Origin: Asterias amurensis
Lineage: Eukaryota; Echinodermata; Asteroidea; Forcipulatida; Asteriidae
Direction: 5' to 3'
DNA: 64,000 nucleotides
NCBI RefSeq assembly: GCF_032118995.1
Contig: NC_092650.1
Span: 18,905,501 to 18,969,500 of the forward strand
Below are positions 1 through 64,000 of this stretch, piece after piece. The position numbers and the translations under genes are program-made. Under the pieces are notes generated by a model. It ran no database searches. It saw only the letters and a program-made list of their open reading frames with translations, and was not told the origin of the DNA. The stretch's first letter is position 1; each line of letters begins with the position of its first letter.

Positions 1-261
1 TACTCCGAGAAACATCTTGTCCCAAGGCCGAATGTTTCCTATGTTGGCCTATGTTAGATAGAAAGACCAGCAGAGAAAATGATAAGACAGAGCATCAAGG
101 GTGACTTGGAGCCGAGTGTGAGATGGTGAACGATGTATTGATAGAGACGTTGATTGAATGAGCAAACTTGAAGAAGATGATGAGAACAGTGTGTTTCATC
201 CGCTCAGAGCTCAAAACATCTGCCATGGAAACAAATTGCCAAGGCCATGCAGAGGGGCTTT
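1..261. other. No gene recognised
   Basis: Non-coding sequence leading into the 299-bp tandem repeat. The last ~40 bases resemble the sequence that precedes later units, so the array may start near 224. Confidence 0.5.
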
Positions 262-1045
262 CTGTGAACCGAAAATGCATTGAAAGAATGTGTTGTTGAC
301 ATGTGATGTGAAAGTAGGGCAGTGTTTGAACCGTTGCGTTGACGCCGATGTTTATTCAGAGGCTTAAAATGAGACCAGCGTCCCCCTCCCGCTCACATCC
401 CCGCCCCAAGTTGCCCCTTCTTTCTAATTAACGAGGTCGAACAAAATGTACACAATGACTGGTTGGTTACATCAGAAGCCCCAACCCCTAATTGATGTCT
501 TATTCTCTTAAACTTTCTCTTAACATCAATGGAAACAGACTGCCCACCAGAGAGAAGTTTATGTGAACCGAAATGCATGGAAAGAATGTGTTGTGGATAA
601 TGTGATGTGAAAGTAGGGCAGTGTTTGAACCGTTGCGTTGACGCCGATGTTTATTCAGAGGCTTAAAATGAGACCAGCGTCCCCCTCCCGCTCACATCCC
701 CGCCCCAAGTTGCCCCTTCTTTCTAATTAACGAGGTCGAACAAAATGTACACAATGACTGGTTGGTTACATCAGAAGCCCCCACCCCTAATTGATGTCTT
801 ATTCTCTTAAACTTTCTCTTAACATCAATGGAAACAGACTGCCCACCAGAGAGAAGTTTATGTGAACCGAAATGCATGGAAAGAATGTGTTGTGGATAAT
901 GTGATGAAAAAGTAGGGCAGTGTTGGACCCGCTGTCGCTGCTGGTGTGTATCCAGAGGCGTAAATGAGACCCCCAGCCCCAATCAGAACTAGTCCTACTC
1001 AGAACCCCGCCCAGGTTTCTCTATCCACAGTCGAACAAAATGCAC
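262..1045. repeat. 299-bp tandem repeat, about 2.6 units
   Basis: Two nearly identical units start at about 262 and 560; for example the motif ggcttaaaatgagaccagcg is at 361 and again at 660. A third unit starts near 859 and diverges after about 905. The offset of 299 bases is constant. The units hold no recognisable coding sequence. The third, diverged unit shows the duplication is layered: one old event and one recent event. Confidence 0.9.
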
Positions 1046-1861
1046 AATCCCCAATCTACCATCCTAATTAGTGCAATTAGAATTAGATACGTCACTTATA
1101 CCAATAATTGCTATGTGGGTTCACACATTGATGTTAATTTAGTATCAGTGGACTGTGGCTACTCAGCAGTGTTTCTAACTGTTGCTTTTTCGTCTTGAAA
1201 TAAATTGGCACTTAAAAATAACTTGTAATATGTCACCACATTAATAAGCTAATTTTCCGCTCGTTTAACATTCTCTGAAATATGAACCCGTTTCTACATA
1301 AAAAACGGCATGAATTCCAAGTTGTACACGACAGCTGCGCCCCGGTGCAAGAAGTTCACACAAACTTATCCGATCGGACAATTACACGGTTATATTGGCC
1401 TAACGAATTAGACGACGGAAGAGACGAAAATAGCAGCGGGCCGGTGCCGTCAGCCACCGGGGCGCTTTGGCGAGAGAGAAGGCGGCAAGACAATTTGGGT
1501 ATAGACTTGTCAACAAGTCGTTAAATGTCTCTTGCAGTGATAGGGGTTTGACTCTCCCCGCGATTCCCGCGACACTGGTAATATTCTCGCGAGACTGCTG
1601 GCCCCCGGGAGACTACTGCTCTCACGGACGGTATTGGGAGTAGCAGTCGGCAGCAACAGCTTTGCGAGAGAGCAGAGATCTCGCGAGAGTAGCATTCGAT
1701 CGCGGAAACCTAAATCATTCCGCCACCAACACATCGAATAACAGTATTATATCGAATAGCGAACGTATCTACCAAAAAGCTACAAAAGAGGGCGCTTAGT
1801 ATATACATTTTTACAGAAAGATAAAGTTATTGAAGGTAAGAAATCTGACACCTAGTAGCAC
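1046..1861. other. Gene-free stretch with a CpG-rich patch
   Basis: No coding sequence is supported here. An 80-codon open frame at 1282-1524 resembles nothing I recognise. The 1540-1700 segment is much richer in CG than its surroundings and contains two copies of a TCTCGCGAGA palindrome, listed separately. Confidence 0.5.
1585..1688. promoter_or_regulatory. Two TCTCGCGAGA palindromes in a CpG-rich patch
   Basis: The 10-base palindrome tctcgcgaga occurs at 1585-1594 and 1679-1688. This motif is a known core element of some TATA-less, CpG-rich animal promoters. No gene start is visible on either side, so a promoter role is only a possibility. The patch could also be part of an unrecognised GC-rich repeat. 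Confidence 0.3.
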
Positions 1862-2100
1862 CTTTTACAAGGTGCTACGGCGCAATCAGCAGCCCGTCCA
1901 GGAACACCGGAGCGAACCCCTTCTCTTACCGAAGTGCACTGGGTTCTTTTAAGTGCGTTACAAAACACGCGGGGCCAACGGCTCTACGTCCCATCCAAAG
2001 GATTAAGTGCCTTGCTTACACAAGTGTCACGGCATGGGATTCGAACCCACACTCTGCTGATCGGAATTCGGTGCTCTTAACCTCTCGGCCACGACTACCG
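1862..2100 (-). mobile_element. tRNA-derived SINE
   Basis: Read on the minus strand, the element starts with a tRNA-Ser/Leu-like head at about 2030-2098: a GTGGCCGAGAGGTTAAG A-box-like motif and a GGTTCGAATCCC B box. The head is followed by a body of about 170 bases. The body contains a motif (reverse complement of gggttcttttaagtgcg) also found in the elements at 23.8 and 24.6 kb. The acceptor stem does not close properly, so this is a SINE head rather than a working tRNA. The family name is not known to me. Confidence 0.6.
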
Positions 2101-2569
2101 CGACAGACCATTCAACGACTTGTTCACAAGTCTACAAATTGGGGGGGGGGGGGGGTTGAGAGTGATGGGGGCACCATTGGGTTTAGGTTCCAGATGGTGG
2201 AATGTGTCACTGGTGATTCGTCGAGAAGGGAGGAAGACATTCCGGGAGGCGTGGAGGAGGATGAAGATGACTTCGTCATCGAAATTCCACTTAAAGTCGC
2301 TGCCTTCCCGGGCTATGGATTGATTGGTTTGTCGACAGGAATTCGCAGAGGTAAACTGCAACAACATCGATCGCGTATTCATGTCAATGTAAATACATCA
2401 ATATGTGTGTGTGTGTATGTATGTACACAATCATGTATACAAATCAATCATAAAGGTAAACACAGGCATAAACAATTTGCCTACAATCATCACACACGCA
2501 AAATAAATCTTATGTCGCGCATTTTTCCCTAGAAAATACCTCAAGATGAGTAGGGCCTTAGGCATATAG
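2101..2569. other. No gene recognised; poly-G and (GT)n tracts
   Basis: Holds a run of more than ten G at about 2141-2154 and a short GT-rich stretch near 2403-2425. Overlapping open frames on both strands (2071-2532 and 2095-2382) show no recognisable domain and cross the poly-G tract, so they are not called as genes. Confidence 0.5.
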
Positions 2570-2573
2570 TTAA

Positions 2574-2974
2574 AGGCAGTGCATGGACACTATTGGTAAC
2601 TACTCAAAATAATTGTTAGCATAAAAACTTACTTGGTTACAAGCAATAGAGAGCTGTTGGTAGTATAATACATTGTGAGAAATGGCTCCCTCTGGGGTAA
2701 CCTAAATTTCGAGAAAGAAGTAATTTTCCACTAAAGTATTTGAATTTGATTTCGAGACCTCCGAATTAGATTTTGAGGCCTCGAAATCAAGCAACTGAAA
2801 GCACACAATTTCGTTACGGTGATGGGACAAAGGTGTTTTTTCTTCCACTATTATCTCGTAACTTCGACGTCCATTTGAGTTCAAATTTTCACAGGTTTGT
2901 TATTTTGTGCAAATGCTGGGATACACCAAGTGAGAAGACTGGTCTTTGACAATTACCAATAGTGTCCAGTGTCT
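2574..2974 (+). mobile_element. MITE, family 1 (TTAA-flanked)
   Basis: Starts with AGGCAGTG and ends with a matching inverted terminal sequence (CCAGTGTCT). It is flanked by TTAA on both sides (2570-2573 and 2975-2978). Internal landmarks shared by all family members are 'aaacattgtgagaaa.ggctccctc' and 'aaattttcacaggtttgttatttt'. It has no coding capacity. Confidence 0.8.
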
Positions 2975-2978
2975 TTAA

Positions 2979-3414
2979 ACTTTTTAGAAAGTGATATTAC
3001 AGCTGTTCCGATCGTGCAACTGTTACACCACCAGCTCATGTTTGTGATGAACGGGAATTGAAATCTGTCGATGTTTAACATCGAACATTACCAAAAGCAT
3101 CTGTAGCCTGTACACATTTTCTTAAGAAAACTACTGTCTGTCATCTTGAAACGCAGAGTTTAGGAACACGGTCATGCGCAGTCATCGTTACACAAACTTT
3201 GGAACACAAAATCATGCCGTCATTTTCTAATACAATCTTATGAGTCACTATTATGATACTGTCATCGTCGACACTATACAGTGGGATGTATCGTCAGTCA
3301 TTTTCGAGCACAAACTTTGGAGTCAATGGGAATACACTGGCATTTTCGAAAAGACATATTTGAATCCCATTTTTATCTTATTGCTAAAAACATGAGAATG
3401 AATATTTTAAAGGT
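2979..3414. other. No gene recognised
   Basis: Contains a loose repetition of 'cagtcat...acaaactttgga' phrases near 3180 and 3296, but no gene or defined element. Confidence 0.4.
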
Positions 3415-3418
3415 TTAA

Positions 3419-3796
3419 AGGCAGTGGAAACTATTGGTAATTAATCAAAATATTTATCATCATAAAATCTTTCTTGATTACAATTAATGGGGAGAGATAG
3501 ATGGTATAAAACATTGTGAGAAACAGCTCCCTCTGAAGTGACGTAATTTTCAAGAAAGAAGTAATTTTCCACGAATTTGATTTCGAGACCTCAAGTTTAG
3601 AATTTGAGGTCTCGAAATCAAGCATCAGAAAGCACACAACTTCGTGTGACAAGGCTGTTTTGTCTTTCATTATTATCTCGCAAATTCGACGACCGTTTGA
3701 GCTCAAATTTTCACAGGTTTGTTATTTTATGCATATGTTGAGATACACAAACTGTGAAGGCTAGTCTTTGAAAATTACCAATAGTGTCCACTGTCT
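3419..3796 (+). mobile_element. MITE, family 1
   Basis: Same family as the element at 2.6 kb, with TTAA at 3415-3418 and 3797-3800. The part from 3507 onwards lies within the 1,262-bp duplicated segment, so its right-hand 290 bases recur at 4769-5058. Confidence 0.8.
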
Positions 3797-6030
3797 TTAA
3801 TATAGGAAAACAATTATGCCATCAACTGTGATAAAACTGAAGATTTTGTGAAGATACCGGGCTTTTTACACGAAGGCCTAACTGTCTTACAACTCAGCTT
3901 GGCCTGATGCCATTAGTAATTAATCTGCTTAGGTATTTATTAAAGAAATATGACTAGCACGTATAATAGTAAATGCATAATACAAGTAATTTGTTTATAT
4001 TGGTAAATAATAATTGAGGTTATAAGCTAATATCACCACAGACACATTTTAGGGCCTACACTTTTGATTTACGATGTTGATGTGATTTTTTTTATGAGCT
4101 TTTTTTTGTTAGGAGCTGTAAACATTTAAATGTATACGGCTACAATTGGCAGACAGATACTTTGGATCTCCAAGCTTGTTGAAGGCGGTTGCAAACCTGA
4201 GGTAAATAGCCCGTAAAATAAATTGTTTGACAACGCCCACAACATTTGAACTTCCACAAGAATGAGAGTACAAACACACAATGGACAAAATATTCACTAA
4301 CACAATAATACACAGAGGTTTAAATTTTGTAATTTGGCTAGTGGATGTCAAGTTTCTATGTTTTAAACGTGGACACTGAAGTAATTCTATTCTATTCTAT
4401 TAAAGTAATTATTTTAAATCGCAAATGTTGGTCACCAGGGCCAATGACATAAAGTGTGCCATCGCCCTCGAGTTGGGTTTATGGCCCGGCTGGTGCCACG
4501 ATAAAATTTGAATTCTTATAACGGACGCTCTACGAAATTCCCCGACAAATCCGTGGATATAAGCGAACGGAGAACGCAGATCATTTCCCGTTATACAAGA
4601 TCAACCAAATGAAGGGAAGATGTGATATCATATTACATTTCTAACATATTGAACAGGATCATGACTTTGTCGTTATGTATTGTGTAAACATGTTTTCATG
4701 CGGATAAAATATACATTGCGTGACAACTGACAACGTAAGGCCGGTAAACCTCCACCATTTTCGTGCATTAAAACATTGTGAGAAACAGCTCCCTCTGAAG
4801 TGACGTAGTTTTCAAGAAAGAAGTAATTTTCCACGAATTTGATTTCGATACCTCAAGTTTAGAATTTGAGGTCTCGAAATCAAGCATCAGAAAGCACACA
4901 ACTTCGTGTGACAAGGCTGTTTTGTCTTTCATTATTATCTCGCAAATTCGACGACCGTTTGAGCTCAAATTTTCACAGGTTTGTTATTTTATGCATATGT
5001 TGAGATACACAAACTGTGAAGGCTAGTCTTTGAAAATTACCAATAGTGTCCACTGTCTTTAATATAGGAAAACAATTATGTCATCAACTGTGATAAAACT
5101 GAAGATTTTGTGAAGATACCGGGTTTTTTACACGAAGGCCTAACTGTCTTACAACTCAGCTTGGCCTGATGCCATTAGTAATTAATCTGCTTAGGTATTT
5201 ATTAAAGAAATATGACTAGCACGTATAATAGTAAATGCATAATACAAGTAATTTGTTTATATTGGTAAATAATAATTGAGGTTATAAGCTAATATCAACA
5301 CAGACACATTTTAGGGCCTACACTTTGGTTTTACGATGTTGATGTGATTTTTTTTATGAGCTTTATTTTGTTAGGAGCTGTAAACGTTTAAATGTATACG
5401 GCTACAATTGGCAGACAGATACTTTGGATCTCCAAGCTTGTTGAAGGCGGTTGCAAACCTGAGGTAAATAGCCCGTAAAATAAATTGTTTGACAACGCCC
5501 ACAACATTTGAACTTCCACAAGAATGAGAGTACAAACACACAATGGACAAAATATTTACTAACACAATAATACACAGAGGTTTAAATTTTGTAATTTGGC
5601 CAGTGAATGTCAAGTTTCTATGTTTTTAACGTGGACAATGAAGTAATTCTATTCTATTCTATTAAAGTAATTATTTTAAATCGCAAATGTTGGTCACCAG
5701 GGCCAATGACATAAAGTGTGCCATCGCCCTCGAGTTGGGTTTATGGCCCGGCTGGTGCCACGATAAAATTTGAATTCTTATAACGGACGCTCTACGAAAT
5801 TCCCCGACAAATCCGTGGATATAAGCGAACGGAGAACGCAGATCATTTCCCGTTATACAAGATCAACCAAATGAAGGGAAGATGTGATATCATATTACAT
5901 TTCTAACATATTGAACAGGATCATGACTTTGTCGTTATGTATTGTGTAAACATGTTTTCATGCGGATAAAATATACATTGCGTGACAACTGACAACGTAA
6001 GGCCGGTAAACCGCCACCATTTTCGTGCAT
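3507..6030. repeat. 1,262-bp tandem duplication, two copies
   Basis: Copy 1 is 3507-4768 and copy 2 is 4769-6030. The offset of 1,262 bases is constant across the whole unit and only scattered single-base differences are visible (for example at 4031/5293 and 4345/5607), so the event is recent. The left edge falls inside a family 1 MITE and the right edge at a TTAA that also starts the next MITE. The unit encodes no recognisable protein. A collapsed or duplicated haplotype in the assembly is an alternative explanation. Confidence 0.9.
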
Positions 6031-6033
6031 TAA

Positions 6034-6401
6034 AGCCATTGGACACTTTCGGAACAGGAAACAAAGTTCACAGATTTACAAATAACCTACAGGGTTTACA
6101 GAATGTTATGGTAAAAGACATCTCTTTAAATACTATTAAATGAAATACTTAACATTTTTGAGAAAACATTTAAACAATTATTAATTCTCGGTATCGAGAA
6201 TTACGGATTTATTTTAACACCGTGGCTTTAAACATATGTCATGACAGGCGTGCGGAATGGTGGGTTTTCCAGTTATTTTCTCCTGACTCCGATGACCGAT
6301 TGAGCCTAAATTTTCACAGGCTTGTTATTTTATATATATGTTGTGATACACGAAGTGTGGGCCTTTGGAGAATACTGTTTACCAAAAAGTGTCCAATGGA
6401 T
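6034..6401 (+). mobile_element. MITE, family 2 (TTAA-flanked)
   Basis: Starts AGCCATTGGACACTTTCGG after TTAA (6030-6033) and ends with a matching inverted copy (gtgtccaatggat) before TTAA at 6402-6405. The interior shares 'aattttcacaggcttgttatttt' with family 1, so the two families are related. An internal palindrome, ctcggtatcgagaa, lies near 6186. Confidence 0.7.
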
Positions 6402-6405
6402 TTAA

Positions 6406-7030
6406 AGATGGACTTGTGATGGGCCCATAGAGAAGCTGTTTAGCAGAACTTACTGCTTGACAAATATGAGTGGGGCACCATGCAAGCAGTCACAACAAGC
6501 ATACTTAACCTATATTTTGGCTGGTAACCTTTTTCTGATGATTTGTTTAGCAATATTTTTCTGTGTTTGTGGCAAGTTTTGGTAATTATGAAAATAGAAC
6601 AATTTGGAGACAAAATAGGCCCTAACCTAATTATAGGGGAGAGTGTGTATGAACGTTAATGATGGAAATGCATGTTAGGCCGAGAGGCTCCTATAATTCT
6701 GAATCACATAGCCATATAACTATCACATAATTATTTTACCAGAAAATGACATAAATGTTCTGATGCATAGCATAGAATCGCTATTAAAAATTTAATGTGT
6801 GGAAAAATTCTCTTCCACATAAGGAGATCTCCTCTTCCATCACGGGCGGGAAGGAAGAAAAAAAGGGGGACACACATTATCATTCCCGCACGCCTAAAAT
6901 AGAAATGTATGAAATTCGACCCACTGAAAGACCCAGATTCACGTAATTGAAAGCGTCAAGTTGATGGGGGTCTTTAAGTTCACAGTACAACTTGAAATAG
7001 TCTGTGAATGCAGGAAGAGCTAGCATGACT
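6406..7030. other. No gene recognised
   Basis: AT-rich sequence with a short purine-rich stretch near 6850-6870. No coding or repeat structure is supported. Confidence 0.4.
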
Positions 7031-7224
7031 GGGCCCGATTTCATGGCCCTGCTTACCGCCAAATTGTGCACTTATCACAAATTTCTGCGCTAGCCTTGTA
7101 CGTGAGCGCAGAAGCCCAAATTCGCCGCTAACCCGTGAAGTACGCTTGCCGTAAGCACAAAATTCCCTGCTTCCGTAAGCGCCGATTCTGTGCTTACGGT
7201 AAGCAGAGCCATGAAATTGGGCCC
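7031..7224. mobile_element. GGGCCC-ended inverted-repeat element
   Basis: Begins gggcccgatttcatggc and ends with the inverted form (ccatgaaattgggccc). The interior is rich in 'gcttac..taagca' phrases. Other members are at 16.4, 29.0 and 56.0 kb. Non-coding and MITE-like. Confidence 0.7.
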
Positions 7225-7516
7225 TGCTGGGTTCGTTATTAGATCGAATTTGTATTAAGGCCGCGACCCAAATAATCCGATGCCAAAAACTGTGCTCAAC
7301 GTGAGCACTAGGCCTTGTCACACACCAGGGCAAGTTTTTAGGCAACCAAAAGGCATGCAAATGGTACACTCTGGTAGCATGAGAGACAATTGTCTGATAG
7401 ACAGTGTCATACCGTTCCAAAGATAGTTTCTGGACTGATTTTGACAGATGATGTTCCAAAACGAAGAAAAACATACACAAAAACTTTAGCGTAATGCCAC
7501 GGACAATGTAACTTAA

Positions 7517-7880
7517 AGGGAAGGTACACGTTTGGTAATTACTCAGAACAAAAATGAATTTAAAAACTGACTTGGTAACGAGCATTGGGGAGCTGTTGAT
7601 AGTATAAAACATTGTGAGAAACGGCTCCCTCTGAAGTAGCATAGATTTTGAGAAAGAGGTAATTTCTCACTAAAATAATAAAAGACTTCTAGCCAGAATT
7701 CTTTTTTTTTCCTTTCTGTCACACATTCGTCCAACAAGGGTGTTTTTTCTCATCATTTTCTCGTAACTTTGATGACCAATTTAGCTCAAATTTTCACAGG
7801 CTTGTTATTTTTATGCTTATGTTAGGATACACCAAGTGAGAAGACTGGTCTTTAACAATTACCAAACGTGTACCTCCCCT
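7517..7880 (+). mobile_element. MITE, family 1 variant
   Basis: Flanked by TTAA (7513-7516 and 7881-7884), with termini AGGGAAGGTACACGTTTGG and its inverse. The interior is close to family 1, including 'ttgagaaagaggtaatttc' and 'aaattttcacaggcttg', but the ends differ. It is a subfamily with exchanged termini. Confidence 0.75.
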
Positions 7881-7884
7881 TTAA

Positions 7885-8388
7885 GATAATGTCGGGATTT
7901 ACACACGGGATAGTTGTGTGGCAATCAAATCATCTAAAGGTGCTACTGAGGGCATTCAATGCTATTTTCTCAAATATATTGCAATGCTTAGTACAAATGT
8001 CAGTAACAACTATTTAGCGTAATCTATATAAATTTGTAGATGCTTGAGTTCGTGTATTGCGCAATTCGATAATAATTAACAAAAGTTACACAATATTGTT
8101 GGAAACAATTGGGGCATTGTGTTCTTTATTGTTCCTGAAAATTCTGACCATACATGTTGATGTAACGGACGCTCCGGTCAAGGTCTACAACCACAGTGGT
8201 CAACAACTAGTTTTCAAAATCGTGTTTGTTATAAACACAACAATGTTTATAAAGAAAGGAATGACCCATTAATCAGAAATTTCAAATTGCACAACTATTT
8301 GGTAATTATTAGTACGCAATTATTAATTGTCCAGATTAATCCCATCTTGAAAATTACCACAAAAACCCCACAGCAGCAACAGTAGCAA
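7885..8388. other. No gene recognised
   Basis: A 71-codon open frame at 8057-8272 has no recognisable domain and low-complexity AT-rich codons. Nothing else is seen. Confidence 0.4.
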
Positions 8389-8640
8389 TTATAGCGATTC
8401 AGACATAAAAACGAATACAAACGAAAAAGGGGGAAATAAAACAATTAGAACAACATTAACAACAACAACAAGAACAAGAACAAAATAAAACACCAACAAC
8501 AACAACGACGACGACGACGACGACGACGACAACACCAACACCAACAACAGCAACAGCAACAACAACAACAACAACAACGACTACGGCAATGGCAACGACA
8601 ACGACACCGACAAAACGAAAACAACAATAACGAAACACGG
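8389..8640. repeat. (AAC)n/(GAC)n trinucleotide repeat block
   Basis: Long runs of aac, gac and cag triplets produce low-complexity open frames on the minus strand (poly-Leu, poly-Val, poly-Cys). These are repeat artefacts, not genes. Confidence 0.9.
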
Positions 8641-9760
8641 GGTAAAACAAACTAATAGCAAAGAACAACAAACTAATGGGCCTCCATCACTGATAGTCAA
8701 CCTGTTTCGCGTATACTATAGCGCGCAGCTATAGAATCAATGTTTCAGTTTTGTCATCAGTCAGACTTCTTGGATTTCACCAAGAACCAAATTGACATCT
8801 GTAAATTGACAGAGTGGGTAAAAACAACAACATGATGGATAAAGGATGAAGAAATACTTACTGCTCATCAGAACTCAAACATTCGGATGAACTGTTGTTG
8901 ACATGTTTACAATATGAGTGTTTGAGGCCCATGTGCGTGATAATCACATGCTCCAATAGTTGGAATGTCAGCCTCATTTACTTTGTGAAGCAGGCAATGT
9001 TTTTCAGTGATTTATTTGCTCAAATTTTTGCCCTCTCTCAGTTGAAAGTCTCAGTTAAACTTTGCTGAGTTATACTTGACGCAGTGTAATATAATATTTG
9101 CTGTTCAAACTTTTTGTGTTCGCGCAATACAACCAGTTCTGACTTGAGACTGAACTTTTTTTCTCGCGTGATTTGTTTTTCCTCTGGCCGACCCATGTGA
9201 CTCACCACTCGTTCGAATACCAAGTATGTGCGTGACGAAGTAACAAAATATGAGAAAGGTCATAACTCGGCCTTAATTTGCACCTTCAACATAATAGCCC
9301 AAAGAAAGCCAATTAACAGAAACCGCATAAAACAATCCACAGCTGCAAATTACATCTAGATTTTTAATACACAATAAAAACACCTATTTTTTCGCAATGC
9401 TACCAGTTCGGACAATGGCAGGTGGTGGTACAATGCCAGATGACCTACACTTATTAATTTGGAAGGCCCGTCACGCGCTTCGATCACGATCACCTGAGCA
9501 ATGGTGCAAAACATATTTTAGACAGAGAATGACCATAACAATCTGGCATGACAAATAAATTGATTTCATGAACTCGCATCTCGATTGTTTTAATCCTGTA
9601 AATTCAGAGGTATACAGTACAATAAAACTGATGTGAACATTTCATTTCAAAAGGTGGTCACATTTTTTCAGATATCGCCGAAAATCTGAAACAAGGTCCA
9701 CATTGGAAAAATAATCCATAATTGGAATACACAATCTGAAAAGAGTTACTGCAGTAACTT
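8641..9760. other. No gene recognised
   Basis: About 1.1 kb without a recognisable gene, RNA or clear repeat. Confidence 0.4.
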
Positions 9761-9941
9761 ATCAGACTCAAACTTTGAAACCACACAACTTGTGCGACAA
9801 GTGTGTTCTTCCATTATTCCCTCGCAAATTTGACGACCAGATGAGTCCAAATTTTCACAGGTTTGTTATTTTATGCATAAATGTTGAGATACACCAAGTG
9901 AGAATACTGGTCTTTGACAATACCCAAAGGTGTCCATCCCT
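9761..9941 (+). mobile_element. MITE, family 1, right-end fragment
   Basis: Only the right half is present: 'ttattccctcgcaaatttgacg', the 'aaattttcacaggtttgttatttt' core and the terminus ending CCCT before TTAA (9942-9945). The left part is missing or unrecognisable. Confidence 0.6.
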
Positions 9942-9945
9942 TTAA

Positions 9946-11114
9946 AGTCATCTTGAAACCACAAACGGTTCAACCTGACGTAGGGTCTATCGTATAACTT
10001 TAACAATCACCGTGAGATCGGCTGCCATACTAAATTTAAAGTTGGGTTTGTGTTTTCTTATGTGTTGTTTTTGACACATTTTCAAATCAGCACATCTCGC
10101 GTACCATACCGTGCCTGTTAATGTTGGGCCAAATATTTTCTTCGAATTTTCTGAGTCACTGCACTGCACCACACCCTATAGCTTCACAATGAGCTTCAAA
10201 CAGTACACGTTACCCCCATTTATTTAAACCTTGCTAGAGGCAAAACATAGCACACTCATGCTGTCACCGCTCAATCAACCACTCAGCAAAAATGGTTCAA
10301 GGCAACATTTTTATTCCCACATAAAAACAAAACTCTGTTCTTCTATATTCATTTCGAGTACGCAAAGCTTTTCGCACCCACATGTCAAGTCATAGTTGAT
10401 ACATGGGATTTGGTTTTCGCACATTCCGCACTGATGTTACTTTAATAGTTTTATTGATTGAAAGCGGGACAGTTTTGTGATGTACTATGCGGGTACAATG
10501 ACCATTAAACCTTTAAAAACACCGCAAATTTTGTTTATGCCTTTCTCTAGTGGTCCTTCAATAATTTGTTAAAAGAAAAATGTTGCCTTTACTTAGTGAC
10601 CATGGTGTTCATAGGCCTTTTTAATAAAATGGAGTGACTAAGCCGAGGAAAAGGTAATCAAAAATGGATAGTTTAATGAAAGATTTCTGTCAATGACTGC
10701 TTGTTGAGCGGGGCATTGACGCATGAGTGCGGCGTACCACACATTTTTATCTAAAATGGATTTGGGTTTGGTTTGGTTTTCAATTACTCGAATAAACAAA
10801 CACTGCGCAAGGGAAACGCACTGTGCATTGTTACGACAACTTCAAATAACATTGTTTGTGACGTGCGGTTTCCTGTCTCAATGGTGTAGCGTGTACTTCT
10901 TAGGAAAGCTAAATTAAAACGGCAAGCAAGTTGCGCAAGGACAGAATAACAACTGATAAAGTTTGGGCAGGGAAAAAAATATTGCTGACTTTGGAAGTTG
11001 CCCCAACTGAGTACCGTCGAATGGCTGTGTCCGAATCGATGGTTTCGGTTGTGGCTATGGCTGGAACGCCGTAATGTCCTATTCTTCAACATTGTCGGTT
11101 ATAGCCAGAGCCAA
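9946..11114. other. No gene recognised
   Basis: Overlapping open frames at 10723-10917 (+) and 10784-11092 (-) show no domain and lie on opposite strands of the same DNA. Neither is supported. Confidence 0.4.
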
Positions 11115-11118
11115 TTAA

Positions 11119-11501
11119 AGGAACACGGTGCCTTGGATCGGACGAGTTGGTCTTTGAAAAGCGTTCTGTAACCGTTTCTTATAAAATCGGTATGGTTAGA
11201 AAGATGTTGTAAAAGTAGAATACAATGATCTACACAAATATGCCTTGAAATTGCGTGGTTTTCGTTTTACCTCGTCGACAAACACGGTCGGCCATTTATG
11301 GGAGTCAAAATTTTGACTCCCATAAATGGCCGACCGTGTTAGTTCGCGACGTAAAATGAAAACCGTGCAATTTTGAGTGATAATTGTGTGGATCATTGTA
11401 TTCTACTTTTAAAACATCTTTCCAACCATATGCATTTTATAACAAACGGTTTCAAACGCTTTTCATAGACCAACTCGTCCGATCCAAGGCAACGTGTTCC
11501 T
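11119..11501. mobile_element. Long fold-back element, TTAA-flanked
   Basis: The two halves are inverted copies of each other over nearly the full 383 bases. The outer end is AGGAACACG and the centre is an almost perfect hairpin (ccatttatgggagtcaaaat and its inverse). TTAA lies on both sides (11115-11118 and 11502-11505). Non-coding. Diverged relatives are at 17.4 and 55.7 kb. Confidence 0.85.
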
Positions 11502-11712
11502 TTAAGTCGCTTGACACGCAGCCACAATTGCACACACAAACAAAGACGATTAAAATTATATGAGATTTCGCTTTTTTAAAGCATTTTTTAGTGATGGCTT
11601 CGACTATGCCAGACCATTCCTTCACCCACAGACAGACACATAATTTGTATTAGCAGAAATAACGAGCACATCCACATTATTTAACTCGTATACGACAATA
11701 CCATGGAGGTCT

Positions 11713-11847
11713 ATTTCGCAAAGAGTTAGGACAAGTCCTAACTTAGGACTAGTCCTAGGAGATATACAAGTTGCATGGATAGTCCTAAGTTAGGATGAGT
11801 AACTGGTCCTAACTCGAGATAAGACTAGTCCTAACTCTTTGTGAAAT
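11713..11847. mobile_element. Fold-back element built of TCCTAAC/GTTAGGA palindromes
   Basis: Begins atttcgcaaagagttagga and ends with the inverse (tcctaactctttgtgaaat). The interior repeats 'ggactagtcct' and 'tcctaagttagga' palindromes. A longer member is at 15.4 kb and a decayed one at 46.5 kb. Confidence 0.7.
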
Positions 11848-12604
11848 CCACCCCAGTACCGGTATCTTAGTGTTACGGCATTTCAACGTTGATAACCATG
11901 AAATGCCTGCAAATCCCATACATCCATGTTGTTACCAACACGGTGAATACCGAGCAAGAGTAGAACTGCTGTCAAAGTTACTTGGCATAATGATAAGTGA
12001 CGATTTTACAGTGATGGAGAAGCTCAATGAAATAATCGTTATAAAAATATGATGTTATGCTCTTTAAAAATGGCAAATCATAAAAACATTGATGATACAC
12101 AGTGTCAATTAAATATTGTAAACTATATTCTGAGAGATGTGTGGCCATTTTTGTCAGTTAACTTACCTTTTTGACCTGTAAATTTCGAATCCACGGCTCC
12201 GTTTACATTGAAACTCCGGTCGAGACGTCTGGGGCAAGCTGCCGATTCCGGTTTGTTGTTGAATGTGTGATTTGTCTCGTGGTACACAATTCTCACACTT
12301 TTGCTTCATTCACAGATAAAACTCTCCTTTTCAATGCGTGAGGCCCATGCAAGGATGGGTCCACTTGGAAAGAAGGGGGAAGATAATAAAGACGTCAGTT
12401 TATGAGCAAGAGAATCAGAACAGCTTTGAAGTCACCGAGGATGCGGGTGGCTTGGCCGCGCTGATGTAGTTTATTACTCCAATTTGGATTAAAATATCTG
12501 TGAGCGCTGCTCGCACGTGTATGGATTCGTCACTCCTTGTGTGCGCAGGGGTCCATTGTGGGGTCAAACCATGTAAACTTAAGTGTATAAAGAGCCTTGT
12601 TCAG
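11848..12604. other. No gene recognised
   Basis: A 60-codon open frame at 11870-12052 has no recognisable features. Nothing else is supported. Confidence 0.4.
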
Positions 12605-12608
12605 TTAA

Positions 12609-12990
12609 AGGCAGTGGACACTATTGGTAATTACTCAAAATAATTATTAGCATAAAACCTTTCTTGGTGACGAGTAATGGGGAGAGGTTGATAGTATAAA
12701 ACATTGTGAGAAACGGCTCCCTCTGATGTGCCATAGTTTTCGAGAAAGAAGTAATTTTCCACGAACTTGATTTCGAGACCTCAGATTTAGAACTTGAGGT
12801 CTCGAAATTTAAAACCATCTAAACGCACACAACTTCGTGTGACAAGGGTGTTTTCTTCTTTTATTGTTATCTCGCAACTTTGATGACCGATTGAACTCAA
12901 ATTTTCACAGGTTAGTTTTTTTATGCATATGTTGTGATACACCAACTGTGAAGGCTAGTCTTTGACAATTACCAATAGTGTCCACTGCCT
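12609..12990 (+). mobile_element. MITE, family 1, well-preserved copy
   Basis: The cleanest member in the window: 382 bases from AGGCAGTGGACACTATTGG to its exact inverse, with TTAA on both sides (12605-12608 and 12991-12994). An internal palindrome reads 'tttcgagacctca...tgaggtctcgaaa' (about 12770-12809). No coding capacity. Confidence 0.9.
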
Positions 12991-12994
12991 TTAA

Positions 12995-14207
12995 AAGGGA
13001 GGAGTGAGCGTGGATATGGAAGGTTGGGAAAGGTGGGGAGTGGGGTCGCGATTTGTATAGGGTGTATTTGAAGTATTTTTGACAACCTATTAAGCCCTGA
13101 ACAACTTGTCCCATTATATTGCTGAGAAGTGTACCTCAAGACTGATGCTCAAACTTCTACTGGGAAGTTACATATTCAAAGTGTGTTGGGCTGGGGGTGT
13201 TGTTGATCAATTATTGAGGAGAGGTTTGATTGAAAGTAATAAATTCTATGAATAATTTCATTACCGTAAAAAGCTGTGAGACTTCTTATATTGTTAACTA
13301 TTTTTGAATATTTTGCACTGGATGCTATAGGAGTATTATATATGGGTCGCATCCCTAAGAGCAGCGTTTGGGAAAATGAAGGTGGCGATGTCCAAATTGA
13401 TTGGGGGGGGGGGGGGGCAGTGGCAGGGTAGGGGTGGGGGGCTTGGCCGAGGTCGGGCCGGAGAGGACTTTTGACAATGCCTCGTTTAGGCAGTTTGGGA
13501 TGGAGAGGTATAGACGGGTAGAGGAGGAAGAAGTTTATGGGCCGGGGGGGGGGCAGAATTATCAAAAACTTGTACTTTCCACCGTAATCTCCATTGTCCA
13601 TAAAGTTTAAACAGTCGGTCGTGTCGCATAGTCGGGTCTCGCAGGAGCGTTCTTTGACGGGGCGATCCATGACTAATTACGGCGTTCGCTCGGGCAGCAA
13701 TCAGCGAGCACTTTAAAGTAGTCCGGACTCTCCTCCTTGATGTGTGTTATATATAAAAGATTCTAAAATCCGGATGTGCGTTTTGATAGATTGCTTATTG
13801 ATTGTCTATATAGAAGAGGTCTCCATTGAGAAAAGTAAGAATTTATCTCTCAACAGTGGATGGCCAAGACTTCTAAAAGCACTTAAAGATTCAACTGAAG
13901 ATGAGTTGTCAATAAAGCCATAGTGATTTGTATTGTGACATCACAATTTGTATTTCCACTTACGGTTGATGGATATCATTCCAAGATTAATCTTAGCTAT
14001 GACACCGGAGATGTGCAATCTTTTCACCAGGTTTGAACTTTTGCGAAAAATAGTGCGGCCAAACCAATTAGGCCTACCAGAACATGGATTTCGAACGGGA
14101 GTGGGGATAGACTTGACTCAAGTCCCAATCCCGTGCCGTCGCCAAAAAACTATTGTTTTGTGATGCTCTGCATTCCCAAACATTTTGACGGCGAGCGCGC
14201 ATTGTAT
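12995..14207. other. No gene recognised; G-rich tracts
   Basis: Contains poly-G tracts near 13404-13418 and 13543-13552. Opposing open frames at 13176-13670 (-) and 13401-13610 (+) come from the C- or G-rich low-complexity sequence and are not called as genes. Confidence 0.5.
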
Positions 14208-14360
14208 GGGTGCGTTCGTTTAGCTTCCCTGGGTCGACCCCGGTATGTGGCGTTTTTTTTTTCCCAGGACGAGTGTGTGCAGATAATTACCCACGTTCGT
14301 CCTGGTAAAAAGAAACCGCCACGCACCGGGGTCGACCCAGGGGAGCTAAACGAACGCTCT
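14208..14360. mobile_element. 150-bp fold-back element with GGGTCGACCC arms, copy 1
   Basis: Left arm gggtgcgttcgtttagcttc and right arm gagctaaacgaacgc are inverse copies. Each arm contains a gggtcgacccc palindrome. The centre holds a 'gaacgtgggtaatt'-type sub-hairpin. Copy 2 lies 477 bases downstream. Confidence 0.8.
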
Positions 14361-14684
14361 CACACTGTATGCTACGGGTTGTTTCATAATAGTAAGTTGG
14401 GGGTGATAGCTTAGGGACCTCTCATGTGAGAATGGGACTTGAAGCAAGTCTATATAGAGTGGGGATGCATGGGGGGAATTAGGAAGAAGGGATTCCTTAT
14501 TCTGGTGCGGGTAGATGCAAGAAGAGGAGGGGCATCATCATTGGTCCTACACTTAATTTGATGTTTGAGTTATCACAATTCGTATGATCTCAATTTGTAA
14601 GTAGTTTTTAGGCACTGCAAATCTTTATCATCTACTTTTCGCACCGTCATTCTAAAGTGCAGGAGGTCACCCTCTCCTGATATA
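14361..14684. other. No gene recognised
   Basis: Spacer between two copies of the same fold-back element. No gene is seen. Confidence 0.4.
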
Positions 14685-14835
14685 GGGTGCGTTCGATTAG
14701 CTTCCCCGGGTCGACCCCGGTGTGTGGCGTTTTCTTTGTCCAGGACGAACGTGTGCAGATAATTACCCACGTTCGTGCTGGAAAAAAAACCGCCACACAC
14801 CGGGGTCGACCCAGGGAAGCTAAACGAACGCACCC
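14685..14835. mobile_element. 150-bp fold-back element with GGGTCGACCC arms, copy 2
   Basis: Same family as the copy at 14.2 kb, with better-matched arms: gggtgcgttcg at the left and cgaacgcaccc at the right. ATA lies on both sides (tata/gggtgcg and gcaccc/atata), a possible 3-base target duplication. Confidence 0.85.
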
Positions 14836-15383
14836 ATATACACTTCATTTTGTTGATTGAGTTATTCAATTATTTGTAACTCAGATCGTGTGTGTTTACT
14901 GATCACTATATAAATTATTGTGAATTATCAAAATTTACTTATCTTAACTTACTAAAGTGTTTACTGTGTGTTACTTATAAATTGAAATGTGAAACGTGAA
15001 ATGTAAGGACTCAAAAATACATTTATGACGATGACGAAATAGATTTTAATGTTTAATTTCCGCGTATTCTTTGAAGTCACAAAATATTGTCGATCCATCC
15101 ATGTCAACGTGTGATATTCCTCAGACTCCCTGGCTGGGCCCGAGTGACACCAGGGAACTCGCGAAGGCTTTTAGATATCGAATAACGGTCTCCTTGTCGC
15201 CTATTCCCCGGTAAGTAAACACCGACAATGTGAATAATGGGTCACCAATAACCGGGTTACTGCTTTATATCCAACCACAGAACATCCGCCAATGTTGGTC
15301 TGTTAGTAGATATAGTTTTTATAAACGCAGAGTTCGGCCCCCTCTGCAGCAACTTGAAAGATTCACACTGAACCCTGGGTTGG
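14836..15383. other. No gene recognised
   Basis: AT-rich sequence without a recognisable gene or repeat. Confidence 0.4.
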
Positions 15384-15545
15384 ATTTCACAAAGGTAGTC
15401 TTAACTTAGGACTAGTCCTATAAGCAATGCTAAGAGATAGGACCAGTCCTAAGTTAGGATGAGTTACTGGTCCTAACTTAGGACTGGTCCTATCTCTTAG
15501 CATTGCCTAGGACTAATCCTAAGTTAGGACTACCTTTGTGATATC
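15384..15545. mobile_element. Fold-back element built of TCCTAAC palindromes, longer member
   Basis: Ends are atttcacaaaggtagtc and its near inverse (gactacctttgtgatat). The arms contain inverse copies of 'ctaagagataggaccagtcc', so the single strand could fold almost end to end. It sits 16 bases from the next MITE. Confidence 0.8.
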
Positions 15546-15561
15546 CACCCCAGGACATTAA

Positions 15562-15894
15562 AGGCAGTGGACACTATTGGTAGTTGTCAAAGACTAGCCT
15601 TCACAGTTGGTGTATCTCAACATTATGCATAAAATAATAAACCTGCGAAAATTTGAGCTCAATCGGTCATCGAACTTGCGAGATAATAATGAAAGAAACA
15701 CCCTTGTCACACGAAGTTGTGTGCGTTTAGATGGTTGATCGAAATCAAATTCGTGGAAAATTACTTCTTTCTCGAAAAATTATAGCACTTCAGAGGGAGC
15801 TGTTTCTCACATCAACCTCTCCCCATTACTCGTCACCAAGAAAGGTTTTATGCTACTAATTATTTTGAGTAATTACCAATAGTGTCCACTGCCT
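15562..15894 (-). mobile_element. MITE, family 1, minus orientation
   Basis: Inverse of the family 1 order: 'aatttgagctcaatcggtcat' lies before 'gagggagctgtttctcac'. TTAA at 15558-15561 and 15895-15898; ends AGGCAGTGGACACTATTGG and its exact inverse. About 50 bases shorter than the 12.6-kb copy because the internal palindrome region is reduced. Confidence 0.9.
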
Positions 15895-15940
15895 TTAACG
15901 AGTTTATCTGACTATAAGTGAAGCAAAAAAATATATATAA

Positions 15941-16013
15941 AGGAACCGCCCGGATTTGAACCGGGGATCTCCTGTTTACTAGACAGGCGCTTTACCAACT
16001 AAGCCACGGCGCC
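15941..16013 (-). tRNA. tRNA-Thr (AGT)
   Basis: Read on the minus strand: a D arm with GTGGCTTAGTTGG, an anticodon stem CCTGT/ACAGG enclosing CTAGTAA (anticodon AGT), and a T arm with GGTTCAAATCC. The acceptor stem starts GGCGCCG and pairs except at one inner position. Length 73 bases, no intron. The sequence matches the usual eukaryotic tRNA-Thr pattern closely. The CCA end is not encoded, as expected for a nuclear tRNA gene. A single mismatch in the acceptor stem leaves some room for a recent pseudogene. Confidence 0.88.
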
Positions 16014-16138
16014 ATAATGAAATGTAGAAAATGTAGAACAAAGAACCAAAGCCCCCCTCCCCATAACAAAAATCAGAAACGGAACAACAATAAGTAAAAT
16101 AGGATAATGGCTACAAGAAGTTTGAACCCCCAGATCGT

Positions 16139-16211
16139 CGCCCGGTAGGGGATTTGAACCCCTGACCCTCAGATTAAAAGTCTGATGCTCTACCGACTGA
16201 GCTAACCGGGC
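16139..16211 (-). tRNA. tRNA-Lys (TTT)
   Basis: Read on the minus strand: acceptor GCCCGGT paired with ACCGGGC, D arm TAGCTCAGTCGGTAGAGC, anticodon stem CAGAC/TCTG enclosing the TTT anticodon, and T arm GGTTCAAATCCCC. Length 73 bases, all stems intact, no intron. It lies 125 bases from the tRNA-Thr gene on the same strand, so the two form a small cluster, each with its own internal promoter (A and B boxes). Confidence 0.95.
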
Positions 16212-16424
16212 TCACAGTTCTTAAAAATTGACTAGTTTTATGGAGACACTAAATATTATTAATTATATTCATTCTAAAAATCATCTTTTCCAAAGATGTT
16301 AAAAATCCTGGAATGGCCTTATAAATATTATAAACGACAACGATGTTAAAATCAACCAAACAAGGGAACCCAAACTGGTTCGATTTAAAAGTTGGAATAG
16401 TACAGTGCATTCAGCTCAACTACA

Positions 16425-16666
16425 GGGCCCAATTTCATAGAGCTGCTAAGCACAAAAATTTGCTTAGCATGAAATTTCTTCCTTGATAGAAACATGATTA
16501 CCAACCAAATTTCCATTTGTTGCATGTTGCTTGTTACTGGTATTCAGCTGTTGTTTGCTTATCCTGAAAATCACATGGAAATTTGGTTGGTAATCATGTT
16601 TTTATCGAGGAAGAAATTTCATGCTAAGCAAATTTGTATCCTTAGCATCTTTATGAAATTGGGCCC
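16425..16666. mobile_element. GGGCCC-ended fold-back element
   Basis: Left end gggcccaatttcatagagc, right end tatgaaattgggccc. The arms contain inverse copies of 'aaacatgattaccaaccaaa'. Most of the 242 bases can fold into one hairpin. The 61-codon frame at 16494-16679 runs through it and is not a gene. Confidence 0.85.
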
Positions 16667-16891
16667 AGGCTGCCAGTAGATACCCATGCATGGACTGTGA
16701 ATGGGCCCGTTTCAGCCCAATATTTAGATCGATCCCCCATCTTGAAGTTGCCGTCTAGCCTTGTAATGTAAGATGATTTCTCAGAAAACACACTTGGGAA
16801 ATAAACTCGAAATTATCTAGTTTTTGAGAATATTGCTGTGTATTAGTTATGCTAAGTCTATGGCATTAAAATGCGTGGTTAATCGGGTTAA

Positions 16892-17157
16892 AGCAATCGC
16901 ACAGCATCGGTAAACAGTATTGTCCAGACGCCTACACTTCGTGTATCACAACTTATGTATAAAATAACAAACCTGTGAAAATTTATACTCTCGATATCGA
17001 GAATTGACAATTGTTTTAATGTTTTCTCAAAAAGTAAAGCTTTTCATGGAATAAAAAGTTCAAGGGAAGTCTTTCACCATTACCTTCAGTAAACCCTGTA
17101 AGTTATTTGTAAATCTGTGAACTTTTTTTTTCTCTGTTCCGAAAGTGTCCAATGGCT
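16892..17157 (-). mobile_element. MITE, family 2, minus orientation
   Basis: The right end ccgaaagtgtccaatggct abuts TTAA (17158-17161), the inverse of the 6.0-kb element's left end. The left end is diverged but still follows a TTAA (16888-16891). The interior keeps 'aacaaacctgtgaaaattt' and a ctcgatatcgag palindrome. Confidence 0.65.
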
Positions 17158-17359
17158 TTAAGTGACATGGGTTGTTCTCACTGCTTTCCTCATCTATAGA
17201 ACCAGGTTCAAATCCCACCGGGGGCACTGTTGATTGGGTTTCTGCGTCCCTGCCAGACTGCGTGGGTTTTTCCTGAAACAACTCTCTGCATGGGGGTTTC
17301 CTTTCACATATAAAACTGACACTTCCTTGTTCTGGTTCTTGGCTATAGATAGTGATTAT

Positions 17360-17708
17360 AGGAACACGTTGCCTTGGATCGGACGCGTTTGTAGCCGTTT
17401 GTTATGAACTGTATAATTAAGATTAGAAAGATGTTTTAAACGTAGAATATAGAATATCCACACAAGTATCACTCGAAATTGCGTGGTGTTCCTTTTACCT
17501 CGTCGACTAATACGGTCGGCCATTGACTCCCGTAAATGGCCGACCGTGTTCACAAAGTAAAAGGAAAACCACGCAATTTCGAGGCAAATTTTGTGTGGAT
17601 CGTTGTATTCTACTTTTAAAACATCTTTTAAACCATATGCATTTTATAAAAAACGGTTACAAACGCTTTTCAAATACAAACTCGGTCAATCCAAGGCAAT
17701 GTGTTCCT
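17360..17708. mobile_element. Long fold-back element, diverged copy of the 11.1-kb family
   Basis: Ends AGGAACACGTTGCCTTGG and its inverse (ccaaggcaatgtgttcct). The centre is 'atggccgaccgtgtt' paired with its inverse. The flanking TTAA has decayed (TTAT on the left). Confidence 0.8.
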
Positions 17709-19917
17709 GTTTGCGTTTCTGAGAGTCATTGGATTTACAACTAGGGGGTAAGCATAATGTGAAACAAAATGGGGGAAAAAAAATGAAATTGCTAGAGTGA
17801 TGTACATAGAAAGACAACTTATTTTGTCTGCTTTGTGTAGGTGTACACAAGCCTTTTGTAATATTCACATTGGGCACAATGTACACAGTGCGGAGGATGC
17901 CCCTTTTCCGTCTCCCTCTTCATGTGGGAGTATTTTTTGCTGACGATTTCCCCTAGGGACCGAAGTTTTCTATTTGAGGTTATTCAAGAATAGGTTTTAA
18001 TAATGAAAACCTCAGGTTTGAGGTCGCAGGACTGCAATAAAATCATATAAATTCGACGGCTAGCATTCACTGTTCTCATGAGACCCAGACTCCCCGAAAA
18101 ATGCACATTTTTTTAAAAAGTAGTTTGACCCCACGATTAAAGGGTTCAGTATTTGTTTCTGAGGGGCATTCAACTCGTCTCCATTCGATAAAAAAATTAA
18201 GACCGGAAAGAACCAAGAATCAAGAACCGAATGAGAGGTTGTGTTATCTGATAAGAAAACTCATTCGATTTTCAGAAGAACGGCAACATAAAGCGTGAAC
18301 ATTCCTAACCTTTTTGCCATTACAGTATTATTAATTTTTAAATATTTGTTTGTAGAAGTGTTTGTCAAGATTGTCATTCTGTATACATGAATATCCCTCC
18401 TCTCCCATATTAAGATGGCTCCCATTCATCCAAACTCGTCACTCCCCCATCCCTCTAATTGACCACGAACCGTCTCACCGCAGTGGTTGTTAGTTGGGCC
18501 AAGGATCGATAGGATAGATAGGGATACACCAAGTCATCCGTACCTAAAAGTTCATGTGAACATCAATGATCAAAGTGCACTGATCTAACTAGTGTATTAT
18601 TTTTCCGTACTGTTAGGCCTATACAGTTTACTTTTTTAGGGTATTTGAAAAAAGGGTTTCGAAGTAGTTGCATAAAAGTCAATAAAATGCGGACAGTACT
18701 TGCAAACCAAAGGGTTGTAGCACTTTAAAATAGACGGTTGTTTACGGAAGTGTTGTTCGTCCATCCGGGATAGCATTGTCCACCCACCAAAAACAATGGC
18801 TCAAAAACTTATGTGTTAATGGTCAATGAGGGCGCACTAGTGTTTACTCATAGCCGTATATATACGGCTCTGTGTTTACTTCCCGACTTAGCACTATCCT
18901 GTACTTTTGTGGTAGGAAATAACAATTTGAGCTGGATTGAAATTTGAAACTTGTTATGCATGACAAAACTAAAAATGTGTCGGTAAAAAGTTACGTAGTG
19001 ATGGTGTCGGGGCGTCCATGTGCTGCAAATCGGAAGCGGCCAAACTCTGGCTCCTGGAAAAGGGCTGGAAAAGGATAATAAAATAGAGGGCGCTATAAGA
19101 AGAAGTTTATACCAGACACAGTCAGTCAAGGCCCTCGGGTAAACAGCTCCTTAGGGAATGCTGTGCGCGTCGTGCGTATCGCGTGATGTGGCACAACTGT
19201 CTCGGCCGTTGTATTGCTCTCGACCAATAAGAATGAAGACACTGTCTTATAAGAACAGGGGCAAATTTACTCGCATGTCACACGCCTATGTTTCAACACT
19301 TTTTACTGGTCATAAACAAACGTTTATACACACCCACGTGACGCACTCTCCACCAATAGGAACAGCGAAACTCTCTGAGGTATTTATGATAAAGCATAAT
19401 ACAAAATGGACTGTGCAATTTAGGGGATGTTCGCTTTTCAGGGACCATTCAACTTCTAGTCTCAGCTCCTGAAAAATAAAAAAATAAAAACCATTGAGTT
19501 TCATTTCGAAGTTGCGGCAAACCACAGATATTAACTTTTGCACGGTATATATGCCTGTGGTATAAGGCCGTCCTATAATACTTCAACTAATTCGGACATG
19601 GGCATACAATTTCAATCCGGGGTCCACCCAAAAACACAAAAGCCATTTACTATTGATATGCAGATTTGGTCTTGGAAACCAATCAGCAACCGGGCGCTGT
19701 GTACAGATTAGAAATCAGTGACAAAATGGCCGGGGTCCTTCAAGATTGAACGACAACACTGCCCTGCGATGAACATCTCAATTTGCTTGTGACTGCCACT
19801 TTTTAAGGGTTTGGCTTTAGATTTTTTAAGTACCCATGTCAGGGAATTAGTAGCTGAAAACACTTTTTACTAAATGTTGTAAAATAGATCGAGAAACTTT
19901 CAAGAGGACATTTCAAG
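17709..19917. other. No gene recognised
   Basis: About 2.2 kb without a supported gene. A perfect 18-base palindrome, agccgtatatatacggct, lies at about 18850-18867. Opposing open frames at 19158-19472 (+) and 19310-19543 (-) overlap and show no domain. Confidence 0.4.
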
Positions 19918-19957
19918 GCAAGTCCGGAACTCTCGCACGAGAGCTCCGGATTTGCCG
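19918..19957. other. Strong hairpin
   Basis: gcaagtccggaactctcg and cgagagctccggatttgc are inverse copies separated by two bases, with only two or three mismatches. No element boundary or gene is seen nearby. It could be the remains of a fold-back element. Confidence 0.5.
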
Positions 19958-20494
19958 TGCAAGTTGCATGCAGTTATACCACGGCGTGTAGCTAAACAAT
20001 GGAGTCAGCCCTGACAAAAATGTTTACTTTTCGCGACTTCGACACTTTTCATAGTTCAAAGAGTCCTTTTCATACATTCTTGTGATCTTTCTGAACATTC
20101 AAGTCATTTTACTTCTTAAGGAGTGGCAGTCAGAAATGGCTAGGACCATGGGCCATTGACAATCTGATTGACAATGACACATTATGATTAATGACAGTTG
20201 CCATGGTTGCCGTTGCCGTTTTATCAAGACTGCAGTTTACAGCAGAATGAGGATATGACACCATGCTTCATTGTCTCACATCATAATGTATCCTTTTAAA
20301 TCCTTGAAAATTAGTTTTGACATACCTGCTTACTATTGATGAAGTTTTTGAAGATGTATAATTAAACTGTTCTTTTGGTAATCTGAAACAATTATTTTTT
20401 ATTTTTTACAAAAACAAACACTATTTTATAGTGTTATCTTATTATTACTGTTACATACCAGTAAAATATAATTTAGTTCAAACTGCCTCCAGCT
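19958..20494. other. No gene recognised
   Basis: Nothing beyond ordinary AT-rich sequence is seen. Confidence 0.4.
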
Positions 20495-20600
20495 ACCTTG
20501 CTTGGTGGTCTAGGCAGGAAAACAGCCCTACTAGATTAAGTAGTTGTAATAACCTAACCCTCCTCCCTCCGGCCGTCGGGAGGAGGGTTACGCTATCGCA
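20495..20600 (+). mobile_element. Fragment of the 23.8-kb SINE-like family (hairpin end)
   Basis: Shares 'ccttgcttggtggtctaggc' and the GC-rich hairpin 'accctcctccc...gggaggagggtt' with the elements at 23.65 and 24.5 kb. The first part of the element is missing. Confidence 0.65.
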
Positions 20601-21527
20601 GCTACAAAACTTGCATTTATTTATTTATTTATTCGTTCAGGCTTTAACAATTACAAAACTATACAGCAACAAACCATATCAAGAAATGTTGGAGTTAAAA
20701 ACTATGGGATTGCCCAAAAGCGAACCAAATCACTATCCAAAGGAGCAATCTCTTTGTATATAAATGAGACAAAAAACAAGCAATCAAAAAGGGGAACATT
20801 TTTGAAGTAAAAATGAACCATTAAAAAACTTTTGCAAGGGAAGGGCATTAATTTTTTTTTTAATTACAAAGATGTAGGAAACAACTGTAGGAAGGGTTTT
20901 GGATTTGATTCCCCTGCAAGCAATGTCGTGTGGATTTTATCAACGTGATGTTGATTATTATGATATATTTTTTTAGGCGAGAAATGTAACCATTTCATTT
21001 ATTTGTTGATGTATTATTTTGTTATGGTCTCTATTATATAAACTATTTAAAACATGTTTTCTCAACACATACAACCAAAATACATGAACTAGTACAGTGT
21101 TGATGCTTTAAAGGCCCTCTACTTGAACCTTTTTTCATAACAAGGAATGCATGTTGCCATCTAGAGTAGAAAAGACACCACCCAGTTACTCTTTTTCTTC
21201 CCTGGCAAAAAATGATTTAAATTCAGTATATCATCAACAAATCAGTTATAACAAAATGTCCCAACTAAGCTACAACCAAAATTATAAATAGCTACAGCTG
21301 TTTGGAGAATTGGAACAATGGAATAAATTTCCTTATGAAACAGGAGTGCACAATACAAGTAATTGAAATACTGTTCACGAAAATTATTAGAAGAAAACGA
21401 AAGCAAAGAACGAAACAGGAACTTGGAGGAATTCATTTTTTTATGAAAATTTGTCAACTTCAATATACAAGGACGATATTGGTAATTTGTAATTTCCATG
21501 ACCAGTAAAACTTAATGTTTTATAAGG
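20601..21527. other. No gene recognised
   Basis: Short ttta microsatellite near 20617. Overlapping open frames on both strands at 21242-21508 have no domain. Confidence 0.4.
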
Positions 21528-21850
21528 CAAAATATAACTTGATTAAAGTTATTAATTTTAATGTTAATGTTGATCAAGCAACTCACAAGATCAAAACTAG
21601 TTGTTATACTAATTTTGTTAAACACTTGTAGTTGTATAATGAGGCAAATAACTTGATTAAAGTTATGATCAAACAACTCATAAGATCAAATCTATTTTTT
21701 TCAAACTCATTTTGCAAAATCTAAAAAGCAATCCAAGCAATACTAGTCAAAGGAAAGCTGTTGACCATTACCATATTTACACCATATAAGTCATGTGCAA
21801 ATCTATAAATATTTGTGGAAGTACACTGTAACATGAAGAAACAAAATTGT
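21528..21850 (+). repeat. ~120-bp tandem repeat ('aaataacttgattaaagtta')
   Basis: The phrase 'gcaaataacttgattaaagt', followed by 'gatcaa.caactca.aagatcaaa', occurs at about 21525 and 21645, and again at 23.3-23.5 kb. The segment ends with a 'gttgaccattaccat...tttgtggaagtaca' tail that is also repeated at 23.2 kb. Confidence 0.6.
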
Positions 21851-22233
21851 TGGGTTGGTTCTCATAATGCTGAAAATAACCACACCCCAAAGTCATTTGG
21901 GAGGTGACTGGCTCTTTCATGGGATCCGGTTTTCAATTTGGAAACCCTGCCTAGTGGCTAACTAGTGTATTTTACAAATTGTGAAAGTACAATAGTTTGC
22001 TCACCCTGGTTTGAATTTGTAAGCAGAATTAGACACCAGAATCATTCCTAATGCATGTCTGTCATTTAAAGCTTGAAGAAGTTATACATGTACATAGTTT
22101 GCTGTGCACCCTGGATAAAAGCAGACTTGAACTTCAAAAATCCTGTCAGTGGAAGTACATAGCTTGCTGGTTTAAATTTTTAAGCAGAGTCATGAAACTT
22201 TGAAATATACATGTATTGTATGTATAATCAGTG
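21851..22233. other. No gene recognised
   Basis: No gene is seen. Related 'ttgctggtttaaatttttaag' and 'ttgctcaccctggtttgaat' phrases hint at a diverged repeat. Confidence 0.3.
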
Positions 22234-22528
22234 GTATCGTCGTCGTCGTCGTCTAGCCTGTTTCACTCCACTGCAGGAGGAAAGCCTCTTCACCAATTCT
22301 CCATCTCACTCTATTCTGCGCTGTATGTTGCCAAGCAATGCCCCTGTATGTACTTAGTTTATCTCTCCATCTTCTGTCTTGTCGCCCTCTTTTTCTTGTC
22401 CAGATTCTTGGAGTCCAGTTGGTAGTTTTACATGCCCACCTATTGTCATGCCTCCTTGCTAGGTGGCCTACCCATCTCCACTTCTTTGATTTGATCGTCC
22501 TGATAATACCCTGGACTTTCGAAAGCAC
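22234..22528 (-). pseudogene. LINE retrotransposon, 3' end of the reverse-transcriptase ORF
   Basis: On the minus strand about 90 codons are open and end in TAG at about 22250. The peptide has the signature found at the C-terminal end of many non-LTR retrotransposon polyproteins: WRWVGHLARR near its start, KRGRQDRRWRD in the middle, then a Trp-rich tail. The stop codon is followed immediately by an (ACG)n tract (22234-22252 on this strand), which fits a LINE with a simple-repeat 3' tail and almost no 3' UTR. The endonuclease and RT domains are absent, so this is a 5'-truncated insertion, as is usual for LINEs. The frame itself is intact, so the insertion may be young. The clade cannot be assigned from this piece. 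Confidence 0.75.
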
Positions 22529-22854
22529 TTAATTGGCACTTTCCTGGCGAGTGAGGGCGCACAACAAAGCGGTGAAATAAAGCTCTGATTTAGATGCAGT
22601 TTTTTAGTGGAGTAATTCGACTCGACGAAGGACTCGACGAAAGTCCAACTTGGGTCAGGTCTACCTTTTTCCTAACTATGTGTGCAGAGTTGGTCCCATT
22701 GAGGTCTTTTGACAACCTCTCCTCTGTCTAATTTCCATTATTGGTGAAGGTAGAAGCCAACTCACACCACGCTGGGCTTGTTAGTGGAGGCTATATAACC
22801 ATAGCTGGGTCCTGCAGTGGTTGGCTCTTGATGTCGTATGAGCCTTTGTAGTCA
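22529..22854. other. No gene recognised
   Basis: A short direct repeat, 'ctcgacgaaggactcgacga', lies at 22621-22640. Nothing else is supported. Confidence 0.4.
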
Positions 22855-23100
22855 TCTTCAGTATACAGTAGGCCAAATAATGACAATTCATAAATCGTTA
22901 GTAAAGTGAAATACTCGCTCTTTTTTTTGTGGGGGGGGGGGGGCTGACACACTCATCTCCATATAATGTATGGCTATCATCACACCATAGAGATTGAAAC
23001 TTGAAAAGTTTTCCACATGTAGAAATAACATAGTTTTCTAATTGAACACATCTAGGCCTACTGCAGGATGTATTGTTGTTTGTTTAGTTTCATGAAAGGG
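22855..23100 (+). repeat. Dispersed repeat, copy 1 (second copy at 24.96-25.23 kb)
   Basis: Shared phrases with 24960-25230 include 'aaataatgacaattca', 'ctatcatcacaccatag' and 'tactgcaggatgt'. A poly-G run at about 22930-22943 interrupts this copy. Diverged and non-coding. Confidence 0.6.
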
Positions 23101-23635
23101 AAAGAGAAACATTAAAGCATTTTGAAAAATTATTTTTGGCTATCTTTTTTTATTCTCAATAAACTCACAGGATCAAAACCTATTGTTTTGCTCATTTTTC
23201 CAAAACATAAAGGATTTCAATCAATACTACTATTCCATGGGAAGTTGTTGACCATTACCATCTTTGTACCGTCATGTGCAAATGTATATTATTTTGTGGA
23301 AGTACAATGAATAAAAGTATATAAGGCAAATAACTTGATTTAGTTATTAATCTTAACACTTTGTTATTGATCAAGCAACTCATAAGATCAAAACCAATCG
23401 CATTACTTTTTTTAAGAACTACTTGTTTTAAAATGCAAATATCTTGATTACAGTTCTTAATTTTAATCACATGCTACTTTTGATCAAGCAACTCACAAGA
23501 TCAAAACTAATTTGTTTTTCTCATTTTCAGAAATATACACGATTTCAAGCAATATTATTTCATGTGAAGTTGTTGACTGTTACCTTCTTTGTACCATGTA
23601 AGCTAAGTGCATCCCCTTTAACAGGAATAACTTAA
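23101..23635 (+). repeat. ~120-200-bp repeats, related to 21.5 kb
   Basis: Repeats of 'aactca.aagatcaaaa.c', 'aatact....tgttgaccattaccat' and 'ttttgtggaagtaca'. They match the order seen at 21.5-21.85 kb, so the two stretches derive from one ancestral repeat. Short open frames here are artefacts. Confidence 0.6.
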
Positions 23636-23654
23636 CTTTGCAACCAGCTATTTC

Positions 23655-23950
23655 ATAATGCATTAGTTAAGACACATCATCACATCACAACCTGTCAGGT
23701 CAGGTGCATCCTGCTAACGTTAACCTGTAGCACGTTACAACCTGTCACAGAGTAGGGGGAAGGGGTTGGTGGGGGGCTTCATCAAAAAATAAGATAGGTA
23801 GTGCACGTAAAAGAACCCAGAACACTTCTTATGCTTCCACCTTGCTTGGTGGTCTAGGCAGGAATACAGCCCTGGAAAAATAGTTGCGATAACCTAACTC
23901 TCCTCCCTTCGGCCGTCGGGAGGAGGGTTACGTTATCGCAACTATAGAAC
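23655..23950 (+). mobile_element. SINE-like element, copy 1
   Basis: Order of landmarks: 'cacaacctgtcaggtcaggt', 'cctgtagcacgttacaacct', 'gtgcacgtaaaagaaccc', 'ccttgcttggtggtctaggc', then a GC-rich hairpin (cctcccttcggccgtcggga). The 'cacgtaaaagaaccc' core also occurs, inverted, in the tRNA-headed SINE at 1.9 kb. No B box is visible in this copy, so it may be a body-only derivative. Confidence 0.6.
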
Positions 23951-24099
23951 ATAAAGGCAAATATTCTGGAAGTAATTTCTCACCCAAATAATACCATGTG
24001 GATTCTGTCACTGCACATGAAAGAATTCGGAACATCAATCATGGAAGAATAGTTATGAACACAAAAAATTTCCATTGCCCCACTAACCTCTTTATTTTG

Positions 24100-24370
24100 A
24101 CGTTGCGACCTTCCCTTTCATTTGGCTATGGTTGGATCCTGGGATCCTCTAGTGAAATACTCTTCTGTCAGGTGTTGTTCTGACCGCTGGCACATGTGAT
24201 AGTGGGGTTTCCACTTCTCCCCTACCCTATTTTTTTGCTGTTGGCATTGCGTCCTTCCCTTCCATTCGGCTATGGTTGGATCCTGGGGTCCTCCTCTAGC
24301 AAAATACTCTTCTGTCAGACGTTGGTCCGACCAACCCGGCACATGTGATGGGTTTCCATTGCTCAACTTT
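24100..24370. repeat. ~144-bp tandem duplication
   Basis: 'ggctatggttggatcctggg' occurs at about 24124 and 24268, with matching flanks ('cttctgtcag', 'ggcacatgtgat'). The 82-codon minus-strand frame across it simply reads the repeat twice. Confidence 0.75.
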
Positions 24371-24494
24371 CATGTCTGTTATTTTCTATCTGGTTGTGCA
24401 ACTCTTGCAGAAAGCGTTCAGTCATTGTTATATTAAATTATTCTAAATTATAATAAATCCAAATCCCACGTCTGTACACCAATGTTACACTTTT

Positions 24495-24785
24495 TCTTAT
24501 GACCTCACATAATCACATCACAACCTGTCAGGTCAGGTGCATCCTGCTAACGGTAACCTGTAGCCCGTTACTACCTGTCACAGAGTAGGGGGAAGGGGTT
24601 TGTGGGGGGCTTCATCAAAAAATAAGATAGGTAGTGCACGTAAAAGAACCCAGAACACTTCTTATGCTTCCACCTTGCTTGGTGGTCTTGGCAGGAATAT
24701 AGCCCTGGTACATTTAGTTGCGATAACCTAACCCTCCTCCCTTCGGCCGTCGAGAGGAGGAATATGCTATCGCAACTATAGAACA
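24495..24785 (+). mobile_element. SINE-like element, copy 2
   Basis: Nearly the same sequence as 23655-23950 over its full length, about 840 bases downstream. The hairpin arm is altered on its right side (gagaggaggaatatg). Confidence 0.65.
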
Positions 24786-24959
24786 TAATGGCAATGAGGG
24801 TTTGATTTCCCAGCAATACCATGTTTTGGACAAAGACACCTAGTTATTTCAGCAATACCATGTTTTGGTATCTGCACGAATAAATTCTTGAAAACTTTGG
24901 CACTCATTTCACATTGAAGGATTTATTGTTTTGACACAAATATATACCAATAATAAGGT

Positions 24960-25230
24960 TGGGCTCTGATGTATAGCCTACATGTAAATACAGTACATTG
25001 GGAAAATAATGACAATTCAGAAACTTTTATTATATTGAAATACTAACTTGGGAGGGGGGCAATACAGCTCCATACATGTACTGGCTATCACCACACCATA
25101 GGGATTGAAATTTGTAAAGTTTTACCACTTGTAGAAACACACAGTATTCTGATTGAGTACATACTGCAGGATGTGTTCAATTAGAATTGTCATTAGTTTA
25201 GTTTTATAAAAGCGAAAACATTTTGGTGTG
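24960..25230 (+). repeat. Dispersed repeat, copy 2 (first copy at 22.86-23.10 kb)
   Basis: Diverged copy of 22855-23100, sharing the same ordered phrases. Because the SINE-like copies lie between the pair, the 22.8-25.2 kb region probably arose by segmental duplication followed by divergence. Confidence 0.6.
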
Positions 25231-25948
25231 AACAATTTTTCTTTGGCCGAACCAAAAAAAATGTATACATAAATGGACACCACCAGCTACTGTACAATTT
25301 AAATGTAAAAAAAAACCCTTGGTACTTAACAACTCATGGTTACAATTTTATTACAGACTCTCAGTCCGTGTCACACCCTTTTTCATTGGGGGCATGATGA
25401 AGTCACTAAAGTTGGCCCAAACATTTAAGTCTCAATTTCAATTGCTGACTGGACCAGTGAGATTTATTAGATTCCAATTAGCCTCATATCTGTCAAACTT
25501 CTTATAAACAGAGGCAGTTTCCTATATTAGTGCACGGTGGAGGCAAGGGGTGGTTTTCTAGAGGCCATCCTCTGCAGATACTTAAAATTAAACCATGCAT
25601 GAATGTAGGTGTTACCATTCTTTGAACGAAATTTACTTCGAAGTAAAATTCTAATTTTACATTTGTTACCTACCTTTGATAATTGAAAGGAGCATTGTGT
25701 TTAAAAAGATAGGGTTACAAACAAAATCTGAACTACTTTAATAGTAACTACAATTTCTAACTATGAACCTGATGAGGGTGTGTGTAAACACTACAGCCAC
25801 AATCATGATCATTGGTGGGTAATCAAAAGAACCTATAATGTCAGAAACAGAGTGTGGTATTACTTGATGAGAGATTGACATGTTAGGAGATGTGTGTGTG
25901 TGCATTAAAACAAAACCTGTAGCCTTTTTTTGTCTCACAAAAAGTACT
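25231..25948. other. No gene recognised
   Basis: No gene or clear repeat is seen. Confidence 0.4.
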
Positions 25949-27362
25949 CTAGCTTGGAAGGTAGGCTTGGGTGCAATTACAATTAAATGTTGGTAATTCA
26001 TGGGTTACTAAGGCCAATAGAAATTGCCCAAGCCTACCATAAAACATGAGATGGTGCAGGTGAAGGTGGAAGACTTTTGAAGAAACCAGGGGTCCTTGTT
26101 GTGCACCATCAGTAGGGTACCCCAGTTGTATATGAGGACATAGACACCTAGTTATTTCAGGGAGTTTCCGAGAGAGAATATAGTGGTTTTGGCAAGGAGG
26201 AGCTTTCTGGTTGGTGGTTTCTTGATGTTTGGACTTCTGATCAAGATCTGAGACCCTGGGCAGACACTTGCACTTCCTGATGTCCTCCTCAAGCTGTGAC
26301 CTGTGGTTGTTAGGCATTTCGGCGGTTCCTGTGGGTAATGGCAGGGTGGGAGTTCGCTGGGATGTTTGCTGGGGTATCAGGTCTTGGCTGTATGGTATGC
26401 CAATGTTGCACCGTTAAGGATAGCAGCTGATGGAATAGGGGTTATTGTGGTTGCCTCTGTTGTCAGACGGGTCTTCGTAAGTGCTTCTTGAATCTGTGTT
26501 AATCTGGGTGGGTGGTTGTCGATGGTTCTATGGGGAGGATGTATGTGGCTAATAGTGAATGTAAGGCGCTTCATTACAGGGTGTAGACTTGTAAGGTGCA
26601 CATGTAGTCCAGACTTGAGGCTGGCATTGAACGGGGTCCATGGCGCCAGCACAAGTTAGTCCGGTGATGACAACTACTGATTTAATCCATCAATGGTACC
26701 TAGATGGGTTAAATTAGTACGAGGGAGCTGGGCGAAGCTTGTGTGGATCTCGGGAGATGCCAAGCTCAACTCTGTAGGCTCACATCTTGCTCGTTGGAGC
26801 CCCGGTAATGAAGTTCATTGCAGTCTTACAGGCATTATTAGTTACATACATTCTTCCCACTGAACCATCGATAAGCACACATTCAGAGGAACACATTTTC
26901 TGGAGGCCAGAGAGCCGGCTGCTGCACAGACGATCACCGTAGCTCTTATCCATCAGTTGCCTAACTTGATGCTGCAAGGTTGACATGGCATGCAGACGGG
27001 GCTTGGAACTTCGGCCATTCCAGTGGCTTTTGCTCTGTTCATTATTCACAGGTGGCAATGAAATGCCTGATGATCACACCTCACAGCTTGCACAGGTGGG
27101 CACCAAGAAGGTCAAGTCTCTGACTAGGGCCTTGGTGTCTTGATAAGGAGCCCAGGCATCAAGATTCCATCAATTGGGGAGTAAGTCCTTGACATTGCCA
27201 CTTCTCTCTCCTCCTTAGTGAAATAACTAGTGATGTCAAACCACCTGTCCTCCTATATAATGCATTATCACCACCAATCCTTATAACACAGTAGTGCATA
27301 GTCATCTTGCATGCGTGCTGCACACTTAAACCCTGCATAACGACACACTTGCAGCTCATCAC
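25949..27362 (-). other. Minus-strand open frames, possible decayed element, unassigned
   Basis: Four consecutive minus-strand frames (27362-27159, 27058-26780, 26652-26377, 26317-25949) are longer and less AT-biased than chance frames nearby. The 26652-25949 part is rich in Pro, Thr and basic residues. No domain is recognisable in any of them, and stops and frame changes separate them. This could be a decayed retroelement ORF or simply GC-richer intergenic DNA. Confidence 0.2.
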
Positions 27363-28796
27363 TTTAAATCACTAATTAGCTAATGAGTGATTAAACAACA
27401 CTAAAACATTTCCATTTTGTGTACAGTCTATTCTTACATCCATCAACAAATACAAACAGGAAAAATGTCATATGTTTAAGAAACTTGATTCAGCCTGTGT
27501 GAATACTCGAATCCATTGCTTTTGAAGCAAATTCCTGGTGGCTACTGTAAAATAAGAAAATAAAAACAAACACAAGTTGGCTTTTGTGAGGAAATAAATT
27601 TAAAAATTAACAAATTATTTTTATAACTTCTTATTGTGTGTGCTAACAGGAGCATTTGAAAAAAAGGAACATCCTCCGAGCTGCATATTTTTTCTAGGTG
27701 GCTGCAATTGTCCTGAAATTTTGCTTCTTATTATTTTGATAAAATTGCATTACCAGTTGCAGAAACCAATGTAGATAAAAAAAAATACCAAAACAGAATT
27801 GTTTATAAACCAAAACTTAAATGACAACCTAGCAATATAGGTTTGTCATTTAAAAGTGCGGACAGGTGTTAGTTTTAGGACATTGGGGTTGACCAAAAGT
27901 GTTTGGATCATTAGCTTGAGGGGCATGAAGTAAAATTGAAAAAGTTTCTTAATACATTGACATCATCATAGGCCATCAGCTTTTTTTCTTCAATGGAAAT
28001 GGCTAAAATGGTTCATGGCATCACTGATGTCTCTGCGCATAAGTTTAAACAGATACATTTACGGCATTCGGCATCAGCGTGTAGTGCAGCCATTTATGCT
28101 CCTGGACTGTGTTAAGGATTGCTGGTGATGTGGGTACTCTAAAAGGAAGTAGCTATGATGATGGTTGCCCTGTGACTGGGAGTGTGAGCTAGGGTCCCTG
28201 CAGAGAGGAAACAGGCAGGGTTTAGAAACACACTCCAGTCAGTTTTGTCAATTTGTGTGTTTATTAGTTAACAATCTCAACCACCCCTCCATTTGCAATC
28301 ATTGCTTTACTCATTATGGAATGGAATAGAACAAGAATGCACATTTCATTGAATACTCATCAGAGTCTAATTGTTTGGGAATATTATTTCATCTGCTCAG
28401 GACTATACGATCATTAGTGCAACTTATGGGTTTCATAAAATTACTGTTGCATATTTTGGAGCTCTTGGAGATAACTGCTTAAAAGTGGTCTTCAAGGTTT
28501 TTGTTTGGTAAAAAAAAACCATTTATTTTTGATAGATTTTCTGTAAATTGATACATACTTTTCAAATGGCTTTTGATCATTATGTCATATTTTTATATAT
28601 ATTTTTTAAGGACATGGGTATGTCTACTCAGAAACAATAAATTTACAGAAACGATGGACAAGATGTACAACAAAATGAGTAAAGTATGAGTTTATGGAGG
28701 GGGTGATGGGATTGTGATGGCATTTAGGTGTCATTATGGTTAGCCAGAAATACTAAGGCTACATTTATAGGGCATATAGCTACTTCCTATTGCATA
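27363..28796. other. No gene recognised
   Basis: About 1.4 kb of AT-rich DNA without a supported gene, RNA or repeat. Confidence 0.4.
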
Positions 28797-28895
28797 AGGC
28801 ACACCATTACATCACATTGGTCAGGTCAGGTGCTTATATTAGCTTGCATCTGCTAACGGTAAACCTGTAGCCCGTTACAACCTGCCACAGAGAGG
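28797..28895 (+). repeat. Fragment of the 23.7-kb SINE-like family (left end)
   Basis: Shares 'ggtcaggtcaggtgc' and 'cctgtagcccgttacaacct' with the elements at 23.7 and 24.5 kb; the rest is absent. Confidence 0.55.
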
Positions 28896-28997
28896 GCCCT
28901 CCTCACCCTGCTACAAAACACCACTGCATTGTATAGCATGATGATACCATCCAAACATCATGGTGGTGAGGACTGGTTTCTTCATAAGCTAACAGCA

Positions 28998-29372
28998 GGG
29001 CCCAATTTCATAAAGCTGTGAAGCAGATTGGTTTTAGTTTCTTTAAAAATAATTTGCAGAGCAAGAAAATACTGTGGAACTATTTATAAACAGTCCATCC
29101 ACTTGACTAAATGGTTCCTGCTTGTGCTTTGCAAATTAGAACTAATTAAAAATCCACCCTGGAAGCAAAAATGTGTATATCAAAACAGTTAACAGAACCT
29201 ATGAATGCATTTCATTGGTTGTGGCAGTGCTTTATTTGTAGATAAAAGACCCAAGTGTCAGATGCATATGACATTTACATGTCTTGTACATACTGGGTAC
29301 TTACAAAGCAATAATTTCTACAGTAAATTTCAATGGATGATCAGTCTAGAGCTTCAGCTTGAAATTGGGCCC
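28998..29372. mobile_element. GGGCCC-ended inverted-repeat element
   Basis: Left end gggcccaatttcataaagc, right end gcttgaaattgggccc. Longer (375 bases) than the 16.4-kb copy because the interior has unrelated sequence. Confidence 0.65.
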
Positions 29373-29689
29373 AACAGGCCCGTAGCGACACTACTCCTTA
29401 AATTACATCCCAAGAAAATCTTAGTTCACATTTCAATTCATATTATATCTTATAATTGACTCATTTACTAAAGTATTTTTCCTGGGGATGAGGCACATAC
29501 TATCTTTAGCGGTTGATCCAGGTGGTGGCCCTTGGGCCCGGGGGCCACCCCCAGTCCCCTATATACTCTCTTCAGGAAACTTCTTAATAAATAATGTAAA
29601 CAAGGAAGAACAAATATTTTGCAAAATATTTGTTCTTTTCAATTCTCTCCATCAAAAACAAATCGCTTATATAGCACATTTTCTTGTCA

Positions 29690-29772
29690 CACTTTGGCAG
29701 GTCAGGTGCTTATAACAGCTTGCATTGCTAACGGTAATCGGTAGCCCGTTACAACCTGTCACATAAAAGGGG
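29690..29772 (+). repeat. Fragment of the 23.7-kb SINE-like family (left end)
   Basis: Contains 'ggcaggtcaggtgcttata' and 'ggtagcccgttacaacctgt'. It is a left-end-only copy, like the one at 28.8 kb. Confidence 0.55.
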
Positions 29773-31539
29773 GCGGGGCTTGCCTAGCCTGCTCAAATTA
29801 AGACACCAATCACTTTGCAGCACAATTAATAGAGCGGCCTGTCACCAGTGGCACCATTTTTAGGCCCAGCAGGGATTTCAAACCTTACTAGCCATTAGTC
29901 AGCTCTAACAATAATAGTGTCCCCCAAGCTACGGGCCTGTAGTAACAACTACTCCCATCTTCCACTTCACCTGCATGTTCCATCTACCAGCTACATTTTT
30001 GTTATATTCAAGTAGTAGACGGTACTAAAGTGAGACAAAAAGAATCCTCTTATTTAGAAAAATCTAAAGTTAGCACATTTGGCATTGTTTGCTCAAAAAG
30101 TATTCCCAAACAAATTATTTGGATGTCAAGACTTAAGTTTAGTGTTTCACTGAAAAGAGGTTCACAGACGGACAATTTTATTTTACGGGATAAAACAAAC
30201 TTCTTTCATTCTCAGAAGAAAGTGTTTTAACAAATTTTATTCTGAAGTATATGGCTACAAGTTTTGAGTTAACAATTTTTTAGTATGTGTGAGACGTGAT
30301 AAATTGAATGGGTGAATGTCAAGTGTGAGAGAGCGTAGACTTTTTAAGGAAAATAAACCCCAAATAGTTGTACACATGTTGAATGTCAAACAATATATTG
30401 ATGTACGTTTGGACTATAGTTGAATGGAATCAGAATTATGCTAGTGCCACTCACTTTGTTTCTGGCAAGTTTCTGTGGGTACTTTACAGAAGTCTTTTTA
30501 CATTGCATCTAAAAGCGGCAGGGTATGCTTTTTGTAATACTGTCCAAGACCAGTATCCTCACTTGCGTATCACAACATAAGCATAAAATAACAAATCTGT
30601 ACAAATTTGGGCTCAATCATCAGCCATCAAAGTTGCAAGAATATAATGAAAGAAATAATTGCATAGAACTAAATGCTTTCACATGCCTCAAAGAGGCTTC
30701 ATGTGTAAAGCCTTTCACAGATTCAAAACTGTTTGTGAAAAATTACCTCTTTCTCTAAAACTACATTCTTCAAAGTGGGTCATTTCTAGCAGTGTTTATA
30801 ACTTACAGCTCTTCAGTGCTATTTACCTGATTTCATAAATATGTATAGTCATTACCTCGGAGTAACGACCAAAAGTACACACTGCCCTAACACAATGCTC
30901 CTCTACCAACTTTTCTATTCATAGGCTCACTGTTCAGTCCAGCAGGATGACTGCAGGATGCAGATGTTCATCTATGCATCTTGTATAACCTTATCTGTTT
31001 GGGTCGAGATCCCTCTGTACCTTTTTATCCACATTAGTTCAATTATTTATGGTGTGGTGAAACTCATGGTCTACAATACATGTAGCTAATGGTTCACTCT
31101 AATCTGATTTATTTAAAATAAAATTAATCTTCTGGGGAAAAAACAGAATTGTACAGTAAACTCCAGCAATTCTTGAATGAATTTGGCAAAATGTATGGTA
31201 TTTCATTTGAATGAAGGCGAAGAATTTGCAAAGCAAAAGACAAGTTCATCTATTAATGCTGTCCAATTTATCCAGGGCTTCCAGCTGGATTTGCTTGTTT
31301 TTAAAGCTTTCGTTTGTTTGATTTTTAAAAGGTTTCAGTGCAATCTCCTTTTTATATTGTATATATATCGTTGAAATATTTTAGTGCAATCTCCTTTTTA
31401 TGTTGTATATAAATATATTTTTTACATTGTATATAATATGTATTTTTTGTTATATTGTACATAATATATAGATTATATTGTTGGCAGGGGTCTGGTTTTA
31501 CACATCTTTTTTACATTTTTGATACTTTTGTTTTAAATA
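29773..31539. other. No gene recognised
   Basis: A decayed family 1 MITE, minus orientation, is faintly visible at about 30540-30780 ('tatcacaacataagcataaaataacaaat', 'gaaaaattacctctttctc'). TA-rich low-complexity sequence occurs at 31355-31470. No gene is supported. Confidence 0.4.
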
Positions 31540-31755
31540 TTTGAATGCCACACCAAGTATTTTCACAACAGCTCTATTTGTAAACCAGCCTTGTACATGT
31601 GCTTCCATTCTGGGTTCAACTTATGAGACGGTTCTGGGTTCAATTTCTGACTTAGTTTCCCATGTTTCCCAGGAACAACTCTGTATATATTTTAATATCA
31701 TAATGGTTTTGATGTTTCAGCAAAGTAGATGCATATACTTTTGAGCATTTATATG

Positions 31756-31830
31756 CAATCTGGTTGGTGTAAGGTATGACATCTGCACTACCATGCAGAT
31801 TGTTGTGGGTTCGAGTCCCACCCAATTTGC
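31756..31830 (+). repeat. tRNA-like segment 1 in ~1-kb repeat
   Basis: A 'ttggtgtaaggtatgacatc' A-box-like part, an 'atctgca...tgcagat' stem and a perfect B box, GGTTCGAGTCC, in a T-arm-like hairpin (gtgggttcgagtcccac). There is no closed acceptor stem, so this is a tRNA-derived SINE head rather than a tRNA gene. Confidence 0.5.
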
Positions 31831-32730
31831 CTATAGGTGCTTGAAGGCATTAAATATGCATAGAGCTAGATTTGCTGAAGATCAAAATGTTACAACATCA
31901 ACAAATATAATTGAAATGCCATGCCAAGCATTTTCACAAAAGCCTTTTTTTACACTAGCATCTTATACACATTATGTACTTCCATTGAATGCACTCTAGA
32001 TGATTCTGGGTTCAACTTATGCTGCCCTTAGAACCAATCAGAGCAGTGACTGATTCTACACTGAAACCTCTGAACTCCTACACTCCCACTTCTCTCATAT
32101 CTCTTCAGTTTCCAGACGATGAGCTTAAGTAGTATTCCCGGCCGATTTTCTACCTTCCGCCCAGGTAGTAGTTAAAAAGCAGGACAGTTCTTTTTAGAAC
32201 AGAGGACTTGAGAGAAGTCTCCTGAAAATCTACTCCGTGGTAGTAGAATATAGATTTTAGCAAGAACAAACTCAACCTGGCAAGTATTCACACACATGGT
32301 GTTGCCACAAACCAAATATATATCGATACCTCACCATGCAATCCCTCAAATCCCATAGAAACAATTTCTTAAACACATTAAAATGATTGAAATTTCATGC
32401 CAAAGTATTTTCACAAAAGCCTTATTTGTAAACCAGCAACTTGTATGACTGTACTTCCATTGATCTCACTTGGATGTTTCTTGGTTGCAACTTATGCTGA
32501 AGTTTCCTACTTTTACTTGGTTAAAAAACTTTATATATTTGTAAACCAGCTTTGTACATGTGCTTCCATTCCTGGTTCAACTTATGAGACGGTTCTGGGT
32601 TCAATTTCTGTCTTAGTTTCCCATGTTTACTTGAAGGAAAAACTCTGCACATGTTTGAATATCAGACTGGTCGCTTGGAGGTTATTTTCTGCTTCAGCAA
32701 AGTAGATGCATATACTTTTGAGCATTTATT

Positions 32731-32802
32731 TGCAATCTTGTTGGTGTGAGGTATTACATCTGCACTACTATGCAGATTGTTGTGGGTTCAAGTCCCACCC
32801 AA
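32731..32802 (+). repeat. tRNA-like segment 2
   Basis: Same as the 31.8-kb segment, with the B box altered to GGTTCAAGTCC. Confidence 0.45.
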
Positions 32803-33610
32803 TTAGTGATTGAAGGCATTAAATGTGCATAGAGCTAGAATGCTGAAGTTCATAAAATGTTATATACAGCATTACAAAAAAGTTGAAATACCATGCCAAG
32901 TAATTTCACAAAAGCCTTATTTGCACACCAGCAACTTATACATTGAATACACTCCAGAAGATTCTGGGTTCAACTTATGCTACCCATAGAGCCAATTAGA
33001 GCAGTGACTGACTGTACACTGAAACCTCTGAACTCCTATACTCGCACTTCTCTCACATCTCTTCAGTCTCCAGACTGTGACTAGGGGGAGCTATAGTCGA
33101 AAGGTTGAGACCAATTAAGCATTCACTTCGTTTTAGTGAAGTTAATAGCGATCTATTAGCGTAAGTAGTATTTCCGGACGATTTTCTACCTTCCGCCCAG
33201 GTAGTAGTTTAAAGGCAGGACAGTTCTTTTCAGAACAGAGAAGTCTCCTGAAAATCTACTCTGTGAAAGTAGATAGCAAGAACAAAATCTACCTTGCAAG
33301 TAGACAAAACACATGGTGTAACCACAAATCAATAAATATCGATACCTCACCATGCCATGCCTCAAATCCCATAGAAAGAATTTCTCTAACACATTAAAAG
33401 GATTGAAATGCCATGCCAAAGTATTTTCACAAAAGCCTTTTTTGTACACCATCGACTTGTATGCATTATGTACTTCCAGCTGGGTTCAACTTATGCTGAA
33501 GTTTCCTAATTTTACTTGGTAGCAAAACTTAATATGTTTTTCAGTTTTTATATTTTGTGCTTCAGCGACTTCCCTATGTGAAGCTACTGCAATCCTTTCA
33601 GCATTGATAG

Positions 33611-33683
33611 GCAATCTTGTTGGTGTAAGGTATGACATCTGCACAACCATGCAGATTGTTGTGGGTTCGAGTCCCACCCAATT
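33611..33683 (+). repeat. tRNA-like segment 3
   Basis: Third copy with a perfect B box, GGTTCGAGTCC. The array ends shortly after it. Confidence 0.5.
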
Positions 33684-33700
33684 TGTCTATTAATGCTCTA

Positions 33701-34789
33701 ATGTATTACTTAAGCATAGCTAGGTTCCTGAAGTGCAAAACTTTCCACAAAACTGAATTGATTGAGTCCAAGTAAAATAACAGTTCAAAAGCATAATTTG
33801 TACCCTAAAGACAAATAAAGTGAACTTCCTTTTCAGACTTTGTTTTCATTATTTTGTTGGTGAGGAACAAATATCTACTTTGTGTTTGCATATGCAAATG
33901 AATGTGCTAGAAATAAATGTTAACGTTGATTGACAATGTTAACAATTGCATGCTAACAAGCCTTTGGGCTGCACCTTTTGAGCAGTGCCGGTTACCAACC
34001 AAGCAAATAACTTTTATGTCATTCAAAATATAAGTGACATTTGAGGTAACTATTAGAATTTTTTTTAAGCATTGCAAAGTTGATAATTAAAATCCTTTTG
34101 GAAGTTAATTTTCATAAGCATAAAATTCCTCCAGTGTTTCTTAATTTTTTAGAAACTTATAGTGGCCCAACAACTTTAATTATTTTCTTTGCCCGTAGTA
34201 ATAAACTGTATCAGCTTTAAACAAACATTGGGCAAGTGCATAATTCTTTTGACAAAAAGTAAATTTTCATAATTAGTAATTATACCCAAGCAAATTTTAC
34301 TAGTACAAGTCCAAAGGCTAACTCTCTGTTATAAAACTCATAGCCAGTTCCAATTCTCCAAAGAAATATTTCCATCTGATAAACCTACAGTAAAAAAACC
34401 CAAAACAGACAGAACAAAGAACAAAAACAAATCACCCCACCATAAATGTAAGTTAGTGTTTGTAAATGGCCTGGCAAAGGCTTATTGACAACACAACACA
34501 ACACACATAAACAACAGATGCAGTCACTATACAAATCCTTTTTGCTGCGACAAAGTTTCCAACAGCTAAATCTATTTTCACATTATTTAGAATCCAAGTC
34601 AAAACATCAACTCAGTTTTTAACAACCACTTTTCTAAGTTTCAGCTTTTTACAACTGAACTTAGAAAAGCTGTACAATGATTCTGGAGTAACTGACACCA
34701 ACTGTGCTATCATTGGCTTCATGGTGTCTGCTTCGTCTGCTATTAAACCTGTTCTGAAAACAATTCACTATTGTGTATCTGATTTTTAT
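33701..34789. other. No gene recognised
   Basis: AT-rich DNA. A 'cttttctaagtttcagc' / 'gaacttagaaaagctg' inverted repeat lies near 34630-34672. No gene. Confidence 0.4.
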
Positions 34790-34824
34790 TTCTATAGAGT
34801 TGCTATTGAATTGCCATTCAGTAC

Positions 34825-35010
34825 GCTAGAGTGGTCTTGCAGCAGCAGTGCTTGATGGTCCCACACATGGACACGGTGTTGGAAGACCAAAACTCAGCTG
34901 GATCTCTGAACTAACTATAGCGACACAACCACACAACCCAGGAGAAGTAGACGGTTGTTACTACGTCAATGGGCAGTAGCCTTCAGTGACTGATGTTGAT
35001 GATGAAGGAA
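34825..35010 (+). pseudogene. Possible LINE C-terminal remnant
   Basis: One frame reads GHGVGRPKLSWISEL, resembling the 'GRPKLSW' region near the end of several LINE ORFs. A second frame just after it reads RLLLRQWAVAFSD followed by a stop and GAT-rich repeats, like a LINE tail. The two pieces are in different frames and the match is short, so this is a tentative call. Confidence 0.3.
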
Positions 35011-35164
35011 GAAAATCACAAGGAGTTTTGAAAGTGTCACTTTGGATGGATGTTGGATGCTGGTGGGGGCTTAGTGACCACAGCTCCCCCTGGACCTGGA
35101 TCCTACCACTGGCGGACATTTTCAAGAACAAGACTGAGCAGGACACTTCAAGTGATTGCTGAAG

Positions 35165-36010
35165 AGTAAAGCACAGTTTCTTCTGTGAAGGTACAGAACA
35201 ATTTGTTCGTAAACATTTTTGTAAACATCTCAGTTATGACCCATTTTTTCCCCCATTGCAAGTGTGTTATTTGTATCATCCAATATGACTTCTTGTGACA
35301 GCTGTACTATCATACTAATCTCAATTATTGAGTAATTTCTCAATTAGGCACCGAGGCATTATTCGCATACTCATTGAGACTTTACTCAATGAGGCATTAC
35401 TCTAGGGAAATTAAGATTCATTCCTGCATATTTAACTTTTGACTTTGCTAAACAAAAGTTGACAGTGTATCTTGATTTGGCTGTATTCCCTATACCCACA
35501 AATCTTTGTTGTCTTTAAACCACTATTGCATCGGCAGCAGCAGCTTCGTGTAATGAATGCGCTAGTGAATCGAAATGTGCTACGGTTACAGATTGCGCAG
35601 CCGGAAAAGTTTCTCATGTTACCCTTTGCATAGGTCGGAATTATTCACATATGTAATGACTCCCGAGGCAGGATATCATATTATTATAAGGACCCTCTTT
35701 CACTGCCATTGGTCAAACCATGTCTCCGACCAAAACCAGATTGGTTTGAGATTTGCCCTCAATATGGACATCGCGTGCTGGACCAACGGGTCTGGCAAAT
35801 AGCAGCATTTTACCATGTGTGTAGCAGGCATCATTTTAACAATCACAATGCTTTTTTTACATTGTGATTACTTTCAATATTTATTGAACCAAACTAAAGG
35901 ACGAGGGAAACAATGTGACTGTGTGAATGGCATGTAGCAATAATATACTGGGTACTGGGTGCTGTATCAATACTCTAAAAAAATCATAAATTACTTTAAA
36001 ATTTGACTCC
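35165..36010. other. No gene recognised
   Basis: Opposing short frames around 35432-35802 have no domain. No gene is supported. Confidence 0.4.
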
Positions 36011-36014
36011 TTAA

Positions 36015-36185
36015 AGTCAATGGACACTATAATATGGTTAGTACTTAAATTAATTGTTATATTAAACTTATTTGGTAACGAGCGATGGATAACTTTTAAC
36101 AGTATTCAACATCAGAAGATTTGTTATTTTGTACAAAATGTTGGGATCACCAAGTGAGAATCTTTGATAATATTACCAAAGGTAA
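36015..36185 (+). mobile_element. MITE, family 1, decayed and internally deleted
   Basis: Starts after TTAA (36011-36014) with AGTCAATGGACACTAT and contains 'ggtaacgagcgatgg' and 'caccaagtgagaatctttga'. The middle is missing. Confidence 0.55.
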
Positions 36186-36189
36186 TGTG

Positions 36190-36659
36190 AAACTAATATC
36201 AGGGAGCGATTTCATCTAAAAACTATTACTGAAATGGTTCAGCGATTACAGCACATTTATATTTAATAATTAAGTTTGTTATGTTGCAAAGTAATGGAGG
36301 GATTGTGAGACATTGGTTTAAGGAAGTGTGTTTTTTGTAACCATAACTTTGCAAACAAAGAAGATGTCATTTGACAGAACTTCAGTTGTCAAACATTGAA
36401 ATGAACAAAACAGATTTCACAGCGTGTTTCTGCGACAACCAATGATTTAATGAAATGCTTTTAAACAAAGAGCAGCTTAAACAAAAAGCAGCTTAGCAAA
36501 AACATTTGTATACCAGAGTAACCAGCCAAAACACTATTCCTCATGTACTGTTTTTGACTGGTTTCCTGCTAATTTGTGCCAAAAGCACACTTTTCTGCTT
36601 AAGAATTTTTATGAAATTGAAATCCTGCAGCTCTTTCAAAAAGTTAGCCGGCTATATAG
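36190..36659. other. No gene recognised; faint GGGCCC-family remnant
   Basis: The stretch 36470-36620 ('agcagcttagcaaaaac', 'ttatgaaattgaaatcc') looks like a decayed member of the GGGCCC-ended family. Nothing else is seen. Confidence 0.35.
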
Positions 36660-38100
36660 TGCCTAGACTATAGTGCATGTGGGTCAAGATCCATAGCCAT
36701 AGTTAAGCCTGTGGTGAACTTTAATGCTTAGAAGTGTTGATTGTAAAGGGTGAAGTTTTTTGGGCTCAAGTTCTGATGGTCGGACCGTAGAATGTGGGTC
36801 AAGATCCATAGTCGTGTTTATGCCTGTGGTGAACTTTAATGTTAATAGAAGTGTTGATTGTAAATGACCATCTTGGCTCAAGTTCTGATGGCCGAATCTT
36901 AGAATGTGGGTCAAGATTCACACCATTTACAATTAACGCTTCTATGAGATTTAAGTTTACCACAGGCTTAACTATGACTATCCATCTTGACACGCATTCT
37001 ACGATTCAGCCATCATAATTTGAGCTAAGAAAACTTGACCACTACACGATCAATGCTTCTTAGCATCAAAGTACACCACGTGCTTAACTATTACTATGGA
37101 TTTTCACCCACATTTTTTGGCTCAAGTTCTGATGGCTGAGTCGTAGAATGTGGCTTAAAATCCAATGTTATATAGAAGCAAGTGGTGAACTTGAATTCTT
37201 AGAAGCGTTGATAGTAAATTTTCAAATTATCTTCCAGCATGCTTTCGAGCTGGAAGTATAGCTAAATCGTTGGGTGTGCCTCAGATGCGCATGTGTGATG
37301 CAATATCTTACGGGATTACTTTTAACGGAGAAAGGTTTGCAAAGGACCTCACCTTATTACAAACAAGTTTAAACTATTTCCATTTCAACTGCAAGGAAGG
37401 GTACCCTCTTTTAAAACAAATTGAAAGCAGAGAAAACAAACAAACAAAATTAGCCTGAACACAATGTTGGAATTTCCAACTTTTGTAAGTATCTGTACTT
37501 TCTAGATATTTTGTTCTTGCGTCAAAACTTTTGCTTAACCGGCATCCCACTTGAGAAAAGAAAAATAGTAGTAAATTTTTAATTTTCTAAACATGTTTAA
37601 ATTTTTAAATGTTTAATTTTTAAACATTTTTAACTTTTTAAATTTTTAAATTTTTAAACGGAAGTTAATTTTTTAACTAAACGTTCAAATTTCATTGATC
37701 TGCTTTCACCACGCAAAAGGAATTAAGCACAATGAAGTTATGCTTACCAGTCTGAGGGTACTAGCTAAAACAATCATGTCACATGGACAATGTGACTAAA
37801 ACACTATCATTTTTGTCTTTCCTTAAAATATGTTAAGCAGTATTTTACTGCTTCGGCAGCTATATGAAATTGGGCAATTAGTGTTTTTGTAGTTTTTATC
37901 TGAAATTTTAAAGATTTTTTGATGAGTAATGAAACGTACTTCCTGCTTAAAAGTTTTAATTGTAGATAAGTTGCATTGTAAATGGCTCATCATTCGCTTG
38001 GCCCAATTTCTGATGGCAGAGTCATAGAATATGGGTCCAGATCCATGGTGATAGTTAAGCATGGCAGTTTTTGTGCTTAGCAAACTTAACCCCAGAATGT
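36660..38100. repeat. Cassette repeat array, unit 1
   Basis: Begins with ~120-base sub-units containing 'gaatgtgggtcaagatccat', 'gcctgtggtgaactttaatg' and 'ggctcaagttctgatggc', present in direct order (36676-36905) and then inverted (36905-37060). It then runs into a ~320-base cassette ('gagctggaagta.agctaaatc', 'ctatttccatttcaactgc') at 37231-37550. The same order recurs from 39.8 and 41.0 kb. Confidence 0.75.
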
Positions 38101-38470
38101 TCATGTCTTTTAAGCTAAGTGAGGAGATGAGTTAACATCAGAAGTTGAATAGGTTAATATCAACATACAAACAACCTCAATTCTCTTGGGTATTGAATAT
38201 TTGTTATTTTGATGACAGAATATCAAAAGGCGGGATTCAAATCTTAATCATGTTTATTTCTTTGAGAAATGCATATTACCGTTAGGGAATCTAATACTCT
38301 ATCTGCTTTTTGTTAAGTCCTTCAGACTTGCCTTTTTCCATGTTAATTTCTTTCTACTGTGCTATGATCTTGATGGAATGGCGCCTGATAAATTTTAATT
38401 GTTATGTTATGTTATGTTAACCCCTACTGATCCATCAATGAAGAAACCTGCATATCTTGATACTGCAATA
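38101..38470. other. No gene recognised
   Basis: Contains a short 'gttatgttat' repeat at about 38400. No gene. Confidence 0.4.
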
Positions 38471-39620
38471 TCGTCTGCTGCATTTAACCATCAATAAGAC
38501 CTTTTTTGTCAGACGAGGCATCTGGGCATCTTCTTCAGGATGTTCAGGTAAATGGAAGATATCTCTGCAAGACACGGACTGCTGAAAGTGTGTATAACCT
38601 GTGAGAAATATTCAAGGAATTATAACAAAATGGCATGCCAGCTTTTGTCCTCATCGTATGTTACATTAAGAATCTCAGCCAGATGAAGGCAATCAGATTT
38701 CAAGCATAGTCCATTATACCCTGGGAACTGTCTCATCTTCATTGTAATCAAACCTGCTTGAACTACTGAGGCATCAGTATCTACACCTTAACCATAGATT
38801 GTCAGAAGATGCTGCCATCAGAGAGGGCATTTGTTTGAAGTTACTTCGTATCATGTGAAGACATTCCACAAGTTTCCTGTTCTCAAAAGTTGTATCTTTG
38901 GTATAACAGGATGCTAATCACAATGCATGTAATAAGTGGAGACTCCAGATGGAAGATGTAGATGCAAGAACTGCACAAAAATTGCCACCCAAATCGGTTG
39001 TTTATTTCATGAAGTCCAGTCACAGAGTGGTCTGTATGTCATGTTTGATACTGATGGAGGACTGTCATATCTAATGTTGTTTCTAGAGCATTAATGAGCA
39101 ACCAGGATACCAATAAGAGCTAATGGTGAAATAGTCAAGGGAAACATAGTGGAGACTCCAGACTGAAGTATAGATGCAAGAACTGCATAGTTGACACCTA
39201 CATGCGTTGTTTATTTCATGAAGTCCAGTCACAGAGTGGATTGTATGTCATGTTTGATACTGATGGAGGACTGTCATATCATGGAGGAATAAATTATGTA
39301 GTTTCAGAGCAACAATGATACCAATTATTGTTGATGGTGACATAGTCAAGGAAAATTAAAGATGCAATAGCTGCATATAGCCACCATTGTCAGTTGTTTA
39401 TTTCATGAAGTGCAGTCACAGAGTGGATTGTATGTCATGTTTAATACTGATGGAAGACTGTCAACCCCATATCTTACTGCATAGTTGACACCTACATGGG
39501 TCGTTTATTTCATGTGAAATCCATGTGTCACAGAGGGGTTTCTATGTCATGTTTGATACCGATGGAGGACTGTCAGCTCTAATGTAGTTCAAGAGCAATC
39601 ATGAGTGACCAATAAGTGTT
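38470..39620 (+). repeat. ~110-210-bp tandem repeat
   Basis: 'gttgtttatttcatgaagtc' occurs near 38998, 39208 and 39395, followed each time by 'cacagagtgg' and 'tgtatgtcatgtttgatact'; a further diverged unit starts near 39500. No coding potential. Confidence 0.75.
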
Positions 39621-39784
39621 AAATTTTTTATTTTTAACTTAAAAAAAACCACATTTTAACTTTTGAAAATGTTCAATCTGGGCCTAATGTTACAGATCTG
39701 CTTTAAGCATATCACAATTTTTTAAGTGATTAACTTTTAAAAATTTTCCATGAAGCATACCATGTATGGTGGTACAACTTGTGC

Positions 39785-40980
39785 AACACCTAGAGAGAAT
39801 GTGGGTCAAGATCCATAGTGAAAATTAAACCTGTGGTAAACTTTAATGCTAAGAAGCGTTGATTGTTAACAGTGAAATTTTCTTGCCTTAAATTCTGATG
39901 GTGGAATTGTAGAATGTTGGTCAAGATCCATAGTCATAGTTAAGCCTGTGGTGAACTTTAATGTTAATAGAAGCGTTGATTGTAAATGGTCATCTTGGCT
40001 CAAGTTCTGATGGCCGAATCTTAGGATGTGGGTCAAGATCCACACCATTTACAATGAACGCTTCTATATAACTTAAAGTTCATCACAGGCATGACTATGA
40101 CTATGGATCTTGACCCACGTTCTCGGGCTCAATTTCTAATGGCAGAGTCATAGAATGTGGGTCAAAATCCAATGTCATAATCAATAGATGCAACTTGAAT
40201 GCTTAGAAACGTTGATTGTAAGATGTCAAGTTATCTTCCAGCTTTGGAGCTGGAAGTAGCTAAATCATTTGGTGTCCCTCAGATGCACGTGTGTGCTGCA
40301 ATGTCTTTAATAAGTGAGTACATAAAAAAATTAAAAATAAACAACTGTTCCCATTTCAACTGCAGAGAAGGGTACCACCTTTTAACAAAAATTTAATTTG
40401 AAAATAGTAAAACAAGCAAACAAAATTTTCCCTGAACACACTAGACTAAACACACACTGTGTATTTTGTTCTAATATCAGATTTGCTTAATCAGCATCCT
40501 ACTGGAGTAGAGAACAATAATAGTAGATTTTAATTTTTTTTAAATTTTTTTAACATTTTTTACTTTTTAAAATGTTAAAATTTTGTTGATCTGCTTTCAG
40601 CAGCAAAAGTACTTAATTGAAATTTACTTACCAGACTAAGGGTACCAGCAAAAAATTCACATCACATTGACCATCTGTGACTGGTGTATTGCTCAGAGAA
40701 AAATACGAAATAACTAATGTTTAGCGGCATTTTGTTCTCAAGTAGCTAAGCACAATGAAATGGTGCTTACCAGACTAAGGTTAGTTGCCGTATAGGCATG
40801 TCACTTGGACCATGTGACTGGTGTGCTGTCATTTTGCCCTTTCTAAAAATGGGTTAATCAGCATTTTAATGCTTAAGCAGCGTTATGAAATTTGGAAACT
40901 GGTGTTCCTGGGTTTTTTTTGTCAGTAATTTGTAAGATTTTGGGATTGGTCATGAGGAGGTTGAAGTGAAACTTCCTGTC
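39785..40980. repeat. Cassette repeat array, unit 2
   Basis: Same order as unit 1: direct and inverted 'gtgggtcaagatccat' sub-units, then the 'gagctggaagtagctaaatc' cassette at 40228-40505, then the 'ctgctttcagcagcaaaag' stretch. Moderately diverged from unit 1. Confidence 0.75.
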
Positions 40981-42850
40981 TTAAAAGTTTTCATTGTAAA
41001 TAACCTTCATTGTAAATGGCAAAGTTATCTTGGCTCAAGTTCTGATGTTGGGCAGATTCAGATATAGGAAGGTTAAGCCTGTGGTGAACTTTATTGTTAA
41101 GAAGCGTTGATTGTGAATAGACAAGTTATCTTAGCTCACATGTTCTAGTGGATTCATAGAATGTGGGTCAAGATCCATAGTCATAGTTTAGACTGTGCTG
41201 AACTTTAATGTTTAGAAGGGTTAATTTGTATGGTCCAAGTTATCTTGGCTCAATTCTGATGGTTGAATCTTAGAACGTTGGTCAATCCATAGTCATATTT
41301 AAGCCTGTGGTAAACTTTAATGTTAAAAGAAGTGTTGATTGTAAATGGTCATCTTGGCTCAAGTTCTGATGGCCGAATTTTAGGATGTGGGTCAAGAGTC
41401 CACACAATTTACAATTGACGCTTCTATTAAGATTAAAGTTCACCACAGGCTTAGCTATGACTATGGATCTTGGCCCGCATTCTACAATTCAGCCACTAGA
41501 ATTTGAGCCAAGAAAACTTGACCGTTTAAAATTAACTCTTTGAAGCATTAAAATTCACCACATGCTTAACTATGACTGTGGATCTTGACCCACATTCTCT
41601 GGCTCAAGTTCTGATGGCTGTGTCATAGAATGTGGGTCATAATCCAATGTTATAAGCAAGCGGTGAACTTGAGTGCTGAGATGATTTGATTGTAAATTGT
41701 TACCAGCTTTCTTCCAGCTTTTGAGCTGGAAGTAGCTAAATCAATGGTTGCCTCAGATGCATGTGTGTGACGCAATGTCGTAAGAGATTACTATTAACGG
41801 AAAAAGGATTGTAAAGGAGCTCACACTTTTACAAATAAGTTTCAACTATTTCCGTTTCAACTGTAGGGAAGAGTACCCTCTTAGAAAAAAAAATTGAAGT
41901 TGAAAAAAGAAACAAGCCAACAAAATTAGCTTGAACACACTTTGGAATTCTAACCTGTTTTTAAAAGTACTTTTGCTAGATATTTTGTTCTAGCATCAGA
42001 TGTTTTGCTTAATCAGCACCCTACTGGAGAAAAGAAAAGTAGTAGTAGATTTTAAATTCTTAAAGTGTTTTAACCTTTTTAACTTTTCAAATTGTTCAAA
42101 TTTCATTGATCTGCTTTCAGTATACAATGAAATTATGCTTACAAGCAAATTAAGGGTACCAGCAAAAAAATCATGTCACTTGAACCATGTGACTGGAACG
42201 TTGTCATATTTGCCCGTCCTTAAAATGTGTTAAGCAGTATTTTAATGCTTCAGCAGCTATATGAAATTAGGCAATAGGTGTTTCTGTAATTTTTATCAGT
42301 AGTTTTAAGATTTTTAGATGGGTAATGAGGAGGTTGGAGTAAAACTTCCTGTCCTAAAAGTTTTATTTGTAGATAATATCCATTTTAATTAGCTAAGGTA
42401 TCTTGGCTCAAGTTCTGATTGCAGATTCACATATAGAATGTTAAGCCTGTGGTGAACTTTAGTGCTCAGAAGCAAGGAGGTTATGGACAGGTGATCTTGG
42501 CTCACAAGTTCTAATGGCTTGTTATTCATAGAATACGGGTCAAGATCTGTAGTCAGAGTTAAGTCTGTGGTGAACTTTATTACTCAGAAAAGTCGATTGA
42601 AAGTGGTCAAGCTATCATGGCACTTAACTCATCTCGGCACTGAACTCAACAGACTCGCAATCTGATGTCTGAGTCATATTTTGGATGGATCCAGATCTGT
42701 GTCGTAGTTAGTTGGCAAACTTTGATGAAAGAACTTTTAACAGCATTTTTTGTAAGGTGTAAGATAACTTGGCACTAGACTCAAGTTCTGATGGCCGAGT
42801 CATAGAATGTGGGTTGAGAACTACAGTTTAGAGTGTATAATGGCCAAGTC
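40981..42850. repeat. Cassette repeat array, unit 3
   Basis: Third copy: sub-units at 41030-41660, again direct and then inverted, cassette at 41710-42020, then further decayed sub-units to about 42840. Open frames such as 42000-42233 are repeat-derived. Confidence 0.7.
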
Positions 42851-45800
42851 ATCTGAGCATTGGAACTCATGTGCGTATGTACGAGTTGTCAAAATGTTAG
42901 TTTAAACGCAGACGTTGATGTAGCTAGGGGGATGGGGGCAAGGGGTGAGGACATGTGCCACATAATTTGTTGTGTTTATTTTATGTTCTGAGGTTTATTG
43001 GGGGGGGGGGGTGCGTTGGTCAAAGTTTGTGACATGGCATCATCCTCTCATCTTGCCCCCAGGCGCCACGAACCCTATCTGCTTCACTGGATGCATAGAT
43101 ATACACAACTTGGACAACATTTAGTGACAATGCTTTGTACTTTCAAGGTATTGATGGTTCTGCCTAGTGTACATGTATGGAACTTTAATAGCAAATTTGC
43201 CTGCTACCTTGGACTTCATGTGTGTACAAAGCAGCCTCTGGTTGTAGTTAAAGACTGTTTTATTGGTTGACAACGATATTTATCCAACACTGATGATCGT
43301 CAACATCCTCTTTGACTACTCACTGTCCCTCAGCGATCAACTATTTTTTGTTTATGAACATCTGCCAAGTCACCTTGTCCGACTACAAATTGGCCGTACA
43401 GGTCAGATTCAAAACACTGATTCCTGGATGTTGTTGACCACATGGTTTGTGTGGAAGTTCTCCGACTATATTATCAAAGACAAATGGTATCCTCAGTCAT
43501 AGTTCAAAACAAAACTTCAGAGAGGACAACATTGATGTACATGTATGAGCTTCTTCATCTAAGGAGACTTGAATGAGGCAATGGTGCTTGTGAATCAATA
43601 CTCACTGTGTGGGGAAACAGCACTGTCTCTACCAAGCTTCTCCCAGTAATTGACTGGATTGCTGCTCATAAGATGCTACCTCTTTCTTCAGATGACGCTA
43701 TCTCTGATAATAAGATGCTGACTCTCTCTCTTCATCATCATGATCATGTTGCTTGTGCAGTGGTGCTTTTGAATCTGTTAAAAGCACTGTTTTGGGATGA
43801 CAGCCTTTTTGCTGATAAGTTAGTTATAATAGAACATGACGAACATTCTTTTATAAGTTTACAAAGTTTTCACTTAATAGCAGGTTGTTTTTAAACCCCG
43901 AATTCTTCAATATCCTCTAAATAGTTAACTGGGGAGTACTCAAATTAGAAGGGCATCATGGTTTATAATTACTGGTACATACAGTAATTTTAGGCAAGAA
44001 ATGCTTGTTCATGTCATTGGAAATTTGTATACAGAAACATTAAACTAAGTGCGTTGTTTGGCATGTACTTTCATTTTTTTATAAATTGTACACTACACAT
44101 TGCACACAGTGCATGATGCATTTCCTGCCTTAAAGTATTTAGACAACTCTTGTGCTCATATTGTTTTAATTGCCTTAATTTTTGGAATGCCCTCAATTGA
44201 TACAGCAACTCTAAAGGTCTCCTATGTTGTAATGTGATATGCCATTCATAATGTTCAATGTATTTTTTGGGACTTTTTTTTTTTTTAAAGAAAATTTTGT
44301 TTATACCTTTTTTAAATTATCTGTTTGTGAAGATGCCTTTCTACGGTTGTGAAATGCTTAGTTCTCTAGTCCGTGTCCATATTGAGTGGCGTTAATATAG
44401 ATCGTCGTTGTCATTATGCTCGAGTGGCGTTAAAATAGATCGTCGTCGTCGTCGTCGTCGTCGTTATGCTCGGTTTCGCATTAATTCGTAATAGCCGGGG
44501 CTGCGTTTAACTTTGTTAACTGTTCACTGTTGTGCTTCAATGCATTTTTTTGCACTTGGTTTATATAGGTTAAGTTGTTTCTGCTTTGCATCATCTACCA
44601 AACAAGGTTTTGCATAATGATATTTATAGCTGTTCAAAATTAGGCAAAGGAATTAGTTTTTAAATCAGTTTAATACAGAAAACCAATTGATCTTCATTGT
44701 CATTGTGCATGTTTTCTCAAACTGAGACTATAAAGAACACTGCTCACTGCTTACTGCTCGTAATATTGCTGCTTGAACTTCGTGTGGGTATAGGAACACA
44801 AGCCACATTTATATGTTTTCTTCATCAACTGTGATTTTCAGAACTTGATAGATCTGTTGTCACAAGAAGTCATGTTTCAGCTTCGCTTCATAAGCCCCCC
44901 CCCCCTGGTGTTCGATAATGTGCATAATATTGTAACAACTGTAGTTTTTCATTTAGTATAACATGTATAAGGCGCATCTATGCATACAATTATTATGCAT
45001 TAATTTATTCATTCATTCATTCATTCTTATTTAAAACCAACTGGCAGCACAAAGCTGATTTATGTGGCATTATACAAGGTACAATATTTTTATAAACTAA
45101 ACATGAAAAGACATAAAATAGCACCATTGCATTATGGTGGTACATAAATACCAGTACAAGGTAATCTATTCCACTGATCCGCAAACTGTTTGACCATGGT
45201 TTGACATGGCCCAAAAGTAGGTTGCAAAATAACATTTTGGGTTGTTGCTAAACAGAATCGCTAAACTAAAAAATTTATCAAGATTGCCACTCAATTAATC
45301 TGACATTAATAGATGTTATATTGTCTTCTTAAATTTATTTGTGAGTTTATTTATTCTCAAATATAAAAAAAAAACTTTCCTTTATAAACAGTTCACTGTT
45401 AAGATTAACCTGTGTACTTGAAGTGAACTCTGCAGCATGGTTAAGCACATTTGGGCTTTTGCTTAGTGCGTGTCATTTCATGGCCTAAAATGTTGAGGAT
45501 TGCTGGTTTCTACTTCTTTGATTTTGTTTGCTTTCACGCATTATTGTCATTAATCTGTCAAATGAATGAAACATCAGCAACCGACCATATTATTATGATT
45601 AGTCTAAGAGAGTGAAGAAATTTTAGACATATTTTTTCTTAGTGGAATTAGCTTCTCCAATCTGCTTACCAACCAAAAGGTCCCTCGGTATAAATGCAAA
45701 CAATTCTAATAGCCTGCCCTTTGGACCCTGGGGTCGAAACATTGAGAAATTAAATATTTTGTCATTATACTTTTTCTTAAAAGTTCTCTTTGCTCTTGAA

Positions 45801-46495
45801 CCCTTTACCAAGAAAGGTCCTAAGAATCATTGTGCTTACAAAGCAAGTGGACTGGTTACACATATTTAGCTTGCTTTTATCTTTATGTGTACTCTGACTG
45901 AAAGGTTTTTTGGTTTGGTGCCTAAATCGCTTAATGTTGTCTACTTTGTAGTTTTCAGCAAGTCTTTTTTTCCAGATGTTAGTAATAAACCTACTTTAAA
46001 TGAATTAAATTTAAAAAAAAAAAGATAAAAAAGACTTGGCAAAAGATAAGATTTAGATAACTTTTTGGCTATCTGTACATTTCACTTACTTTGGGGCTTA
46101 ATTGAAAACAAAAGGGGGAAACCTGCTAGCATGTAGCATGCTGCTCAACTCACAACTCTCCCTCCACCAATGGAAGCTTGTCAGGCACATTTCATTTAGC
46201 AATGGTGGTTAGTTAACCCCAATATGCAAACTATTCAAAGATCCTTAAACTCTGGTCAATCCAATGTTATTGTGTTATTGCAGCTTTTCGAAATAAAAAT
46301 CAATTAAATTCACTAAAAGACCACAACCTGTGACAAAATTGCAGAGCTGTTCTCTCAAAACTGTCATCACAAAAGTTATGATTTCTCTCACCTGGCAAGA
46401 CTGAAGATCTAAAAAATGTTCTTGAAGATGACATTTCAGATTATTTTATTTGTCAACAAAGTAAAAATATTTCAGTGTAGGCCTACAAGCCGTCG
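42851..46495. other. No gene recognised; overlapping frames at 43.0-43.9 kb
   Basis: Poly-G run at about 43000-43010 and poly-C near 44897. Three successive plus-strand frames (42998-43270, 43263-43502, 43607-43894) lie in different phases with no known domain. A small duplication, 'gagtggcgttaa.atagatcgtcg', lies at 44380-44460 with a (TCG)n run, and attc repeats occur at 45003-45030. No gene is supported. Confidence 0.35.
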
Positions 46496-46630
46496 ATTTC
46501 ACAAAACTCTTGATTACGACAAGTTAAATTCCTTATCCGAAGACGTTCGGACGCAGTGAACCAATCCTAAGTTAGGATGAGTAACTCGTCCTAACTCGAG
46601 GTATGATTAATTCCAGCGTTTCATGAAATT
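46496..46630. mobile_element. Decayed TCCTAAC fold-back element
   Basis: Contains 'cctaagttaggatgagtaac' and 'gtcctaactcgag', shared with the 11.7-kb element, between 'atttcacaaaactc' and 'catgaaatt' ends. The arms no longer match well. Confidence 0.5.
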
Positions 46631-47127
46631 GGCTTTAGAATGGTATTAGAATATTTAATTATGCCACTTTGTAACATTAGAGTAGTTTAAGATAGTACTA
46701 GGATAATTTTTCAGTAAATATTTGAAGTAGAAGTAGATAAGTAGCAGTAGATAGAAATAATTTATCAGTAAATATATTTAAATATTAGAAGTAGTAGTAT
46801 AAGTGTATAATAGCAGTTCAATACTTTATAGGAATCTTCAAGAGAACATTTTTTTTTAGATCTCTCTTAACCAGGTGAGAGAAATTAGCTAGAAGAATAA
46901 AACAAAAAATGCAACATAAGATGTTTCAGATCAGTTTCTTGTTAACTTATGGGGAAAAAACACCAAAGCTGGCCCTTGCTCTTCAGTAATTAACAATTAT
47001 AAGCTTCCATTATTGAATGTCAATAGATGAATCTTAACCTACAAACAACCATGTTAAAAATAAAAGCTGTATTTTAGTTTGATTCCTAATGCATTCACTT
47101 ATTCTTTAGGGCAATGGTATACAGAGC
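46631..47127. other. No gene recognised
   Basis: AT-rich with degenerate 'agtagaagtagata' repeats at about 46730-46810. No gene. Confidence 0.4.
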
Positions 47128-48095
47128 CAACTTCATAGTTCTGCTTACTCATGGCTCTCTGCTTACTCATGGCTCCCTGCTTACTCATGGCGCTCTGCTT
47201 ACTCATGGCTCTGTGCTTACTCATGGCTCTCTGCTTACTCTAGCTCTCTGTTTAATGGCTCTCTGCTTACTCATGGCTCTCTGCTTACTGATCATGGCTC
47301 TCTGCTTACTCATGGCTCTCTGCTTACTCATGGTTCTCTGCTTACTCATGGCTCTCTGCTTACTCATGGCTCTCTGCTTACTCATTGCTCTCTGCTTACT
47401 CATGGCTCTCTGCTTACTCATGGCTCTGTGCTTACTCATGGCTCTCTGCTTACTCTAGCTCTCTGTTTAATGGCTCTCTGCTTACTCATGGCTCTCTGCT
47501 TACTGATCATGGCTCTCTGCTTACTCATGGCTCTCTGCTTACTCATGGTTCTCTGCTTACTCATGGCTCTCTGCTTACTCATGGCTCTCTGCTTACTCAT
47601 GGTTCTCTGCTTACTGATCATGGCTCTCTGCTTACTGATCATGGCTCTATGCTTAGTCATGGCTCCCTGCTTACTCATGGCGGTCTGCTTACTCATGGTT
47701 CTCTGCTTACTCATGGCTCTCTGCTTACTCATGGCTCTCTGCTTACTCATGGTTCTCTGCTTACTGATCATGGCTCTCTGCTTACTGATCATGGCTCTAT
47801 GCTTAGTCATGGCTCCCTGCTTACTCATGGCGCTCTGCTTACTCATGGCTCTCTGCTTACTCATGGCTCTCTGCTTACTGATCATGGCTCTCTGCTTACT
47901 CATGGCTCTCTGCTTACTCATGGTTCTCTGCTTTCTCATGGCTCTCTGCTTACTCATGGTTCTCTGCTTACTCATTGCTCTCTGCTTACTCATGGCTCTC
48001 TGCTTACTCATGGCTCTCTGCTTACTCATGGCTCTCTGCTTACTCATGGCTCTCTGCTTACTCATGGCTCTGCTTACTCATGGCTCTCTGCTTGC
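47128..48095. repeat. 18-bp minisatellite (GCTCTCTGCTTACTCATG)n with higher-order structure
   Basis: About 50 units of gctctctgcttactcatg. A 21-bp variant unit with 'ctgatcatg' recurs. Longer blocks repeat as a whole: the block with 'ctctagctctctgtttaatg' appears at about 47240 and 47455, and the block with 'gctctatgcttagtcatggc' at about 47643 and 47788. Because the unit is a multiple of three and has no stop in several frames, long frames exist on both strands (LLTHGS, LLMALC, SKQRAM repeats). There is no sign that any is translated. Confidence 0.95.
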
Positions 48096-48450
48096 AGTCC
48101 AGCGTAATTTTTTCAAGTTTTAAATATTTGTTGTCATTGGTGCATTTTTAATAAGCTTGTTTGAGTATACTTTTGCATTCTAAACTTCTGTTTGTATGCT
48201 TGATGTTAAATGATGTCCCTTTGCAGTCTAGTTAGAACCTGCCTGTTGAAAAGGGGGGGGTGTTCAAAATGTCTAGACCCCCACCCCCCACCAAATAAAG
48301 TAAATTTTAGACTTGCTTTTTACACCCTCAATCTTGAGAGTGTAATGCCTGTTGTCACAAACTATTTTACTTTTGCCGTATTGTTGACGACCCACCACCC
48401 CCCCCCCCAGGCCTGGTTTTTGTTTGTTGTTTGAGTTTCTGTGAGTTTGT
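48096..48450. other. No gene recognised
   Basis: Poly-G at about 48252-48259 and poly-C at about 48399-48408. No gene. Confidence 0.4.
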
Positions 48451-48527
48451 TTTAGAGTCTGTTTTCAGTCTAGTTACAGTTTGTTTGTTCTTGTATCTTT
48501 GTGCTTGTATTGTTTTGTAAGTGTTCA

Positions 48528-49040
48528 TTGTCTTCGTTTGTTCGTTTGTTCGTTTGTTCGTTTGTCTGTTGTTCGTTTGTTCGTTTGTTCGTTTGTTCGT
48601 TTGTTCGTTTGTTCGTTTGTTCGTTTGTTCGTTTGTTCGTTTATTCGTTTGTTCGTTTGTTTGTTTGTTCGTTTGTTCGTTTGTTCGTTTGTCCGTTTGT
48701 CCGTTTGTCCGTTTGTCCGTTTGTTCGTTTGTTCGTGTGTTCGTTTGTTCGTTTGTTCGTTTGTTCGTTTGTTCGTTTGTTCGTTTGTTCGTTTGTTCGT
48801 TTGTTCGTTTGTTCGTTTGTTCGTTTATTCGTTTGTTCATTTGTCCGTTTGTTCGTTTGTTCGTTTGTTCGTTTGTTCGTGTGTTCGTGTGTTCGTTTGT
48901 TTGTTTGCTCGTTTGTTTGTTTGTTCTTTTGTTCGTTTGTTCCTTTGTTCCTTTGTTCCTTTGTTCATGTGTTCCTTTGTTCCTTTGTTCCTATGTTTCT
49001 TTGTTTATTTGTTCCTTTGTTCCTTTGTTTGTTTTCTAAG
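48528..49040 (+). repeat. (TTTGTTCG)n octamer microsatellite
   Basis: About 60 octamers with tttgtccg and tttgttcc variant blocks. All three plus frames are open (SFVRLFVC type peptides) because no phase of the octamer creates a stop. Not a gene. Confidence 0.95.
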
Positions 49041-49649
49041 TGTTCAGTGTCTGGTTATAGTATTTGTTTGTTTGTTTGTTGTTGGAGTTTCTCTGAGTTT
49101 GCTTGTTTGTTCGTGTATCTTTTTGCTTGTTTTGTTTTCTAGGTGTTCTTTGTCTAGTAGTATTTGTTTGTTTGTTTGTTGTTCGAGTTTCTGAGAGTTG
49201 TTTTAGTGTCTGTTTTCAGTCTAGTTCGAGTTTGTTTGTTCTTGTATCTTTTTGCTTGTTTGTTTTGTAATTGTGTTTTTTTTTAGTTATTGTATATCTG
49301 CTTGTTTGTTTGTTGTTATAGTTTCTGTGGGTTGTGTTTAGTGTCTGTTTTCAGTCTAGTAAGAGTTTGGTGTATGTTTTATTTTCTAAGTGTCATTGTA
49401 GAGTGCTTGTTAAGTTGTTGTTTTATGTGGGTTTGTTTTAGTGTCTGTTTTCAGTCTAGTTAGAGTTTGTTTGTTCTTGTATCTTGGTGTATGTTTTATT
49501 TTCTAAGTGCTCGTTGTCTAGTTTCTGTGGGTTTGTTTTAGTGTCTGCTTTCAGTCTAGTAATTAGAGATTGTTTGTTCTTGTATCTTGGTGTTTATTTG
49601 TCTATTGATGGAGTTTCTGTAAGCATGTTTTAGTGCGTTTGTAGTCTAG

Positions 49650-49835
49650 CTGGGGTTTGTTTGTTTGTTTGTTTGTTTGTTTTTTGTTTGTTTGTTTGTT
49701 TGTTTTTTGTTTTTTTGTTTGTTTGTTTGTTAGTTTGTTTCTTTGTTTCTTTGTTTGTTTGTTTGTTTGTTTCTTTGTTTCTTTGTTTCTTTGTTTCTTT
49801 GTTTCTTCGATCTTTGTTTCTTTGTTACTATGTTT
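49650..49835 (+). repeat. (GTTT)n/(CTTT)n microsatellite
   Basis: Runs of gttt and then tttctttg. Overlapping Phe/Val/Cys-rich frames are artefacts. Confidence 0.9.
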
Positions 49836-50094
49836 CTTTTTTAAGGGAATTTCTGTGAGCTTGTTTTAGTCTTTGTTTTTAGTCTAGCTAGAGTTTGTTT
49901 GGTGTTGGATCTTATTTGAAAATTGTTTAAATTCATCACATTAACTAATTTGTTACTGCTTTAAGACCTTTTTATCCTATGTTTGTTTACTCTAAAATAT
50001 TGTTGTAAAGTTTGCCTTGATTTTGTATGAAAAATAAAACTCAATGAAGATACAAACTGTTTAATTTGTGAACCTTTGCTTTAATGTTCGAGTC

Positions 50095-51060
50095 TGGAAT
50101 GGATGGGAACACACTTGTTGGGGGTGGGGGGGCACTTCTGGCTAATTAGGTATGTCATGTGACATCTCATGTGACATCTCCTTAATAGGGGGGTTCACTG
50201 TTGCCTAATTAGGTGTCATGTGACATATCTTTAATGGGGGGGGGAAAGCTGGCGATTCTGCAATAGCGGGGCAGGGGGTGCACTTCTCCTTCATAATTAG
50301 GTATGTCATGTGACACTTTCTTAATTGTGGGGGGGGGGTGCACTTCTGGCTAATTAGGTATGTCATGTGACATTTCTTTAATGGGGGCGGGGGGCCGGAA
50401 GGTGGGGGGGGGGGCTTTGGGGTTGCACTTCGGCCTATAATTAGGTGTCATTTGACATTTCCTTCACAGGGGGGGGGGGGGGTGTGCACTTCTGGCTAGT
50501 GACACTTTATTAATAGCCGGGGGTGGGGGGGGGGGGGCAGGGGTGCACTTCTTGCTAATTAGGTATGTCATGTAATTCCTTCCCAGGTCAAAATTCCATT
50601 TGAACCTAGTTAACTGGGGTCAACTGGTTCAACTGGACAGTGATCAAACTCTTTATAGAGGGGGGTGCACTTCTGTCTGTGACAATGTCTGTGACATTTC
50701 TTTTTTAGGGTGTTTTTTCTTTCATTATTATCTCGCAACTTTGATGACTGATTGAGCTCAAGTTTTCACATGTTAGTTATTTTATGCAAATGTTGTGATA
50801 CACCAACTGTGAAGGCTAGTCTTAGACAATTACCAATGGTGTCCACTGCCTTTAATAGGGGGGCTTGGGGGGCCGGGGTGCACTTCTCGCTAATTTTAGG
50901 TATGTCATGTGACTTTTCCTTAATGGGGGGGTGCACTTTTGGCTTAATTAGGTACGCACGGTAAATTCCTTAATAGCGGTGGGAGGGGTCTGCACTAATC
51001 TACCTAATTAGGTTGTCACGTGGGCCTTTTGATTTATGGGGGGGGGGGGGGCGTAAAACT
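50095..51060 (+). repeat. G-rich minisatellite, units of ~60-110 bases
   Basis: Each unit has a run of 6-14 G, then 'tgcacttctggctaattagg', then 'tatgtcatgtgacat' and 'ttccttaat'. At least eight units with variable G-run length are seen. A family 1 MITE fragment (50709-50851) is inserted in the array. Such G-runs can form G-quadruplexes. Confidence 0.85.
50709..50851 (+). mobile_element. MITE, family 1, right-end fragment in G-rich array
   Basis: Begins inside the family core ('tttctttcattattatctcg') and ends ccactgcct before TTAA (50852-50855). The left end is replaced by G-rich repeat, so the array probably recombined through it. Confidence 0.8.
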
Positions 51061-51701
51061 GCATACCAGCACAAAACTGCACTGACACTACATGTTTACT
51101 ATAGTAAGCTAAACTAAGCTGCACTGAAGTACACACTACACTGCTCTAAACTAAACTACGCCACACTACACACCAAACATTAATTTAAATTGAATTAAAT
51201 TGAATAAAATGATGTCAATTCAAGTCACATTAAAGTTTAATTTCATGCAGTTGTCACAATATTTCTAACTCTGTTTAACTACACTGCACTAATCTAAACT
51301 AAATTAAAATAAATAAATTACACTGCACTGATGAATATCAGCACACAAAATAAACAAATCTAACCTATAATTAAAAAAAAAAAGTTTTTCTTTCTTGAAT
51401 TCTCGCCTCTTGAGGGCGCTGTTTTGCAGCCACTTTCTGACCACTTTTGTTTTTCCCACTGTGAACACATAACCAATACAAAGAACACCTTTGCTATAAC
51501 TTGGTGATTTTATATTGACCCTATATATACAGACTTTGGGCACAAGTAGATACATCTTCACTTACTATATATTTCCATTTACAGTAATAATTTTGGTGTT
51601 TGGATGATCAAAAGAACTTAAGAAGTGTTTTTTTAGTTCTCTAACTTCTCTAAATAGAGTAAAAGAACTAAAAAACTAAGCTACAAAAGTGACTGACGTT
51701 A
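51061..51701. other. No gene recognised; degenerate 'actaaactgcact' repeat
   Basis: 51041-51330 is built of loose 'ctgcact', 'taaactaa' and 'acactaca' words. An 85-codon minus frame at 51304-51561 has no domain. Confidence 0.4.
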
Positions 51702-51914
51702 ATGGACCGTTCCGGCTTTCCACTAAGCTCCGCCCACCGCGCACGTGAGCAAGACACGTGTACGAACACTCCCAATGACATTCTGCACGATTCTGCCACG
51801 CGTGCCAAATATACGCGCACGCATGACCGAGTTTGTCCGACCACAATCATTGCTGTGATTGGTCAAATGGGTGAACGCGCACAGTTTGATTGATAGGCCG
51901 GATCGGTCCATAAT
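51702..51914. mobile_element. Short terminal-inverted-repeat element
   Basis: Left end atggaccgttccggc and right end gccggatcggtccat are inverse with one mismatch. The 213-base interior is much richer in CG than its surroundings. Several open frames cross it but none has a domain. Confidence 0.6.
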
Positions 51915-52579
51915 GAAGTGCACATGTTTTTTTGCAGCATCTATTTCGTGATAATTTGTTCATAGAGTTATACATTACTTGACAGAGATAGAGCCACAAT
52001 AGCAACAATACTATCACTAATGTGTCAATATTATAGGAACCACAGGGTCAGAAGATGTTAGGGAAGTTTCAACTTTACAAAATTACAAACTTTACAAACT
52101 CTAGCCCAGTCATGGGGGTTCCCGTGAAAGAAATATTGATTTTACTACCGTAAGTGTGTATGCATACAAACATAAGTTAAAATAGAGGCGAAAAAGGAAA
52201 TTTTTAGTTTATACAAATTATGCATATTTCCCCTGCTTACTGGTTTCCACTTTTTGGATATGTTGTTTTGGAGGGTTTGAGTAGACTATTGCAAAAACAA
52301 TATTTCTGTTGCAGTTTTGTCTAGGTCAAAGCACAGATTGGCTAAACTATTGCTAAAACAGATGTTTTACCATAGCTAGCCAAGCACCAGGATAATAAAT
52401 AGTTGTTTTGGTAATCAAAAGAATTGCAAGGGTCATGGGTTTGATTCCCGCCCAAGTTAAGTTTTTGTTCAATATTTTCAAACTTAATTTATCACCATGA
52501 CCAAATCTGAATACTATGCAACAATGATGTCTTGTATTTCATGATTTTCCAAGTGAGGTCATTCACAATAACCCCTCCC
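51915..52579. other. No gene recognised
   Basis: A B-box-like 'gggtttgattccc' near 52437 hints at a SINE fragment. Nothing else is seen. Confidence 0.35.
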
Positions 52580-52583
52580 TTAA

Positions 52584-52911
52584 AAGGCAGTGGACACTAT
52601 CGGTAATTACTCAAATAATTATTAGCATAAACCTTACTTTGTAACAGGTAACGGAGAGCTGATGATAGTATAAACCATTGCAAGAAGCAGCTCCCTTTGA
52701 AGCATCGTAGTTTTTGAGAAAGAAGTAATTTCTCTCTAAAATATTTGAATTTGATTTTGAGACCTCAGATTTAAATTTTAAGTCTCAAAATCTGCATCTG
52801 AATGCACACAACTTGTACAACTTCAATGACCAATTGAGCTCAAACTTTCACGGGTTGTAATTTTACGGTGAAGACTGAACTTTGACAATTACCAACAGTG
52901 TCCATGTGTCT
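52584..52911 (+). mobile_element. MITE, family 1, diverged
   Basis: TTAA at 52580-52583 and 52912-52915; left end aggcagtggacactatcgg; right end weaker (tgtccatgtgtct). It lies about 90 bases upstream of the PHD/OTU remnant. Confidence 0.75.
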
Positions 52912-52999
52912 TTAAAAGTTAAAAACCCCCAGAGAGTCTTGTTTTGTTTGAACGTTATTTTAATTAATGTACAATTGTTTTGTTTTATTTGATTTTCAG

Positions 53000-53612
53000 G
53001 ACTCCAGTTTTCATGGCTGCTATATGCCTTCAGAGCCAGAGAGTACGAGGCAGCAAGTGGCCTTGTGGGGTGCGGGTAAGGAGTGCCGATCCAATGTCAT
53101 CCAGTGTGCAACCTGCCTCTCATGGTTTCATTGCCGCTGTGAGCAACTGACACTGAGCAACTATAGGTTAACGTGACCCTCGACTACACATGTCGTGGGT
53201 GCATGATGTCTATTGCATCCATTTCACCATGAACTTTCTCTTCGATAACTTGAAGTATGCAGTTTTAAAGAACTTAATGCTGAGCACTGTTAACCGTGAG
53301 ACCATCCTTATGCGTGATGCTCTAAACATCACTGGCATGGCCTCAAAGGTGACCATGCAACCTGGCATGACCCGTGATGTCATATCCCTTCGCCTCCTGC
53401 AGTCAACTGGCGGCCTAAAAGATCGAACTCCGGTGACTGCATCTGGGAACAGGAACTGCCTATTCAACTCTCTCTCGACAGCACTAGTAGGAGATGAATC
53501 GCTGAATATGGAGCTTCGTCCTTATTGGAGTGGTAAAGTAGCAACACACAAGTTCAACGCTGTGCGCAGTAAACAATGTCACCTACGTTGCATGCGCACA
53601 ATGCTACATTAG
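53000..53612 (+). pseudogene. PHD-finger/OTU-like gene remnant
   Basis: A good splice acceptor (ttttatttgattttcag) ends at 52999. From 53000 the frame reads a PHD-like zinc finger: GKEC, then CATC and the FHCRC His-Cys pair at about residues 31-46. It meets a stop at 53174; the last CRGC pair continues in another frame at about 53197-53208. From 53190 a third frame gives about 140 codons ending in an OTU-like segment: GNRNCLFNSLSTALVGDESL, then MELR. OTU enzymes are cysteine proteases that remove ubiquitin; the usual active-site DGNC stretch reads GNRNC here, with the Asp not in place. The N-terminal PHD plus OTU order matches an uncharacterised, vertnin-like protein family I associate with marine invertebrates. 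Three frames in 600 bases and the altered active site mark it as broken. The remainder of the OTU domain is missing. Confidence 0.65.
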
Positions 53613-54256
53613 AAACTGTAAATTTTGAGCTTTTGACTAAATTTTGAAGCAAAGAAATCGGCCTTTCCTGTGATGAATTATGACATTTGTTAGGTTTTGC
53701 TGATCGGGAAAATTATGAAATATGTGGTATTGTTTGTTTATCATGAAAAGAATATCGGTACCGGTCTCCGGACGTTGAGAAGGAATTGAGATTGTTTGCA
53801 ACCGCTTTTCCTAGCGGGGATATGCATTTGAACAGTAGACACAATTAGACACAAACTGAAAAAGGGGAATATAAAATGACATTTTTCTTTTTTTTTCTTT
53901 TATACAGTTTCGCTTAGGATATTTTTGGTTAAGAGAGAGGTAATTATTCAACTGATTTTGTTTTTGTTTAATAAGAATACTATAAAGAGGTAATTCCTAT
54001 TGCAATTTTGTTTGCCAAAATCTTTGAAATGTCGTTATTCATAGCTAACATCATCATCCTTGCCGTATGTCGTTGGTTGAGAAGGACGCTTGAACGCAAT
54101 GCAATCTAATATAATAATAATAATAATAATAATAAGACTTGTAATGCGCACATGTCCACCCTGCTGAGTGTATTTTTCTGTCGCGTAACTGTGTAGCTAG
54201 TTCTTAATACTTTGCTCGTGAAATGAAATGTCAGTTATTAGTATTAATATTATAAG
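53613..54256. other. No gene recognised; (AAT)n microsatellite
   Basis: (taa)n run at about 54108-54134. Nothing else is supported. Confidence 0.5.
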
Positions 54257-54394
54257 TTATCACATAAGCGCGAGTTGAATACGGAAAAATATAGCCCTTC
54301 TGCGTCCCATATCCAACGAGGCTGAAGGCTGAGTTGGATATGGGACGCAGATGCGCTATATTTTCCGTATTTCCATGAGCGCGCGTGTGATAAC
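54257..54394. mobile_element. Fold-back hairpin
   Basis: 'ttatcacataagcgcgag' pairs with 'gcgcgcgtgtgataac', and 'tgcgtcccatatccaac' pairs exactly with 'gttggatatgggacgca' in the middle. Almost the full 138 bases can fold. Confidence 0.75.
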
Positions 54395-54398
54395 GTAT

Positions 54399-54533
54399 TT
54401 ATCTTCAAGCAAACTTGGCGCGTGACATAGAACACACAATACGCATGGTATTTATATTAGCCGTGCAATATAGGTTTTTATCACCACTCCATTCTGCCAA
54501 TCTGATTGGAGGATTAGTGCGTACTTGAAGATA
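54399..54533. mobile_element. TATCTTCAAG-ended element
   Basis: Left end tatcttcaagcaaactt, right end gtacttgaagata. The interior 'atcaccactccattctgcca' and 'atctgattggaggattagtg' recur inverted at 59.2-59.3 kb. It ends about 50 bases before the O-mannosyltransferase exon. Confidence 0.6.
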
Positions 54534-54586
54534 ATATACATGTAGTGGATTGCCTATAACCATATAAATTTATCTTTGGTCTGCAG

Positions 54587-54741
54587 ATTTGATGAGTTCC
54601 ACTTCGGCAAATTCATCAATATGTATCTCAAGCAAGTGTTCTTCTTTGACATCCATCCACCACTTGGCAAGTTATTGCTTGCAGGAGCTGGCTACATGGC
54701 TGATACCAATGTCACGTTTCCCTTTGAGAGGAGTGGGGATG
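54587..54741 (+). pseudogene. Protein O-mannosyltransferase (PMT/POMT) single exon
   Basis: Encodes about 51 residues starting FDEFHFGKF and including FFFDIHPPLGK. PMT enzymes are multi-membrane ER proteins that add mannose from dolichol-phosphate-mannose to Ser/Thr. The Asp-Glu of FDE sits in the first luminal loop and is catalytic in this family; HPPLGK follows it. The HPPLGK form is closer to POMT2 than to POMT1. A splice acceptor (ctttggtctgcag) precedes the exon and a donor (g/gtaaga) follows at 54742; the phases are 2 in and 1 out. The exon itself has no stop. No other PMT exon is visible anywhere in the window, although a full gene needs about 15-20 of them, so this is either an isolated duplicated exon or part of a gene with very long introns reaching beyond the window. 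Confidence 0.75.
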
Positions 54742-54887
54742 GTAAGAGAATCATGTTGTTAAGGGTGCGTTTTAATTACCCAAACCAGAAGCATTTTGAG
54801 CTTTGGTCATTGGTTGAGTGCTTTTTTGTGCGTTTGATTGAACCACGGTAACATTGACGAGGCTGGTCCGACCGAACAGTAACCGAC
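54742..54887. other. Intron-like sequence after the PMT exon
   Basis: The open frame continues for about 35 codons past the donor, but that part has no similarity to the family. Confidence 0.4.
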
Positions 54888-55186
54888 GTAAAAGTAACTA
54901 TAAATATAAATATGAATAGTAAACTTGCGGGTACAACCATGAGTAAAATCTCTTTTGAAGGAGTGGTGGCTCTGAAAAGAGCCGGTTTGGTCTTCCTTGG
55001 CGTTTCGCACAGTATACTTCTGCTCGTCTTTCTCCTGAAGACGCTCGTCTTTCTCCTGAAGACGAGCAGAGTATACTGTTCAAATTATCAAGACCAAACA
55101 AGCTCTTTTCAGAGCCACCACTCCTTCGATAGAGATTTTACTCAGCCCTGCAGGGCTATTCATATTTATATTTATAGTAACTCTTA
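54888..55186. mobile_element. Fold-back element with duplicated centre
   Basis: The arms 'agtaactataaatataaata' and its inverse lie at the ends; inner arms include 'aggagtggtggctctgaaaa' and its inverse. At the centre 'ctcgtctttctcctgaagac' occurs twice in tandem. A frame of 129 codons (54912-55301) only reads through the hairpin. A fragment of the same family is at 56.77-56.83 kb. Confidence 0.8.
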
Positions 55187-55660
55187 TTCTCCACACCATG
55201 CAAAGCTTCAACAAACACCACACAGTACCCAACTTGTTGGCTCGGTTAGGCTTAGTTTCAAGATGGGTGACTCTAAAAACATTTTCAATTTAATTCCTTA
55301 AAAAAAATGGAATACCCTGAATCATAACAAGTAAATAATAATTGAAAAATCACAAAGACTAATTTCCATTAGTTGAATAAAAACAACGTATATTTTAAGA
55401 ACATGAACTTTTTAGAGATGTTGCTACAAAACAACCTACATGTTCAGCCAAAGTACAGTACAAGTACATGTATATGAACATGTATGCACTGCAAAATTGC
55501 ATATCCAAATTTGTTACAAATATATTTTTTTAAGTGGTTTCCAAATTGTTCACTTGTTATATTTATGACATGAGGCTGTATCTGAATTAGAGGGCTATAG
55601 CCATGCTCATGACTATTTTACACCTTACCTGATGAACTTTTCATTCCACAAAGTTTTCCT
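55187..55660. other. No gene recognised
   Basis: AT-rich spacer; nothing is supported. Confidence 0.4.
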
Positions 55661-55665
55661 GTTGA

Positions 55666-56031
55666 AGGTACATGTTTCCTTGGATCGGGCGAGTTAGTTG
55701 GTCTATGAAAAAGCCTTTGAAACCGTTTGTTATAGAATGCATATTGTGAGAAAGATACCTTTAAAAGTAGAATATAATGACCCACACAAACATGCCTCAA
55801 AATTGCATGGTTTTCCTTTTACTTGGCATGCTTGGTTAACTAACATGGCATGCCATTTTGTACAGTAAAATTTTTACTCCACTAAATGGCTGACCATTTT
55901 AGTTCAGTAAGTAAAAGACAGATCACAACCAGGCAATGTTGAGGCATACTTGTGTGGATCATTGTATGTTACTTTAAAAACATCTTTTTTTAACAAAATG
56001 GTTACAACATTTTTTTCATAGACCAACTCAC
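55666..56031. mobile_element. Long fold-back element, decayed copy of the 11.1-kb family
   Basis: 'ccttggatcgggcgagttag' on the left and 'catagaccaactcac' on the right. The centre has 'ggcatgccattttgt' and 'actaaatggctgacc'. The right terminus is lost where the next element begins. Confidence 0.65.
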
Positions 56032-56033
56032 CA

Positions 56034-56297
56034 GGGCCCAATTTCATTGCGCTGCTTGACGGTAAGCAAATTTTCGTGCTTACTGTAGCAGAAAAATTGC
56101 TAAGGTGCAATTGTATTTCACAGGTTAGCAGAAGCATTTGATGTCCATTTTGCGTGTTTACCATTGATTTACATTGTGACGTCATATATTTTCATGCTGT
56201 AAACACCGGAAGGTTAGCATGCCTTTTCGTGTGCTATGAAATGGAAATGACGCAGTAAGCACAAAATAATGTAAGCATGCGCTATGAAATTGGGCCC
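56034..56297. mobile_element. GGGCCC-ended inverted-repeat element
   Basis: Left end gggcccaatttcattgcgct, right end gcgctatgaaattgggccc. Abuts the preceding fold-back element directly, so one probably inserted in the other. Confidence 0.75.
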
Positions 56298-57299
56298 TGA
56301 TTCAGTGCAACAAGTCTCTTTAATAGCCAACTTTCAAATGCGGGCTAAGATGACCCTTTGAATTGTCCCAGAAACTGCCACAAAGGGTATGTTATTGTCA
56401 ACTTGTCATTGTGAACTACTATCTAAAGACAACAGTATGTCAAGGGAAAGAAACAGTAGTCTACGTACTGTATCAACATTTTGTTTTAGAAATTGTTATT
56501 TAAAAAAATTTCCAGTTTCATTGAAACTGTCCAACCTTACTTTTCATTACGATGTATTAGCCGGCTGGAATAAAAGTCGCAGAGTTTGTTGAAAGCTTTA
56601 ATGGTCCAAAACAACAGTATTACCGTTTTTTATTTCTTTCATTGTCTTTAGAATTGAATTGATGTTGTGCAATTGGACAACATTTAATTAACTATTGTTT
56701 GAATTTTTGCATGATGTGGATAAATTTGAAGATGAACTTAAGGGTACACCCGTGTGCAAATCTTTTTAGTGGGAGTGTTGGCTCTGAACAGAGCCATTGT
56801 ACTCTGTTCGTCTTCAGGAGATTGCAAGACTACCAGTGGTGATGGAGCTTGTGAGTTGGTTGCTGGCTGGATGTGCAGGTAACCTTATTCCGGTAAGCAT
56901 AACTTTGCTTGGCTTAGCTATTTTGTTGTGTTTTTAAAAACAGTGCTATGAAATTGGTGCTGGTCCAAAGACAACAGTTAAATGTAGTTTTATAAGACAT
57001 GAAGGTTTGCATGGTGGAATGATAATTAGAAATATTTTTGCGGTGACATGTAGATAAATCTCTTTTGATAAAAACGCCTTTTGCACATTTTAGAGCGAAA
57101 TTTGATAAAGACGCATAAACTCTTTCCCTGATGGCGGGAAGAGTATAGAGTCCAACTGTTGAGTCCTCCCGTTCCTCTCACAACCACCATCAATCAAAAG
57201 TGATTTCTTTAGATCATCGCAAATATGTTTCATAGTTAAATGCATTGATGTTATTATGTTTCAATGTTAATGTTGGTGTTTTCTCCCTGGTTTCTTCAG
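56298..57299. other. No gene recognised; intron-like
   Basis: Holds a fold-back fragment at about 56765-56830 (see the 54.9-kb element). No exon upstream of the MYCBP2 piece, such as the RING exon, is visible. The last ~15 bases form the acceptor (tccctggtttcttcag). Confidence 0.4.
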
Positions 57300-57407
57300 G
57301 CTTATTACGGAGGTGAAGCTCGCTGCGATCAAGAGGTTGGGATACAGGGTGACTATGACCCAACTGAGTTAGTGTGTGGAGCATGCTCAGATGTATCCAG
57401 GGCTCAG
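57300..57407 (+). pseudogene. MYCBP2 (PAM/Highwire/RPM-1) relay-domain exon 1
   Basis: Encodes 36 residues, AYYGGEARCD... to ...CGACSDVSRAQ, almost identical to the vertebrate MYCBP2 tandem-cysteine domain as I know it. MYCBP2 is a very large neuronal E3 ubiquitin ligase that passes ubiquitin between two cysteines and esterifies it onto Thr/Ser. The Cys of EARCD corresponds to the upstream relay cysteine (human C4520). Acceptor ttcttcag at 57299 and donor cag/gtaggg at 57408; both phases are 0, matching the next MYCBP2 exon at 60.1 kb. This exon alone is intact. It is labelled a pseudogene fragment because its partner exon is frame-broken and no other MYCBP2 exon is seen. Confidence 0.85.
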
Positions 57408-57857
57408 GTAGGGGGTTTTACGCCAAAGTTTTATTTCTTGTTTTAATGTACTGTTTAACCCTGGGAGACCAACACTGCTTTTTGTAATGGTGCCCAGTGA
57501 GACAATGCATTAAGCACAGACCCGAATAAGGGGGCAATTCCTCCCCCCACATACAAATACAAAGACAGCTATATTGAGCCAAAAGCATTATAAAGAACAA
57601 AGGATCGAAATAACTGTTGAGATAATTGTGGAATTACTGATTACATAGTTTACCGTTTTATGGATTATTTATTTGAGTAATAATTTGATCATATGGACAC
57701 ATTTATTGTTCATTCATTTATGAAAGTCAACCACCCCAAAACAAGGTCACAATAGCATCCTCAAGCGTCCTCTTTCCCAATCAGAAAACTGTGTGGGCTT
57801 ACAGTCTCTTGTATTTGTTTTACAACTAGTTTTACGGTCGGCAAATAGAAGAGTTAA
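57408..57857. other. Intron-like sequence, no feature
   Basis: Begins at the donor of the MYCBP2 exon. No gene or repeat is supported before the TTAA-ended fragment at 57858. Confidence 0.4.
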
Positions 57858-57970
57858 AGGATTTGATAATGATAGTGGAGAGCTTCCCTTCAAATATTAC
57901 ATGTTCTTACGGAGGTGCTGTAGTTTTTGAGAAATGAGTAAAACAATGTCGTGAAAATACGTTTGCATGG
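57858..57970 (+). mobile_element. TTAA-ended MITE, family 3, left fragment
   Basis: Follows TTAA (57854-57857) with AGGATTTGATAATGATAGTGG. Shares, in inverse orientation, 'ctgtagtttttgagaaatgagtaaaacaatgtc' with 59.78 kb. Confidence 0.5.
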
Positions 57971-58873
57971 TGGTCTTCCTGGTTTTTTTTTTTTCCACAG
58001 GGCTCACAAACAATGACATACATCACATACCGGTGCAGGGTTTTAACAAAAATGACATTGTTTGTTTTTCCATCTTGCTTTTTGGTTGGATCAGTCCGTT
58101 AAAACTTAGTCCCGGAGATGGGTATTTTTTGTTTTTGTAATGAAAATATCATTTAGCATACCATGTACATGTTCAATGCTATGTATTGTGGTTGGGTTGT
58201 TTTGTAGATCGTTAGGTGAAAGCAATTTTTTTAATTGCTAAGTAATAGTTCCGAGGATGCACACATTTCCAATACACCAGTACACAGAATTTAACTATTG
58301 ACCTGTCAAGTCTGCTTCATTCCACTTGGTTTTCCATGAGAATTCATTGATAAAATTAGTGTCTAAACCATCAATCTAAAACAAGAGTGATAAAACTTAA
58401 AAATATTATTAGTGCAAGTAGAAGTATGACGGTATCACTTCTGCAACCCATATTCTTTAAGGGGTTTATAGATATTGAACACAACTACGCATGATATAGA
58501 TGTCCAATCTTTGCTTGCAAGTTCTCCTCATTGAATAAGTTAAAGGGGGGGCCGAGGACTGTCATTTTAATTATAGCATGTTTGTGGGTGTACATGGAAT
58601 TGAGAAATCTAGCACAGACTTTTGGGTCATGAGGGTTAGAGGTTGTTAGGGTTAAACATAGAGGACCTGCTATGTATAAAAAATTTGCCTTTGGTATGAT
58701 TGCAAAAACACTGCAGTTATTTGTCTTACACTGGCTTGCTTTTTTAGTCAATTTTGCCTTATTATTCCACTGGTGTTGAACATTAAGGTCAAATGTGCTT
58801 GATAAAGTTATGAATAATGTTCATGTCATGATTTAAAACAGTGTTACATATATTTAAATTCTTTTTTTACCAG
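57971..58873. other. Intron-like sequence, no feature
   Basis: A minus-strand open frame at 58485-58751 has no recognisable domain. Nothing else is supported until the splice acceptor (ttttttaccag) at 58873. Confidence 0.4.
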
Positions 58874-59011
58874 TCTCAACGAGTTTCCCGCCAGTGCCCA
58901 TTATGCCCTTAAGACACTTTGGTCAAGTACTTTGCACAGCGTTTGAGGCGCAAGCATAAAGTTGCTGATCAACAAAGACGGCTAACCATAATTGCACAGA
59001 CACGAAAAAAG
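58874..59011 (+). pseudogene. Zinc-finger-like exon with in-frame stop
   Basis: Flanked by an acceptor (tttttttaccag) and a strong donor (aaaaaag/gtaagt); exactly 46 codons, phase 0 in and out. It reads SQRVSRQCPLCP, a TAA stop at 58910-58912, then DTLVKYFAQRLRRKHKVAD and a basic tail. CPLC followed by LRRKH resembles a C2H2-type finger in which the first His is lost. I associate similar paired fingers with uncharacterised, possibly transposon-related proteins of marine invertebrates. The single stop in an otherwise clean exon suggests recent inactivation. It lies within what would be the intron between the two MYCBP2 exons. Confidence 0.45.
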
Positions 59012-59154
59012 GTAAGTTTATGGCTTGGCAGGAGAACTTTGTGCTTTCCCATTATGATACTGTCCATTGCCTTTTTGTTATCTTGTGTCACATTACCTCC
59101 ATATCACTTAAAGATAATTTTATTTTTATTCTTTAGGCCTTTAAATGTTTCCTT

Positions 59155-59363
59155 TTATCTTCAAGCAAACTTTGATTCACGGTTCTGATTGGTCAACCCA
59201 TAGCAAAAAGATGAGCGATACAAATTAACCTTTATCTTCAAGTGCGCACTAATCCTCCAATCAGATTTGCAGAATGGAGTGGTGATAAACAAAATATTTG
59301 CACGGCTAATATCACTACCTGTTTCTTGTTCTGTCAAAAGCACCAAGTTTGCTTGAAGATAAA
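59155..59363. mobile_element. TATCTTCAAG-ended element, second copy
   Basis: Left end tatcttcaagcaaactt and right end aagtttgcttgaagata are perfect inverse copies. The interior shares, inverted, the 'actaatcctccaatcagat' and 'tgcagaatggagtggtgat' segments of the 54.4-kb element. Confidence 0.75.
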
Positions 59364-59500
59364 TATGTTATCAAACATTTAAGACATACTTAAAACCCAA
59401 GTTCTTCAATGTTTTCTTAGTTTCATTGCTTTATGTTGCAAACCAGTTTACTTACAAAATTGTAAATATAAATTTTTTAAACAATCTAAAATACTTTCAG

Positions 59501-59630
59501 ACAACCAATCTCCAAACCACGTGCAGCTGGGAACAAAAAGTGTTACCAAAGGGAAACTGCGGACTGCCCAGTACCAGATTGTTACGGCAAAGCGTACAAA
59601 CAAATCGACACACACTTGGACGAGTTGGAT
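59501..59630 (+). pseudogene. Zinc-finger-like exon 2
   Basis: The acceptor atactttcag ends at 59500 and the donor gat/gtgagt begins at 59631. One frame of 43 codons reads CPVPDCYGKAYKQIDTHLDE in its second half, a C-x4-C...H finger typical of poorly characterised multi-finger proteins in marine invertebrates. It probably belongs with the finger exon at 58.9 kb, but the phases do not match: the first exon ends in phase 0, this one needs phase 2. Direct splicing would therefore read it in the wrong, still open, frame. An intervening exon may be missing, or the pair is dead. Confidence 0.45.
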
Positions 59631-59719
59631 GTGAGTTCAAAACCTGATAAAATTCAAGTTATGTACCTTGCATGTCTGCTGGCACCGAGAATTTCATTAT
59701 AGTCTCCCATTGTCCACAC

Positions 59720-59940
59720 TGTCACGTGGAGAGGGCTCCGTGGTTGGAAAAGATTAAAATAATTTTTGTCTCATAAGACAAAAATTATTTTCATGACATT
59801 GTTTTACTCATTTCCCAAAAACTACAGCACCTCAGCACGTAACATTTTCAGGGAAGCTTATCATTATCTGCAAACTGTGTAAGTTTAGTGTAAATCTGTG
59901 GACATTGTTTTTTTTTTCCTACAAATGTTACATAGACCCT
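59720..59940 (-). mobile_element. TTAA-ended MITE, family 3, right part
   Basis: Ends ...catagaccct before TTAA (59941-59944). It contains 'gacattgttttactcatttc' and 'aaaactacagcacctcagca', the inverse of 57.9 kb, and an internal hairpin 'aaaataatttttgtctcata'. Confidence 0.6.
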
Positions 59941-60081
59941 TTAATACAACATTTAGGGAATTTCACCTCACAAGATATGAACAATTTTGATTAAAACATT
60001 TTGCAAACAATGGGTTTTTTAACAAACCAAATTCCTCCAAACTCCAACGCTCCATCTTTTCTCTAATTTAATTGACCCCAG

Positions 60082-60234
60082 ATGTGTCCAAAGCATGGGA
60101 CAGATTTCCTGGAGTACAAGTGCCGCTACTGCTGTTCAGTTGCTTTGGTCGAACACATCTCTGCAATGCTTGCCACGATGACTTTCAAAGGATCACCAGC
60201 ATTCCAAAGCCAGATCTTCCTCACTGCCCGGCTG
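60082..60234 (+). pseudogene. MYCBP2 relay-domain exon 2, frameshifted
   Basis: Follows acceptor ...gacccca/g at 60081 and ends at donor gctg/gtaaga. It begins in phase 0 with [20 protein letters not shown], continuing exactly from the 57.3-kb exon. After CCSV the frame changes: the rest of the domain, [17 protein letters not shown] and [13 protein letters not shown], is encoded in another frame. Compared with vertebrate MYCBP2, the codons for the residues between CCSV and CFG (Ala-Val-Phe-Phe) are missing and 13 bases appear deleted, with 'gc' on both sides as microhomology. The Cys of CFG is the downstream relay cysteine (human C4572), so the break falls directly before it. With 13 bases restored the exon length would give the phase-1 end expected from the family. 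The final C-terminal exon is not seen downstream. Confidence 0.85.
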
Positions 60235-60307
60235 GTAAGAGTGTACTGGGGTTGGATAGGGAAGGATAGGGGGTGGAACATGGGTGATAGTTGAAGTGTT
60301 GGTCGTT

Positions 60308-60525
60308 CCAACCCTTCAACTATGGATCGATAGAGAATTAAGCCTGGTTCATACTTTCTGTGAATGCAAAGCGTTTTTGACGTCTCATCTCTGTTTTTGC
60401 ACCCAATGTTTCGCACAAGTTTCGCACAATTCGACTGTTGCGATTTATTTGTTGCGATTTTGTGACGTCAAAATTCATATCACATTCGCAGGAAATATAA
60501 ACCAGGCTTCATATTTGAAGGGTTG
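60308..60525. mobile_element. Nested inverted-repeat element
   Basis: Inner ends 'agcctggttcatactttctg' and its inverse (60340-60509). Outer arms 'ccaacccttcaa' (60308-60319) and 'ttgaagggttgg' (60514-60525) enclose it. It begins 70 bases after the MYCBP2 donor. Frames across it have no domain. Confidence 0.65.
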
Positions 60526-60748
60526 GAGTGGATGGATTGATAGGGTTTGAGTTGGACTGAAGATGGTTGGGAAAATTCCATGGTTAATAAAATTATATGC
60601 ACTGCATGTATCTGAAATCTGATTGCCTTGTGATATACCGACATGTCAGCTCAAAGACTTTATCTATCAAAAAAAAGTTATATGTGAGTATTTCACTTCA
60701 AATGTCCTGGATGTTTGCCCAAATCTAAGGTGCTTAGGTTTTGCACAG
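60526..60748. other. No gene recognised
   Basis: Spacer between the inverted-repeat element and the 180-bp array. Confidence 0.4.
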
Positions 60749-61080
60749 CGCCTCACGCATGCGAGATTTTTGACTAAAAGTCCAACTTCACAAAGTTCTC
60801 AATAAATCTCAAATTATTTCTCATATACCTTTTCCACAGAGATAAAATGTGTTCAGTATTCCGTTCTGTATCATTTGAAAACTTCATCCCTGTGCGTTGG
60901 AGAAATGTAATTGTACCAACATTTAAGACAATCTGTATTATCAAAGAATTTTGACTAAAAATTCAACTTCACAAAGTTCTCAATAAATCTCAAATTATTT
61001 CTCATATACCCTTTCCACAGAGATAAAATGTGTTCAGTATTCCGTTCTGTATCATTTGAAAACTTCATCCCTGTGCCACT
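60749..61080 (+). repeat. 180-bp tandem repeat, two units
   Basis: 'ttttgactaaaa' followed by 'tcaacttcacaaagttctca' and 'cacagagataaaatgtgttc' occurs near 60769 and again 180 bases later, nearly identical. The same unit, more diverged, makes up 62.25-62.48 and 63.4-64.0 kb. Confidence 0.85.
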
Positions 61081-61721
61081 GATGGGTGCACTCTGGGTGG
61101 TTTCACTGGGTGCTTCTCAAAAGTTTGTCTGTCTTCATGCCTACCGACTTCCCTTGATCTCATCAGCGAGTCAACCTTTAAGAGACAAACACTCTCTCAA
61201 TTTCACTGGAAACATTTTCAGCGTTGGAGAATTTGGTCAGCCAACTCTCAACAGCAGGCAATTTTTCAGCATTTTTGTGTTGGAGATTTTGGTAAAGTGT
61301 TAGCCCACCCTCTCACCCATCAAAATGGTTCACAACAATAACATTTAGAGTACTCGTGAAACTGTGAACTGAAAAGTGAAATTAAATTGGTACAAGAAGT
61401 ATTGTGTACTAGATACAGGCTTGAAATACTAGCACCGCACACTTTGGACTGTAACACTTGAAATGTAATTGTACCAACATTTAAGACAATCTGTATTATT
61501 AAAATCTTCACACATTGAACTCACTTTGAGATATCGAAGCTACTTCCTGATTGCATTATTGAAATAAACAGGATATAATTCATCCTTTAAAAAGATTATT
61601 TGATCTTTCTTAATAAAATCATTGGTTTTTAAATAAAGCTTAATCAGAAATCAGTGTAAGAATTTATTCTGAACTGTTTTAATAACACTGTGTTAGGTCA
61701 TTTTCCCTCCAAACTGCAGGT
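61081..61721. other. No gene recognised
   Basis: Includes a second copy, at about 61458-61503, of 'tgtaattgtaccaacattta' (first at 60905). An acceptor-like tract (ccctccaaactgcag) ends at 61720. No gene is supported. Confidence 0.4.
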
Positions 61722-62090
61722 GAAAGCTGAGACAGGACAGTTGCCACCTCTACACCCTACGCCTCTTCTTCCCGCCCTGCAATCTTTCCTGCACCATTCC
61801 ACTTGTACTACTTGCTGCTCTCCATATAGTCCAAGAGTCACCGCGCCTCTGATGATGCATACGTGCTGCTCTCCATATAGTCCAAGAGTGTCTGCGCCTC
61901 TGATGATGCATACTTGCTGCTCTCCATATAGTCCAAGAGTCACTGCGCCTCTGATGATGCATACGTGCTGCTCTCCATATAGTCCAAGAGTCACCGCGCC
62001 TCTGATGATGCATACGTGCTGCTCTCCATATAGTCCAAGAGTCACTGCGCCTCTGATGATGATGCATACGTCGTATAGCCTTAAGGTAAT
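61722..62090 (+). repeat. 51-bp minisatellite after an acceptor-like site; open frame of 17-residue repeats
   Basis: The unit tgctgctctccatatagtcc... to ...gatgatgcatac is repeated about five times from 61811 (51 bases = 17 codons, CCSPYSPRVTAPLMMHT). It follows about 90 bases coding for a Pro/Leu-rich stretch after a candidate acceptor at 61720. The frame stays open for 138 codons, and the minus strand is also open, so openness alone is weak evidence. I do not recognise the leading stretch. It could be an exon of another captured gene in which a minisatellite has expanded. Confidence 0.8.
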
Positions 62091-62250
62091 CCATGCTTAC
62101 TGTTAGCTTTCTCTGCTAGTAATCTTGATTATATATGCACATGTAATAACTCTTTTTCCCCATAAAAAGCAGAAGTCTTTGCAAATACTTTCAACAATGG
62201 CAACCAATGGGACAACACTTGGTTGATTTTGTCGTCCAATATTTAACTGG
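62091..62250. other. No gene recognised
   Basis: Short spacer. Confidence 0.4.
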
Positions 62251-62480
62251 AACCTACTATAGAGGAAGTTTAATTGAGAACTTCACAAAAATCCAAATAT
62301 ATCTTGAACTTTTACTCACTAACCCAGTCAGCACTGATAACATGTCTTCAGTAGTCTGTTCTGTGTCGTTTGAAACCATAAAATCACCGAAAATTGTCTG
62401 ACCCCAAATCTGAACATTGTCTCATGCCAGCATGGCAGATTTTTCAGATTTTTTACTAAAAACTCAACATCGACAAATTC
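62251..62480 (+). repeat. ~190-bp repeat, one diverged unit
   Basis: Contains 'cttcagtagtctgttctgtg', 'gtttgaaaccataaaatcac' and 'ccagcatggcagatttttc', in the same order as the end-of-window array. Confidence 0.75.
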
Positions 62481-63394
62481 TCAAAGCCGGGTTATCCCAA
62501 ATACCAAAAATCAAAACTAAAGAAAACTGTTCCTCCAAGCACACCACAAAATTACAAATAAACACTGGCTTTTGAATCGATGCGTTTTATGCTAAACTTA
62601 TTTATTTACAATTGAATATTTACACTTGGACCAATTAAACAAAGGAAAATAAAGTACGAATAAATTATTAAATTATGATGTCTCAAATCAGTTCAACAAT
62701 AATCTTTCAAAGTCTCGACGACTACTGCGTCCATAAATTACTCTTCTGTCTTCCACCGCCCACTGCCTGCAATATAAATTCGTTTCAAGTTTACATCACC
62801 AATCCTTCTTGTCATTAGGCTCCGGGAGTCTTTCCCCTTCAGCCGGGTGTTCCGGGTTAGCGACGTGTCTCCCCACGCACCCACCTCCACGGTACCCTCT
62901 CAAGGCCGAAGTATCGTAATCTCTACTCCATACTGGGAGCCCCGAAATATTACCCACAATACTTATAAATAAAACGGGTTCGGCTGAGCTACATAATTTC
63001 ACTTTACAATACAAGAAATAATTCAGATCGGCCGCCCATCAAACAAACTTGCCGGCAGATTTATACTGAACATCAATTTACACTTGGTTTGCAATAATCG
63101 ACACTCTTACAAAGTTTCCCTTCTTCCAGCTTTTGTCTCAAAAACAGCCATACAACATTCTTTACACAAAGGAAATAGTACAAAACTATCATAATTAAAT
63201 TAAGTTACAGTTTTGGCGAGATTACTTAAAACTGGCTCCCCTCAATTCTGTAAAATATGCAAGAAATAACTTACGAAAGGAACCCCGTTAATACTTCCAT
63301 ATATGGTCAATGACGTAGGGCAACGCCCCAAATTTACGTTTTAGCTACGTGTTATGTACTTAACCAAATAATACCATAAACTACAGAGCCCTCT
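62481..63394. other. Unrelated ~0.9-kb segment interrupting the array
   Basis: GC-rich in the middle (62800-62960) and unlike the flanking repeat. A 72-codon minus-strand frame at 62796-63014 shows no domain. It replaces roughly 60 bases of a repeat unit and may be an inserted element, but no terminal repeats were found. Confidence 0.4.
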
Positions 63395-64000
63395 TGTGAC
63401 AGTAGTCCTTTCTGTATCATTTGAAACCATAAACTCACCCAAAGTGTTTTGTAATGCCGGCATCACTGTTTTTTCTGATTAATCTAAAAAAAATTGAGTA
63501 GTCCAAACTCACAAATTTCTCAATAAATCTGAATATTTTGGTTGCATACCCAGTCTCAACTGATAAAATGTCTTCAGTGGTCTGTTCTGTATCATTGGGA
63601 ACCATAAGACCAAAGGCAATTTGTTGACCCCAAATCTGAAATTTTGACCATACCCGCATGGTCGATTTTTTTCATTTTGGACAAAAAACCCAAACTTACA
63701 AAATTCTCTAAAAATCTCAAACTTTTGCTCGTTTACCCATCCCACACAGATAAATTGTGTTCAGTAGTCCTTTCTGTATCATTTGAAATCATAAAATCAC
63801 CCAAAATTTGTTGACCCGAAATCTAAAAATTTTGTGATGCCGGCATCAACGGTTTTTTTTAATTTTGGCCCAGAAACCCAAACTTACAAAATTCTCAACA
63901 AATCTCAAACTTTTGCTCGTTTATTCAATCACACAGATAAATTGTGTTCAGTTGTCCTATCTGTATCATTTGAAACCGTAAAATCACCTAAAATTTGTTG
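63395..64000 (+). repeat. ~190-bp tandem repeat array, running off the window end
   Basis: Units near 63402, 63580, 63772 and 63961 share 'ctgtatcatttgaaaccata', 'aaatttgttgacccc.aatct', 'atgccggcat' and 'acttacaaaattctcaa'. The spacing is about 180-192 bases. Minus-strand frames here are repeat artefacts. Confidence 0.85.

Follow-up and report, generated by a model that had tools for sequence, protein, structure and literature searches.

A probable satellite-associated mosaic segmental duplication of gene pieces, with one Pack-TIR-like insertion, in the sea star Asterias amurensis

In the portion of PMC2566985 drawn on here, primate pericentromeric duplicons are described as products of two-step seeding and swapping, in which intron-containing gene pieces reach pericentromeric regions as copies and later spread between chromosomes as larger cassettes, and the largest CHEK2 duplicon of primates holds CHEK2 exons 12-16 together with TTC28 exon 1. 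Animal Pack-TIR elements are the subject of PMC8277862, in whose main text, as far as it was available to us, the words piggyBac and TTAA are absent. Within a 64,000-nucleotide stretch of A. amurensis DNA (the window), positions 52999-60240 hold a series of exon-like pieces, which a preliminary description explained by Helitron- or Pack-type capture of unrelated gene fragments or by repeated segmental duplication and exon shuffling. Our analysis indicates that this block is likely a decaying patchwork of gene pieces, formed as a mosaic segmental duplication in association with satellite DNA and carrying one Pack-TIR-like insertion, and that it probably does not work as a gene. Among the titles listed by literature searches, none concerns this locus.

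Like the primate duplicons, as they appear in that portion of PMC2566985, the block contains intron-containing gene pieces that were copied and spread across chromosomes; unlike them, its unit is directly repeated on one contig, with satellite after it, and its centromeric position and ancestral loci are putative. It resembles animal Pack-TIR elements, on the part of PMC8277862 used here, in having a TIR-type insertion with exon-like sequence, although this insertion is 2083 bp long, has a TTAA target and carries a gene capture that is putative. The mixed exon pieces on a single strand also recall Helitron gene capture, from which the locus departs in its TTAA duplication at one clean insertion, its large satellite-associated units and the lack of Helitron-type ends at the edges tested.

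We call the contig that carries the window C3 and a second chromosome C4; the copies on C3 are the window itself, c2, c3, c4 and c5. The block lies in a larger unit, about 44 kb long where mapped, in two copies:

19588..63257, plus strand, larger duplicated unit, aligned to C3:19009840-19056636 by collinear matches of 81-98% with gaps
52999..53520, plus strand, PHD/OTU-like gene piece, degenerate and frameshifted, with four further C3 copies at 92-98%

A genome search located the PHD/OTU-like piece five times on C3, always on the plus strand and spread over 449 kb. The search for further copies that the preliminary description had recommended gives five on C3 with the window included, and its segmental-duplication alternative held: a block of more than 1 kb recurs at 90% identity or above. 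With one exception, the sub-blocks compared show a pairwise identity of 95.2-99.0% between the C3 copies. In animals of this kind, divergence of 1-5% may approach allelic differences, so some C3 copies, being 1-5% apart, might be misplaced alleles. The deletions and frame breaks differ from one C3 copy to the next: c2 lacks 58231-59783, c3 lacks 53521-57606 and 58399-59246, and c4 lacks 55777-58533 and 59934-60193.

Three of the exon pieces belong to one segment, which also occurs on C4:

~54541..60679, plus strand, PMT-MYCBP2 segment common to C3 and C4, interrupted by an insertion at 57858-59940
54398..54537, strand not assigned, MITE-like repeat bordering the segment on its left, limits set by eye, inverted second copy at 59232-59376
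54586..54743, plus strand, PMT-family exon (protein O-mannosyltransferase), Pfam PF02366, E=8.4e-14
57299..57409, plus strand, MYCBP2 exon A, PDB 6t7f residues 132-169, E=6.8e-14
60081..60237, plus strand, MYCBP2 exon B, PDB 6t7f from residue 168, E=9.8e-11

These matches bear out the protein identities first proposed for the three exons. The plausible splice sites were also confirmed, with splice-like AG/GT edges on the PMT exon, both MYCBP2 exons and the two "zinc-finger" pieces described below; the spans listed for the PMT exon and exon A begin with the G of AG and end with GT. Exons A and B match neighbouring stretches of one protein (...SRAQ followed by MCPKHG...) and must therefore be counted as one piece, and PMT and MYCBP2 lie in one duplicated segment; six unrelated captures, as originally supposed, do not describe the block. 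It contains three or four independent pieces. Their common plus strand, which was correctly noted, would arise by chance in 1 of 4 to 1 of 8 cases and is therefore of little weight. Exon A, intron and exon B follow one another with matching splice sites, so the pieces retain introns and are not processed copies.

Between C3 and C4 the segment is 84-88% identical over most of its length (gapped BLAST). The genome search with exon A gave at least 12 matches, three on C3 and nine on C4, all of them near-identical copies, and PMT and MYCBP2 exons occur in at least 14 places on the two chromosomes. Spread between chromosomes applies to this segment only (9 of 12 exon A matches on C4). The PMT exon stands at an identical left edge in all three C4 sites checked, and this edge adjoins the MITE-like repeat on C3 and other sequence on C4. 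A C4 counterpart of the PMT exon matches PMT structures (best E=1.4e-8); when the C4 loci L042 and L043 were compared with PDB sequences in one frame each, one gave no match and the other gave PMT.

The "zinc-finger" pieces sit in a discrete insertion within the MYCBP2 intron:

57858..59940, strand not assigned, 2083-bp insertion between two TTAA copies, bearing the "zinc-finger" pieces
58874..59013, plus strand, exon-like piece ZF1, interrupted by an in-frame TAA in all three copies that have it (the window, c4 and c5)
59500..59634, plus strand, exon-like piece ZF2, present in the window, c3 (partial), c4 and c5

All seven fetched C4 copies have the site empty with a single TTAA, and some part of the insert is present in all five C3 copies. 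Its inverted arms (57912-57964 and 59781-59833) are 53 nt long and 92% matched, and its termini are short similar ends separated from these inner arms by gap-rich stretches. The TTAA duplication and the inverted arms indicate a TIR-type insertion, not a Helitron. With a target-site duplication, an empty site and terminal inverted repeats, this insertion fits a Pack-type element and is the only piece in the block to do so, the origin of its cargo in a host gene being putative. The c2 copy, which lacks the interior of the insert and keeps both its sides, represents a deletion. Because piggyBac-type TTAA elements can excise without trace, the C4 empty site could reflect excision; if the element was inserted and not excised, the filled and empty sites would place the arrival of a cargo-bearing TIR element between the C3/C4 split and the C3 amplification. 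The pieces are exon-like and lie between the MYCBP2 exons as first described, but their zinc-finger label is weak: Pfam gave no zinc-finger match either in the scanned window ORFs or in c5, of which three frames were covered; ZF2 matched no Pfam family in either set, and among the ORFs a single weak match, to DUF3267, fell short of its cut-off.

The remaining gene piece is degenerate, and the fold-back and MITE setting noted at the outset is real, with inverted and dispersed repeats around the pieces:

53522..54225, plus strand, remnant of a dispersed repeat that is about 1 kb long and has short inverted ends; about 1-kb copies with 31-bp inverted ends in L006-L008
54252..54398, strand not assigned, fold-back inverted repeat, arms 54252-54317 and 54333-54398, 77% complementary

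The PHD half of the PHD/OTU assignment found a match, but one below the Pfam cut-off (E=3.3e-4, 21.1 bits against 24), and for OTU Pfam gave nothing either in the window piece or in c2, a longer sister copy of which three frames were covered; the OTU label of 52999..53520 is putative and reflects a motif. Only an acceptor splice edge is seen on this piece; it extends about 1.9 kb further in c2, and its truncation is common to the window and c5. We rejected 53522-53620 as a last OTU exon, as it lies within the dispersed repeat. Of the 40 scored matches in the genome search that located the PHD/OTU-like piece, 35, on many contigs, cover only the start of 53522..54225.

It is unlikely that at least some copies form a multi-copy chimeric gene from PMT and MYCBP2 exons, yielding a protein or a non-coding RNA, although part of the evidence points that way. 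In c2 and c5 a PMT exon shorter by one base would let PMT, exon A and exon B splice into one open frame; exon A is identical to the window in c2 and differs once in c5, and exon B is full length in both (6t7f residues 168-226 are matched in c5) and open in five of seven C4 copies. Between the window and one C4 copy, exon A shows 0/109 differences against 203/2983 in the flank (P=0.0005), a flank rate calculated without the poorly aligned windows 54450-54749, 55450-55549, 56050-56349 and >60640, which were chosen after the alignment had been seen. In the same comparison exon B has 5/155 differences (P=0.04) and the three exons pooled 14/420 (P=0.0015); with no window excluded, 2188 of 2452 aligned bases agree in the largest flank, 54743-57299. 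Exons that changed less than their flank, together with the open frame of c2 and c5, leave room for constraint or a product. A new gene, whose exons would be joined by splicing in some copies to give a chimeric product or an RNA acting on a working MYCBP2, would explain why exon A changed less than the introns, and we regard it as very unlikely. Against a chimeric gene, the PMT exon is not conserved above the flank (9/156, P=0.38), and the PMT and exon A phases are mismatched in the window, in c4 and in both open C4 copies checked (L042 and L045), so the exon shuffling once suggested agrees with the phases of c2 and c5 only. The PMT exon is frame-broken in the C4 copy L044. Exon B is frame-broken in the window (by the deletion of 13 bp that c2 and c5 retain), in c3, where the deletion is a different one, and in two of seven C4 copies; exon A is absent from c3 and c4, and PMT from c3. 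No upstream partner exon was found: in the three plus-strand frames of 20001-49999 Pfam detected no family with an E of 0.1 or less, and two of the three plus-strand frames of 50001-64000 returned PMT only.

That Helitrons or Pack-type transposons captured every one of the gene pieces in series is likewise improbable. The Pack-type part of this reading survives for the "zinc-finger" pieces, whose insertion is flanked by TTAA and has inverted arms. On its left the PMT-MYCBP2 segment meets a MITE-like repeat on C3 and different sequence on C4, a change of neighbour that capture could leave. Helitrons have a 5' TC and a 3' CTRR end and make no target-site duplication. By eye, neither motif stands at the segment edges shared by C3 and C4, and the "zinc-finger" insert has its TTAA duplication. 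The segment keeps its introns and has shared edges without Helitron ends, which argues against serial capture of the whole block, as does a multiplied unit of about 44 kb with satellite after it. The plausible splice sites on single exons would also suit separate ordinary genes with long introns, or unrelated contigs joined in assembly, but this explanation is largely refuted and hardly credible: the same junctions are found again in other C3 copies, the assembled 254.5 kb of C3 has no run of N, and frames are broken in several copies. An assembly join was rejected on the recurring junctions and the lack of N.

Under the mosaic segmental duplication that we prefer, a segment with one PMT exon, two neighbouring MYCBP2 exons and their introns would have become a duplicon, present today on both C3 and C4. 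Within the C3 line, the MYCBP2 intron would then have received a TTAA-specific TIR element with the "zinc-finger" pieces. The segment shares the larger unit with the broken PHD/OTU piece and dispersed repeats, and a 187-bp satellite array comes after this unit. The unit would have multiplied in direct orientation, most likely through unequal exchange or replication-based copying, and different pieces were lost from each copy. The locus gives an invertebrate genome an architecture like that of primate pericentromeres, with intron-containing gene scraps spread across chromosomes and multiplied beside satellite arrays.

The satellite neighbourhood, for which unit, array extent and strand were measured on C3:18905501-19160000, comprises these features:

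60766..63257, plus strand, end of the larger unit, which holds degenerate satellite monomers and one tandem repeat of 51 bp
60766-61061 and 62279-62485, degenerate satellite monomers within the unit end
61809-62061, 51-bp tandem repeat within the unit end
63400..64000, plus strand, start of a 187-bp satellite array that runs on to C3:19001947, 33 kb

Large satellite arrays adjoin both mapped C3 units, which run into same-strand 187-bp satellite, one array spanning 33 kb and the other at least 102.9 kb. The seven C4 loci examined gave no match to the satellite. The block may be centromere-proximal; if so, the locus would allow testing whether such mosaics arise alike across animals. The c3 and c4 stretches likewise run into the 187-bp satellite, and it is near this end of the unit, in 62100-63257, that c4 makes the single exception to the high identity among C3 copies, at 75-76%.

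The anatomy of the gene-fragment block is most likely that of a mosaic segmental duplication adjoining satellite DNA, and it includes the following features on contig C3, which holds the window at 18905501-18969500.

Within window 52999-60240: degenerate PHD/OTU-like piece; PHD match under the Pfam cut-off
Within window 52999-60240: protein O-mannosyltransferase (PMT) family exon; Pfam E=8.4e-14
Within window 52999-60240: two MYCBP2 exons, MYC_A and MYC_B
Within window 52999-60240: two exon-like pieces, ZF1 and ZF2, the "zinc-finger" pieces of the preliminary description
Window 63400-64000, C3:18968900-19001947 and C3:19057114-19159998: 187-bp satellite, every match on the same strand

The pieces were initially assigned to a PHD/OTU protein, a PMT, MYCBP2 and a zinc-finger protein. 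The PMT and MYCBP2 exons were upheld and the PHD match is present below threshold, but Pfam gave no support for OTU or zinc finger in the respective pieces scanned, names based on motifs. ZF1 contains an in-frame TAA in all three copies that have it (the window and the further C3 copies c4 and c5). The MYCBP2 exons are by their sequence one piece: MYC_A ends in ...SRAQ and MYC_B starts with MCPKHG, both borders are in phase 0, and in c5 they match the adjoining residues 132-169 and 168-226 of PDB 6t7f. Compared with c2 and c5, MYC_B in the window is missing 13 bp; c3 carries a separate 14-bp deletion at nearly the same site.

The PMT and MYCBP2 exons move together as one segment. A DNA search of the 491.5-Mb, 23-contig genome with MYC_A returned 12 matches at 98-100%, three on C3 (window, c2, c5) and nine on a second contig, C4, in three clusters; with c3 and c4, which retain other parts of the segment, it occupies at least 14 places. 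At all three C4 sites examined upstream, one per cluster, the segment again starts at window 54541 and has the PMT exon there, which is frame-broken at one of them (L044). The right edge falls at an A run near 60679. Beyond the left edge lies a MITE-like repeat on C3 and another sequence on C4; beyond the right, satellite-related monomers are found on C3 and none on C4. Inspection of the 5.4 kb to the left of one C4 segment revealed no OTU piece. Serial capture of Helitron or Pack type had been one of two proposals, but inspection by eye revealed no Helitron ends at the segment edges. At C4 locus L042, window 55373-55765 is partly represented a second time, at positions 4582-4958, which lie upstream of the PMT exon.

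The "zinc-finger" pieces, in turn, sit inside an insertion. In the window, 2083 bp with inverted arms (57912-57964 and 59781-59833, 92%) are flanked by two TTAA copies, whereas all seven C4 copies fetched join 57857 directly to 59941 with a single TTAA; part of the insert is present in five of five C3 copies. The empty C4 site may instead reflect excision, because piggyBac-type elements, which target TTAA, can also depart without trace. The insertion resembles animal Pack-TIR elements (PMC8277862), its putative cargo being exon-like sequence.

The search for other genomic copies proved fruitful also for the larger unit, with five plus-strand copies of the OTU piece on C3 (18958490 in the window, 19045770, 19247654, 19338355 and 19407822). 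Window 19588-63257 is collinear, with gaps, with C3:19009840-19056636; their identity lies at 81-95% in the part before about 50 kb and at 93.7-98.0% in the part that starts at 50.6 kb, the satellite side, a step that may reflect conversion or different ages. The satellite runs on for 33 kb after the first unit and at least 102.9 kb after the second, and the fetched stretches of c3 and c4 also reach it. In some stretches the satellite shows periodicity at 374 bp (up to 98%). Pairwise identities of the copies are 95.2-99.0% in every compared sub-block except 62100-63257 of c4 (75-76%), where the aligned c4 sequence is probably satellite, and they show no clear nesting; the window and c5 have the OTU-piece truncation in common. 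Inter-copy differences of 1-5% leave room for some copies being misplaced alleles in the assembly, against which the deletions peculiar to each copy count. For the mosaic duplication, the closest described case we found is the primate CHEK2 duplicon, whose largest copy contains both CHEK2 exons 12-16 and TTC28 exon 1 (PMC2566985); its proposed history is an initial seeding, after which larger cassettes were swapped.

Comparison of the window with one C4 copy gave 203 differences among 2983 aligned bases (6.8%) in the retained part of the flank, 9 among 156 in the PMT exon (P=0.38), 5 among 155 in MYC_B (P=0.04) and 0 among 109 in MYC_A (window 57299-57409; P=0.0005). That the MYCBP2 exons have changed so little may stem from a past in a working gene before copying, from later constraint or from conversion, among which this single comparison cannot discriminate. 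For the window, c4 and the C4 loci L042 and L045, the end of the PMT exon is in phase 1 and no in-frame join to MYC_A is possible. In c2 (C3:19044000 on) and c5 (C3:19406322 on) the exon is shorter by a single base at its end, which is in phase 0, and PMT, MYC_A and MYC_B are therefore phase-compatible and open; if spliced, they would form one stop-free frame. Other copies have broken frames, and c3 and c4 lack exons, which speaks against a general function.

Elsewhere, the window holds two tandem arrays, one at 48533-49034 with some 63 copies of the 8-bp unit TTCGTTTG and one at 47140-48093 with some 52 copies of an 18-bp unit; at 259-931 a unit of 299 bp recurs 2.3 times (at least 97%).
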